Below are positions 1-64,000 of a stretch of DNA of 64,000 nt, one piece after another. The stretch covers positions 248,001-312,000 of the forward strand of contig JAHLKD010000028.1 of assembly GCA_025526935.1 (NCBI GenBank). Direction: 5' to 3'. How positions within the stretch are numbered: position 1 is the first letter of the stretch; each line of letters begins with the position of its first letter. Below the pieces are notes generated by a model. That model searched no databases. It was not told the origin of the DNA and was given only the letters and a program-made list of their open reading frames with translations. The position numbers and the translations under genes are program-made. The DNA comes from Cladochytrium replicatum (Eukaryota; Chytridiomycota; Chytridiomycetes; Cladochytriales; Cladochytriaceae).

Positions 1-936
1 ATAGAGATGTGTGTCTGACGATTGACTATACAGAACAGCGAAGCGTGGGCAAACCTTGCGTCAGTCAACATAAAGCTTGGCAAAAAGTGAGTCTATCATT
101 AACATCGATGTCTCTTACTTATCCTCCTTTGGTAACAAGGCGTGAAGCGTGGCATGCTCTCCGAGAAGCCCTCCGGCTAAACTACGACAACTATCGCATG
201 TGGCAAAATTACTTGTACACATCAGTCGATATTGGTGAATTCTCCGAAGCTATTCTGGCCAAGCAACGTATTCTAGATCTCCGATGGGACAAAGATTCGG
301 AAAGAGAGAACGTTGTTGATGTTGAAATCTTGCGAATATTGATGCAAGAGTCGCTGAAAGGGCGTGATGGTGAAGTTGATCAGAGTAAGTCACGAGAAAG
401 TTGAGCAATTTATTGTAGTATAACTAAGATGGTACTGTGCCTTTACCTGTGATCAGGCTCCCGGCTAGCAAACAGAGTATCTGAATATGTGGACAATGCC
501 CTGGACAAGCTTGCCAGCTTTGCTCCGCTTGCGGATGCTGCAGGGGACTTCCACAAAGCCCTCGGAAATTATCAGCGGGCCCTCGATCTATATCAAAAGA
601 GCTATCGAGCTTACCTCAACCGGCCAGCCCTGACCGCAGAGCCACAAGTATTCGAAGAAGCTGTCAATGCAACCATTAAGCTGGCAGATGCGTTTGTAGA
701 ACTGGGTCCAATTGAAGTTAGCAACGATGACGGCACTAAAGGCGCACTGCAAAAGGATTGGCATTACCAAGCCAAGATGGCTCTGAAGTCAATCAGCCGT
801 CGGTGCAAGGTAATCGCACACATGTAACTCATCGCCATCACAGTCTTAAACATAATTTCTCCAGAAATACTTCGAAGACACTGAGCCGTTCGGTCAGCTC
901 GAGGCAAAGATCGTTGAGATAGAGCAACACAAATAA
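1..936 (+). CDS. TTC27: TTC27/Emw1-like TPR protein, 3' end
   Basis: The gene enters from the left edge, so its 5' part is missing. The first exon here reads SEAWANLASVNIKLGKK, a tetratricopeptide helix pair, and continues after an intron at about 88-140 with REAWHALREALRLNYDNYRMW and YTSVDIGEFSEAI. This is the C-terminal TPR region of TTC27 (Emw1 in fission yeast). Two further introns follow (about 386-457 and 810-864); the last exon ends QLEAKIVEIEQHK with TAA at 934-936. TTC27 family proteins are cytoplasmic TPR proteins; fission yeast Emw1 has been linked to cell-wall and membrane integrity. Frames and splice junctions are clean, so this copy looks functional. The assignment rests on the conserved order of the helices. 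Confidence 0.85.
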
Positions 937-983
937 ATAGCAATTGGTCTATATTGTGTATCAAAAGCAGTACAAACCCATGT

Positions 984-2582
984 TTAATCTCCAACAGATC
1001 CAGAAGTCAAGGGAGCCCTAATGCACGCAAAAGGCTCTGGTTGATCATGATCTATCAGTGTTTCCTGGCTGATAGACCCGCGGTATTGAATGTGCCCTTT
1101 TAGCCTCCGCTCTCTTCCCATCTCAACGTTGACTTGGCTGTAGTACTTTCTACCAGTGAGAACAGCTTTCATCGGTGGTTGCGAGCTGTCATAATGTACT
1201 GAGATCATTCTCCTTGCCGTTTGAGTTGGAAGTGCCATGTTTTTGGGTGGAGCTGGTCTCTGTCCTTGCGTTTTGAAAGATTGCCGAGGATGCCGTGCAG
1301 AAGCTGCTTGGATCGCCAATCCGCACGCTGCTTCCGCTGAGAATGGGCGGTTCACTGTGGGGATTACAGTGGTCGGAGAGAGTGATTCGTAGGCAGCTGA
1401 CTTTGGACGAAGTACCAGCTTAAGCGGCTTCGTTGGGGAACTCGGACGATCTGATGCGCCTCTTCCAGTAAACTCTAAGCTCCTTTCAGTGCTTACAGAG
1501 GCTGATTGATTGCGTCCCCGTGCACTCTCAGTAACATTGAAATCTGCTGGCACAGGTGATAACTTCCTTTGAGCAAGACTTTCACCCTCAAATCCTTGCT
1601 CTGTCTGGCCACTCAATTCCTTATGATACGATTTTGAAGAATCAAGCGACGCTGTTTCCCCCTCGCTGCACTCCGTGTTTGCTCCATTCGTTGGGGACAC
1701 AGCACGAGCTGCAGTGAGATATGCTGACGATACCGCTTCCCTCAAATTCCGTCTAAGATGAAGCAACCTCATCGCTGGAGCGACCGTATTACTTGGAGGT
1801 GTAGGAATCGGTGTCTCAGACCCTCCACACGCAACGCAACAACCACCGACCCCTTTCTCGAGAACGGTTCTCTCTTGGCTGATAGTATTCTGGACAACTC
1901 CATAGGATCCAGATGCAAGCAGTGGGCTCGAGGAAGTAACATAGCTGTACGCTGAAACAGCAGAAGCAGTTAAGAATGTAGCCACCTCGTCTTCACTAGG
2001 ATCATCGGCCCAGCCTGAGATGCTGTCCAGAGCCAGAGCGCTCTCGGAGGGCTTCCTGAAATGTGTCGTTGAGTTATTGGTGCTAGCTGGTGCAAGAGTG
2101 ACAGATACGAGGGAGGGCTGGTCATCGTCGTTAATGCCATTCTCAGAGGGATCCGAACTCTGGCGACGCGGTTCTCGCTTGTGCGGAGGAAGTGCTGGCG
2201 TTGCTATGGTCATTGGCTGCGGTCGTGGAGATGGATCCATGCGAACACCGGCCAGCACTCTCGGTTTCTTAAGTGGGATCACTGTTCCCGTAGACCCAGA
2301 TGGTGGGAAATTTTTTGGCGTAAGCGGACGAAGGGTGTATTCTTTCGGACGAGGGTAAGGAAGAGGGCGGATCAGATCAGTCGGTTCAAGAAACTGGTGG
2401 GAGGAATGCAAAGGTGGATCGGCAGGTGGATGGGTCGCGAACAAACGCGGATCTGGAGCAAAAGGCCCACTTCGAGTTTGGGGATTCCGTGGAAGTATTC
2501 GGGTATGCTGCTTCCTGGGCCCACGAATGCTGCCAAACATGTGGGGTGCGCTGGTGCTCTCAAAACTAGGTTCGTGATCCAT
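984..2582 (-). CDS. Disordered Pro/Ser-rich hypothetical protein
   Basis: A single long open frame with no intron. I place the start at the ATG at 2582 (MDHEPSFES), because the next upstream ATG, at 2741, would run into the divergent DPH3-like gene. The product (about 532 aa) is rich in Pro, Ser, Arg and Thr. It has many short basic-proline stretches (for example RPLPYPRPKEYTLRPLTP) and one small Cys cluster (GGCCVACGG). No signal peptide, membrane segment or recognised domain is visible. Its stop lies only about 50 bp from the end of the TTC27-like gene, so the two converge tail to tail. Function unknown; the length of the frame and the coding-like composition make a real gene likely. Confidence 0.6.
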   Translation of the reverse strand: MDHEPSFESTSAPHMFGSIRGPRKQHTRILPRNPQTRSGPFAPDPRLFATHPPADPPLHSSHQFLEPTDLIRPLPYPRPKEYTLRPLTPKNFPPSGSTGTVIPLKKPRVLAGVRMDPSPRPQPMTIATPALPPHKREPRRQSSDPSENGINDDDQPSLVSVTLAPASTNNSTTHFRKPSESALALDSISGWADDPSEDEVATFLTASAVSAYSYVTSSSPLLASGSYGVVQNTISQERTVLEKGVGGCCVACGGSETPIPTPPSNTVAPAMRLLHLRRNLREAVSSAYLTAARAVSPTNGANTECSEGETASLDSSKSYHKELSGQTEQGFEGESLAQRKLSPVPADFNVTESARGRNQSASVSTERSLEFTGRGASDRPSSPTKPLKLVLRPKSAAYESLSPTTVIPTVNRPFSAEAACGLAIQAASARHPRQSFKTQGQRPAPPKNMALPTQTARRMISVHYDSSQPPMKAVLTGRKYYSQVNVEMGRERRLKGHIQYRGSISQETLIDHDQPEPFACIRAPLTSGSVGD

Positions 2583-2610
2583 TACCCTCTCCACAGCCAC
2601 CAAACAAAAC

Positions 2611-3005
2611 ATGGCAGCTTTGATGAGGTGAACACCAAGCCGGAAAAATATATGGCGTTTGTTGCTCATGCTGGCTTTTGTTATCGTAGGTCGAGCTAGA
2701 GGACATGAAGTTCGACGAAGATGCATCGTATTGGTATCCATGTCCGTGCGGGGACAAGTTCATCATAGCTTTGGATGAGATGAAAGACTGAGAAGAGAAT
2801 GCACGATGTCCTTCATGTTCGCTAATCGTCAGGTAAATCTTAAATCACGCCTTATGTTCGTTCATAGCTCATTTTTGGGAATAAAAGGGTTGTCTACGAT
2901 ATGAATCAATTTATGGATGACGATCAGGAATTTATTGACCTTGGTCAAGGCGAGGTGGTTTCTGCACACTTAGTCACATGGCGCTCTCTATTTCATAACC
3001 GGTGA
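2611..3005 (+). pseudogene. DPH3: DPH3-like CSL zinc-finger gene with in-frame TGA
   Basis: Three exons encode the DPH3 (Kti11) fold: FDE, then VELEDMKFDEDASYWYPCPCGDKF, then ENARCPSCSLIVR and VVYDMNQFMDDDQ. The four zinc-binding cysteines (CPCG, CPSC) are all present. DPH3 supplies electrons for diphthamide synthesis and works with Elongator in tRNA wobble modification. Introns are 2628-2689 and 2833-2887. Two problems: a TGA at 2789-2791 sits where the family usually has Gly before Glu-Glu, between the two cysteine pairs, and no intron with plausible borders removes it. In addition, the natural-looking ATG at 2611 is one base out of frame with FDE (a missing T in TTT would give M-A-A-F-D-E). 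A distal extra exon could instead supply the start. The sequence beyond the TGA is still conserved, so the inactivation appears recent. TGA is an ordinary stop in neighbouring genes. Confidence 0.75.
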
Positions 3006-3953
3006 TCGTCCCTTTTCGAGTTGTTGGCGTCGTTCGGCTGGGTTGCGTTTTGGTTACCAACACCATAATGGCTACATACACGACAGCCTGCTAGCGTCCC
3101 ATGCTCGCAAGTTCCCAACGTTGCGATCACAAACGCTTGTCAGCTGCTTGCAATGTTTTTTTTTTCCACCCAAAAAATATAAAAGTTTTATTCCTGGAAT
3201 TGCTGCTGTTCGGCTAGTATTGCAAGCAATAACGCGTGGTCTCGTGCGACAGGAAGATGACCAAAGGTCATTGAAAGATTCCCGTTCTCCGGGATGCATA
3301 ATCTCATTCTGCAACTTTTCGACTGACTTCAACCAAATTCGAGTTGCTTCTTCTAGTGCATCTTATCTCCACACTGGCTGAGGGGAGTACTCAAAGCGAA
3401 AACACTGGGCTGCTTCGAGCATCCGTCCTAGTGTCTGGTTCATCTAAATTTTCCTGGTTGCTCCTCCGCCGCTTCCTTCACTTACGAAAACCAGGCCTTT
3501 CTTCAGGTTAAGTTAAATGGTTATGCTGCACTTTGATATGCACCGTTTGCGATACCAATGACCAGTGCTAATATTGTTTACAATGTGAGTCGCAGGACGG
3601 ATCACGCAAATTGGGAACTTTTCCAGCAAACAGAAGGAACCAACGACTATTGCCTGTCCGTCCAACCATCCAAATTTCTCTTGTAAGTTCACATTGACAG
3701 CAAGCTGTATACTGGAGATATCAAATAGATCATCCAGTGCCATCAACTCCTATTGCAGATTAACCTTGAGTCTTCCCTTTGATTCTTCCCGATACCAGGA
3801 GGTCCAGAGAGCTCCGTAATACATTTGACGGCGAGGCATTTCCAAAAATAGAGTCCAGGCTCCAACTTCCCGTGGGATAGGTGACGATGCCCCCTTTCCG
3901 CAATAGATCGAGTGCAAAAGTCCGACATTGCACTGTGCCACACTGCTACCTGA
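3006..3953. other. Intergenic stretch before APC1
   Basis: No open frame here looks like a gene. A poly-T/CA-rich patch lies near 3157-3190. The only structured item is a copy of the tail sequence shared with the Fanzor-like elements (3584-3648, listed separately). The rest should hold the APC1 promoter and 5' leader; I see no convincing TATA box. Confidence 0.5.
3584..3648 (-). repeat. Tail repeat, copy C (shared with Fanzor-like element B)
   Basis: About 60 bp on the minus strand matches the sequence downstream of the Fanzor-like gene at 45719-45775. By eye roughly four of five bases agree, including the block CTGTTTGCTG and the block GTGATCCGTCC before ACTCACA. No Fanzor-like coding sequence is attached here. 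It is either an isolated element end or a separate short repeat that also lies beside element B. Confidence 0.6.
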
Positions 3954-6900
3954 ATGCAAATCGACGTTGTGGACGCAAACTGGGTTCCATTTGGGCGTCG
4001 GTTCGGACTGGTAGAGGGCGATGGATCGACGAATAGATCTTTAGAAATCAGCAGTCGCTTCGGATCCGATTTGCTTTCTCGGGATTGCATCACCAACCAC
4101 ACTGATTCACGATTTACCCATTATCAAACAGTGCTGGAATCGTCGGGCAACTGCGAAGAAGAATTATATTCAGATCCTTCTAAGGTTATATGGAGCAGTG
4201 GAGGGCTATTGAGGCGTTCATTTTCTTTTGAGGATCAAACCGTCGTTCAGGCATTTTGGGCAAACTTTCCTTCAGGTGTTGGGTCGAGGCAAAGATCTAG
4301 TGGAGAGAGTGAGCGGGCATTGTGCATACTGCTGAGCTCGAGCTTAAGGATTTATTTTCACGATGGCCCCTCATTTGGCGTAAAGCTTCCATTTGTGACC
4401 CGACGTGCATGGCCGATGTCGACCGGCATCATCCTAGAACGAGTCGTTCCCGAAGAGCAATCAGTCTCTTCAAAAGTTAATCCCGTTCTTTACACTCTTT
4501 TACATCCAATCGAGTCTCCGCGGCCCCTTTTCGTCCTAAACACGAAGTACCACCACGATACACCGACTCATCTCGAAGGAGTTATATTTGCGAACGTGGC
4601 CCACGAAGTAGTATACGTTAGCGAGTCATCAGCTTACCCGATTCTTGTTACGTACAGCAAATCGGAGAAGATTCATTATGTTTGGTCGTACAGCGTTCGA
4701 AAATCTTCGGTTATGGTCCAACCATCTCCCGCGGAGTCGAGAAGAACATCTCTTATTCGCCGCTCTGATTCTAGATTATCTCTCGATCGTGCTTCGCATC
4801 CCGTTCGTCAAGATTCTCTCAGTGGAGGCGTGCGCCTGACTTATGATGATGATAGCTGCTTTGTTGCATTGGATGGAAAAGAAGAATCTCAGAATGATAT
4901 TGCCTCGAGAGTATTTGTCACATATCGTGATTCAGGTGCAACTCTGTGGATGCTCAGGAAATCAAAAGGGAAGCTCGTCGGTTTACGCCTCCCTGGTGAC
5001 AGTGATCTTGATCGTCAAATTCACGAGGAAAAATGTTTGGATGCAATCTCTGCAGTACCTCTTAAATTGGCTGGGGACTTCCAAGCGAGAAGAATGTTGG
5101 CCCTTCTTGTTGGTGGCTCATTGGTTCTGTGGTTCGGCCCCGATGTGATTGTGAAATGCCACCCTTTTGGTGAGATTCTCACACTTGATTCAACCAAACA
5201 ACCCCGTGATCCGAAGCGCAGGAAGTTTCATATTGCCACCAGACTTGACAGTCGTGGAGGATCAGAACCAGACTACCCTCCTAGAATTGTCGATATTGAA
5301 CATTCTGTTGGAGGGAAGGCAACACTTGTCCTTGAGGATAGTTCTCGCGTACGCGTTCAGTTGAGATATGCATGGAGATCTCTACTTGTCAAGTCTTGCG
5401 TTTCCGCACTGGAGATCGCCCTTCCTACCCACGCCTTTGATGTATTTTTCGCTCGTTTCAGCAGAATATTGTCAATGCCGGGCGAATCGGCGAATTCCGA
5501 CATCCAATCCGAATGGAATGCATTTGTTGTGAACGTGCTATCGTTCGTGTTGGCGGACACGACCGAAGGCTTTGACCCGAAACCAATACCAGAATGGGAA
5601 CAGCTACAGCGCTCCTCACTCCATGCTAGAAGCACGATAGCTTCTGTACTGCAACCTTGCAAACTAGCTGTCGGTGAGAAGATTGAGGGTGTCACATTTC
5701 TTGCCAAACACGCTCGTCGCTTTGCTTCATCTGATAATGAGGTGGTACGACCACATCTTGCGTCAATTGTTATTTCTCTCCATTTGATTCGCGAAGATCT
5801 TAGGCTGGATGTTTCAACTATTGAGTAAGTTATTAACCCTGCTCACAAAGCAATGTTAACTGAATTTCATTAGGCGGCTTCCTTTTCTAAATGAATTGCT
5901 GCTCTTCATTGCGAAAGAGTTTCAATTGCCCAATCACGTTCGATACTACAAAAATGTTAGCTTTACCACCATTGAGCTCGTGGGGTTCACAGGTCAGATC
6001 AATCCATCGTAAATTGGAGTGGACACTAATTTATCAATAATCAGGGTCTAACCACACTCAGCTCCATGAATTTATGAGTGAACATCCTGTTGATATCATG
6101 CAATGGTTAAACAAGAAAATGACTTTCCAAAGTGTCGTCGATTTTCCGTGTTTACGAATGTTCAGTGATCTAGCTCATTTATCTGGAGACTCGTACTTGG
6201 AGATACCGTTGAGCACCTGTTGTGCAAACACTCGAAAAATATGTTCATTTTATAACAGTCTATTCGCAACGGATGGTTTCTTCGACGACGAAGCTCTCTT
6301 GATGGACATGATCAAAGAACGATTTTCCAGGGCTGATCTGGATATGCTTCCATTTGGTATTGCTGTCCCGCTTCTTGATTCGTTGCGACGCTCAAGGCTT
6401 CATCCCAAGCAACACTGGCCTTTGGACGCCTTTATACTGATCGGTACAAATATAATGAGTTCAACTTGAGTAGGACTCACGTTTTTTTAAGGTCGCCAAG
6501 ATCTGGCTGAGCAGCTCACTGCGTCCGCTCTTGTGCGATTGAGTAAAGCTCATCAAAAAATTGAAGAAAAAGCCCTGTCTTCCGAACAGGGACTTTGGGA
6601 CAGCGCAAAAGATGGAAAATACACCCAAAAATTGGAGAGCGGGGTTGAAATACAGAGCGACGAGGTCTCAAATCTGCGATTCCCTGAAGACCGACGGCTC
6701 GAGGAAGTAGCAAGTATGCTGGATTCTTCTAAATGCATCGAGACACAACTTACGGATTCAAAGTGAGTTAATATGAAATTCGGACTATTTTTCATTCACC
6801 GTGTGCTTTAAAGTGCAGCAGACGTGACAGCAGAACAGCAGTTGGTCTTGCAAGCTTTCAGTTCGAGGACGGCATCGCTTCCTCTTGGACGTGCACTATT

Positions 6901-9568
6901 TACCTACGGCACTTCTACCCCTGAGATTACAGAGCCTCTCAATATTCCGCAGATGCAGTTCAGCGGAAAGTTTATCGGGCATTACGGCATAGTTGCACTC
7001 GACATGCAGCCGTTTCCACCAGACTTTCAAGATTGGTGTCAATTCCACAACGGAGTGGCGGCAGGCTTAAGAATATCTCCAGAGTTCACCGAAATTGATA
7101 GTGCGTGGATCCAGCTCAACGGGCGGGCTGAACCATCTGCAGAACATGCTGGACTTATGCTTGGGTTTGGGTTAAATGGGCACTTGCGGAAGCTGGTGCG
7201 TGGCGACACGTTTCAATTCCTTTCGCAAAATTATGAACTGATGCGGATTGCGATGCTCCTTGGATACTCTGCTTCATATTGCAGCTCAACGGATTCACAA
7301 GCGTATAGGCTACTCAGCATGCACATCCCTTCGCTGAGACCACCTCGATCAGAACTGAACGTCGGACCACTTACTCAAACAGCGGCGATTATGGGAATCG
7401 GGTTGGTTTTCATGGGCTCCCTACATCGCCACATGGTCGAGACTCTTCTTGCAGAGCTGGGCCGAAAAGAGTTCCCTGCATCTGTTACAGTCATTTCCAC
7501 CCCCCCGGAGGTCACGGCAAATGTCTTTCGTGAGACGTATTCTCTCACTTGCGGTATGGCACTTGGAATGGTAGCATTGGGTCGTGCAGATGAGGGAAGC
7601 GGACTTTCGGACCTTTCGATCGTAAATGAACTACGGAGATACATCCAAGGTGGGCGTGAGAGCGATCGCACTGCGTTTGTCAACAATAGCACTGTATGCT
7701 TTGGACGGCAATATGCGGTGAAAGAGAGCGAAAAGATAAACGTCGATGTGACCGCACCTGGGGCATGTATTGCGCTTGCGTTCATGTATATGAAGAGCAA
7801 CAATGCGGTGGTCGCTCAGTTAGTGGGCATTCCTCAAACCCGATTTGATCTAGACTATATTCGACCCGACATCATCATGCTCAGAGTGTTATGTACGAAC
7901 CTTATCATTTGGGATGATATTCGTCCGTCTATGGAGTGGGTAGAGAATTTGATACCGAACTTCATAAAGGCTGGGATGGAGCATGATGGGAGAGGTTCGA
8001 CAAATGTTCCCAGTGGGGAGCTTCAGATCTTGACACAGGCTCAGGATAGCATTGTCGCTGGTGCTTGTTTCTCGATTGCGCTTCGATTCGCTGGGTCTGC
8101 CAATAGTTCCGCGTATGCATGTCTAATGGCTCACTTCAAACGTTTTAAATCCCAGTCCACTTTTGTTGGTAGGTACCGTTTAACTAGCTTACGAAACTGT
8201 GTGCTGATTTATGACATTTCTTTAGCAACAACTTTCGAGGAGCGGCTCATTAAGTTCGCACGTAAAGCTTGCCTTGATGTTGTGACAATGTCATTGGGCA
8301 TCCTGATGGCTGGTAGTGGTTCACTATCCTTGATGCGTACACTGAGGACGCTCCATGCTCGTACCAGCGCTGATGTTTCCTTTGGCTCACATGCGGCAAC
8401 TCACATGGCTCTTGGGTTGCTCTTTCTCGGTGGAGGGTGCTACACCATTGGTACTTCCAACAAAGCCATTGCAGCGCTTGTCTGTGCTTTTTTCCCTCGA
8501 CTTCCACAACACCCGACAGAGAATCGCTTTCACTTGCAGGCAATAAGGCATTTTTGGGTGCTCGCACTAGAACCTCGAGTGCTCGTCACACGAGACGTTG
8601 AGACCAAGGCAGCAGTTTCAACTTCAGTTGAAGTGTTCTCAGTCAATCCAATAGAGAAGCGTGGGAAGCTCGAAAAGTCGGTTATGATGACGCCGTGTCT
8701 ACTTCCCGACTTGGGCATGATACGTCGGATAACCTTCCGGGGCACCCGTTTCCTTCCAATAGACATTGTGTTCACGTCGTCCATGACATACCGGGAACGG
8801 CTTACGCGGATTCGGCTCGTGTTTTTGAAACGTAAATCAGGCTACTTGGATCAATTCAACGAACATGGCGAAGGAACTCGAGTAAAGACAACTCCTTTCG
8901 ACTTTCCAGGGGTAATTACTTTCGAGTCGGATGAGAATCAACTTGCTAGGCCGTTCCCAAGGAGCTTGGCGACGGCACTGGCAGGATGTGTCGGAACACT
9001 GGGAACTCCAATAACAGCTGTAAAGACTCTTTGGCAGATCCGTCAGAGAAGAATAGCACGGAAGGACCTCGTTCGATCTTTCTCTTCCGATCCGATTCTC
9101 CAAGATTTTGCACATTATTTATGCAACCTTCGTGGCGACACAAATGATTCTTATGATGACTTGGAGAGTAACGCAGAGTTTGAGAGCGAGCGGTATTTTA
9201 CCGAGTATGCGGTAGCTGCGCTTTACGAAGCCCTTGCGTTGGATCGCTCGGATGGGCTGGTTTTGTTTCTTGATGTTTACAAGTGTGTGGAGCGTCTTTT
9301 TGGCTCAGATTGCGAGCCGGACCCTTCAGACATGTGGAACTTGCGATACTTTCTGGATTACGCCAAAGTTTGCTTCGAGGTTAAATCACGAGAGCGAGAG
9401 CGGATGAGAGGAATGGTTGGTGCAAAGCATGACGACAGTGACGAGAATCTGTTTATCAGCCTGGAGTTTGCGAAATCGCTTCGCGCTAGAATCAGTTTAT
9501 TGATTTATTTGAGGAGAGATGTTGCACCACCAGATCGATTAAAGGATTTGGAAGCACTGTTAAACTGA
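3954..9568 (+). CDS. APC1: Anaphase-promoting complex subunit 1 (APC1)
   Basis: APC1 is the largest scaffold subunit of the anaphase-promoting complex/cyclosome, the nuclear E3 ligase that targets securin and cyclins. The N-terminus matches the family (WVPFGRRF at residue 11, EEELYSDPSKVIWSSGG, later LRIYFHDGP and LPFVTRRAWP). The C-terminal half carries the PC-repeat region seen in proteasome RPN1/RPN2 (LMLGFGLNGHL, AAIMGIGLVFMGS, SLGILMAGSGSL, ATHMALGLLFLGGG). Exons 3954-5824, 5874-5992, 6045-6443, 6492-6762, 6814-8168 and 8226-9568 sum to 5358 nt, an exact multiple of three, giving 1785 aa, a normal length for APC1. The five introns are 48-57 nt. No lesion is visible. The start ATG at 3954 is supported by the immediately following conserved motif. 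Confidence 0.95.
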
Positions 9569-9810
9569 ACAACAATACCGAGTAAATTAAGTGATATAAC
9601 CAGAACTCAGAAAGAAACCAGCATGTTAGGTGGCACAGTTACGAGATGCGGGTAGTTGGTGAAAGGTGGCATTGTACTGACATGTTGCATTAAGAAATAT
9701 CCTCCAGCACAAAAGCTGGCACGTAAACAGCGAAAAGAGCCAGGAGAAAGTACGGAAAGATGAGGAGGAAGGGTTAGTTCTTCTTGAGAAGCGCGATTCT
9801 CGGGAGACTT

Positions 9811-10793
9811 TCACTCTGTTAGCACCTTCATCACCCAATCCAGGAAGTGTGCTGCACTGGTGTCTCTTTCCAAGTTGATCTGCCATTGTCCACCGGAAAG
9901 TATCTTTGCTTTCGAAGGGTTAAGTCCGCCATCAATCCACTGATGGCTGCAAGAAGGCAGAGCATCAAATGATTAGCCAAGCGAGACGTAGAGTCTGACG
10001 CAGGAACATATACGAATCCAAGAGTTTGTAGATGCTCAAGGGTCCGTCTCCTTCTCCCACGGTTGGCTTTGGAGAATCCCAGATTTCTTCTTCGTCTCTC
10101 TGGGTGCATCAATTCTGCTGCCCATCGACGTATCTCACTGCAAGAACAACAAAGAGAATGCATCACAGTCCACCGCTACATCCTCGCATCCCCAGTCCCT
10201 GTCAACCCACCTGCATGGGGCTACCTACCTACTCCATTCCAGCTGCTAGATCATCAGCTGTCTTTCGGTCGAGCTCCGGTACAGATGTAACCGGTTGAGA
10301 AATCGCCAGATTGGAGGTGGAGTAAACTGGTACCGTTCCAAGAAAGACTTTACAAAATCATGTCCACCAGCTTCATTGACCAATGCATCTGCCTCCTCAA
10401 TATCCATCGGCCAACAGGATAAGCTTTAATCTTGCTGATGTCTAATGCATCGCCATGCTTAATCCCTTCCATCCTCTCATCCTTTGTATTATCTGAATTT
10501 CCTGATTCTTTTGCACCATCAGCAGGCCTTTTCCGCCCTGCCAATTTTGTTTCCGAGTCAGTTGTTGTCATCTCTTTCTGCTTTCTATATCGTACTGAAG
10601 CAGTGGATGCATATTGCGGCCTGGATTCTGACTCATTTCTTTGAATTGTGGGGATTGCGTTGATTCCGCTTACTACCCCAGTGGCCAGCTGTTTCGTTTG
10701 GGATTGAGTGATGCGCACATACCCTGCAGTCGGCATTGTGATAACAGATGAATAACTTTGAGAATTTGAGACTGCGCCGAGCTGCGATTCCAA
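9811..10793 (-). CDS. Unidentified multi-exon protein, possible one-base lesion
   Basis: A spliced minus-strand gene I do not recognise. An N-terminal Ser/Thr/Lys-rich exon (MESQLGAVSNSQSYSS to KIKAYPVGRW) leads to a folded-looking part, DIEEADALVNEAGGHDFVKS, PPPIWRFLNRLHL, EIRRWAAELMHPERRRR and LEHLQTLGFVYVP, ending HQWIDGGLNPSKAKIL and HFLDWVMKVLTE. Two introns are supported: donor GTACCG with acceptor TTGCAG near 10135-10280, and donor GTCAGA with acceptor CTTGCAG near 9945-10005. The junction GRW/DIEE near 10405 is out of frame by one base; adding a single G gives a smooth reading. This is therefore either a sequencing slip, a small unseen intron, or one more inactivated gene. Stop at 9811-9813. 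Confidence 0.5.
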
Positions 10794-11177
10794 TGCACAT
10801 TAGCCTCACGAGGTCCGTTGGTTCCTCCTCGATGGCCGTTCACCCAAGTGAGAGAAGTTCCTCCTTTCCACTCCAAAGACAAAACGCACCGACAAAACGA
10901 ATCGTTGCAAACAAACGTACGCTGGCTTCAAAGGATAAGCGACTTTCGGCCGAAAGCAATGCTCAGAAATTTCCCGGCCCTTTAAAATGAATTGAAATTG
11001 AATTCTCTGTTCTCAATTAGACGAAAGTTACTGTGCACCAATATCAGTGATTATTGAGTCCTTTCCACATTAATTTTCAAATACGAAATCAATATCCCGC
11101 CCCATTTTTCTTTTGTTTGTTTGAGCCACATTTCTGTCTTCCCTACACGTGACTGACGCGCTTGTATTTTGACACAT

Positions 11178-11936
11178 ATGCCCCTTACTCCCTCCAAACT
11201 TCCTCGCTGGAACAGCTCGACGAGCCCTGCCGTTCAGAGGACATGCTCCACCGTCAGCACAACTTCTTTCCACGCAGATACATCCGCTTCAGTTAATGGA
11301 AAGAGCTCTCCAAAGCCAGTCCCCAAAATACCTCGCTCTGCCACTGCAAAGGTGTCACCAAGCCCGCTGAACCCCACAACACAGACCACAACCAAACCGT
11401 CTCAGACACCTCCCACATCTAATGCAGTCACGAATCGTCCCGTTTCTGTACCCCATGCGAGTCCCTCTCGCCGACCCTCGACCGTAGCTTCACCACCAAA
11501 AGTGTCTCGCACACCGCCGTGGAACAACTCGCCCCCGCGCACTCCCGTAGGTGGAGCTACGAGCCCCACGATCAATTCAGTGGCAGTTTCCAGAAGGGCC
11601 TCCACAGCCTCATTGGCTTCCCCGAACCGAAATGCGAGTGCCTCCACATCCATCCCGGTGCTTCGAAGCCGTCGCTCCGAGCCAGACGTCGCTAAAGCCG
11701 CAGAGCCCATGAGCTCAGTGCGTACGTCGTCAGGATCCATTCGTCTGCAGGAGCGAGATATGCCAACTCGAGCTCGCCAAATGTCCATGTCGCAAAGGGG
11801 GTTTAGCTCGGTGAATATCAAGCCGATGCATTCCCTGCTGCCATATTCCCCTCCTCCTGCCCATCGTGAAGCAGCTCGAATTGAAGAAAGTCTTCCCCCG
11901 GTCGTTGCAAATGAGCCTTCTGCTCTCTCCAGGTAG
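11178..11936 (+). CDS. Ser/Pro/Thr-rich basic hypothetical protein
   Basis: An intronless frame of 252 aa from ATG 11178 (MPLTPSKLPRW). It is almost entirely Ser, Pro, Thr, Ala, Arg and Asn, with repeated S/T-P and RRxS-type sites (SRRPSTVASPPK, VSRRASTASLA, RSRRSEPDV) that would suit CDK and basophilic kinases. No domain, signal or membrane segment is visible, so it is predicted to be disordered. A microtubule- or cortex-associated phosphoprotein would fit this composition, but that is only a guess. The frame ends at TAG 11934-11936. The following 550 bp to the phosphatase remnant contain only short antisense frames. Confidence 0.5.
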   Translation: MPLTPSKLPRWNSSTSPAVQRTCSTVSTTSFHADTSASVNGKSSPKPVPKIPRSATAKVSPSPLNPTTQTTTKPSQTPPTSNAVTNRPVSVPHASPSRRPSTVASPPKVSRTPPWNNSPPRTPVGGATSPTINSVAVSRRASTASLASPNRNASASTSIPVLRSRRSEPDVAKAAEPMSSVRTSSGSIRLQERDMPTRARQMSMSQRGFSSVNIKPMHSLLPYSPPPAHREAARIEESLPPVVANEPSALSR

Positions 11937-12502
11937 TCACAACGATAAAAAAGCTATCCGTTGCCTGACCTTTTCGATGAATAGAAAATCCGAGACCCGG
12001 GTCCGTTTCGTTGCGGAGGTAGAGGTCCTGCCTCGACAAGTCCGGATGCTCTACGCCCTTGCATTGTTCTCAATTGCCTCTCCCCTTGCCCGGCTTCTCC
12101 GAAGTATCTTGGACTGGAAGACCATCGAGGTACTTCTCAAGCGCCATGTGATTCCTGTGCTCTTCGCTCTGATGACGGGATGGAAACGCATTTTTCGAAT
12201 TGGTCGCTGAGCGAAGCAGTTGTTTATGATTCCGCCCACCAAACATGTCCACAGCCCACGAGTTTTGTTTCTTGCTTCTTGATATCCTGTCGGTTACATA
12301 TTTTTGAGATAAAGGAAGATGCACACCGAGTTTAAATATAAATGATGTATTGATTATCGAGTAAATATGGAATGGGACTACAGTCCTTGAAAAAAGAAAA
12401 GAAACGAACTATCTGACCTGAACCTCATCCTGTTACCAAAACAGACTTCACCGCACGCTTTGATAGAGCTATCACAGCAAGCCTTCATGGAAGTGGACAG
12501 GC

Positions 12503-13655
12503 TCAAATCGGCTTGTTTTGGGATAGAGGAACTGGAGTGCGTTTTGGAGAATGCGCTCCCTTCTTCCTTGTGACTGGGAGGTTGGGAGTTTTGGATGCCT
12601 GCACTGACTTCCCGGTGCCAGAAGTATTCTGGGTAATCTTCACTGACTTAGACGCAACAGAGAATCCACCTTAAAATGAAAATAAATGACGCTCGAATGA
12701 GATGAGGGTGAGCTTACCAGTTTCGTGGTCGGAAACTGAAATCATAAATGAATCCGGGTTTCGTCAACGTACTTCTTGACGTGCGCAATAGTGTCCTGGT
12801 ACGCCATGATATCGTGATAGTGAGCAGCATCATTGCTGTTGCGAATTAATGAGCACCTCTTCAAAACGTATCTCCCATCACGGAATACCTGTGTGCTGTC
12901 ATGTCGATCCGGCTTCCTTCAATCATCAAAGAGAAGCCTCGCTCAATCGCTTTGCTAGTTGTAGCGTGAATGTTCAACTCAAGTGCCTTTTCGGCCATCT
13001 TGGCAAGCGAAGGCCCGTCTGTGGGATTGCGGTGGATCTCCTATGCCATGTGTCTAGCGCAAACAATCCCATCAACGGAATCCTGATACAAACAAGCAAC
13101 AATGGCAAGGCACATTTGATGTAAAGCGTACTTTGCTGCAGATGAATGGAGTTGGTCAAACTCCACTCGCGACTTTATGGTTGTCCAACCATACTTCTCG
13201 CTTTTCGCAAGCACGACCTCCTCGTCCAACTGGCAGCTGCCGACCATATTGTTGGGAACAAAGTGGCAAAGTCCACTTCCAAACATTACGTCAACTGTCC
13301 TGCCGAGCGCATTGTCGCCCATCTCATGGACGGCAATCAGGTTGAGACGAGCCCACTAAAACACGAGTGTATCAGATCATTAGCGAGATGATGGGACTGG
13401 TAGTGTTACCCAAGATTGTGTCGAGGGGAAGAACATCCTTTGGGGCGGTTCGACCACTGATAATACTGCCTTGCGAACGCCTCAGAAGCCGGTCCAAATC
13501 CTGCACAGAATGATGGTCAGGCCACGCCATGAGCTAAATTGGATAAAGGGAGTAACCCGTACCATCGGATATCAGCAAGATCACATTCCGCTTCTGTGCT
13601 ACGTTATTGTTCATCCATTTAGATTCCGATGATCTCAATAAGCATCTTCTCGGCA
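12503..13655 (-). pseudogene. PHO8: Vacuolar-type alkaline phosphatase (Pho8-like), dead copy
   Basis: In order on the minus strand: KRNVILLISDG, GFGPASEAFARQYYQW, RPKDVLPLDTIL, VGSS, NALGRTVDVMFGSGLCHFVP, KIPLMGLFA, SLAKMAEKALEL, FSLMIEGSRIDM, NDAAHYHDIMAYQDTI, MISVSDHETG and GFSVASK. These are the blocks of an eukaryotic metal-dependent alkaline phosphatase (Pho8 family: Zn/Mg enzyme, usually of the vacuole lumen). It cannot work as read. One extra C near 13442-13445 shifts the frame between YYQW and VLPLDTIL. About 80 codons between VGSS and NLIAVHEMG (near 13345), which should hold the catalytic serine, are missing. A base is lost just before HMA, and TAG (13041-13043) replaces the usual Tyr in HMAYEI. 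An A is lost near 12760 before NPDSFMISV. The introns themselves are still recognisable. Confidence 0.85.
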
Positions 13656-13916
13656 CTCATGTGTGAAGAGCTATGCGAAAAGGCCAAATGTGCATCCCGA
13701 AAGGATGGGGAAAGTAAGGCTGAGCGCAACAACGCCGGTCATTAACAACCCCTGAGACTACGTACATGGAAGTAGCGAGATTCTTTTCAAGCTAGAAGTG
13801 AATCCACCTGCCCTCCCCATTCGTTGCTTGGGCTCCTCCCTGTTCAACGCGTTTCGGTTGCTTGCGTGGACCCGAAATAAATCTCAATCTCAGGTTGAAA
13901 CTGGACAGCAATAACA

Positions 13917-15266
13917 ATGGAGGTAGGTTGCACTGTACGATATTTACTCTATGCTGATCGGGTCTCTACTACCGCTGGCCTTCATTGCTACTGAAAGCGC
14001 TTCGCACGAATGATGCAGGGTGCCGGTGGTGGAGGAATGGGCCAAGGACTCGACACACCAACTGTAGACACTGCCGAGACGGTTTACATTTCCTCTCTAG
14101 CTCTTCTCAAGGTGCTGTGCATATGCGTTGTCCGGATTGACCTGACTGTACTGATCTCTTTACATTCCAGATGCTTAAGCACGGTAATTTTATTTTGCAG
14201 TGGGTTGAGTCTTTCAATATTCCTGATTCCGACGTTTCTTGTAGGACGCGCTGGTGTGCCGATGGAGGTCATGGGGTTGATGCTTGGAGAGTTCGTCGAT
14301 GATTACACTGTTCGTGTTATCGATGTATTTGCCATGCCGCAGAGCGGTACCGGTGTTTCGGTAGAAGCGATCGACGATGTTTTCCAAACAAATATGGCTG
14401 AAAAGCTGAAGCAGACTGGGCGGTATGGCACATTTTTGTTGGCGAAGAATTAATGGATGCTTACGCGGCCTGTTTACAGACCAGAGATTGTCGTTGGGTG
14501 GTACCATTCTCACCCTGGATTCGGTTGCTGGCTTTCAAGCGTCGATATCAACACCCAGCAGGTAGCAGTGACGGTTTTGACGAATTGTTTGCAATATTGA
14601 CGACCATTTCTAGAGCTTTGAAGCGTTGAACCAGCGTGCGGTTGCTGTCGTCATCGACCCTATCCAGTCGGTCAAAGGCAAAGTCGTGATCGATGCCTTC
14701 CGGCTGATCAACCCCCAATCTTCAATGATGGGACAGGAGCCTCGCCAAACCACTTCAAACATTGGTCACCTCAACAAACCCAGCATTCAGGTGAATTCTA
14801 CAATGAAAACGGAGAATTTCGAAATATTGAGTTCTGTATCTCCGATTTTAGGCCTTGATCCACGGGTTGAACAGGCACTACTACTCCATCGCCATCAACT
14901 ACCGCAAGAACGAGCTTGAGCAGCAAATGCTTTTAAACTTGCATAAGCGAATTTGGACCCATGGTCTGACTCTGACTGACTTCAACACCCACACCGAAAA
15001 CAACGAGAAGGCTGTTAAGGTTCGTCTGGGGCAGACGTATTATTGGAGTCATTAACTTCCATTATTTTTAGACAATGTTGAATCTGGCGGATTTGTACAA
15101 CAAGTCCGTGATCGAGGAAACTACGATGACAGCAGATCAGCTGAAGACGCGACACGTTGGAAAGCAAGATCCTAAGAGGCATTTGGAGGAGAATGTGGAG
15201 TCGGTGATGACCGCCAACATCGTGCAAGCTCTTGGGAAGATGCTTGACGCTTCCGCGATCCAGTAA
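13917..15266 (+). CDS. RPN11: 26S proteasome deubiquitinase RPN11/PSMD14
   Basis: RPN11 is the zinc-dependent JAMM deubiquitinase of the proteasome lid, which removes ubiquitin chains from substrates before degradation. The MPN+ signature is intact: the catalytic Glu in [10 protein letters not shown] and the motif [14 protein letters not shown]. The C-terminal blocks [20 protein letters not shown] and [12 protein letters not shown] are also present. Exons are 13917-13922, 14019-14111, 14171-14183, 14245-14422, 14480-14561, 14614-14790, 14852-15019 and 15072-15266. They sum to 912 nt, giving 303 aa, close to the family's roughly 308. Exon 1 holds only two codons (Met-Glu) and exon 3 is a 13-nt microexon coding MLKH and the first base of the next Gly. 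No lesion is seen. Confidence 0.97.
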
Positions 15267-15570
15267 TGTCGGGAACAATTGTTGCAGGTTCTCAATATAA
15301 GTATTAGTTTGTTCTCTTTTCGCGCTGGTCTGCATGATGAGCTAAAGTGATTTGGGTACGATGCTCGCGTTGGGATTTTTTGGTTGGAGATACTGTTGTA
15401 GTTGTGTAATATTCTGCTCATGTGCTTGAAAAGAGAAGTGTTTACATGAGCAAGCCAGATAATCGGATCGAGAGAATCATCCTCAGCTCCACCAGGCTGC
15501 GCATTTCCACTATTTGCAGCGTCTTTCGTCTTCTTTATTGTTGTGAGAAGCTTCTCGATTCACACAAGCA

Positions 15571-16860
15571 ATGTCGGAAACACCTGCTCTTCGAGATAAG
15601 TAAGTGGTGGGATCATGACCGTGAACCGCGGCGTGCGTGGGGGCACTCAACCACGACGGTACGTACAGGAATGATCATGTTCTGATTCTGGTCATTGATA
15701 TCATTCAGGGCTTATCACCTTCGAGCATCCTCTGCTCACGGTTCTTGCAATCAAGTCACACCGATTACTCTGAAAATCTCACCATTCATTGCATCAGGTC
15801 CCGCTAGAACAATTCAGAAAGGCTTGCCGCACTTGTGCGCGCCATGTGGAGAAAGAATTAGTCGTCATTGGGAACGCTGTTGACGATTTGGGTTCCTCCT
15901 AAGTTCCGGCCAAAGCTCTGGACAACATGGTCGCTTGATTGCAAAACCTGAAGAGAAAGGTATGCTGATTGTGCATTCTGTTTAGCGATTTTTGCTAAGA
16001 ACTGTTCAAATAAAAGCTGGAGGACAGCAAAGCTGAAGAGCCTTTTACTCGGCACTTACTCGACAACGTCTCGACCATTTCGGGAAGCTGTATGCGATCG
16101 AATCTAGCGAAAGCGAGGAGTATGCGCGATGGAGCCAGACTCGGCTTGATCGGATTCTGGTTTGGTTACTTGCTGAGGGAAAAGTATGGAGAAAGCGCCA
16201 AGCTTCTCACATCAGAGTCCGGATTTCAGTTAATTCGTGATTTGGTGGTCATTGTTGGAGACTGAAGTCGCTCTTGTTTCTCAATCAGGAATTTGTGGAT
16301 ATTGATTTGTTTGCAACTGCAGAAAACATTGAAGGAACACTGAGGAACAGAAGCTGCACCGAATGTCTCCAGTGGTGCAACGCCAACAAGTCGAATCTGA
16401 GGAAAGTTAAGGTGAAGCATCATTCTCACATATTCTCTTCTATCGACTAAATGAACGCCATGACAGAGCACGTTGGAGTTCAACCTCCGACTTAAAGAAT
16501 AAACAGAACACGTCCGAACCGGACACCTCAGCGTGGCATCACGTACGCGCGCAAGTACCTCACCCGCTGGAGGGAGACCCACCTCCGCGAGATCCAGCAA
16601 GCCATCGGCCTCCTCGCCGTCTCTCCAGCAACGTCCTCAACATCCTCCTCACCCGAAAACATCAGTCGCAATTCCCACAAGAGACTTCGCCGGAAACGCA
16701 ACTAGTACACTCTTCAGCAAGCACACGCACTCCGCAAAACAGGCAAGAAGTAACTGTTCCGCGTTTGTTTCGATTCCGAGCTCGACTTGTTCTGTTTCCA
16801 TCTGCTCCGACATTCCCAACCTGTTATCTCCTTCACATTAACAATCGCTTTTGAGGTAGG
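15571..16860 (+). pseudogene. MAEA/Gid9 (Fyv10) GID-complex subunit, dead copy
   Basis: MAEA/Gid9 is a RING-type subunit of the GID/CTLH E3 ligase that degrades gluconeogenic enzymes in yeast. Recognisable blocks in order: ITFEHPLLT, VPLEQFRKACRTCARHVEKE, ALDNMVA, LQNLKRK, LEDSKAEE, RLDHFGKLYAIESSESEEYA, LLREKYGESAKLLTSESG, EFVDIDLFATAENIEGTL, CLQWCNANKSNLRKVKS, TLEFNLRLKE and ITYARKYLTRWRETHLRE, which are the coiled-coil, LisH and CTLH segments. They are broken by TAA 15900-15902, TGA 15936-15938 (Arg expected), frameshifts near 16055, 16165 and 16533, and TAA 16500-16502. The first exon (ATG 15571) is also out of phase with the second. The C-terminal RING part is no longer readable beyond about 16860. 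Intron borders survive. Confidence 0.8.
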
Positions 16861-18177
16861 CTATGATAACAATCGCTCCGCTTCAGGTGATGCGGGTCTA
16901 GCAATACAACTATTTTCTCCTCATCGTCGAGCTATTCATTCGCATATAATACTGAGCCAATTGTTGTGTCATCGCTTCCATCACTGCAGAGTCGGCCACT
17001 TTCAACCACCTCAGATAAAAAAATCGATTTGGACGCTCTACTCTTCAATCCTTGGTACAGTCAGAGCTGTCAGCTTCAAGCATCTTCCGTCGCCAAGTCT
17101 CGAATGAGATTCACTCGACTCAAGATGAACTGGTAGGCAAGGAAGTACGGAAAACTACACATTGTATTTATCTTACAACAAAACCAAACATATAGATGAA
17201 AGAGAATCGAGAGTGTTTATTATATGGGATTTGTTTCAAGTGCGTTCGATGCGGCAAAATTGGTGTAGAAGTATACAGATGTCTCGATGCTGGAATCCTG
17301 ACGTCCGGTGGGCGTCTCCGGTTCACGCTGCTTGCAACTGCTTCATCCACGGCTCGATCAGGCGTGGTTGGCAGGCTCTTTACAGACTCGCTGGCCAGTG
17401 CGTAGCAGACCGGTGGCGGGCCTGGTTACCAGCTCGTTGACAAGCTAAGCTTACGCGGTTGGCTGCGAAAACGAAGCTGCGCCCCATGTCCTTGAGTTGC
17501 TCCCCTTCGACTCGAGATTTGTGATAAATTCAGAGAAAGGAAGGTGTTATTGGCCACATTACTCATCCCCGTGCTAGAAATCGTGCGAATCTGTGCACAT
17601 CTTTAAGCTGTTTGCGTGCTTAGTAGTGGTGCATTGCTATTGAACGTGTAAACGATTTGGGTGAGAAGAAGCAGTCGAGGAGATTCTCTGGTCGCTGCAC
17701 AGGATGATGAATCGCACATTAAAGATGGGATGTATCGACACGTAGAGCTGCTTAACTCTTGAGGATGTCTAGGTGATCTGTGATAGGAGCGCATGTTGGA
17801 GCGATGGGGGGAGGGAAATGGAGCTGCCGAGGGGAGGTTGAGGCTTGGTACGCGTCATAATTAACCCCAATTCGGAAAGTGAATGTTCACATCACATTTG
17901 AAATTTGAAATTGAAAAATATCGAGACGTGCACCAAGATCTTAAAAACTCTTTCAGCTTTATGCATTCGTGGGGGAGAAAAGTAAGGGAGGTAAGTTTAA
18001 GCATTCCTCTCACAAAAAAGAATACAACGGGGAGAATCCATTCCAAAAATAGCTTTATGTTTTCGATGCCAAGAATATATCGTAAAAATCCTCTTACCGC
18101 AAACATGTTCGAAGTGGTACCGCAATTGAATCCAAGATGCACTTTCACCAAAAAGATGCTCCAATATATCGAGGACC
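16861..18177. other. Gap between MAEA remnant and catalase-peroxidase
   Basis: No gene is supported. The first part may hold the fully eroded RING end of the MAEA copy. The open frame at about 17162-17440 on the plus strand has coding-like stretches but matches nothing I recognise. From about 17880 the sequence is A/T-rich and would include the 3' untranslated region of the minus-strand catalase-peroxidase. Confidence 0.4.
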
Positions 18178-20641
18178 CTACTTCTTCGGAGGAAGATCTG
18201 AGTTCATGATCTTGTTCCACCCACTCGCAAATGCACTTTTAAACAAAACGTCCCCACCAATTCCAGCGAACGCCTTAACCAGCTTCCCCGTCTCCGGATC
18301 ATTCCTCACCGCAATATCCACGATCGTCATAAACACGCCCTTCTTCCCCTTGGCAACAAACTCGTCCTTTACCGTCGTCGAAGCGACCCACTCGTTCCCG
18401 ATCAGAATCTTACAGTACGCCGGCCCGGACGTGGCAGGATTATCGCTGAACGAGCCCGAGAACCCCATCGCAATCTGCTGGGACTTGCTCCGCGGGCGGG
18501 CGTGCAGCGCAACGGCCTCGGCGAGACTCATTCCGCGGACTTTGGCGTCGTCCTTGAAGGTCGTGATGTTGTCCTTGTGGTACGTGCGCGGGGCGAGCTT
18601 CCGGACGTCGAATTCGTTCACGGATGCGAGGTCCACGCGGCCGCCGAGGAAGGGTACGGTCACACCGGCGGCTTTGAGGGCGACCGTACCTGCGGCGGCA
18701 ATCAGGTCGGCAGCGGAGACGGCGGGGGGGGTTTTGATGGTCTTGAGTGTGGATTCGAAGAAGGGGAGTAGACCAGCGTTCATTTTGAGGTCAGACTCGG
18801 GTGGGATTAGGATGCGTGCGCCGTTGCAGCCACCATGGTGGTCGGTTTGGCGAAATGTGGACGCGCAGTTGTATGCGAGTGTCACGAAACGGGCAAGATT
18901 CTCTCCCCCTTCAAGCAAATGATGTTAGTTGTTGGCTCAATGGTCGAGGCGGCTGAACATTACCTGCGTTGAGAAGGGGGACAATCAGTTTGGCGAGATC
19001 TTCGAGCTTCGGTGGAGGTCCGGTTGCAGCTGGAAGTGGGAGCTGGAATGCTTGTGGTTTCGCGACATTGTTGCCCTTGCATCGCCAAGCAGGACCCATG
19101 TCTTGCGACGTCAGTTTGTACCAAGACTTTTCAAAAACACCCCATTCAATGTCAATAATGAAAACTTTCGCGAACATGAACATCCACATACCTTCGCAAA
19201 CTCTTCGCCAAACAAGCTGAAGCTGTTGTTGAACTCTACCGCAATGTCATGATAAGCTTGATCTTTCAAGAGCGCAATATCCGATGTGAGCATTCGGATA
19301 CCAGAGGGTGGTGCAATGCCGAGTTTGCCAATGCTGGGGAAGAACTGCTTCTTGCCTCCTGGTCCCTTGCCGACGTTCCATTCGAACCCGAACAAGTTCC
19401 TCAGGAAAAGGTTTGTCCAGTTTGTGGGTTGTGTAGTCCAAGGGCCCTCGAAACCGGACGTGAATGTGTTGGCACCTTTGCCTTTGAAAGGTCCAAGAGT
19501 CTTGTCAAAGCATGTGCCTGGCCAGGGGTTGTTGGGCTGCTGGAGCGGGGAAGGACCAGGACCGGTAGTGCAAGCACCGTGGGTTTTGCCTAAACATGCG
19601 GTCAGCTCATCACTGTCTCAATAAAAACCGAAATTAAATTTACCGAATGTGTGTCCACCTGCGATAAGGGAAACTGTGTTCCTAGTTATGGATAGTTAGA
19701 TGAAGCCCCTTCAACGACTGATATGCCCACTGTACCTGTCGTCGTGCCCCATGCGTGAAAACACTTCGCGAACGTCGGAAGATAAACGAACGGGATCACC
19801 GTCACCTAGATGACCCTCGGGGTTAACGTAGATGAGCTGAGAGCGAAGTAGAACGTCAATGTAACGATTGATTACTATCAGCTGTTGTTACTCACCCCGA
19901 CGGCGATTGCTCCAAGAGGAGAAGAGCATTCTCCCTGAACTGTACAATTGGAAATGGTTTCTTGTTCGACCGATGGACCGAGCTCCAAGCTTGCACTTCC
20001 ATCACCATCATCGACCCTTCCGCCACAGAAGTTGAGGTTTGGGACGCCCATGCTCTCAAGAGCCGTGTTACCAGCCAAGAGGATCAGATCACCCCATGAG
20101 ATCGCGCAAAACTTAGCCTTGACTGGCTCCAGAATTTTGCGGGCTTTCTCAAGGTTCGTGTTGTCGTCCCAAGCAAGCTCGGGAAGGAAGCGGATACGAG
20201 CTCCATCGCAACCACCTCGGCCATCGGAAATGCGGTAAGATCCGGAGCAGTGCCATGCCAGACGGACCATGAAAGGAGCATAGTTCCCAAAGTCAGCGGG
20301 CCAAAAACCCTGTGCGTGATCGAAAAAGAGATAACTACCCAAGATCAAAGACCACGTTCATCACTTACCAGAGATTTCTTGAATGTAATCTTTAGCTCTT
20401 GCTTTACAGCATCATAATCCACCGGCAAATTCTTTTGTGGGCAGAACCTGTTGTCATCTGACCGATCACGGCCTTCCGCATCAGCTTCTGAGGTGGAAAC
20501 GGCGTCATCACGACGATGAGCGCGATTGCGAAGGGTTGGATCATGGATCGTGTATCCCAACGGGCAAGCGAGGGCAGAAACGTGATAGACACAGATAGTT
20601 AGAACAACGATGCCGAGGATGATCAGGTTAGGGGACTTCAT
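18178..20641 (-). CDS. katG: Secreted bifunctional catalase-peroxidase (KatG type)
   Basis: A class I haem enzyme that breaks down H2O2 by catalase and peroxidase reactions. Exon 1 begins with a signal peptide ([18 protein letters not shown]), so the protein is likely exported, as in the extracellular KatG2 group of some filamentous fungi. The N-domain has distal Arg-Trp-His in [13 protein letters not shown], the adduct Tyr in LIYVNPEG, the adduct Met in REVFSRMG and the proximal His in LIAGGHTFG. The structural C-domain has [13 protein letters not shown]. Exons (minus strand) are 20369-20641, 19896-20309, 19736-19836, 19644-19681, 19192-19589, 18964-19126 and 18178-18908. Their sum is a multiple of three and gives 705 aa. 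KatG genes in fungi are held to descend from a bacterial transfer. The neighbouring divergent gene is a C2H2 factor. Confidence 0.95.
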
Positions 20642-21251
20642 TGCGATTTGGGAGCGATGTTCGGGAGATCAGCGTTCTTTTAAGTGAGATCATGTATGCG
20701 GATCTGCAAATAGAACTGACCGCACCGAGGATCTGGATTGGTGCGGCGAGCTGCAGTGTATTCCAAGCGATTCTCACTTCGGCTGGCGGTGTCACGTTTG
20801 TGACGGGTGGGGCCAAAACCGCCAAAGAGCGCAAAGGCCATGGTCCGTGCACATTGGCAAGCAGTTTTGTTTAGGGTTTCCATTTTGGCCGACAACCTTT
20901 TGGTAAACAAAATTGAAGGCCCCTCGTTGCTTTGCGAAATTTGCTCGGATAAGCAGGGGGGTTTTGTGATACGTCCAATGCGATTTGTGGGGTGATTCTA
21001 CGGATCAAATCGTCATCAAACACCACAACTTTGACACTTTTCCAACGGTGTGGCTCTCAGTGCATTTAGTGCACAAATGGCTGGACATTTAACGCGTTTG
21101 ATTGGTGCGTTTCAGCCCCGCTCAGTCAAAATTCAAAATTAGCCATCGCTGGTTGTTGTTGGGTGGGTCTAATCATGTAATTAATTGTTGTAAATTATCT
21201 CCAAATCATTACTTTCCCTATTTTGTTCCTGGCGATAGCTCTCCCCTCTGA
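20642..21251. promoter_or_regulatory. Shared divergent promoter region, KatG / C2H2 factor
   Basis: About 610 bp separate the two start codons, so both upstream regions overlap. The half near the C2H2 gene is A/T-rich (21120-21230). I do not see a clear TATA box or a convincing Yap1-type site, so individual elements cannot be assigned from sequence alone. Confidence 0.45.
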
Positions 21252-22568
21252 ATGGGCACATCCTCCTCCCCAGATCGAGACTCGATGCTCAGCTACAACG
21301 CTCTGCACCATCCCCTCCTCGCTACTCCCCTCTTCACCCACGCATATGATTCCCACACAATCTCCCCCACCGCGCTGCAATCCCCGCTCTACTTTCCGCC
21401 GCAATACCCCTTCATCAACGGCAATCAGCAACTCCAGACCGTCCCAGTCCCCTCGTCCACTCCTTCTTATGTGAATCCAATGGATCTCACAATCGCTGCA
21501 CCGACATTCAATCCTATGCGATTCACCAACAATGACGCCACCTTCGTTTTTCCTCCTTATCCATCTCCCGGAGAAGTCAATCGCCTTCTTAGTATTGACA
21601 CGCGACGGATCTTCCCTCAGCTGGAACTACCTACCTATGATGACAGCCAGATCGGGAAGCCACTTACACCGATGCTAATCTTGGACCCTGCATTTGCCGT
21701 TGCACCGATTCAGCTTGTAAGAAATCAACAAAATGTCTTCTCAACATTAGACGGATCGGCGCCTCGTCAACACACAAGTGAAGGAGATCCTAATCAATTG
21801 GCCCATTCTGTCAACGTTGAATGCTTTCCCACCATCCCAAGTCAGTATGTCAACGGGATCGATTCGTCGCCAGATGCAACACTGGATGATTTCGTTAACG
21901 AAGATATTCCCGTCGATTATTCTTCTGTGGATGGAGCCACTGATCTAACCAGATCTCAAGGTCTCACCTTAACCACAGCAGAAAAACATTATCCCACTTC
22001 ACCGAGCGATGACCAGCATATAGACCCTCTCTCACCAGTCTCGCCGTCTCCCCACTCTACACAGTCCATGCCCACCACCACCACGCAATATTCCCCTCAA
22101 CCTACACAGGCAACGCCAACCACTCCCGCGCAATCTTCCGTGCAAAACTCTCCACCTTTCAAATCCTCCCCACCTCCCAATCCCTCCGCCGCCGACATCC
22201 TCCGCCGTGCGCGCAAGTTCAAGTTCACCGCCTCAGTGATCGCTCAAGCCTCCCCCGACTCCAACAACAAATACCCCTGCCCGCTCTGCCCCCCTTCCTC
22301 GACCTCCACAACCGGAACCCAACGAACCGTCTTCACTTCGCTCGGAAACCTCCGAGCTCACGTCCGTCTCCATCACGACAAGGGACGCACGCTCCCTTGC
22401 TCTGTGTGCGATAAGACGTTTCTGAGGAAACAGGACCGCGATCGCCATGAGGCGACACACCTTCCGCTTCACGATAAGCCGTTCGGGTGCGAGATGTGCA
22501 CGGCGAGGTTTGCGAGAGGAGATGCGCTCAAGAGCCATATCAGACGCGCTCATGGAAAGACGTCGTGA
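21252..22568 (+). CDS. C2H2 zinc-finger transcription factor
   Basis: An intronless frame of 438 aa. Residues 1-330 are Ser/Thr/Pro/Gln-rich and predicted disordered, typical of an activation region. The C-terminal 95 residues carry three C2H2 fingers: CPLCPP with NLRAHVRLHH, CSVCDKTFLRKQDRDRHEATH, and CEMCTARFARGDALKSHIRRAH. The first finger has a long spacer containing STSTTGTQ. A C-terminal finger cluster behind a long disordered region is common in fungal stress and carbon regulators. The gene stands head to head with the catalase-peroxidase, so a role in oxidative-stress control is possible but unproven. ATG 21252 is the first in frame and the protein ends HGKTS. Confidence 0.85.
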   Translation: MGTSSSPDRDSMLSYNALHHPLLATPLFTHAYDSHTISPTALQSPLYFPPQYPFINGNQQLQTVPVPSSTPSYVNPMDLTIAAPTFNPMRFTNNDATFVFPPYPSPGEVNRLLSIDTRRIFPQLELPTYDDSQIGKPLTPMLILDPAFAVAPIQLVRNQQNVFSTLDGSAPRQHTSEGDPNQLAHSVNVECFPTIPSQYVNGIDSSPDATLDDFVNEDIPVDYSSVDGATDLTRSQGLTLTTAEKHYPTSPSDDQHIDPLSPVSPSPHSTQSMPTTTTQYSPQPTQATPTTPAQSSVQNSPPFKSSPPPNPSAADILRRARKFKFTASVIAQASPDSNNKYPCPLCPPSSTSTTGTQRTVFTSLGNLRAHVRLHHDKGRTLPCSVCDKTFLRKQDRDRHEATHLPLHDKPFGCEMCTARFARGDALKSHIRRAHGKTS

Positions 22569-24282
22569 AAATCCTACTGTTATTCACAAGTTACTCGGAT
22601 CGTTCGCAGTAACGGCAAAAACGGAACGAGATATTTTTAGATTACAACTGCGACCAGATTTACATACAATATTTTTCACCAGACAAGCCGGACTCTATCA
22701 AGCGGATACGGATTTCACGAATTTTAGGTTGACCGAGATCGAAAGCAGAGTTTGCCGTGAAAATCTCTTCTTGCAGTAGTGTCAAAACTTTGCGTTCTTG
22801 GCTTTTAGAATCATCCATTTCATTTGTACATTGATTATTATTTTTTTTGATAGTTTTTTCCCTTTGGTCTCTTTAGCCGTTGTGCCAGTTTTTTTTCAGT
22901 ACTCGAGCGTGTCCTACCGCACTTTTTGATTCTCTCAACTTTCTTTCTGTTAAAGCTGTACCTTTTTGCGGTTTCGCCCTTTTGGATTTGGTGCAGTTCA
23001 GAGATATAAGGCTGCCCTTTTGGTGTGTGCAAGTTTTGTTCTTTTAGGCGTTGTTGATCTGGATTACAAGGTTACCAAACAAGGGATAGAAAATACAATA
23101 AATTTTCGAAATCACACTCTTGCCAAAAATAACACTGTGAATCTTTGTTAGGCAGTCACAAAGAACCTAAATTGATATACTTCTGCAGGCCCAGGAAACA
23201 TCTGCAGGAAGAGTAGCAGCAACAGCAGCATCAGGAGCAACAGACGGACGAGGATCATGTAGCGAGCACTGCGAACTATCCGGTAGGACCATTGAAGTTG
23301 CATTGCACATTGAGCTTCTAACCATTTCAATCAGAAGGACAAAGAAAAGTATTGCTTGTGCCGGGCAGTGTACACCAATTCTGCTAAAAGACACAGACCT
23401 ACCACAACAAAAATATGAATGTTTTAGGTGAGTGTGTTTGTTGTTTGTATAATGCAAAACCTTTTCATTCTTGAAATCTCCAGACCAACTCCCACTTTAA
23501 ACAAGACCAAAACGCCAAACAAAATGATTATGGCAAGAAGGCAGTGACGACTTGGACAATTACAGTTCGTATATGCAATTAAAACTTTTCGTTGTCGGAG
23601 GTCTCATCTCTGTGCCTTCTCACCACCGCAACAACTCCTAGACGATGCTGAACTTGGTAAGTCTCATTCAATTCTTCACCTCTACATCCAATTAACAAAA
23701 ACTTCCTAAATAGCTAATGTCCAAACACTTTCTCAGCTACTCTATCGATCCTAGAGCATAGACAATTGCTCCAGCTCCCATGTCTTTATAAATATCCCAA
23801 GATCCATGGTGACATATGTGAAATGGAGGCTATGGAGGTCTTTCCCCAATGTATCAGCCAACCAGCGATGGGGCCACATTTGCGCTTGCTTCGAAAAGCT
23901 GGGTGTTAGCGATATTCAAGAGGATGAGGGTCAGGATAGGATGGTCAGGATGACAATGGCAATGAGGATGATTTCAAGAATGTCAGTGATTCCAGTCAAA
24001 GAGAGGACCCCAATGGCAGAGTGCCGATCAATGAGATTGACTTTGGTAGATGAAGACTTGGTAGATGGCGAATTCAAGACTGTGGATTTTTTTGTGGAAG
24101 TAATTGCCCAGCAGCTCGATTCCATGCTCCCTTACCACCTACACAACCCTCGCAGGCTTGACGACAAAGTTTTCCACAAAAACTGGACGCTCTATGGTAT
24201 GTTTGAATGATTGACACATTTGCCCTACTGAATCCCACTGTTTTATTGACACTTGCCTTGATATATTCAGTTACAGACATTG
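22569..24282. other. Gene-poor stretch upstream of Fanzor-like copy A
   Basis: Mostly A/T-rich with T-runs (22840-22870). Two pieces look once-coding. One is a plus-strand stretch around 23180-23430 (reading AQETSAGRVAATAASGATDG and later LPQQKYECFR). The other is a frame at 23806-24210 ending DDKVFHKNWTLYGMF before a plausible donor (GTATGT) and an acceptor near 24270. The second may be an upstream exon of the Fanzor-like gene, but copy B shows no matching sequence. No gene is called. Confidence 0.35.
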
Positions 24283-25615
24283 TAACCAGAACACCTCCGC
24301 TCAACACATGCTCTCTGACACCAGCCCAACGAAGTCGTCAAGTTTGCCCACCAAAGCTAAAACTCTGCCCCTTTCGAGGTTTACGCTGAAAAACTTTGCA
24401 AATGACGGAAAGTAGCTCATTGGGATATACATGAGCAAGTACCAGCATCCTGAGGACAATGACCTCAACAATCAAAGACATGGACTCAGCTGAATTGTAC
24501 TAGCCGCGGGTCAACCGTGCGTTCTACAAGATTGCACTTCCATATGCCCATGCACGCGATTCGGCAACTGGAAGAATCATCACAGACGTGTTCTCAGTTT
24601 CAATTCAACGTCTCCTCACCATTTAGATTATGTGCCTTGGGACAAAGCAAACAAGCACTTTGCTTATCCAGACATTGGTATTGGAATGATTTGTATGCCA
24701 AATATACTCTTTCTGTTGCAGACGCACTTCCAACCCTGTTAGGTGCCGATCGTGGCAAAGTGGACATCCAATTTACTGGCTCTCAAGTCCAGGACACCTG
24801 TACCACTCCAAAGGTCAATTTCCGGTACAGCTTTGCCGAGTATTATCAACATGCAAACATCAACTCAGCGAGAAAGTGGCGAGAATGGCGACTGGCAGAG
24901 AACCTGAGGGTGTGGCGAGCCCAGAGCTCCACACCCTTTGCTGGTCACCATGGACCCTCAGCAAGTTGAGGCGGGCATTTGTTGGTTTGTGCAATACATT
25001 GAGGCAATGTTTGCACACTAAACCACCTTGAGCAATCACGCGGAATGACGCTGTCGAGTCTACCAGTCAAAGCAGCGAGAAGTGGAGAGAGCGATTGCCA
25101 CACTGTGTGGGACGAGGGACAACTTGCAGGATCCAAGACTGATCTGCTCATTGCCTGGGGAGGAGATGCACCAGTCAACTGGTTCCAACACATACCCTCA
25201 GCAAATTGACACGGGCATTTGTTGGTTTGTGCAATATTTTTATGCGCGATGGGCCCACTGAATGCAGAGCCTCACCAGTTGCCCAAGCTTGTCCAGCTAT
25301 GTCTTTGCTTCGAGTCTGGTTGCCCGTTGAACCTCCCGGACTGCAAGGATCAAAGGCGCTGGCACTCAGACAACGACTGTGGCTATCCACGCTACCACCA
25401 ACCATGGAAGCTTCTGGACTGCCCTGGATGCCATACTCGGTGGAACAGGGATGTGTGTGGAGCAATGAATGTCCGACTGATATTCATGTACTCCAACCAG
25501 CACAGGGGGAATTGGCCGTGGATGTTCAAGAAGGGGGTGTTTGTGTGATGTTCTTGTTTTCTGTTTGCTGCGATTGTCACTCTCGTTTGATTGTGCCAAA
25601 TCCGGGAAGTTCCCA
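24283..25615 (+). mobile_element. Degraded Fanzor-like (TnpB-related) element, copy A
   Basis: Fanzors are eukaryotic relatives of transposon TnpB, RNA-guided RuvC nucleases carried by mobile elements. The C-terminus reads CPGCHTRWNRDVCGAMNV, matching the zinc ribbon and last RuvC aspartate (the NRDV-A-NI pattern) of OrfB/TnpB/Fanzor proteins. The N-terminal part (LTPAQRSRQVCPPKLKLCP; HMPMHAIRQLEESS in another frame) is shared with copy B. The reading is broken: several stop codons and frame changes, and the stretch that in copy B reads GWGNAPVNQF to EAYTSSGCFRC is missing. The frame ends PWMFKKGVFV with TGA near 25548, followed by about 60 bp that matches the tail of copy B. It is therefore a dead copy. 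The family call is from motif pattern, not a search. Confidence 0.65.
24955..25240 (+). repeat. Templated duplication inside Fanzor-like copy A
   Basis: The sequence at about 24955-25000 (CCCTCAGCAAGTTGAGGC, then GGGCATTTGTTGGTTTGTGC) recurs, slightly altered, at about 25196-25240. The second occurrence replaces roughly 110-130 bp that copy B has at the same place (about 46176-46290). Copy B contains the motif only once. The pattern is what repair of a break with a copied filler would leave. Confidence 0.75.
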
Positions 25616-25639
25616 CCATCCTTGCCCGCACCCACCTGG

Positions 25640-26165
25640 GCTCGACGTGACAGATGCTGATCCATTTTCTGCGACAATGCGCTAAACCCGTCGGAAAGAG
25701 TCCAAAGTGCAGCCTTGCTCATGCAGTAGAATCCCATACCAGAGATCATCATCCTTCCCAATTGACTAATGACATAGACTAGCCGCCCGTTTCGGTTCAT
25801 GGCAGGTTGAAGCAGCTGGATCAGGCCAATCAGGCCGAAAAGGTTCATTTGACCACGTTCTCTTTCAGCTTGGCGTCGAGAAGTGAACCGACCCCTTGCC
25901 CCAGTGTTCACCACCACTTTCAGCTGGCCCTGCACGTCGTTCCAAATTTCCTTGGCCTTCCCTGCTGATCCTTTGACACTCGCCAAGTCTCCTAGGTTCA
26001 GAAAGAGGGATCAGATGTTTGCATGAAGCACCTCAATTGTGCCAGCGACATCAACTTTGCGCACTGTTGCAAGCACCTGATACCCTTTCTGGCTATAACA
26101 ACAACTGCTATTTTCGATCCTGCTGCTGGCACCTGTCACAAGCACAAATGGACTTGTTGCACAGC
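25640..26165 (-). pseudogene. Short-chain dehydrogenase/reductase, dead copy
   Basis: Minus-strand remnants read VLVTGASS (the nucleotide-binding TGxxxGxG region), then KGYQVLATVRKVD, ASVKGSAGKAKEIWNDV, LKVVVNTGA (for NNAG), MNLFGLIGLIQ, AMNRNGRLVYVISQLGR and MGFYCMSKAALWTLSDGFSA. The last contains the catalytic YxxxK. This order is that of a classical SDR. The glycine motif after TGASS is scrambled by a frame change (RIENSSCC where GIG is expected, restored in another frame). A further frame break lies near 25985, between the ATVRK and ASVKG blocks. It lies just downstream of, and antisense to, Fanzor-like copy A. Substrate unknown. Confidence 0.7.
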
Positions 26166-26209
26166 CGCATGGAGATCCTCTGAGCTCTCTTTTCTGCCCC
26201 ATTTTAGAA

Positions 26210-26850
26210 GGGCCTAGCATGTTGCCATAATGAGCATCTAGATGCAATGAACTCGTGGAGTCTGCCGCCTCTCTCACTGTCATTCTTGCTGCCACTTCCT
26301 CTTCTGGTAGAGCTTGAAATAGCGCTGCATAATCTCCCAAATGGATGTGATATTGCTCACCTGTGTTAGAGAAGTTTGTCGAGCACATTTTTCCACAAGA
26401 GCATTGTTCAAGTATGAGAGGTCCCAGAAATTCAACTCCATCATTGTGAAGAGAGTCAACAGCCGATACTACAGCTGTGGCAAAGGTGTTGTTGCGCTCC
26501 TCCAGGAGCTTAATCCTTTGTTGGGGCATTTGAATTTGAGAGATCAAGCAGCAACTGACTTTTTGAAATCCTCTGGGGCAATGTCAACCCTTCCCTCTGT
26601 CTGCTGCAGGGCCTTCCATCTTGTCACTGAAGTGATAAGAGAAAGCCTCGTCATTTGGCAAGCGACATTTTGAATGACTGGAAGCAGGCGAACATCTGAA
26701 ATGAACTTTTCTATGCCAATCTTGATGCAGTAATTTTTGACAAAGACGTCGTTCTGCTCAACATGCCTCTTCTTTGCCAGAGGAGTTCCCAAGAGAGCAT
26801 CAATAGTCAGATGTACCCAGAAGAGTGGGTGCTAAGCACTGAAGACTCTG
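26210..26850 (-). pseudogene. Unidentified decayed coding region
   Basis: Two adjacent minus-strand frames read like one broken protein. The first has WVHLTIDALLGTPLAKK, NDVFVKNYCIKIGIEKF, VRLLPVIQNVACQM, SLITSVTRWKALQQTEG and IAPEDFKKSV. The second, shifted, has RIKLLEERNNTFATAVVSAV, DGVEFLGPLILEQCS and YAALFQALPEEEVAARM. The composition is that of a helical soluble protein. I cannot name the family. It stands upstream of the dehydrogenase remnant on the same strand; whether the two were once one gene is unclear. No start codon context is convincing. Confidence 0.4.
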
Positions 26851-27183
26851 GGGAACAGCACGATCGACAGAGAGAGCAAGTATTGCGCTGTAGAAATTCG
26901 ATCTTGTTGTAGGCTGCTAACGCTCCGTCCATCTCATTTGGAATGAATTCTGCAGCTGAGAAAGCCATTCTTGATTAGCTGGCAATAAGAGGCATTCCTC
27001 ACTGATAAAATCCTATTTTATTAGTATCCACAATCTCACATCTGAAGCACACAATATTAACATAGACATCAGAAGACACTGACCAAACACAAATGTGTTA
27101 TCTAACTGCCTTCGATTAGGTCCTTTAAAACTTTTTCCTAAAAGAAAACAATCCTTGCGGCTTAGCAATCTTCAATATTCGAA

Positions 27184-28474
27184 ATGTCGCCAGCATCCAA
27201 AATGTGAGGATTGAAAAATGGTGGACGAGCAAGAAGCTGAACGTCGGGTGTTTAAAGCGAAGAGCGAGTCACAGGACCGTCATGGGCGGATGATTTCGAG
27301 GATAATGGTAACCATCTCAGCCAAAATCTAAGTTGTCCTCCACCTTACAAATAAGTTTAGATGAGGTCGTACCGACCGGAAAAGCGTCAGAGGAGGAGGA
27401 TGCCGCAGCTGGAATTAAGACGATCGTTGAGGAAACAACAAATGACGAAGGGAAAAAAGTGCGTGTGACCAGGCGAATCAGGTTAAAGCTCGTAGCGACA
27501 AAGGCGAACCACGCTGTTGCGGAGAGAAAGGTGAGAATAGGGCGGGTATAATTGAATCTGGTATATAAGACTGAACCAATGAACAGAAATTGAAGAAGTT
27601 TGGCGATTCTGCTGGTTCCAAACCTGGCCCGGAAACAAGCACAACCACTCTTGGCGACAAAGTGTACCTGAAGCTCTCTCACGGCATCAAGGTGAGCAAA
27701 AGTTAATTTTCCAGCTTCCTTTTTTCTGATCACGTCTTAGGCTTCAGAAGAACAGAAAACAGATATTGTCAAACCTCTGTCCACAAAAGCAAACATCACT
27801 TGCCGATTTTGCAAAGGTCCCCATTTCACTGCAAAGTGTCCCTACAGGGACTCCCACCCTCCGCTCGACGACCTTCCCCCATCCGACTCCCGCGAATCAT
27901 GTATGGCTCTGTCAAATCGTGCACTGAACCCCTCCTCTAACCAACAAAATTCAGTACCTCTCGCGGACTCCGGGCCCTCTGCAGACGACGCTGGAGCATC
28001 GAAACCTGGAAAATACATCCCGCCAGGTCTTCGTGGGAAGTCCGCGGCGGCGATTGCGGGCGAATCGATGAACGGCCCTGGTCGTGGTCGCGGCGATCGC
28101 GACGACCTCCCCACAATCCGAATCACAAATTTGTCAGAGGATACGACGGAAATGGATCTGAAGGACTTGGTGTCCAAGTTTGGCCCCACACAGCGCGTGG
28201 TGAGCAAGTTTTGTTCGAGATGTTTGTTCGCTATGAAGTGACCTTTGGCCATATTCTTAGTTCGTTGCACGAGACCGCGATCTCAACATCTGCAAGGGTT
28301 TCGCTTTTGTCAGTTACTACGTGCGCGACGATGCGGAGAAGGCAATGAACGCATTGAACGGATACGGATACGATAACTTGATTTTGAAGGTTGAATGGGC
28401 AAGGTAGATCCTTTGATAATCTCACTTCTCGTTCGATGGACTTACATGCCTTCATCAGATCAAACAAGGATTAA
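27184..28474 (+). CDS. TIF35: Translation initiation factor eIF3 subunit G
   Basis: eIF3g is an RNA-binding subunit of eIF3 that helps scanning and reinitiation. Exon 1 (27184-27203, ATG SPASKI) joins across a 54-nt intron to exon 2 at 27258, giving MSPASKIEERVTGPSWADDF, the family's N-terminal SWADDFED block. Then come EGKKVRVTRRIRLKLV, the zinc knuckle CRFCKGPHFTAKCPY, GKYIPPGLRG, and the C-terminal RRM with TIRITNLSEDTTEMDLKDL (RNP2) and KGFAFVSYY (RNP1). Further introns lie near 27530-27590, 27691-27740, 27902-27954, 28199-28260 and 28405-28458. The last exon ends SNKD with TAA 28472-28474. The gene converges with Aquarius about 200 bp downstream. No lesion is seen. Total length about 300 aa, usual for the family. 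Confidence 0.93.
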
Positions 28475-28679
28475 GTTTAATTTTGCCTCCTTATTCAATA
28501 TATCATCGGTTGTTTGAATTAAGTGGTTGCTTCCCGAGTGTGCCAGGTTCCCGACAATATTGTACAATATTTCAACACGAACAACTGGTGAACAAAAGCA
28601 CATAATTCTTTGGCAATAAGTTTAGTACAAACATCTCCGAAAGACTAGTCGTTTAGGTTATACACTACTAAACTCAACA

Positions 28680-31600
28680 CTATTCCTCAGTTCCCTCGAC
28701 CCCGGTTTTGGGCTGCTCCATATCACGGTTCTTTAACCATTCCACATGCTCCTCCATCATCTGTTGCACAAAAGCACCCATGTGCTCCACTCCCTCAATA
28801 CCAAACACCCCTGCCTCTTCATCCGTTTCCTCAGGCCGCTTAATTACTCGCCAAAGCCGCTTCTTTCCAACCATATCCGTCGACGTTTCCCAGTCGTTCG
28901 TCCCGTCCTCTACAACTCGCGCAAACCTCTCGTAACGCTTTAGACCTTTCTCTTCCTCCTCTTCTACATCATCATCCTGATCATTTGCCGTTGCGCTACC
29001 TCTCTTCGATTTCTGTCGCTTGCCTTTCGCTGCTGCCTTCTGAACTCCCCGTCGCTTCTGTCCGCGCTTATCGTCGGCCTTTCCGTCACTGACGCACTCA
29101 AGTCCTGTATCAAGGTAGTGCCGCATCCACTCACCCTCCTCGCCCTCGAGTACCGTTTGGCGTGCGGCGTACATCTCGTTGGGTCGAACCCAGAGATGCT
29201 CCCACGGTCGTTTCTCCACCAGTCGTTCGAAAACGGGTCGTAGCTCTACGCAATCCGCGAAAAGCTTCACACGGCAGAAAATGTAGAGACCCAATCGAGC
29301 CCGCGACATCGCCACGATCAGTCGCCGGACATCGCGAAGGTGTCCAACGGTCTTTGTGCGCACCAACGAGAGGAGAACGTAGTCGGCTTGCTGTCCTTGG
29401 AACTTATCGACTGTTGAAATTTTGCCGGGCTTGCCGAAAAGTGGGTGCCAAGCACAACGTTTTGTGACCACATCGTTAATGAGTTCCTTCTGGCCATTAT
29501 AAGTGGTAAGGATTGCGATACGCTCTGCTGGATATCTGGGCCAAACAAATGGATCAGCCAGCAGAATAGACAGTTTAAAGAGACTTACCCCAGCAGACGC
29601 ATATACATGAATACAGCAACGACATACTCCGCTTCGCCCAAATTTTGAATGAAATGATGTATCGGCTCATGCTCTCCCTTTCCCATAAAGCCGTCGACGT
29701 TGACCACTTGATAATCGAACGCGAAGCCGGGGTTCGCAAGACCGTATTCACTGGGACGTCCGGTAGTGGAAATGCCTTGCCCAATCACATCTAAGTCACC
29801 CAAGTTGCCATACTTCCATCTAAAGAGCTCGGCAAGTGACTTGCGAGATCGACCCTGCCTATCAAGCTGCACCGTGGGCACACCGAGACGCACAAACCGC
29901 GAAAACAAGGACTGCTCCATGTTGGCGTATCTCTGCAATGCCGGCTGCTGGACAACTGGAGGAAGTTGGTGATGATCACCAATCAACACCACGCGCTTTA
30001 GGCGAGACACAGGTGCATTGCCGGTCTTCTTATCGTCAGCGGGAACTGGTGCTTGGAGCAATAATGGGATGAACGTTTCGACCTCCAAGATCTGGGCCGC
30101 TTCCTCCATCACAATACTGTCGTACCGGAATCCTAGCCGCACGAGCTCACGCCTCTTAAGGGCCGCGTGAGTGCAGGTCAACGCGACAATTCGAGCTTCT
30201 TTCACAAGGAGGTAGTTGCTTCGATCGGCGTGCGTTCGCAACAGTTCGAATGCCCGCATCTCCTCTAACTGCGAGAAAACCTTTTCAACGTGGCGATAGC
30301 ACCCTTCTGCAATCTCAATATACGACAATACGGACTCTCCTACAGTTCTCTTTGTATCTCTTGGGGGAAACAGGGGTTGTTGTGGGGCATTCGCAAAAAA
30401 CGCTGCAAACGGAAACGAGCTGACGAGCTTCGCACAATCCTCTTCCCCGATGTTGGACGGGTTTTCTTTCGCTTTCCGAAGGAGATGCTCGTACTGCTCC
30501 CATGCACCTTGCACATGGTATGTGTAAAAATAGCCTGCTGTCTCACAGGAGTTGCCGTGAGCACCGGGAACACTCAAGGAAGCTGCCAGTCTGTCCACTT
30601 CCCACAAAAGCTGGATTCGCTTTTCAAGGAAAGAGTTGACACGGCCGTACTTCCCCCAAGATCCTTCAACTTCGATGCCTTCTTCACCGTGTCCCAGACG
30701 AAGCAAATGCCGAGGGTCGATGTCGAGATTCAAAATCTTCTCGAAGAGTTGGTTAAGGGCTTGATTGCTATGAGTCACAATGAGCACTTGTTCACGAGGG
30801 AAGTTGTGGTACAGATTTGCGATGATCTGCACGGCAACGTCTGTCTTCCCGGTGCCAGGTGGGCCGACAATCATTGTGAGACCCGGAGATGTTCCAGCAT
30901 GAATGGCTTCGACTGATTACTTGTGTTAGCGGCGAAAACTGTTCGTTTTGTGTGAAAAGTTACCTTGAGCTGGGGTGAACCGAATGGTGTTCCTTTTTGG
31001 TACGTCCTCCGGGTACGGTCCCATGTACCCGACCTTGTAAGTTTCTGCGATAATCTGTTCTTCCACCGCTAATTTCACTCCTCCTTTGCCCTTTACTCCT
31101 TCATTTGATCCATCAAACATGGAATTCGGGAATGTAAGGAGATATGGAGGAGGAGCAGTTTTCCCGTCCTTGGCAACGATATTCTATAGTGGATCAAATT
31201 AGACCGAAACTTCACAGAATAAAGGCGATGCAAACCTGATTGGGGAAGCTCTGAACAAGGTGCTCCCAATCCAAGAACGTGTCCCTAAAATCGATCTTCG
31301 TGACCGCGTTTCTCCCCATTCGCCTGAAGTTCGCACTCGCCGGGTCCCCGTATCCTAAGAAGACGTCTTGTAGCCATGAAGGTACAACAGCCTCACTTTG
31401 CATCAAGTCACGTATAGACTCAAGAACTGCTTTGAAGTTGTTTTCTGCAGGCTTACGCCGCATAATCACATTCAAAGTTCCGTACACATCGGCACCTTCC
31501 AGCCGAGTATCTAAAGCGTACTGGTTTGTGTCGAACGCGACCCTGAGAGTCCGCCGTTTACCCACAATCCTTGGGGCTTCCATAGCAGTTCCATCCTCGA

Positions 31601-34111
31601 CTGATACCATAAGTTTTGATTCCTCGATTGCCCTCCCGTCGTCCCCAAGCTTATCGATCACTTCGCATGCACGGACGTAACGCAACCCCCACTTCCTGCG
31701 GAACGCCTGCCCACTCGTAGGTTCCTCATTACGCAAAATTCCACGGGCGAGCTTTTCTTGCATAAGCTGATGCTCCGCCCATCCCGGAAGATCAGGGGCT
31801 GCTTGGAGCGAGAGCAGGAATACAACGTCATGAGGCCGCAAGGAATCCCACTCTGCGCGTATGCTATCGGTGTAACTTCCAACTGAGAAACTGACATCCG
31901 CGAGCACTGATGAAGGTTTGGAATCCCCAAGCTTTGGTGCTCCAATTTGAACTATTTCAAGCTTCAGAAACAGACTTCAATACAAACCTATAGACAGGCA
32001 CAGATCGCGACGATACCTTATCAATCGGGACTGCCATACGTGCCCACCCATCGAAGGCAGTGCGATTTTCGACTGTTTGATGCTCGGGGTTGTATCTCGG
32101 AGCCAGCCGACGAACAACGTCCTCCAAATCTTGTCTGATAGAATATATCGATTCGAGACGATATAAATTGTAGTTCCGAAGTAAATAGTCGTGGACCGTG
32201 AGGAACTGCAGATTAAGCTTTGGAATGGGGAGACAGTGAGAGTTGGTGAAGTTCTTGGAGTCTGCAGCGATTGTGTCATTGAACAACTCCTCCTGAAATG
32301 TAACAAATTTATGAGCGTCTATACAAACACAAAGAGCTTCCCAAGCGTACCTCGTTGGGATATATCGGGGTAGCATTTATCTGGTCGATCTGTCGTGCCC
32401 TTCTCCCATATCGGCGAAAGAGGACATCAACAAGGAAGTCTGTCCCAAATAACTTTGAGTTTTGCTCTGCAGTCACGTTGCGCGTTTCTGGATCAATTGA
32501 TATTTCCCATCGTTGTTGTTCCTCGGCTATTTCATATCTCGACAGCAAGGAGCTGGTTCGAATGTTCAGGTCTTTGCATAGGCTGATCAGCACTTCCGGT
32601 CGTTTCACATCTCCAAGATATCTCCTCATAGACTCGATCGAGTCCACATTTCCAACATTCGCCAAGGCAAAATCTTCAAGATCATCTCGATATTTGACAA
32701 AAGCGAGCTTTTGAAGCCGTCTCACTTTCAAGTAATGCTCGTGCAAAATCTCATCACTTTTAAGTGCTTCTCCTGTAGTATCGCTAATCTCGAAGCGCGC
32801 GTAGAACTCAAGCGTAAAAAGCATATTGAAGAACGCTGCACCCGAAGAGTTGGTATTGTTCTCAACGGCAAGCTCATCGTAGGGTCGCGAAAGTGCATTT
32901 CTTCCTCGTTCTGCCAAGCCTGACGAAAAAGAAATATCCACCAAGAGATGATCATCGACGAGGGTATTGAAAAATCTGCGCGTTGGTAGTTGCGACAGTA
33001 GATCAATGACAAGCTCAATAAAGCGCTCGCAATACAGCACAGTGTCGCTGGACGCAGGACCGCTACCTGAAATCGAAAACAAAATTGTGTAATACGATTT
33101 AATCATCTTGGAAAAGAACGATCGTTCGAATGCACTTCGCTCCTTTGCTTTGTCATCTGCATAATAGTTAAGTCTCCATTTGCACAATCGATTACGCATA
33201 TGTACCTCGCTTCGCGAATCGCTTTTCTGCTCGCGCCCAAGCTTCAAAAATCTTGCCATCACGTTCAAACTCCATCTCCCTTCGATCCACTGATATCAAG
33301 CCGTGCCAGATACTGATTCCGACCAGCTTCATGCATTCCTCTCGAATTACCACATTTTCAAGAGACTGGAAAGCGTGGATCAAGAAGATCAAAAGGAATC
33401 GGCGATTTTTGAGGGTCAGTTTCCTCTGATCATCGTAATCTCCGATGAGAAGCTTCAGTACGCGAAAGAAAAATGAAGAGAACTTCGCCTTCTGTTCCGG
33501 AACAGCTAGACCAGACCAAGGGTCCAAGGTGCGCTGTCTAATCTTCTCGTTGATCATCAACACAATGGATAAAACGTAGGCGACGGATGAGTCCTCTGTA
33601 AAGTTCGGCCACAAATACTTTTCATAGACGGGAGATTAGAATCAGTCTTTCCAATGGGAAATTTGCTCACGTTTTCAAGATACTGGCTGAATTCTAGCAG
33701 CATTATTTTTCTGAGCGAAAATTGGTTCCCTTCAAGCTCTTCATCCCAGATCTGTTCTACAATTTTTCGATCAAACTTCCCAGCGCCTCCTTTCCTCGGA
33801 GTTTCCGCAATCGAGGAAGTTTGCCATATGGAACGTGCAATCTCCGTGATGGTGTCCTTCTCCAGTTCTACGAAAGTGGGTGCTCTAATATCCTCGATCC
33901 TATCCCCAAACTGTTCATCATCTGTTGCACGAGAAGCAGCTGTTTTGTGCTGAACCGGCGGAGGGATATCCGCTGTGGAGTTTCCGTCGAGATTACCCAG
34001 CCCATCCTCGGTATCAATAATCATACGTTCAACTGCTGGCTCAAAAAAGCCCAGATCCATTGCCGTCGCCCCTCCATCACCAGTGTTCTGCGATGGGCCG
34101 TTGCGGTTCAT
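28680..34111 (-). CDS. AQR: Aquarius, intron-binding spliceosomal helicase
   Basis: Aquarius (Cwf11 in fission yeast) is an SF1 helicase of the intron-binding complex in the spliceosome. The N-terminal armadillo region matches in order: [62 protein letters not shown] and [11 protein letters not shown]. The helicase core has Walker [13 protein letters not shown], then [50 protein letters not shown], the Walker B-type [48 protein letters not shown] and [11 protein letters not shown]. The start is probably ATG 34111 ([11 protein letters not shown]); an upstream in-frame ATG at 34222 exists. Several short introns split it (for example near 29472-29585 and 30875-30925). The C-terminal tail is acidic/basic ([11 protein letters not shown]). 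The product is about 1,370 aa and looks complete. Confidence 0.93.
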
Positions 34112-34229
34112 TTTTTGTTTTGAAACTAAGCCACTGACACAGCAGCGTGGGACAAGCACAGGATAGCAATCGCCATGCTCTGTCGGAGCCAGAGACGTGA
34201 ATAAATTCGATTGCGACAACATTCAAGAA

Positions 34230-35720
34230 CAAGTTGAAAGTAAAAAATACTTTAAAGTGCTACATTAGATTACCGAGTCTATCGGTCAGCGTGCTGGAAG
34301 TTTCACTTGGAGATATCCTGGAACTTCTAGAAAACGATTCAATACTGTTTGCGTTGGCTGGAGAGGCCTACTTCGGAAAGGAATCAGTGATGTCTTGCGA
34401 TGAGTGGCACTTGCAGCATTTGACGCCGAAAGCGCAAGTCAGCTACGTGCAATTCAAAGCTAATGTGGAAGCGACGGTGATCAAATAACTGCAACGAACA
34501 AACTTGTTGGACGCCGTGGTTTTGTGATTGGGATAACCGATTTACACTCTGGCATGGACAGTCCAATCGGAGCAGTTTCTTGGCGTTTCTTTAACCAATC
34601 ATTGCAATATTGGAGGAGACATTAGTTGTGGAATGACACTTTTCAGACTCTCGAAGTTGTCAGCAAAACAATTGGCGGGGAAAGGAAACCGATTGCCACA
34701 CATATCGCACAATTAGAAAGGCCATGGGAAGGCAGTACCGCGGAATGGCTCAATCAGGCATGCCTAGAATCAACACCTGTTGATAGTTTTGGGAAAAGTT
34801 GGGAGAGGGAATGATTTTGCGGGGATTCCAGTACTCGAGTCGATTCTTGATGAAAATTCGCGTAACACCAATGGTTTATCTTCAGAAAAAGCCTAGTTGC
34901 TGTTGTTTCGGGGTCTGGGAAAGAGCATTCTGGAAGAGCACGCCAACAAGTTTGCAAAAGAATCGCAGGTTGAAGGAACAGATGAGTTCACGGAATACGC
35001 ACACAAACAAGACCTTGACTGTCAATGGGCACACGGAAATTGGGATTTGATTGCTCCCCCCGTCTTCCATGCACTCTCCACCTCACATAAACAAATTCTC
35101 GATATTTTGCACAAAAATGTTCAAAAAGCAGCTTTTAGCGACGGTCAAGAAATCTACTTGCATCGCAAGCAGCACCGAGTGACCAGGGCCTCATTGTCAT
35201 TCCTGGATCCAAGGGAACTTTTTCGTATGTTTTAGCCCGCCGGTTTTCAAGAGGAGAACGGCTTCTGGTTGCTCATGGCGCCAGACGAGAAATGAGTTGC
35301 ACTTCGGCGCTCCAAACGAACCAGATCGAATTCGAGTCTAACTCCAAACTGAGAGAAGGTATTTCTGAGAATCAGTTTTTCGGCGTTTTTGGTTGTGACG
35401 CTTCTTTGTAAAGAGATCCCGAACACATACACGGACATAGACTCCGTTGTTTCAGTGTTGGTTGAGCAGGGAGTAGTCCGTATCATCTTGATGAAGCCTT
35501 TGGCCACATACAAAATGAATGACTGATGAAAACGAGATTTCAATTTTTTATGCCACAAATGTAACCTGTAAGTAAAAATACTACTCTCCTGATACTACTA
35601 GTCTCCAGTGTTCATTTCATCTGAATTAAAAGCTCCTCTTCCTTCAGGAGTCCTTCTCCATCGCATGATCTAATCCCCGTACGCCACCCCCGCCAATCGA
35701 GCTGATCGTTCGTTGTCCAC
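34230..35720. other. Possible decayed gene between Aquarius and HAD gene
   Basis: Consecutive plus-strand frames, each cut by stops, look like pieces of one lost protein: SVSVLEVSLGDILELLEND (34234-34488), GFVIGITDLHSGMDSPIGAV, then TIGGERKPIATHIAQLERPW (34626-34814), then SQVEGTDEFTEYAHKQDLDC, CQWAHGNWDLIAPPVFHALS and DGQEIYLHRKQHRV (34897-35235). I do not recognise the family. At least four frame changes or stops would be needed, so it is not called as a gene. The remainder (35240-35720) holds nothing obvious except the HAD gene's upstream region. Confidence 0.35.
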
Positions 35721-35721
35721 A

Positions 35722-37186
35722 ATGTTCGCACTCGGTGCAAAAAATACCACGGCCAATCTCCCCATGCGCAAGTCTTTATCGGATCTTCCTCACTTTTCTC
35801 TCAGCGAGCTCTGCGCTCTTTCGGATTTGTCAGAGGATGAGTACAGCGAGCGACTCAAGGCCATACAAGCCAAACAGGTACCGCTTGCACCGCCTCGTTA
35901 TCTGGCGATGTTAATGATCAGACTAGGGCTTCATCTGCGACATGGATGGTTTGAAGATTCTCGTGTGATCGTTATTTTACTGACCGCTAATTCCTATAAC
36001 AACAAAACACCGATTACTAGGTGTGATCTATCATGGTTAGTTCTGATCGAATCACGGACTCATCGAACCGTGGAATAACTTATCACTTTCTTAGGAAGTT
36101 TGCTGCTCCCAGGTGTCAAGCGCTTCATTGATTGGCTCACCAAAGAAAAGAAGAAATTCATCTTCCTGGTCTGCGACAGTCTTCAATAATTATATTCCGA
36201 TCTAAAATGCATCTTAGACAAACAACTCTGCACCGACGCCTAAGGAATTGTCACGAAAGCTGAATCGATTGGGGCTTTCTATCCCGGAGGAGCACTTTTA
36301 CACCTCGGCTCTTGCAACAGCACGGTTCCTGAAGTCACAGAAACCCCAGGGAGGAACGTGCTATGTGTGAGTACTTATAATGATTCTGTTTGGCATATCT
36401 GATTTGTGTCAAGTGTTGGAGAACCCGGCCTTACTTACGCTCTCTACGAAGCTGGTTTCGGTAAAAACACTGATAAATCTTGCGTTTTCTTTCTCTCATA
36501 ACCGAGATCAGAAATGAATGAAGTTGATCCGCACTTCGTTGTGATCGGAGAAGGCAATTCACATAACTTTGAGAAGGTCTGATTCAAGAATCGGTCATAT
36601 TTTTGATTTAACTATTTTAAACGCAGATCACGAAAGCTGTGAATCTTGTGAACAGAGGCTCACGTCTCATCGGCACCAACCCAGATGCAAACGGACCAAC
36701 TGAAAATGGGATTGCCCCTGCGACCGGAGCATTCGTGTCTGCAATTGAATGTGCAACTGGTTTGATTGAATTCCACTTCCTCAACCAGTGTTTCTTACAG
36801 CCAAACGTAGGAAAGAAAGCATTTTACTGTGGAAAGCCCTCGGCGCTGATGATGCGATATGCTCAGGAGTTACTTGGAACTCACAAGGCAGACACCTGGT
36901 CAGTTCCGCCCATTAGTTTTCATTCAGTAACTAAGATCCTCGGCTGCAGCATGATTGGTGATCGAATGGACACTGACATTTTGGCTGGAACTTGGGCTCA
37001 GGTGAGCAAATTGTTAGATTGGTTGAATTACACTGACCCAATCAATTGTTCCAGATTGACCCTGTTCTAGTTATGTCAGGGGTGACAAACCCTACAAACC
37101 TCACTGAGCACGCATATCGTCCCTTCATCATCTTAAACAATGTTGGAGAGATCGCTGGCCCTGGGACGGATGAAGTTGCTGAGTAG
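35722..37186 (+). CDS. HAD-IIA (NagD-type) phosphatase
   Basis: A haloacid-dehalogenase hydrolase of subclass IIA, the group of NagD and 4-nitrophenyl/phosphoglycolate phosphatases. All four motifs are present: ICDMDGVIYHG (nucleophile Asp), FLTNNSAPT, FYCGKPSAL (Lys), and MIGDRMDTDI (Mg-binding acidic pair). The cap region has TSALATARFL and GLTYALYEAGF. Exons are small: 35722-35877, 35927-35948, the 15-nt microexon 36021-36035, 36095-36168, 36218-36366, 36414-36460, 36512-36576, then 36627 onward. Two later intron-like stretches (36760-36810 and about 36892-36949) are in frame and stop-free, so retention would only lengthen the protein. The N-terminal 50 residues (MFALGAKNTT and on) are outside the usual domain. 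Stop TAG 37184-37186. The substrate cannot be told from sequence. Confidence 0.88.
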
Positions 37187-37295
37187 TTAAGCGAGCGAAG
37201 GGTTTCTTGATTGTCAGTCTTTCAATCCCTATCACGTATCCTCGAAAATTTTGCCGCAACAAAGTATATTTGTAAACAATTGTCAATGATCACAA

Positions 37296-40200
37296 CTATA
37301 CAGCTGGCTCGTTCATCATTTCCTCCACAGCTTGCACCTCGCTTGTCATCAACTTCATCCTGTTCATCGCCTGAATCGCCAACGGCATTCGCCCAGCGCG
37401 CTTAAATGTCAGCGCAAGGGTTTTGTGCTCGGTTATCGACTGCTTAAGATTTGTGACAAAGTCTACAAAAAAATAAAAACATAAACGCGAGTGTAGCGCG
37501 GTGGTAGCACCTACCTTCCATAGATAGTTTTCCTAACTGCACCAGCGTGACAAGCAATTGAGCACGCATTTCGTATGCCGCTTTCCGGTCCACCAACTCT
37601 TCGATTGCGTCTTTGCTGCCGCCTTTGGCTTTGAGAGCAGCAATTTGTTCCACGAGGTGTGCAGTTTCGGTTTCCAGTACCATATTGGACAGAATGGTGT
37701 CGGGGCTATTCGAAACGCTCAGTGAACGTCGGAACAAACAGGAAATCGATCTTACTTTAAGAAACGAGATTCGATGAAATCGATATCATCGTCGTCATTT
37801 GACTTAGCGGATTTTGTTGTGCTTGCGGGCTGTGGTCCTGGTGGTGTTTGTTGCGATTTTTCCTTAGGCTTTGGGGCTGAAGTCGTCTGGTCTTTGCTGA
37901 CAGATGGTGCTGGTGCTGGCACTGGACTAGGTTGGGGGTCAACAGGTGGCGGTACTGAAGAAGCACGGGCTGGAGCTGGCAACGATGAAGGTTGTGCCAC
38001 ATTGTTTGGAGAAACTTGCACGACCTCCTTCCTGTCAGATCCCTGGTGAATAGGTTCAAGTTCAAACCATTGTTCAGTCCTTTTCAATATTTCTGGTCCG
38101 TTAAATGGCGTCCGGAGCCGAACACGAACTTCGATCTTCGCCCCGGTTGCTTTTCGAACGTTTGCTGGGTCCATGAGCTGCTCATTTGGGAACATATTGA
38201 GACTAAGTGGGAGGACTGTAAGTTGCCATACCTCAACAACTTGAGACACTTCACAAGACTTAAGCAGCCCATCAAGCTTTAGCGTAGCCTTTCCCAGCAA
38301 AGTCTTGTTGGCCCCACCCAACCGTAACAAACTTCCAAGAACTCCTCCCTTGGAATGCCATACTTCAAATGTTGCTTTCTTCCTCTCAAGATATCTCTGA
38401 TAAGATCGCGTTCGGTTGATTCGAATTCGTTTCGTAAATTGATATTCTGCTCAGGATGAAATTAATCCCCTTTGCGGAAACAATCGATTTCATTTGTACC
38501 TGGATTTGATTCCTTCTTAACGACCAGCGTCTCGCCTTTCCCTTCAGGTAATGTGTCGTTTCCCCCATCTGCTGTGGGCCATCCGGCATCGAAACCAACG
38601 CAAGTGTCAACGTCTGAGCCCCCAGAAACGACGAGATCAAACGCTCGTAGGATTCCTACTTCCATTTCATCGGGGGCGATATCACCATTCATACGTTCCA
38701 ACTCGTAGGCAACCTGTCGGCTTTTCACACCCCAATTTCGCGTCCGTCGTCTCTTGTTTCCTTCCACAGGGTTGTTGCCATCTGACGCCCACCTTTTTAG
38801 AGTTTCAAGGTCGGTTTGGCACTTCTTCCTCATTTTGTGAAACTCCAATGCCATCGCTTTGTTGTTCTGTTTATAATAATAGGAAGAAATTTGGGCTGCC
38901 GTTCCTGCTTGATCTTCAAGCTTTAATAATACTTCTGCTGCGATTCGGTCTATATCGTCTTCATCTGCTGCTGGAGTGGCTGACACTAGTACGGAGGCAT
39001 CGGAAGGAAGTGCTGTATCTTTTGCGATTACTGCAAAATCTAGATCGTCAGAAAGACCGATAGCAGGCTTTCGTGGTGGTGCTTGTGCCTTGGTTGGCGC
39101 TTTTGGGGTTGGCGTTTGAGGAGTAGATGATTTCGAGCTTGCTTCACTTTCCTGAGCAGCTGGTTTTGGAATAGAAGCTTCCGAAGGATGTGGAGGCAAC
39201 ACGAAACCAGAGGGGAGCTCCCCATTGGTTTCGAGCATTTCCGCCGCCTGCTGGATCGGTCGTAGGGCTGAAAGATAATACTTCGCTGCAACAAGTTCGC
39301 TAGCATTTCGCGATGTGAGAGCAGCCTGGCGATACTGGGCCATTCGCTCTTTCAATTTCTGGATCGAGTAGTTGGTTGAGCGCGTGTCGGCAATTCGCAT
39401 GCTTCCTACTTGCTCGGAAAGTTTTGATATGGGATCTTCTGGATTTAAGGGATGTTCTCTCGCATCTGGCTCCACTTGCGTTGGCGGAATCATTATTGGC
39501 TCATTGTGTTCTTCTGGTTTCACGCTTTGTGCGGAAGCAACTGTCACATCTTTCAGCCTCTCCTCCAATGCTTTCGCTTCTCGAAGTGCTTCAATTGCTC
39601 CAGCCTGGTCTCCAGCACGTTTCCGCTGAACAGCACGTTGTTTCTCCAGTCGAACGTACCCGGCAAGAACTTCCGGATCGGAACTTCGAAGTTTTGATTC
39701 CAACGAAGACGTCGAAGCAAAAGCAGATTTTACTTCTTCTGGTTTTATCGCCGGTTCTGAGAGCAGAACGGGAGTTTCCTCTGTTAATGCGTGATTCTTC
39801 CCACCCGCTAGTTGATCGTCTTCAACTGTGTGATCGGTAAAGTCATCTTCGGCCCCATCCGCACCTGCTACAGCACGCAGTTGTGCCTTTCAAGTTTCAA
39901 ACTGAAATGTTCGAATTTACAAACTTAGTATGTCCTACCAGCAGATCGGGATCGTTCATGTCAGCATCAGTCAGCACAACATCATCCACATCTCCATCGT
40001 TCAGAATATTGGGTATATCTGCCATGACTTTATCCAAATCCAGCTCTTCTGATGCCAGGGCAGCTTTTGGCTTGGGTGGTGGTGGAGCCGACCGTACAGC
40101 AGATTGGGAAGGTTTTGGTGCACTGCGAGGTGCTGCTTTTGGTTTCGGCGTGTCTTCATTTATTAACCCGTGCAGCTCTGCCTGCAGATGGCTATCTCAG

Positions 40201-40381
40201 AGCAGTTCATAAATGAAGCGGAGGCAATTACCAAGAGGTCGGGGTCGTTTAAATCCGCGGCCGATACATTCACATCGCCAAAGTCCCCATCCGCAAAGTC
40301 TGGAATGTCTGGTATGTCCAAACCAAAATCATTGCTGGTTGCCAGCTTCTTAGCAGGTTTCTTGGACCCAAAGCCAAACAT
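37296..40381 (-). CDS. CC2D1/Lgd-like DM14 and C2-domain protein
   Basis: Lgd/CC2D1 proteins bind ESCRT-III (Snf7/Shrub) through DM14 repeats and act in endosomal sorting. The start MFGFGSKKPAKK (ATG 40381) is typical of the family. DM14-like helices follow: VRLEKQRAVQRKRAGDQAGA with EALREAKALEERL, then MAQYRQAALTSRNA with YYLSALRPIQQAAEML, then ISSYYYKQNNKAMALEFHKM with CQTDLETLKRW. The C-terminal part has the C2-like stretch NKTLLGKATLKLDGLL and TGAKIEVRVRLRTPF, linkers rich in Pro/Gln, and a terminal helical exon ending VQAVEEMMNEPAV (TAG 37296-37298). About six exons with short introns. The 5' end faces the kinase gene head to head at less than 200 bp, so the two probably share a promoter. 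Confidence 0.85.
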
Positions 40382-40544
40382 TTTGGGAGCTGCAATCCTG
40401 GGCTGAGCCACGTCGCAGGCTCAAACTCATTAACGTCAACGGAGCAGGGGGGTTAGTTGGGACCAACGGCTTCATAGGTGCTGGGAAAAGACGGCGGACA
40501 TCGAGAAGCTTTTTTAATTGTTTTTGGCCTGAAGTACCCCGAAA

Positions 40545-45247
<4,703 letters not shown>

Positions 45248-45486
45248 TTTATCAGCATACTTTCGTTGCATTTTGAGAGCAGACCATGGATTTGCTCCTC
45301 ATGTACAGATTTTGCCTTCGATTGCTTCGCGAGTAAACAATTAGTTAACAAACTTTCGTTCATCTCATGATGAGATATGATGACTGTGATCCCAGAGAGG
45401 TTGTTGATGCTTAACTTAAATATCGACAAATCTTTAAAGTTTGGTTTTATGTGCAAAAATATTAAGCCTTTTGCCGAACCAACCAA

Positions 45487-45620
45487 TGGCAATACTCCCA
45501 ATCACAAATATGTCACCGAGACCTTTGGCTATTGTACCCTTCTCTCCATGAACACGGCGTCGCTCAACGACAGTACTGCAACCGATGCATCTGTGATCAC
45601 TTTTTTCTGTAGCAAACCTC
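45487..45620 (+). pseudogene. Fragment of the neighbouring sugar transporter's first exon
   Basis: About 130 bp aligns with the start of the transporter at 49223 onward (from ATGGCGAAAATCCCAATC to the region coding NTAFLNYSTASGASLI). By eye about 70% of bases agree, and the fragment still reads MNTASLNDSTATDASVI. It begins at the same codon context and stops abruptly, next to the tail of Fanzor-like copy B. It is non-functional. Confidence 0.7.
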
Positions 45621-45718
45621 GAAGCAGCAAATGATCCAAATTCAGGAGTTCTCGGCGGCACATCATTCCTGGCCGGTATTTTCCCTGGACTCGATGATCT
45701 ATCTTTATATAGTTATAC

Positions 45719-45775
45719 TGTGAGTTGCTGGACGGATCACCCGAATTGGGGACTTTCGCAGCAAACAGATGGAAC
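45719..45775 (-). repeat. Tail repeat, copy B
   Basis: Minus-strand sequence downstream of the Fanzor-like copy B gene. It matches copy C at 3584-3648 over about 60 bp and, more weakly, the sequence just after copy A (around 25555-25600), sharing the block CTGTTTGCTGCGA. It is the only non-coding part found at all three loci. Confidence 0.6.
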
Positions 45776-47200
45776 CAAAAAATCATACAAACACCCCCTT
45801 TGAACATCCACGGCCTATTTTATCAAGCTTTCGGACCCTAAAATCTCCTTAATTTTTGGATCCTCATTCCGATCCTCATTCCGATCTCTTAGATAATTCA
45901 ATGCTTACTTCCCCCCGTGCTGCTTGGAGTACATGAATATCAGTCGGATATTCATTGCTCCACACACATCCCTGTTCCACCGAGCATGGCATCCAGGGCA
46001 GTCCAGAAGCTTCCATGGTTGGTGGTAGCATGGATCGCCGCACTCGTCGTGTGAGTGCCAGCAACTTTGATCCTTGCAGCACAGGAGGTTCACGGGCAAC
46101 CAGACTCGAAGCGAAGACATAGGTGGACAAGCTTGGGCAACTGGTGAGGCTCCGCATTCAGCGCCACCATCGCGCATCGAAAGCACCCTGATGAGGTGTA
46201 CGCTTCGGCAGTTTCACAGATAAGCCGTATATGCAACGCCAGTCGCGCCTTGATGCGCTTCTGAGGACCCGAATTGCCGGATACGCGTTGGAACTGGTTG
46301 ACTGGTGCATTTCCCCAGCCAATGACCAGATCGGTCTTGGAGTCCCGCCAGTCGTCCCTCGTCCAGTGTGGCAATGAACTTGCACGCTCGCTCCACATCT
46401 CGCTGCTTTGTCCAGTAGACTCGCCAGCGCCATTCCGCGTGATTGTTCAAGGTGGTGTAGTGTGCAAACATTGCCTCAATGTATTGCGCAAACCAACAAG
46501 TGCCCGCCTCAACTTGCTGAGGGTCCGTGGTGACCAGCGAAGGACGTGAGCTCTGGGCTCGCTGAGCCCACGGGTTCTCTGCCAGTTGCCATTCCCACCA
46601 CTTTCTCGCTGAGTTGATGTTTGCACGGTAATAATGCTCGGCAAAGCTGTACCGGAAATTGACCTTTGGAGTGGTACAGGTGTCCTGGACTTGGGCCTGT
46701 AAATCCGATGTCCCCCTTCCAGGATCGGCACTAGTACAAAGTTGGTGGGTTGGAAGTGTGTCTGCAACAGAAAGATTGTTTCAGTATATTTGGCATACAA
46801 ATCATTCCAATACCAACCTCTGGATAAACAAAGCGCTTCGTCCCTTTGTCCCAAGGCACATAATCTAAATGGTGAGGAGACGATGAATTGAAACTGACAC
46901 CCTGTCTGTGATGATTCTTCCAGTTGCCGAATCGCATGCATGGGCATATGGAAGTGCGATCTTGCGGAACACACGATTGACCCACTGGCTCGCACAATTC
47001 AGCTTAGTCCATGTCTGTGATTGTTGGGAGGTCATCGTCCTCAGGATGCTGCTTCTTGTACCTCATGTATAGCCCAGTGAGCTGCTTTCTGTCGATAGCA
47101 AAGTTGTTCAGCGTAAACCTCGAAATGGGACAGAGCTTTAGCATTGGTGGGCGAACTCGACGAAGTCGTTGGGCTGGTGTCAGAGAGCAAGCACAACAGC
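45776..47200 (-). mobile_element. Degraded Fanzor-like (TnpB-related) element, copy B
   Basis: The better preserved of two copies, inverted relative to copy A. Minus-strand blocks in order: MLKLCPISRFTLNNFAIDRK, QLTGLYMRYKKQHPEDDDLP, NRVFRKIALPYAHA, DYVPWDKGTKRFVYPEVGIG, FAQYIEAMFAHYTTLNNHAE, VYWTKQRDVERACKFIATL, DLVIGWGNAPVNQF, GPQKRIKARLALHIRL, EAYTSSGCFRC, CPGCHARWNRDVCGAMNI and IFMYSKQHGGK. The spacing from TSSxCxxC to CxxC-WNRDV-A-NI is the zinc ribbon plus terminal RuvC aspartate of TnpB/Fanzor nucleases, and GWGNA-GP-K resembles the RuvC-II side. Reading requires frame changes and there are stops (for example after DMD), so it is inactive. A 94-bp intron-like stretch (45815-45908) interrupts the last codons. 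The family call is from motifs only. Confidence 0.7.
45815..45908 (-). other. 94-bp intron-like insertion in Fanzor-like copy B
   Basis: On the minus strand it begins GTAAGC and ends AAAATAG, the borders of a spliceosomal intron. It contains a 12-bp tandem repeat (GATCCTCATTCC twice). Copy A has no such stretch at the aligned position. Removing it from copy B joins HGGK to PWMFKGG in frame, parallel to HRGNWPWMFKKG in copy A. Confidence 0.6.
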
Positions 47201-48980
47201 TCCAGGTTCCGTCTCTTGGCCGACGTCAAAGCAAAATTCCCTTGTTGCACACAAGCTCCTTATGGCCAATGCAAATCAAGGCTGGAATTGCCTAACCAGG
47301 AAGACTGTGGGGTGTGAGTGTTTGGTTGATGCCGATGGTTCCACTGTGAAGTCTGTGGGTTGCTCCTTGAAAATGAGGTCATAATATCTCGCCAGAGCTG
47401 CCCACGCTTTTGGGAGAGTCATTTCGACTTGAACAGCTGTCGTGTCTCCTATATTATACCTATGTGTGTGAGTGTTTGGTTGATCTAAATCTCACACATT
47501 TCCCACACATACACATAATAAAACAAATGCCGGTATGACAAAACATATACAAAAGACTGTCCAATGCATAATCACAGCAACAGCACAAAAAAACTCTCAA
47601 GCCCAAGAGGAAGATCCATTGCCAGAAATCAATGATCGAACTCCAGAAAGTCACACAGAATTTAAAATTGTATTGCAGTTGGATCTGACTGTTCTTCTAT
47701 GTAATAGTGTTGTATACTTGCATCTCTGCATTGAAAGCCGTGACTTGTCATTGAAAAACATTGATTAAGGCTTGATCAGCTCCTGCAGGTGGAGCTTGAA
47801 TTGGAACCGGGATTTGACATAACAGGTGTAGACCAAGTTGGGGTTCTGCGATTGTGTTGCAGTATAGGAGTCAAACGCAGCCCTTTGATTCTGCAAAAGC
47901 TTTGACGTCCTTGAGGTAGACCTAAAACTCATGGAGAGATGCTCCACTTGTTGGATTATATACGTTATAGGACTCAATTACCACAGTCACTTTAACAACC
48001 ATACACAAAACACACTACGACGTAACCAATAGACTGGAGACGTCCAGGAGCTCTCAATGGGGATTGCACAGAGACCTGTCGGTTACAACTGTTAAGTTGA
48101 TAACAATTGTTTACTCGGAAAAATTAATATGTATTTATGGTGAGAACGTGTGTAATCCGTGCCTTCTATGATGTTACCACATTTGGTAATATTACTTATG
48201 TTATGCATTAATTCATTGTCTGATCGAAGATTGAAGCACTATATACTAACAAAAGTAATATTTACTTATTGGGAACAATAGTTTAGTAATCAAACCATCT
48301 CTGTACAAAAAGGTACACTTGATGGTTGAATGGCGTGTATGAGTCTCAGGATGGACTCTAAGCAACGTGGTAACGGAGTATACCCAACTCCCACAAGGCC
48401 ATTCACCACAAGTTCTGCTCATAGTTATGATTCAAGTTGTGTCCATTATTATGAAAAATCCTCTGGTTTCTCATTGCTACCCAAAGGAATTTCAATTGGT
48501 TTGATTTTGGGAGTGCATATGCTCTCCGCTTACATGCTCATTATATTATTCTTACTATTGATGATAAAATTATTACATCAAATAGTAATATATAATAATA
48601 CAAGAAACCCCAATGCATTAAACCTCAACGCTAGCCATTATACAAACAGGGGAAATGGGAAACATTCAAGCCCACACAGTTTGATTTCTATGGGAATCGG
48701 CCATGCGATTCCAATTCGTCTTGCACCTGAGGTGCGGAAGTATCAGCTGTCGAAAGGGAGACGAACCAGTTCAAGGAGTGTTACAGTCCTTGTTATCTAT
48801 TGTAAATTTTCCTTGTGAATTTTTTTAGATCTTGGGGGCTGGTTAAACTTCGTAAAGTTTGATGATCACTTTTCCAAAACAGACTATCATTTTATCAATA
48901 TACTCATATCATCCAGTGTAAATTAAGTGCCGCTGCCGGGTGTCGAGGAGTCCATCCCCCCGCCCGCCCCCCAAAACAAA
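47201..48980. other. A/T-rich gene-poor stretch
   Basis: No gene is supported. A 19-bp direct repeat (GTGTGAGTGTTTGGTTGAT) occurs near 47307 and again near 47463. The region 48100-48330 is strongly A/T-rich. The open frame 48330-48818 (162 aa, with one hydrophobic stretch near LIILFLLLMIKLL) has no recognisable feature and unusual composition, so it is not called. Confidence 0.4.
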
Positions 48981-49012
48981 AAAAAAACACACATACACAC
49001 ACACACACACCA
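48981..49012 (+). repeat. Poly-A plus CA microsatellite
   Basis: A run of A followed by alternating AC dinucleotides, preceded by a C-rich tract at 48956-48972. It lies about 210 bp upstream of the transporter start. Confidence 0.9.
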
Positions 49013-49180
49013 AGGCGGTGCCGTTGGAATAATGCAGAAGTGGCGCCCAGAACTGTACACATTCAGGGTGGTGATAGTGGCGATGATTTTGATGTTCCAC
49101 CCGCTGCTCAACGTGACAAAGCACATCCACAAGAATACAAATTTTGTTGTAGGTGGAGTGGGGTGTCAATATTGATGGGC

Positions 49181-49190
49181 TATAAATATA
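49181..49190 (+). promoter_or_regulatory. TATA box of the sugar transporter
   Basis: TATAAATATA lies 33 bp before the ATG at 49223. Its place argues that translation begins at 49223 rather than at the upstream in-frame ATG at 49175, which would lie before the box. This implies a very short 5' leader. Confidence 0.5.
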
Positions 49191-49222
49191 TCAGTGTCGT
49201 GAATTGGAAAACAAATCTCTCA

Positions 49223-50845
49223 ATGGCGAAAATCCCAATCTCAAATGTGTCATCCAGACTTTTGGCCATCACGGCCCTACTCTACATCAATACGGCGTTC
49301 CTTAACTACAGTACCGCATCCGGTGCATCTCTGATTATGTATTTTTCAGTGCAAGCGCACAAACATGGGCCTGGCGATCTATTGCTATTCTTTGCAATGT
49401 TCCGTATTGGATCCATAGTTGGCGGCTTGATCTCGGGTTTTGTGGTTGACTGGAGAGGTCGGCGTGTTGGTTTGGCGATCGGTTCCCTGCTAATAATTGC
49501 CGGGACGATTATCCAAGGCAGTACTTCACTTGGTACGACATTATTCGTGACATAATAGAGTTGCTAACAATCTTTGCATCAGAATCCTCGAGTCAACTTC
49601 TGGCTGGACGGCTCATCAGCGGATTTGGTTTTGCGATCACCTCCTCTGCCGCGACGATACTCGTCGGCGAGCTTTCCCCACCAAAAGCCCGTGGAAGCAT
49701 AATGGGACTCGGCACTTCAGCAGTATGTCAAATGATCTTGATCATCGCTGTTATTAACATATATATGGCTGGTTAAACAGGCCTACGTTGGTGCACTCCT
49801 CGGCCTTTTAACAACTTACGGCATGGCACCATATTCAGCGGAGCTCAAGTGGAGACTCCCCATTCTCTTTCAACTCTTACCAAGTTGCATTGTCCTGTTC
49901 ACACTCAAACTTATCCCTGAGTCGCCGCGCTTCCTTGTTTCTCGGGGCCAAATTGACGCTGCCATCGAGATTTTGGCGAACTACCACGCTAGAGGGAACA
50001 AGGACTCAGATATCGTCCGCTTTCAAATGAAGGAAATGCGGGAAGAGTCGGAGCGGGACCAAGCTTACACATCCACAACATTCGTCGGGTCAATGCGCGC
50101 GGTCGGCGCCATCTTCAGTTCCAAAGCCACTCTCTACCGTCTCTTCCTCTGTTGGGTGATCTCGTGGGCTCCCGGGATCACGTATCTGGACTACTACGTT
50201 TCGGACATAATCATTGAATCCGAGCTGAGCACGGGACTCTTGCTAGGCTATGGCATCGGCCTCTCAGTAATCGCGCTAGTCTGTTCTCTCGGAGGCTCGC
50301 TGTTCTTGATTGACACCATCGGCAGGCGGCGAACGGGGCTCTACTCAACTATTTTCATCGCGTTGTCGTATGCCGCAGTTGGTGGAGCAACGGCGGTTGC
50401 GAAAACCTCAAGCGCTGCGGCGATTGCCACATTGGTTCTTGTTTACGTCGGTTATGCGGCTTACTCAGCTCTGTGGAGCCCGCTCGAAGACGTGTATGCT
50501 CTTGAAATCTGGCCGTTCGCTCTCCGTGCGAAGGCGATGAGCGCAAATTATATACTCTCTGGGCTGTCCGGCTACTTCTACTCTTACATTTCCTCGTATG
50601 GTTTCGGCAATTTGGACGGGACGTTCTTGTTTGTCATTGGAGGGTTGTGTGCAGTGTGGGCTGCCCTGATCTGGTTCTTCGTGGTTGAGACTAACGGGCA
50701 CACACTTGAGGCAATCGACAAAATCTTTAACTCAAATCACCCGATCAAGGAATCTCTCAAACCCCCCAAATTCGGAGATGAAGCAATCCCCGACTTTGTA
50801 GTCGAAGGTGACTTGAAGGGGTCTGTCGGGGACGAAAAAGCTTGA
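49223..50845 (+). CDS. MFS sugar transporter
   Basis: A 12-helix major facilitator of the fungal sugar-porter family in the plasma membrane. Marker motifs: DWRGRRVGL (loop 2-3), AGRLISGFGFAITSS, ELSPPKARG (the PxxxRG after helix 4), PESPRFLVSRGQ (the PESPR loop 6-7 signature), IDTIGRRRTGL and a terminal VETNGHTLEAID (the E-T-G-L/T-E signature). Exons are 49223-49532, 49583-49722 and 49781-50845. It resembles lactose/hexose permease-like fungal porters, but the substrate cannot be read from sequence. The C-terminal tail is short and acidic/basic. An eroded copy of its first exon lies 3.6 kb upstream. Confidence 0.92.
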
Positions 50846-51196
50846 ATTCGCTGACATATCTGTAGTCTTACCATCCCATATTGTGGAGCTTCTATGATAC
50901 TTATTCTCGCTTAAATACCCAAAGTTGTTATCTTTTCTTTTTGTTGTCAAGAATATTGATAAGTGCGGACAGCGATGACAATAATATGTGTGTTCAATGT
51001 GTGTATTGCCGTGAGCTATCATCCGATCCTGACGTAGTTGACGTGAAAGCTGAAGCGTATCACCCGTGCTGTCGACCAACATGCCAGAATGCCAGACAAC
51101 AGTTAACTTTTCATATTATTGCTTCTATATATCTCTTCTGTATTTAGATGTGAACAGCAATGCGATATCCCGTCAATTAGTTAATGAGGAGATATG

Positions 51197-54164
51197 CTAA
51201 GCAAACTCAATTTTGAGAGAGTTGATCTTAGCTCCAAATCCGGTAACAACGCCAGAATCAGAGGTAAACTGCACGGAAACCGCAAAAACAGATTTCCCTT
51301 GGAAGGAAGAGGACGTGAGACTCTCATTAATCGAACCTTCCCCAGAGACTTTCTTCAACACTTCAAAGTCGGAAGCGTTGTTCAAGTCGGTCAAACTGAT
51401 GGTCAAGAAGTCAAAAGTTGCCTCAGAATTGTAAGATCCGTCCACAGCGATCTTAATGGTTGTGGCCCCAGCCGGCGGTGTCACGACAATCACGGCAGTG
51501 GTGTCCACTCCGTCCACGTATAGCGATTCTGTACCGATTTGAAGAACGCCGTTCACAATTTTCCAGCCGAACTCATCGCTGTTTCCGTTGTTGAAGATGT
51601 ATGTTGCAGTGTTAACAGGGAAAATACTGAAGTCCCAGGTGTACGGGAACGAAGAGATACCGGGGCTGGGGTATACTTTGAGCGTACGGTGTGTCTGGAC
51701 GTACTGCACGCCGTCACGGAACGCCTGAACAGTAAGCTGCTTGACTCCTGGTGACGAAAGCAACGCAGCCGGCGGGTCGACCTTCAAGTTCTTCACGGTG
51801 GGGTCATCAACAGTCGGCACACGTCCCAGGTCGATATCCTGGATGGCTGTCCCGGTAGATTTGTCGACCAGACGGATGAAGTCGAAGTTGGCAATCTTCA
51901 AGTCAAAGGCGGGTGTCTCAATACCAACCACTGCTCCGGTGCTTCGAACAGGCGTCAGCAAGAACTCGGACTCGAAGATACCCTTGCGATGGGCCGCGGT
52001 ATTCAGGAAGCCCGCGATTGCTTCCAGGTTCTCGTAGAGCGGGCCAACGTTGTCCCGCACATCCCTAATAAGAAATATAGTGTGAGTGGATCGCAAACAA
52101 TGCACATTGAGCATACCGCTGCGAGAGTTTGTTGTTGCCACGGTCCGCAATGATCCCACGGTCCTCAATGATTTCACCCTCGTTCTTCAAAACGCGGACG
52201 TATTGCCTGTAACCGACGCGGGCATCCTGGCTTGTTCCGAGACCGGCAAGACTAGGGAAGCCGTATGGCGCAAGTGAACTCGACAACGTGAGTACGTTCG
52301 CGCCACCAGCTCCGGTCTCACCGTCCTCACCGATGACGAATGCCAGATCGTTATCTTGCATGTACGAACTGAAGAGATCGCACGCAGAGTAGCAGCGACC
52401 ATTGTTGTAAACAACCACAGGTTTAATGTAAGCCGTGCCTAGTGCGTTGGTCTCCTCCTTGGGAGTAAAAGCGATCGGTTCGGTGTACTTATCTCCATTG
52501 GCAAGTGCTTTTTGGTAGGCTAGGTAGAATGCACTTGTGGGAGAGTTGGTTTGTGCTACGTAAGCTGTGTTCTCGGGCGTCACAAGTCCCTTGAATCCAC
52601 CAGTTCGGAACTCGCCGCGGCGAAGGAACAGCTGAGGAAGGTCATCAGCGATGAACACATAGCCACCTATGTGAAGGAAATTAGATTAAGCTGGAATAAA
52701 CAAAGTTTAAACAGCTCCGCACCTCCGTTGTTAGTGATGTCGATGATTAGACCATCTGTGTCAGCAAGTTGATTGACCAACAGGCTTTGGAACAGATTAA
52801 TGATCTCCCTTGTCTGGTAGAGAGGTTCCGCGGGTTGGAAAGAAGTCAACCTGATTATACCGATGTTGCAACTGCTCGTACGGTACTTAGTCTAGAAGAA
52901 AATTGTCAATCATCGATCGCCAGGTGATGTGACAAAAATACGTACCCAGCTCAAAACTGCGGAAGGAGTGGCCGTATACTGAATGCTGTAGCCCTCGTCC
53001 GGGTAGAACGACAGCAAGTGTTCGAAGTCGTCGTTCTTCATAATAGGCTTCTTGGCCTCCTGCTTAGCGTCAGCAATAGATTCACGCGAACCATCCGTGC
53101 CGGACGGGGGCTTAATCGGGTCACCGTTGACGAGAGCAACGGTAGGTTCGCACGTTGAAGTGCTGAAGCTAATCAACCACGGTAGGGTGATAGTGAATCG
53201 TTTGACGAACGCTCCAGAGTCATCGTAGCGAGCGAATTGCAACTCCACGCTGTCCGTCGCAGGGAAGGGAAGAAGACGGCCATTGCGGTTGGCCAAGAAA
53301 TCAACCAAACGCCTATATCCACCAGACGGGTTGGTTCCACCAGGCTCGTCTTGCAGAAGGTCGTATAGCTGTGCGAAAGTTTTTCCGTCATAGAGCTCAA
53401 GCTAAGGCAGATACAAGCTTCATTTACGAGCAACACCAGAGTCTCGCTGACGTACCACATCACCGAATTGAATATCTGCGACGCCAGGAGTCAAAACATT
53501 GGTAATCTGAGTGCTGGAACGAGAGAAAACGACGGGTTTTGCGTCCTTGATAGGGTCGGAAGTCCTCGATAGCTCGAACCGAATCGGAAGGAACACGGTA
53601 GCGCATCCGTGAGGAACAGGGTAGTAGTAGTTGGTACTAGAATGCAAAAAGTCAATGTTTGAGTCTTTGATATTCGGAAGGGTCAACGCTTGGACACTCA
53701 CTGAAGGTCACGAAGGGAACGGAACCTGTGCGGAGAAATAGATGAGCATGGCAATTGAATGCAACCCGCAGGACCTACATTTTGGACATGGTGTTGTGCA
53801 AAGTCGAGTCGTTCAACGATTTAGCATTGGCAACCAAGTCTGCCAGGACTGGACGATAGTCACCACGAGAGCCAAGGGTTTTGAGTTTCGAGTCCAAGTT
53901 GACGTCTGTTCCGACGGATATAATGAGAAAACAGCACAGAAACATAGAAGCAGGAACGCAAAGATACCTACAGATGGCAAACATCTTGTTCATGCTGTCA
54001 GCGACAAACTGGCGAGCTTCAGGCGAGTACTTTGCAAAGGCATCGAAATCCTTCCGGCGATTGGCATAAAGATCGTACTTAGTGGTTCCAATAACCACAT
54101 CGGCGGACACGGGGAAAGCCGCCAGGGCCACCGCTACGAAGACGGCGACAGACCTGAACAGCAT
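51197..54164 (-). CDS. Secreted S41-family serine protease
   Basis: A signal peptide (FRSVAVFVAVALAAFPVSA) starts the protein at ATG 54164, so it is probably secreted. The catalytic region follows TDGLIIDITNNGG, AYVFIADDLPQLFL and KPVVVYNNGRCYSACDLFSS, where the Ser in CYSACD is the expected nucleophile of the C-terminal-processing peptidase (S41) fold; then VIGEDGETGAGGANVLT. Upstream are a region with ITLPWLISF and ELYDGKTFAQLYDLL. The last part (51197-52062) is a beta-rich extension ending VTGFGAKINSLKIEFA, possibly a carbohydrate- or wall-binding domain. About eight exons with short introns. Fungal S41 proteases of this type have a long N-terminal part and are frequent in chytrids as presumed extracellular enzymes. 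The product is about 800 aa or slightly more. Confidence 0.85.
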
Positions 54165-54765
54165 TGCGAACGGAGTAGGGATAGGGTGCAGGTAGGTATT
54201 TGTAGAATTTTAAGGTGCGATTAATAAATTTTGCGGAGGGTTGATCTAACTGGCCAGCTCACTGCCACACATGATTTCGGTGGGCGCAGCCTAACTAGAC
54301 ATCCGTGGCGAATTTGGGTTCGGCACCATCACAGCTGGGCTCGTGGTGGCGAAAGAGGTCTGTGATACATCAGATGGACCGTAGAGCTTTGAAAGAAATA
54401 AAGGACGCGCGTCATGAAGGCTACTCTAGATGTGATTTCTCATCACGGTGAACAACCACCTCATCCTCAAGCGTGGGTTGTATATTTTTCTTTATATTAA
54501 AATCAAAATGGTCGAAACCTCATCAGAGAAAGTTTAGCACTATGCGAACAACCCAAACAACATACATGAATTATTTAACAGGGAGTGAAGACTCACGAAC
54601 AAGCCGGGTTCAGCAGATAAGTTGCTCGGAAAAATGACCCGATTCGATTCACGAAATTGATGAAGCTGCCAGCAACGGAAATGGCTGGGAGAAATGAAAT
54701 GAAAAGAGATACTCCACAAAAAAAATGTCGACACTGTGTAGGCTCGAGCGACCGGTGTGATTTCA

Positions 54766-55179
54766 TCAAAACCTGTTGGTGTCAACGTGGTGAACGGAAT
54801 ACATGTCCATAGTACGTCGTCGAGTGCACGGACCAGCGTTCTCATTGTGATGATGATGCAACGAGGCGATCATATGAGCGTATCCTTTAAGGGAGTTGAT
54901 CGATTGGTGCAGTTGATTGTAGTGCGCTGCTGAAGCTGCTTTAGTAGGGCTCAATGGTGGTTGTTTTTGCTTCTGTGATCCGTTCACGAGCTTCACCGCT
55001 GCCGTGGAATGTAGAGTAGGTGGTGAGGAAGCATTGGAACCAGCTGGTTCAGAATTATCGTATACGAGCGCTTCATCGAAGCTGGAAGTAGGCGAATGCT
55101 GCTTTGGGAACCACATTTCGGAGCTTTGGCAAGATGTCGGAATGTCGATTCCTTGGATATTACTTGTGATCGTGAGCAT
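54766..55179 (-). CDS. Small hypothetical protein
   Basis: A 137-residue frame from ATG 55179 (MLTITSNIQGIDIP), with low-complexity parts (NSEPAGSNASSPP, ASLHHHHNENAG) and a short helical stretch YNQLHQSINSLKGYAHMIA. No domain or signal is recognised. An alternative start 30 bp upstream (55209) exists. Support is only the open frame and its moderately protein-like composition. It stands alone between the protease and the membrane-protein gene. Confidence 0.35.
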   Translation of the reverse strand: MLTITSNIQGIDIPTSCQSSEMWFPKQHSPTSSFDEALVYDNSEPAGSNASSPPTLHSTAAVKLVNGSQKQKQPPLSPTKAASAAHYNQLHQSINSLKGYAHMIASLHHHHNENAGPCTRRRTMDMYSVHHVDTNRF

Positions 55180-55452
55180 GATTGACGGTTGGTTTCTGGT
55201 ACCGATCAAGGTCGTTCTAGTTTATCGCAGTTTAAGTGAGATAAAAGGGATTTCTCGGCAGGTTTTAAGCGTTGCCTGGGAGGAGAAGTGATGTTGCATC
55301 ACAGTGGGAAGAAACGAGTCAGAGTTTCATGTTTTCAAGCCACAGATTCCAGCATCATACCTACAACAAACTTGGAAACTTATATATTTTGAGATGGATG
55401 AGGCGGTCGTATTTCCAGAATGATGATCAGAGAACGCACATGTTACATGAAT

Positions 55453-55628
55453 ATGATCAGGCGACGCAATCAATCACACAAATGCGAAACCAAAAGACAA
55501 TAAACGGCAAAGATGAGCTGAAGGATAGTAAATCAAAACGATGATCAGGCGACGCAATCAATCACACAAATGCGAAACCAAAAGACAATAAACGGCAGAG
55601 ATGAGCTGAAGGATAGTAAATCAAAACG
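55453..55628. repeat. 88-bp perfect tandem duplication
   Basis: Two abutting copies, 55453-55540 and 55541-55628, differ at a single base (A in one, G in the other near position 80 of the unit). The unit has no open frame of note. It ends 17 bp before the stop codon of the minus-strand membrane-protein gene, so it lies in that gene's 3' untranslated region. Near identity points to a recent event. Confidence 0.95.
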
Positions 55629-55644
55629 AGGAACAAAAAGTATG

Positions 55645-57060
55645 CTACGGGGTGTCGGAATAGTTTTCAGAGCGTGCAGAAACATTGGGTAGACGACCCC
55701 GCAGGTCAATTGAGCCACCTGTCGTTTCTGGTGTACTCCCCATTGAATCAGAGGCCGACTCACTGTTCATGGTCTGTTTGCGGCGGAGAGAATCGAGAGT
55801 TCGGTATGTGGGTCTGCGGATTGGTGAGCCATCTTCTGCGACGTGTGTTTGCTCGTCTTCTGGTGAACGGTTTGGTGGTATATCACGCATTGAATCGCGT
55901 ATTCGTTGGTGTTCCGCTTGGATTTGTCGGCGCTCCGCTGTTGCAATTACTGTCGGACGAACAGGAGGATCGGCAGTAATTGATGGCGTTCCTATGAGTG
56001 GTTGCGCTTCGGAGGTTGGAGGGGAGGATGTGTTGACGGTTGGAGCAGGGGAGGGAGTAGCGCCGGGTCTAGCAAAGCGGCCAACAAAGCGATTCCAAGA
56101 AGATGCAGCCAGTGTTCGGAAGTTTAAGTAGGACTGGTCTTTGGCGACGTATACTCGAGAGCTGGGAGGTCCACGAGTGTTGTCAATTTCTCGAGTAATA
56201 GGAAGATGATCTCGGCCTTCCCTCGCTGCCTTTCGTGCTGCTGCCTGACGGCGACGTCGACGCTCTCCAAGGACAATTATGGCGATCAGAACTGCAACGA
56301 GAGCTGTGCCAACCACAATCAAAAGAATATTTCGTGTAAGATTTGACGCATTCAGCTCTGGCGCTTTGGCAATTGAGCTTGTTGTTGGGGCGACGGGGTT
56401 GATCACATTGCTTGAGCTCGATTTGCTGGCAGCGATTTGGGAGATCGATGATCCCGTGCCCGACGCAGAAAGGGAAGACAGCGGAAGTGCAGCGGAAAGT
56501 GTGGATGCTGCTGTAGCTGCGGGAACTGTGTTGGAGACGGAAAGCGCAGTAGTGTTATCGGTGTCTGCAAGTGTAAAAGCTGTTGGAAATTAGTCCTGAT
56601 AAGCGCTGATTTTGAAAGAGTGGTTGCGGGCATACTCTGGCAGCTCTGTGCGGAAAATTGGTTCAGACAATCTGGGCCACAAACGATATCTCTAACGCCA
56701 GGTTGTGCCCCAAGATTTGTGCAATCAACGTTTCCAGGAGCAAGGGCGCTGCTGCACCGACGAAGGACGCACTCGGAAGTTGATGGAGCGAAGCGGTAGC
56801 AATTGCCCTCATCAACATCCTGAGGAGAACACCCTGTACGAATGTTTTATTACTTCTGATTCGCGATCATTTTATGGTTGGTTACCGGTCGGACAAGTTT
56901 GCTTGAAGCAGCCTGGCGGAAACGATCCACACCAAACACATGTGGTAAAAAACGATGTGCACTCTCCGCTCGACTGTGCCGACCAACAAAACTCGGTGCT
57001 CATGATGAGAGACAATTTGGTCGCAATTCTGAAAATGGCAGTGTTCAGCTGGCTGTGATT
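55645..57060 (-). CDS. Single-pass membrane protein with Cys-rich ectodomain
   Basis: Exons on the minus strand give an extracellular Cys-rich part (TEFCWSAQSSGECTSFF, TTCVWCGSFPPGCFKQTCP, DVDEGNCYRFAPSTSECVLR, DIVCGPDCLNQFSAQSCQ), a Ser/Thr/Ala-rich stalk (ALPLSSLSASGTGSS), one helix (ILLIVVGTALVAVLIAIIVL) and a basic stop-transfer (GERRRRRQAAARK). A cytoplasmic tail of about 210 residues, rich in Ser/Pro/Arg, follows. The CVWCG pattern recalls PSI-type cysteine modules, which suggests a cell-surface or wall-sensing role, though no catalytic domain is present. Introns lie near 56575-56640 and 56833-56888. The start codon and signal peptide are unresolved, probably near 57016-57060. Confidence 0.6.
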
Positions 57061-57458
57061 TGAACATGTTATTATTTGACAGCGGACACCAGAAGAAACA
57101 CAGATGCAATGGCGGAGTTTGCATGATGCGACCCTTCTTGTTGGTCGATTTCAGTTTCATTTTTTTGTGCGGAAACTGAGGGGATGTAAATTTTGTTTTC
57201 TTTAGAAATGACCTTGTTTGTTTTTTTATTGCAAACGGTTACCATTAAATACACTCCAAAGTGCTTTCTATCCACGATAGCCATCATCTAACATCTGAAT
57301 CGCCCGCTCTCCTCCCAACATTAATACTCCTCGACGTGCCGAGCATTACATATCATCAGACCATCACAGCTGCACATTTTTTCCCTGATCCGAAACACGC
57401 GTCCAAAACTTTTGGTTTTCCAGCGGATCACTCTCCCCTTACATTTTGGTATCGCATC

Positions 57459-59612
57459 ATGGCAAGAACAAAATTGTCGCTGAAGCAGGCCCACATCCAC
57501 AGCGCTGTTGTCAACGCTGCTGCTGCGGCCTTGGCCGCTGCCACCGTATCAGACGCTTCTTCCCGCCATGATGAAAAGGTGACATCCCAGAACACCATGG
57601 CGACAAACGGCGAAGAACACTTACCTATGGAGACTGATGGAGCTGGGAAAGCAGGTGCCGACTCACATGAAGCCAATACTACATTCTCGCGTATGGATGA
57701 GGGTAATCTCCCTGCTGCTCCATTTCCGGCTGTCCCCATGTCCACCGCAATGTCCTCGTCGGCTCATTCCACTGGGCTTGCCAAACCCATGGTCGCGCAA
57801 GCTGCCGAGGTAAGCTCGTTTTTTTGCTGATGACGGCATTTGTGGGATTGTGATTTAGTGATAGTGACTTTTGACCATGCGGAGATACACTGCCGATATG
57901 ATTGAAATGATGGGACAACAATCGAAAGTCCAACGAACTCAGATGGTTATGAAGCAACAGAATGCAACTTTGATCCAGATAATGGACGAGTTTTACGGCT
58001 CAGATAAACACCACCAACACACACACACCTTCGTGATCTCTTTGTACTTGATGGCGGTATTGATTTTCTTCCTTCGTCTTTGTCCGTTCGCTTGTTTCTC
58101 TCCATGGACAGCATATTCCGCTGTTTGAATACTCATCGCTCTATCCCAACACACCACCACCGTCTACTCCTCTCCCGCCATCTATTCTTGCGGACGCCCA
58201 AAAGCAACTCGAGCTGGTCGCATCGTTGTCGCTCTCTATGCTCAGGACTGCTCCGACCAACAAACGCCCTCCTCCGTCACCTTCACCATCGACGAACTCA
58301 GATGATGTGGAAGAAGGACGCAGCAAGAGAGTCGCACTTACTACTGATGCAGAACGTGAAGCAGCGGCGGTCCTATCGATGTTGAGCATTGCGACGCCTA
58401 GATCAGGAAACTATCCGCTGAATTCTCAGCTTCCCCCGTCCCCTGGCGTGCAATCCGATTCACCGTCATCGACTGCAGTCGCTGAAATCAACCCGAAGCA
58501 AGCTCAGCTCTCTCATCTGGGGAAGCGAGAGGAGTCCAGCTCTCAGACGCCTCGCTCTCGTCCCGGTTTCCTATCCGTTGCTGACTTACTAAACAATGAT
58601 CACCCCTCTTCGCCTTCTTCCAGCGGCTCAGACAGTCTTGTTGCTCCACCAGCAGTACTCTTGCCCCAATCTCACCTGAGTCAAACCGCTCCGGTCCCAA
58701 TGCAGCCTTACTTTACCCCATCAGAGCAGCATCATAAGCCCTGCAACAACCCACTCTGCCCTTGCTCCCGTCAGCCAATCAATGAATACCGCACTATTTC
58801 GTCAAACAACAGTAGCAGTCACTACGTCAACAACAACTTGCACCACCGTTACTCAGGACCCCCAGTTTCTTCAGGACCTTCAGGACCATCTGGTCCCTCT
58901 CAACCGCCGCTTCTACCACCACTTAGCAGGCAGTATCCAGCGATCCCTCGTTCGTCTGTCGTACCAACAAACTCAGACTCGTTTGAAAGGTTCCTTCGCG
59001 TCACGTACCCTCCGATTCAGCTTTCTCGACCAGCAACTACATCAGGACCGTCGCCGCCCCCTTCAGTCCACTCTGCTCATTCCGTCGCACCGCAACAGCA
59101 CTACAGACCGCAAGAGCAGCAATTCGCCCCTCGTATGCCAGATCCCCGTGTCCAGATTGAAAAGGTATTGAGCGAATCAATCCACTTTTCCGTTCGTTTA
59201 CTGAATGACGTTTCCTCAGCAATCATTCCACTACCCAAACATAAGGCCGCCTCCTCCTCCTTTGGCACCTCGAGTTCAGCAGCGTATGCCTCCCCGGCCT
59301 TTGCAGCCTGAACCGGCCTACGATGTTCATCACCAGCAGCCTCCTCAGCCCCAACAGCTCCCAGTCCCACACCCTACCCGCGGCCGTCCGCCCCTGCTCT
59401 CAAATGCGACATTCCGCGCCTCCCTCTCTCGCAACAGTAGTGGAGCAAGATCATCGGAACCACAGCAGCCTCTCCCTCCCCCTCCTCCTCTCCCGACCAG
59501 CAGACGCGGCGGCCGTAGAGGAAGTGGTGTGAGGAGCAGCAGCTCGATAGGAAATAGAGTGCTCCCCCCGCTTGCACCAGCTCCGCCTGCGCCAGTAAAG
59601 CGAGCCGACTAG
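57459..59612 (+). CDS. Low-complexity Pro/Ser/Gln-rich protein, possibly nuclear
   Basis: Starts at ATG 57459 (MARTKLSLKQAHIHS, then an Ala-rich helix AAAAALAAATVSDAS). A Met/Gln-rich segment follows (MIEMMGQQSKVQRTQMVMKQ). Then comes a long disordered region with PPPSPSPSTNSDD and SVADLLNNDHPSS, the short cysteine patch CNNPLCPCSRQP, and Pro/Gln/Arg-rich ends (PPPPPLPTSRRGGRRGSG). The exon joins near 57810-57890 and 59166-59219 are plausible but the first is not cleanly phased by eye. There is no DNA-binding domain, so a transcriptional co-regulator is only a possibility. Stop at 59610-59612. Confidence 0.5.
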
Positions 59613-59984
59613 TGAAACTTTTTTGTGCGCGACAGTTCGTCAGTGATTACTTGTTATTTACAGTCTCTTATTATTATTCTCTGATCTGATCACCATTTCG
59701 ATATAAACCTTGCCCATCTGTGTTTTGATCAGCGACATTGTCATGAAAAACAAAGCAACCTGCCCTTTTTTTCTGCCTCTCGAGCTAATCGTTCATTATT
59801 TTTATTTTATTGGTAGGACTTCGGCACAGTTTTGGTGCTGGGAGCTGAAGCGTTTTTGAATACAAATTGGTGGTGGGACGCTCCCACGCCGCCAAATCAT
59901 AAATCATGCCATTTCCACAAACAGTATGGACAGATCGGCACCGATTATCTCAAAGGGTCCACCTTTGCTTTCCATCTTTCACCA

Positions 59985-60666
59985 ATGTCGCTAGTCCGCT
60001 CGTTCTCCAAGCGTCCACTGGACTTCGCGCTCTTCCTCTATATGCTTCAGCATATCCCAGTCGCCATGTTCATCGACGCTCAGGGATTCTTTCCCAATCT
60101 TTACCCTCCTTCATTCAGAAGTCTCATTGAATGTACGCAAATCCTTGTTGAACTCACGCAGTGATGTCTTACACATTTTTCCCTTCAGTTTGGGTCGACA
60201 TCTCTGGTGATCCGTACATGGCGACATGGGTACCGATGCCGCTTAAGCCAGGATGGTTCCGTGCTTTTGTTTTATGCGAAATGACTATTCAGTTCCCCTA
60301 CTTTGTATTCGCCGCGCACCATCTCTGGCATGGTAGGTCACAGCACACGTGCAAACCCGGCATGACTGCAATCTGACCACTGCGGGATTAGACACCATCC
60401 AGTCGACAAAGACACTGTCGTTGATCTACGGTTCTCATGTCGCAACAACTGTGTTTGCGATCCTTTTTGACTACTGGGTCAACTTCGATACCCTCGGGAA
60501 AATGACTGGCACTCTTGGTAGCAATGGAATCAGGAGCTTTACGAGCAGCCAAGTTGTGTTCTTCATTACGATCTACTCGATTTACCTGGTGTTTCCACTA
60601 CTATTGCTGGCACGGATGACCATTTGGACTGACATTCCAATCTCCACAAATAAGAAAACGAAGTGA
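59985..60666 (+). CDS. TMEM97/sigma-2 receptor-like EXPERA protein
   Basis: Four hydrophobic segments with the EXPERA layout: RPLDFALFLYMLQHIPVAMF, then PNLYPPSFRSLIEFWVDISG, WFRAFVLCEMTIQFPYFVFA, SLIYGSHVATTVFAILFDYW and VFFITIYSIYLVFPLLLLAR. This matches TMEM97 (sigma-2 receptor), an ER/lysosome membrane protein linked to sterol handling. Starting at ATG 59985 gives MSLVRSFSKRPLD directly before the first helix. Introns lie at about 60134-60188 and 60333-60391. The C-terminus ends NKKTK, a plausible dilysine-type ER-retrieval signal (TNKKTK). Length about 190 aa, usual for the family. Confidence 0.85.
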
Positions 60667-60916
60667 AGTGTCGTACTGATATCTCTTATTAAAACCCATA
60701 ACACACTCTCTTAATCTGGTTGACAAACCCCAAATAATATGGGGAACAAGCAAGGTATTGAAATGTCCAGTGGAGAAGAGAAAAGGAAAAGGATAGGAAA
60801 TTTTAAAAGCTTCTCATGCATGTGAACAAGATTGGCAAAATAGGGAAAGGAAGGAAAGGAAAAAGTGGCAATATAATGTAGTACTCTGCTTTAGTCGCTT
60901 GGCGATCCCGCGTTCG

Positions 60917-61846
60917 TTAGGTCACCGTCACAGCAACCGACGACTCAACCGAATGAGAGGCAGCCTCTTCCTCCTTGGAAAGCTTGTCGGGGACTGCTAC
61001 TTGACCAGGTATGTCTCGTCGGTCAACTTCCTCCCACTCCTGCAGCGGGTATCCCTTCAGCGACCCATCGTTCCACGGTCCCGAGTCCCCGTTCTCACAG
61101 CCGCCTTTGCAGCTGCACGACCCGCCGAATTCTTTCGGAATGTTCTCAACGTCGATCATCTTATGCAGCTCTTTCTCGTAGCTCGAGCCGAGAATGCTGA
61201 TCTTGCTGACGGTGTTGGGATCCAGCATGCCCTTGACGATAGGCCAGACTGTTGTGAACAAGGTAGGCGCATTGATGATGAACATGTGCCCGAGAGTCTC
61301 CGGATAGTAGTCCTGCGCAATCTGTGAGACCTTCTGCACGATCTTGCGCACGCTATTGAAGTCAGAGAGGCGGACTCCTTTCAAATCAAGGATGGTACAG
61401 CATTGCTCGATGTGGGAACCATGCTTTGCAGTGCAAGCGGGAAGACGGTATCGCGTAAGCTTCTCGTACTCGCGAACGTGGTATTGAAGCAGCCGTTCAA
61501 TTGTTGTGATATTGAAAAGCTCTTTGGCGTCAACTTTGCCGAGGATCTCAAAGTAGACTGGTCGGCCGTGCTTGTCGACCTTGTGGTAAAAGCGGGGGTA
61601 AATGCGAGAGACTTCTGTCTTCTCTGGAAAACCGAACGTTTGGACGATCCCTTCAACATCGAAATCTTTACGCCATTGCTCGTAGTCCGAAAACATCTTT
61701 ACTGCCTTTGGTATATCCATCTTGCGTGCGCGCAAGAACCGCGCGAGGAGATGATCGTCGTGCCGTGATTCATCGAAGACGCGTGCTTCGTGAAGTGCTG
61801 CTTTGAAGTTGGCGAGTGTATCGCTGGTCGGTGACACTTGGGACAT
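60917..61846 (-). CDS. SEC14: SEC14-like phosphatidylinositol transfer protein
   Basis: Intronless. CRAL-TRIO N domain: DDHLLARFLRARKMDIPKAV and MFSDYEQWRKDF. The lipid-binding domain follows: YYPETLGHMFIINAPTLFTTV and FGGSCSCKGGCENGDSGPW, typical of yeast Sec14 and fungal relatives. The protein exchanges phosphatidylinositol and phosphatidylcholine and supports Golgi traffic. Start chosen at MSQVSPTSD (ATG 61846); an upstream in-frame ATG at 61906 adds 20 residues. The C-terminal tail after the domain is acidic (SKEEEAASHSV). About 309 aa, normal for Sec14. The gene converges with the TMEM97-like gene. Confidence 0.95.
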   Translation of the reverse strand: MSQVSPTSDTLANFKAALHEARVFDESRHDDHLLARFLRARKMDIPKAVKMFSDYEQWRKDFDVEGIVQTFGFPEKTEVSRIYPRFYHKVDKHGRPVYFEILGKVDAKELFNITTIERLLQYHVREYEKLTRYRLPACTAKHGSHIEQCCTILDLKGVRLSDFNSVRKIVQKVSQIAQDYYPETLGHMFIINAPTLFTTVWPIVKGMLDPNTVSKISILGSSYEKELHKMIDVENIPKEFGGSCSCKGGCENGDSGPWNDGSLKGYPLQEWEEVDRRDIPGQVAVPDKLSKEEEAASHSVESSVAVTVT

Positions 61847-61906
61847 GTCTGTAGTGGTCTCTGTGCTTGAGTGCTTCGTTGATGCTGCCCAAAATGAACG
61901 ATACAT

Positions 61907-63699
61907 GATTCAGTTTGAAGGTTTTGAGATTGGTGGATGTTTCAAATAGTTCAGATCTGTTGAAAAATCTGACGGAGGGGATTTGCGAATCCCGCTGTCA
62001 TTCACCACCCAGCAACAGACTTCAGCGTGACAACCCCAAAAATCAGGGACACTGACGGACGGCAGGCTGGCACATATGGCGCACCAAGAATGGTGGCGCA
62101 TAGGACACATGTCTTAATGGGAGGGAGGTTGGCATACCTTGTGTGTTGAGGGAAAGTGATGGAATTTGGCTGGATATATGTTGTATTTGTTGTGGGGCCC
62201 GGGATCTCTGTCGAAATATATCTCAAACTGCGACGGAACCGACACGGAGGTTAAATATTCAACGGAGACTATGGAGTTCTGAAGACCACTCGAACAGTTT
62301 CATGAAACTTGGGAGGAGGCTACCTTGATTATTAAATGCCAATTTTTACATCGGAAGTTAGAGACGGTGATTCGGGCGCAATATTACAAAAATACCCAGT
62401 AGCTACCTGGAAACTTGTCAAGTTATAAGGTGGAGTCATAGCGCGGAGCTGAGATATGCTCGCTTAAAACTTTCTGTAGCGCTGCACTCAAAGTTCCCAC
62501 TTCCGACGGTGGCCGCATCATATTCAATAACATATTCAATTTGAGGCAAGTTTTCGGTAAATGATTTTGTAGTCCAACGTTACCATTCGTTTTCGGAGCA
62601 CTGCAGTCGTATGCGCAGTAACAAACTCCTGCCGAAATAAATTCGAAGTCACCTGCGGTGACCTGAAACTTGCACCTATCCAAGCGTCTGTTGATCTCCA
62701 TGAACCTGGGTTGAAATGCAAGCAAAGGTTAATTGAGCGTAGCGCACGATTTGCGGACATAAGGACAATGCATAAGGGTGATTGATGTTGGGAAAGGGAT
62801 TCTCTATATACTATCTCTATCCGAGCTCCATTTTTTGGCATTCTTGGCGAGTTCTCGGCCGCTGGAGCTGAAGTACTTATTAAGGAGACTCCCTTCTACC
62901 CCTGTCGCACATCACTTGCTCTCTCAACTGTCAGCTACGACCACGAAACCCTCCGATGTGCCGTGGGCAGACGAACCATTTCGTCTCATTGCGACTCCTT
63001 CAAAGAATCTCACCGATGATCATTCCTACGTAAACGTTGCGTCGGAGATGTCCCACGTACACAACACCTTGACTGGGGGTCAATTCCATCCTCCAGCACA
63101 CCTTATGTGACGCTAGCAGCTCATCATACAACTCTATCGACGTGAAAGATTTGCTCTTCTACGTAAAGGCGTGGTGCATGATGGTCAATCACCACCACGA
63201 TCTTTCCCGAGTTTGAAAAGTTCAGCGGGGAGCCTGGTCTCATGGAAGGTCCTAGCCATCAGCATTCCTTTTTCCAATGGAGCCACTCCTTGCGCATTCT
63301 AACTACACCAAACTGGACGAGCACCGTTGGCTGGGAGCCGAGGGAATGAAGCACATCATCGATTCGGTCAGCAAGCAGTTGACCGATCATTTGTATGCCG
63401 ACATCGAAGTCTTGCTTAAGCTCGGCCACCTCGACAGTGCAGGTCTCGGAAAGTTGGATATAAATAAAGGTGTAAGCGGTGAATCTCCAAGACGGTAAGG
63501 AAAAATGGTACAAAGCAATGATCTGAGGTAATGAAGCAAGAACGAATAACCGTAAACTCGCATATAGTTTAAGCTGCAGGTAGGTGTCAACACATTCACC
63601 TGCGCCACAACATCGATTCCGTCGGTCAACAATTTCGTGACGGAGGAACACTTTCAATTTCTCACAGACTGGCATTCTCTGCAGCGGATCACAGCTACG
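61907..63699. other. Gap upstream of the secreted-protein gene
   Basis: About 1.8 kb with no gene I can support. Plus-strand frames at about 62800-63110 (TDDHSYVNVASEMSHVHNTL) and 63277-63498 (IDSVSKQLTDHLYADIEVLL) look coding-like, but no consistent splice model or family emerges, so they may be remnants. The first 500 bp should include the SEC14 promoter. Confidence 0.35.
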
Positions 63700-64000
63700 A
63701 TGGCTGGGATGCGGAAATCCAGAAACAATGTGATCCATTCATATTTCGCCCTTTCGGTGCTATTATTGCTCATTTCGAAATGCATTGCAACGCCCCTTCC
63801 TGGTACATGCGCATCGAACCGCACTTAATTCAAACACTGATGTGTGCACTTCTTTTCATGTGATAGATCAGCCTGCCGGATCATGCTGCTTCACCCGGCT
63901 GGTCGCTGCATCCGGACTCGGCCCGGGGGATTTCTGGGTCAACATCACCGCAGTGGGCACATCCGCCTCTGCTGTATCGAGAATTACCGTCACATTCAGT
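63700..64000 (+). CDS. Secreted protein, 5' part only
   Basis: ATG 63700 (MAGMRKSRN; a second ATG at 63709) opens a clear signal peptide, SYFALSVLLLLISKCIATPL. An intron with donor GTACAT and acceptor GTGATAG (about 63802-63866) joins in frame to exon 2. That exon reads DQPAGSCCFTRLVAASGLGP and GDFWVNITAVGTSASAVSRI and runs off the right edge. The exported part is Cys- and small-residue-rich with beta-like alternation. No family is recognised. Without the intron the frame stops after 43 residues, so the splice is important to the call. Confidence 0.55.

Follow-up and report, generated by a model that had tools for sequence, protein, structure and literature searches.

The two inverted gene remnants in the Cladochytrium replicatum stretch analysed here (the window: 64,000 nucleotides of contig JAHLKD010000028.1, positions 248,001 to 312,000, numbered below from its first letter) are best explained as fossils of one Fanzor1-like transposable element. 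This explanation as a whole is probable, and its central part, that the copies belong to a Fanzor1-like family, is very likely to be right. The product of its intron-interrupted gene would have been a RuvC nuclease in which the catalytic residues are arranged as in Fanzors. If it worked as characterised Fanzors do, a short RNA transcribed from the 3′ end of the element would have directed it to DNA. The element appears to have multiplied as DNA, since its introns were kept, and all of the copies examined have decayed since that time.

The sequence-only reading of this DNA had described two inverted copies with long shared stretches, and this was confirmed by BLAST, which aligned copies A and B in opposite orientation at 85–91% identity. 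Positions 24309-25197 of A matched 47189-46279 of B (85.1%, 924 columns, E 0.0), positions 25242-25511 matched 46177-45909 (91.5%, 270 columns, E 3e-108), and a 3′ piece, 25510-25573, matched 45819-45756 (84.8%). The true ends of the copies differ from those given there. Copy A, on the plus strand, extends over 23534..25573 by BLAST against B and the other copies; its 5′ part begins at 23534, the upstream limit of element sequence in comparison with other copies, and its coding remnant ends at the stop codon 25546-25548. Copy B, on the minus strand, runs from 47189 to about 45712 (45712..47189), with the 3′ end at 45719 (BLAST and 3′-end comparison). Frame-by-frame translation bore out that both copies are broken by stops and frame changes. 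Copy B is 5′-truncated and copy A is rearranged: it has lost the segment in which B bears GWGNA-GPQKR and TSSGCFRC, and has a local duplication at that place. Compared by eye, copy A reads the same as the GenBank gene model P0007 (BJ742DRAFT_891546) and copy B the same as P0001 (BJ742DRAFT_891579). Two further pieces of the family were located on the minus strand of the window, namely inverted pieces of the N-terminal part adjoining copy A (26162..26807; three matches to 2681-3194 of locus L033, 80–86%) and a solo 3′ end, an extremely 5′-truncated copy, at 3578..3643 (BLAST and 3′-end comparison).

Two introns can be traced in copy A, both on the plus strand. An approximate N-terminal intron (GTATG...) at 24197..24272 was placed from the sequence and P0007, its start being the P0007 splice and its end approximate, while P0007 itself splices to a later exon. 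A short intron directly before the RuvC-I exon, at 24693..24721, was placed by intron alignment across copies and is 8 bases shorter than in the other copies. The RuvC-I aspartate of copy A follows at 24748..24750 in the context GADRG, a site that is DPG in copy B and others, and its second CxxC with RuvC-III (CPGCHTRWNRD) lies at 25420..25452 (translation). In copy B, read on the minus strand, the RuvC-I DPG occupies 46718..46726 (natural piece 46361-46771), and the alternative RuvC-II glutamate, in EAYTSSGC, lies at 46204..46206 (natural piece 46093-46362), 6 residues ahead of the first zinc-finger cysteine. The first CxxC (CFRC, 46174..46185) and the RuvC-III Arg-Asp (45968..45973) were placed by pattern reading, and the second CxxC (CPGC) lies at 45989..46000 (natural piece 45908-46093).

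The motifs CxxC-WNRDV, TSSxCxxC and GWGNA-GPQKR, on which the earlier assignment was founded, were found on translation, in order and spacing. The Fanzor motif is given in the Bao-Jurka form as D-X(125,275)-[TS][TS]-x-x-C4 zinc finger-X(5,50)-RD (PMC3627910), and a DPG in RuvC-I together with a glutamate 6 residues before the zinc finger separates Fanzors from nearly all TnpBs; the combination occurs in less than 1% of TnpB-family homologues and is used as a Fanzor fingerprint (PMC10711439). A strict pattern, DPG-X-E-x2-[TS][TS]-x2-CxxC-X-CxxC-X-RD, was composed from these two sources (PMC3627910, PMC10711439). It fits the three natural pieces of copy B joined in order, with both fingerprint features present and 176 residues between D and TS, against a published range of 125–275. 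None of 200,000 shuffles of B fitted this pattern, which was composed after viewing the sequence, and 28 of 200,000 fitted the looser Bao-Jurka form, for which the zinc-finger spacing limit was set in this analysis.

The same features were scanned in 37 oriented sequences, several of which are either short remnants or no members of the family. The DPG form was found in 10/37, including B, with DRG in both A and L009; the glutamate form E.[YHQ]TSSGCF was found in 3/37 (L011, L015 and B), or in 8/37 in a looser form, one of these a short remnant; and the second CxxC with RD was found in 10/37. The WED-domain TDG, a Fanzor1 feature, was matched as ITDG or IADG in eight of the 37, at least two of these matches (L049 and L050) being due to chance because both loci hold merely short 3′ remnants; it is clear in L009, L016 and L018, and instead reads TDV in A and TDR in B. 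The element is like the TnpB of IS200/IS605 and IS607 in its RuvC nuclease, C4 zinc ribbon, RD motif and Pfam family PF07282, and unlike it in the DPG and displaced glutamate (PMC10711439).

A TnpB/Fanzor profile match, on which the earlier assignment was to stand or fall, was obtained, but the scores seen were below the Pfam cut-off. PF07282 was matched by 9/28 copy pieces (best E 1.9e-4), all from broken copies, and the scores seen, 15.2–19.5 bits, lie under the curated value of 26.3, which is a detection threshold and no biological feature of the family. A whole-genome scan with PF07282 gave no match at E 0.001, and the NCBIfam model guided_TnpB, whose cut-off is 100, reached 11.6 bits. Protein searches returned C. 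replicatum proteins only (13, 16 and 1 matches), with no named Fanzor aligned. PDB searches by sequence and by profile yielded no Fanzor, the profile matching only Ada chains (E 0.02–0.18). The 62-residue tail of copy B had two PDB matches (E 0.35 and 0.5), both to chains of LaTranC, a TnpB-lineage nuclease. By hhalign, a TnpB/Cas12m-like protein was aligned over 18–21 tail columns only (E 0.0086 for A3 and 0.043 for A4), and E values of 0.06 and 0.73 were obtained with two control proteins that are unrelated, so that this comparison is not decisive; the AlphaFold models were too poor for use (pLDDT 58.6 and 44.1). Viral contigs scanned for WNRDVNA contained eight loci, of which the viral L041 was considered as a Fanzor and rejected, being read as TnpB/Cas12m-like (DVG; best PDB match Cas12m), and a longer pattern found no match on these contigs.

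Judged from the sequence, Fanzor membership therefore appears well supported yet not closed, because the PF07282 scores seen are below the cut-off and sequence comparison led to no named Fanzor. These same two results are what could favour a zinc-ribbon protein unrelated to TnpB and Fanzor that resembles them by chance. Such a coincidence is very unlikely, given that copy B carries the whole ordered motif, which its shuffles never reproduced (with the reservation that the pattern was written post hoc), and that, of all families, only PF07282 matched two or more of the 28 pieces.

The family occupies at least 77 clustered places in the C. replicatum genome (50.5 Mb). The intact relative that had been hoped for did not appear in this genome among the matches listed in single-probe searches. 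The terminal 3′ anchor is kept in 18 of the first 22 loci (it is absent from L013, L025, L026 and A), and the left ends vary: in 20 loci their distance from the 3′ end ranges between 883 and 3,879 bp, the longest distances taking in host or other repeat sequence. A truncated copy of about 100–350 bp was present at each of seven 3′ ends without a listed coding match. Six loci have host DNA on their 5′ side, and a piece of an MPN-domain gene (on C10, with a diverged duplicate on C26) occurs in L009 and L018. A longer element, considered for four loci with a long 5′ match to C56/C32, was rejected: that region is a diverged duplicate pair without a Fanzor part, and it was consequently read as captured host DNA.

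The copies are old, with a pairwise divergence of about 12–15%. In the RuvC core, third codon positions have diverged by 14.5% versus 12.2 and 12.8% (p 0.014; 19/23 copies), and in the tail the second positions have diverged by 8.3% versus 12.8 and 13.8%, the third exceeding the mean of the others in 15/23; no third-position excess was found in the WED exon (6/16) or the N-terminal piece (2/5). The test is weak because each set of comparisons was made against a single reference copy, and the codon pattern faintly suggests mostly neutral decay. Copy B also has an insertion of about 92–94 bp (45815..45908, minus strand) that is not in the other copies aligned; it starts with GT and finishes with AG, and the genome has one further sequence related to it at 77%. 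The common 3′-terminal segment of B (45719..45768, minus strand; 3′-end comparison and folding) is stem-loop-capable (z −2.1; 6/200 shuffles equally or more stable) and is a candidate for the predicted guide-RNA scaffold or a terminal hairpin. The 3′ segment has a pairwise identity of 87.4%, hardly above the 84.9–88.3% of the coding parts, so that selection on a guide RNA is unsupported. The tails, gathered by matching that 3′ end, are AT-rich and contain TTATAAT in 14/28.

Most of the loci fetched by the coding part share the same 3′ end and have lost the 5′ part to a varying degree, some of them with 5′ host DNA. The likeliest mechanism would be one-ended, rolling-circle-type transposition driven by a protein helper supplied from elsewhere, as has been suggested for CRe-1, CRe-2 and CRe-3 of Chlamydomonas reinhardtii, which are Fanzor1 in non-autonomous Helitron2 elements (PMC3627910). 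This one-ended DNA mechanism is put forward tentatively, at somewhat less than an even chance, a figure lowered because 12/77 places matched just the 5′ probe, so that 3′ ends are not invariably kept; a Helitron as the helper is unlikely. Scoring of 40 out of 50 candidate 3′ ends showed no Helitron with the same 3′ end, and one Helitron Rep fragment turned up in the genome, with no common end in 3.2 kb. A double palindrome at 1625-1785 of L029, considered as a Helitron2 5′ hairpin, is missing from the other five copies aligned and was rejected as a local inversion. Neither 20 longer copies nor 7 short ones showed a target duplication at their edges, where decay may hide it; 7-bp repeats lie near the edges of L028 and L048.

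A Fanzor1-like element copied via RNA by a LINE-type reverse transcriptase would account for the 3′ end that the copies share, with its AT-rich tail, and for the graded 5′ truncation. It is nonetheless quite unlikely, as alignment of the intron before RuvC-I across 14 loci listed no clean excision (in L009 the intron has lost an internal part), the captured MPN-gene piece retains its own intron in both copies, the edges lack target duplications, and no reverse transcriptase family was found in the scanned upstream frames of L010, L029, L032 and L033. The Fanzor gene could also have been carried by a cut-and-paste DNA transposon like SPu-1, which has terminal inverted repeats; the left ends would then have been lost by decay or deletion, and the truncations would be ordinary decay. 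The distance from the stop codon to the 3′ end (about 65–75 nt here and about 75–80 nt in SpuFz1; PMC10432273) agrees with this, and the 12 places with the 5′ probe only are more easily explained by ordinary deletion than by copying from one end. Against it, the left ends vary from copy to copy, and the left sides gave no reverse complement of the right end (five matches, one a second inverted copy and four at E 2.9), in a search where 20 shuffled controls gave 0–12 matches and where, with no complete left end among the copies, a left repeat may have been lost. Cut-and-paste carriage is accordingly rated as somewhat unlikely.

The one-ended reading can be set beside the known systems. Like CRe-1/2/3, the C. 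replicatum family has an intron-bearing Fanzor1-type gene, mostly kept 3′ ends, frequent 5′ truncation, internal deletions and some copies with extra non-Fanzor 5′ sequence; unlike them, it has no same-ended Helitron in view, no 7–19 bp target duplications and TTTT near the left edge in just one of the seven short copies viewed (L046), while some places hold the 5′ part only and the copies are old (PMC3627910). Like SPu-1/SpuFz1 of Spizellomyces punctatus, it is a chytrid Fanzor1 with many copies, a short gap from the stop codon to the right end and a stem-loop-capable 3′ segment, whereas SpuFz1 has a single open reading frame, 30-nt inverted repeats and 19/42 full-length loci, and C. replicatum has introns, no inverted repeats found and no intact copy seen (PMC10432273).

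A wider proposal, that a fungal Fanzor1 lineage replicated as one-ended, 3′-anchored DNA and carried host DNA independently of Chlamydomonas, with one predicted 3′ stem-loop serving both as the segment needed for transposition and as the guide-RNA scaffold, is improbable on balance, and its standing was lowered by the 12 places holding the 5′ part only. The copies are dead, and activity therefore cannot be read from them. If the preferred explanation is right, Cladochytriales would gain a dead yet dense Fanzor1 family whose remnants carry hypothetical-protein annotations, and 3′-anchored, 5′-truncated Fanzor1 copies would have a possible second case, outside Chlamydomonas. Such a pattern would bear on which transposition machinery Fanzors ride, and on whether the guide-RNA scaffold is at the same time the transposon end.

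The two Fanzor1-like copies in the window, A (23534..25573, plus strand) and B (45712..47189, minus strand), align in opposite orientation with 85% identity (924 columns) and 91% identity (270 columns), which confirmed the inverted pair proposed in the sequence-only reading, and each copy was found to be broken, as had also been claimed. GenBank models labelled as hypothetical proteins exist for both; compared by eye, P0001 (BJ742DRAFT_891579) resembles B and P0007 (BJ742DRAFT_891546) resembles A. An insertion of ~92–94 bp in copy B (45815-45908, minus strand), which starts with GTAAG, ends with AAATAG and is missing in the other aligned copies, could be a young intron-like insertion; its single relative (77% identity) is located at C5:425267, on another contig. 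The 36 bp at the left edge of B (47186-47221) were found again in four fetched genome loci (L011, L019, L027, and L031) and belong to a different repeat family adjoining Fanzor copies. At 25366-26547 (minus strand), inverted Fanzor pieces are interspersed with remnants that, from the motif LVTGASS, resemble a short-chain dehydrogenase. The window also holds a tandem duplication of 95 bp (55453-55635, 97% identity).

Overlapping pieces from separate copies gave one combined protein reading, which runs from a TDG motif through an intron directly before RuvC-I to GADPGKG, a long stretch, ETAEAYTSSGCFRC and CPGCHTRWNRDVCGAMNI, with a stop codon soon after. The stretch following GADPGKG was predicted as helical in both structural models, which were poor and too uncertain for use. 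According to PMC10711439, TDG is characteristic of Fanzor1, and the Fanzor fingerprint consists of DPG plus a glutamate located six residues ahead of the zinc finger, this combination occurring in less than 1% of TnpB-family homologues; the pattern in PMC3627910 is D-X(125,275)-[TS][TS]-x-x-C4-X(5,50)-RD. Copy B agrees with both patterns as given there. The loose form matched 28 of 200,000 shuffled sequences and the strict form none of 200,000, a figure that overstates independence because the strict pattern was composed after the sequence was seen, with the spacing from D to E (100-275) and that of the zinc finger set by us. Pfam PF07282 matched in 9 of 28 pieces, the scores seen being below the cut-off. 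Protein searches with family pieces aligned no named Fanzor, the matches being GenBank BJ742DRAFT_* proteins of C. replicatum, and PDB searches matched no Fanzor; decay of the copies, together with a large distance between this family and the Fanzors searched, is the likeliest reason for this failure. Fanzor membership of the family is well supported but short of proof. No publication linking Fanzor with Cladochytrium was found in open-licence PubMed Central full text; four there link Fanzor with Helitron.

The genome of Cladochytrium replicatum (Cladochytriales, Chytridiomycota; 50.5 Mb, 198 contigs, the window being bases 248001-312000 of contig C28) contains at least 56 DNA matches to the 3′ half of B, 117 matches in a protein search, 33 with a 5′ probe and at least 40 with a 3′-end probe. 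Clustering within 4 kb gave at least 77 places, coding matches being present at 60; this is a lower bound, later searches having given additional places outside the count. No intact copy, which the sequence-only reading had named as the object of interest, was seen among the loci read (a subset of all places) and the matches listed; intactness was scored by stops and frame changes inside exons, since an intron-bearing gene is not a single open frame. With a 221-residue query (the RuvC-I to RuvC-II piece), the sole full-length stop-free match was that of L009 to itself, followed by C7:327556-328083 (residues 42-219, 48% identity, 288-codon frame), which also matches the DNA of B (84%); the remaining matches were shorter or interrupted by stops. 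With a tail probe, 89 matches were obtained, the longest open frames reaching 236 codons. Pairwise identity was ~85–88% (16–17 copies) and divergence differed little between codon positions, so the copies appear to have decayed mostly neutrally after insertion.

A 3′ segment ~65–75 nt downstream of the stop codon may be a candidate guide-RNA scaffold, by likeness to SpuFz1 of Spizellomyces punctatus, in which, according to PMC10432273, sequencing revealed a 75-nt scaffold at a similarly short distance. The predicted stem-loop fold of the segment had z −2.1 over 50 nt, with 6 shuffles out of 200 equally or more stable, and z −1.5 over 72 nt, with 15 such shuffles out of 200; its conservation was not clearly higher than that of the coding part.

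Host DNA adjoins several copies. In L010, L029, L033, and L034, a 5′-side stretch matches a region present as a duplicate pair on contigs C56 and C32. A piece of an MPN/JAB-domain gene, with its intron kept, lies beside the Fanzor copy in L009 (1245-2115) and L018 (1398-2097), and GenBank model P0014 fuses this piece and a Fanzor remnant into one protein; the gene itself sits on contigs C10 and C26, where the 6 kb fetched contained no Fanzor match, and an additional 99-bp match occurs at C4. Diverged duplicate blocks in the same order, L043 (C32:131088-141087) versus L044 and L032 (C56), 70–85% identical, and L054 (C10) versus L055 (C26), 74–84% identical, suggest that the genome went through an old duplication or is of hybrid origin.

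AT-rich sequence follows the terminal anchor ...CAACTCACA, which is kept in 18 of the first 22 loci (A, B and the 20 fetched via the coding half) and missing in L013, L025, L026, and A. The 28 tails, gathered by matching the 3′ end itself, align as far as the common 3′ end and no further. In 20 loci the distance between this end and the left end ranges from 883 to 3,879 bp, the longest taking in host or other repeat sequence. Seven further 3′ ends, chosen because no coding match was listed there, each turned out to contain a small Fanzor remnant (~100–350 bp), some of them later matched by the tail probe, and no other gene sharing the 3′ end was found at these seven. The 5′ probe alone matched at 12 of the 77 places, which count against a strict 3′ rule. 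The intron preceding RuvC-I aligned in 14 loci; no target duplication was found at the edges of 20 longer and 7 short copies, and no terminal inverted repeats were found. L051 also contains a second, inverted copy, and a double palindrome in L029 (1625-1785), lacking in five other aligned copies, is a local inversion. The Helitron2-linked Fanzor1 elements CRe-1/2/3 of Chlamydomonas show a similar pattern, more strictly than the C. replicatum family; in PMC3627910 the pattern of CRe-1/2/3 is interpreted as one-ended rolling-circle transposition. For the Helitron Rep family PF14214, a single genome match was listed, an 88-codon fragment (C19:272963-273121), with no shared end in the surrounding 3.2 kb. 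Taken together, these observations point to a spread of the family by DNA-level copying biased towards the 3′ end.
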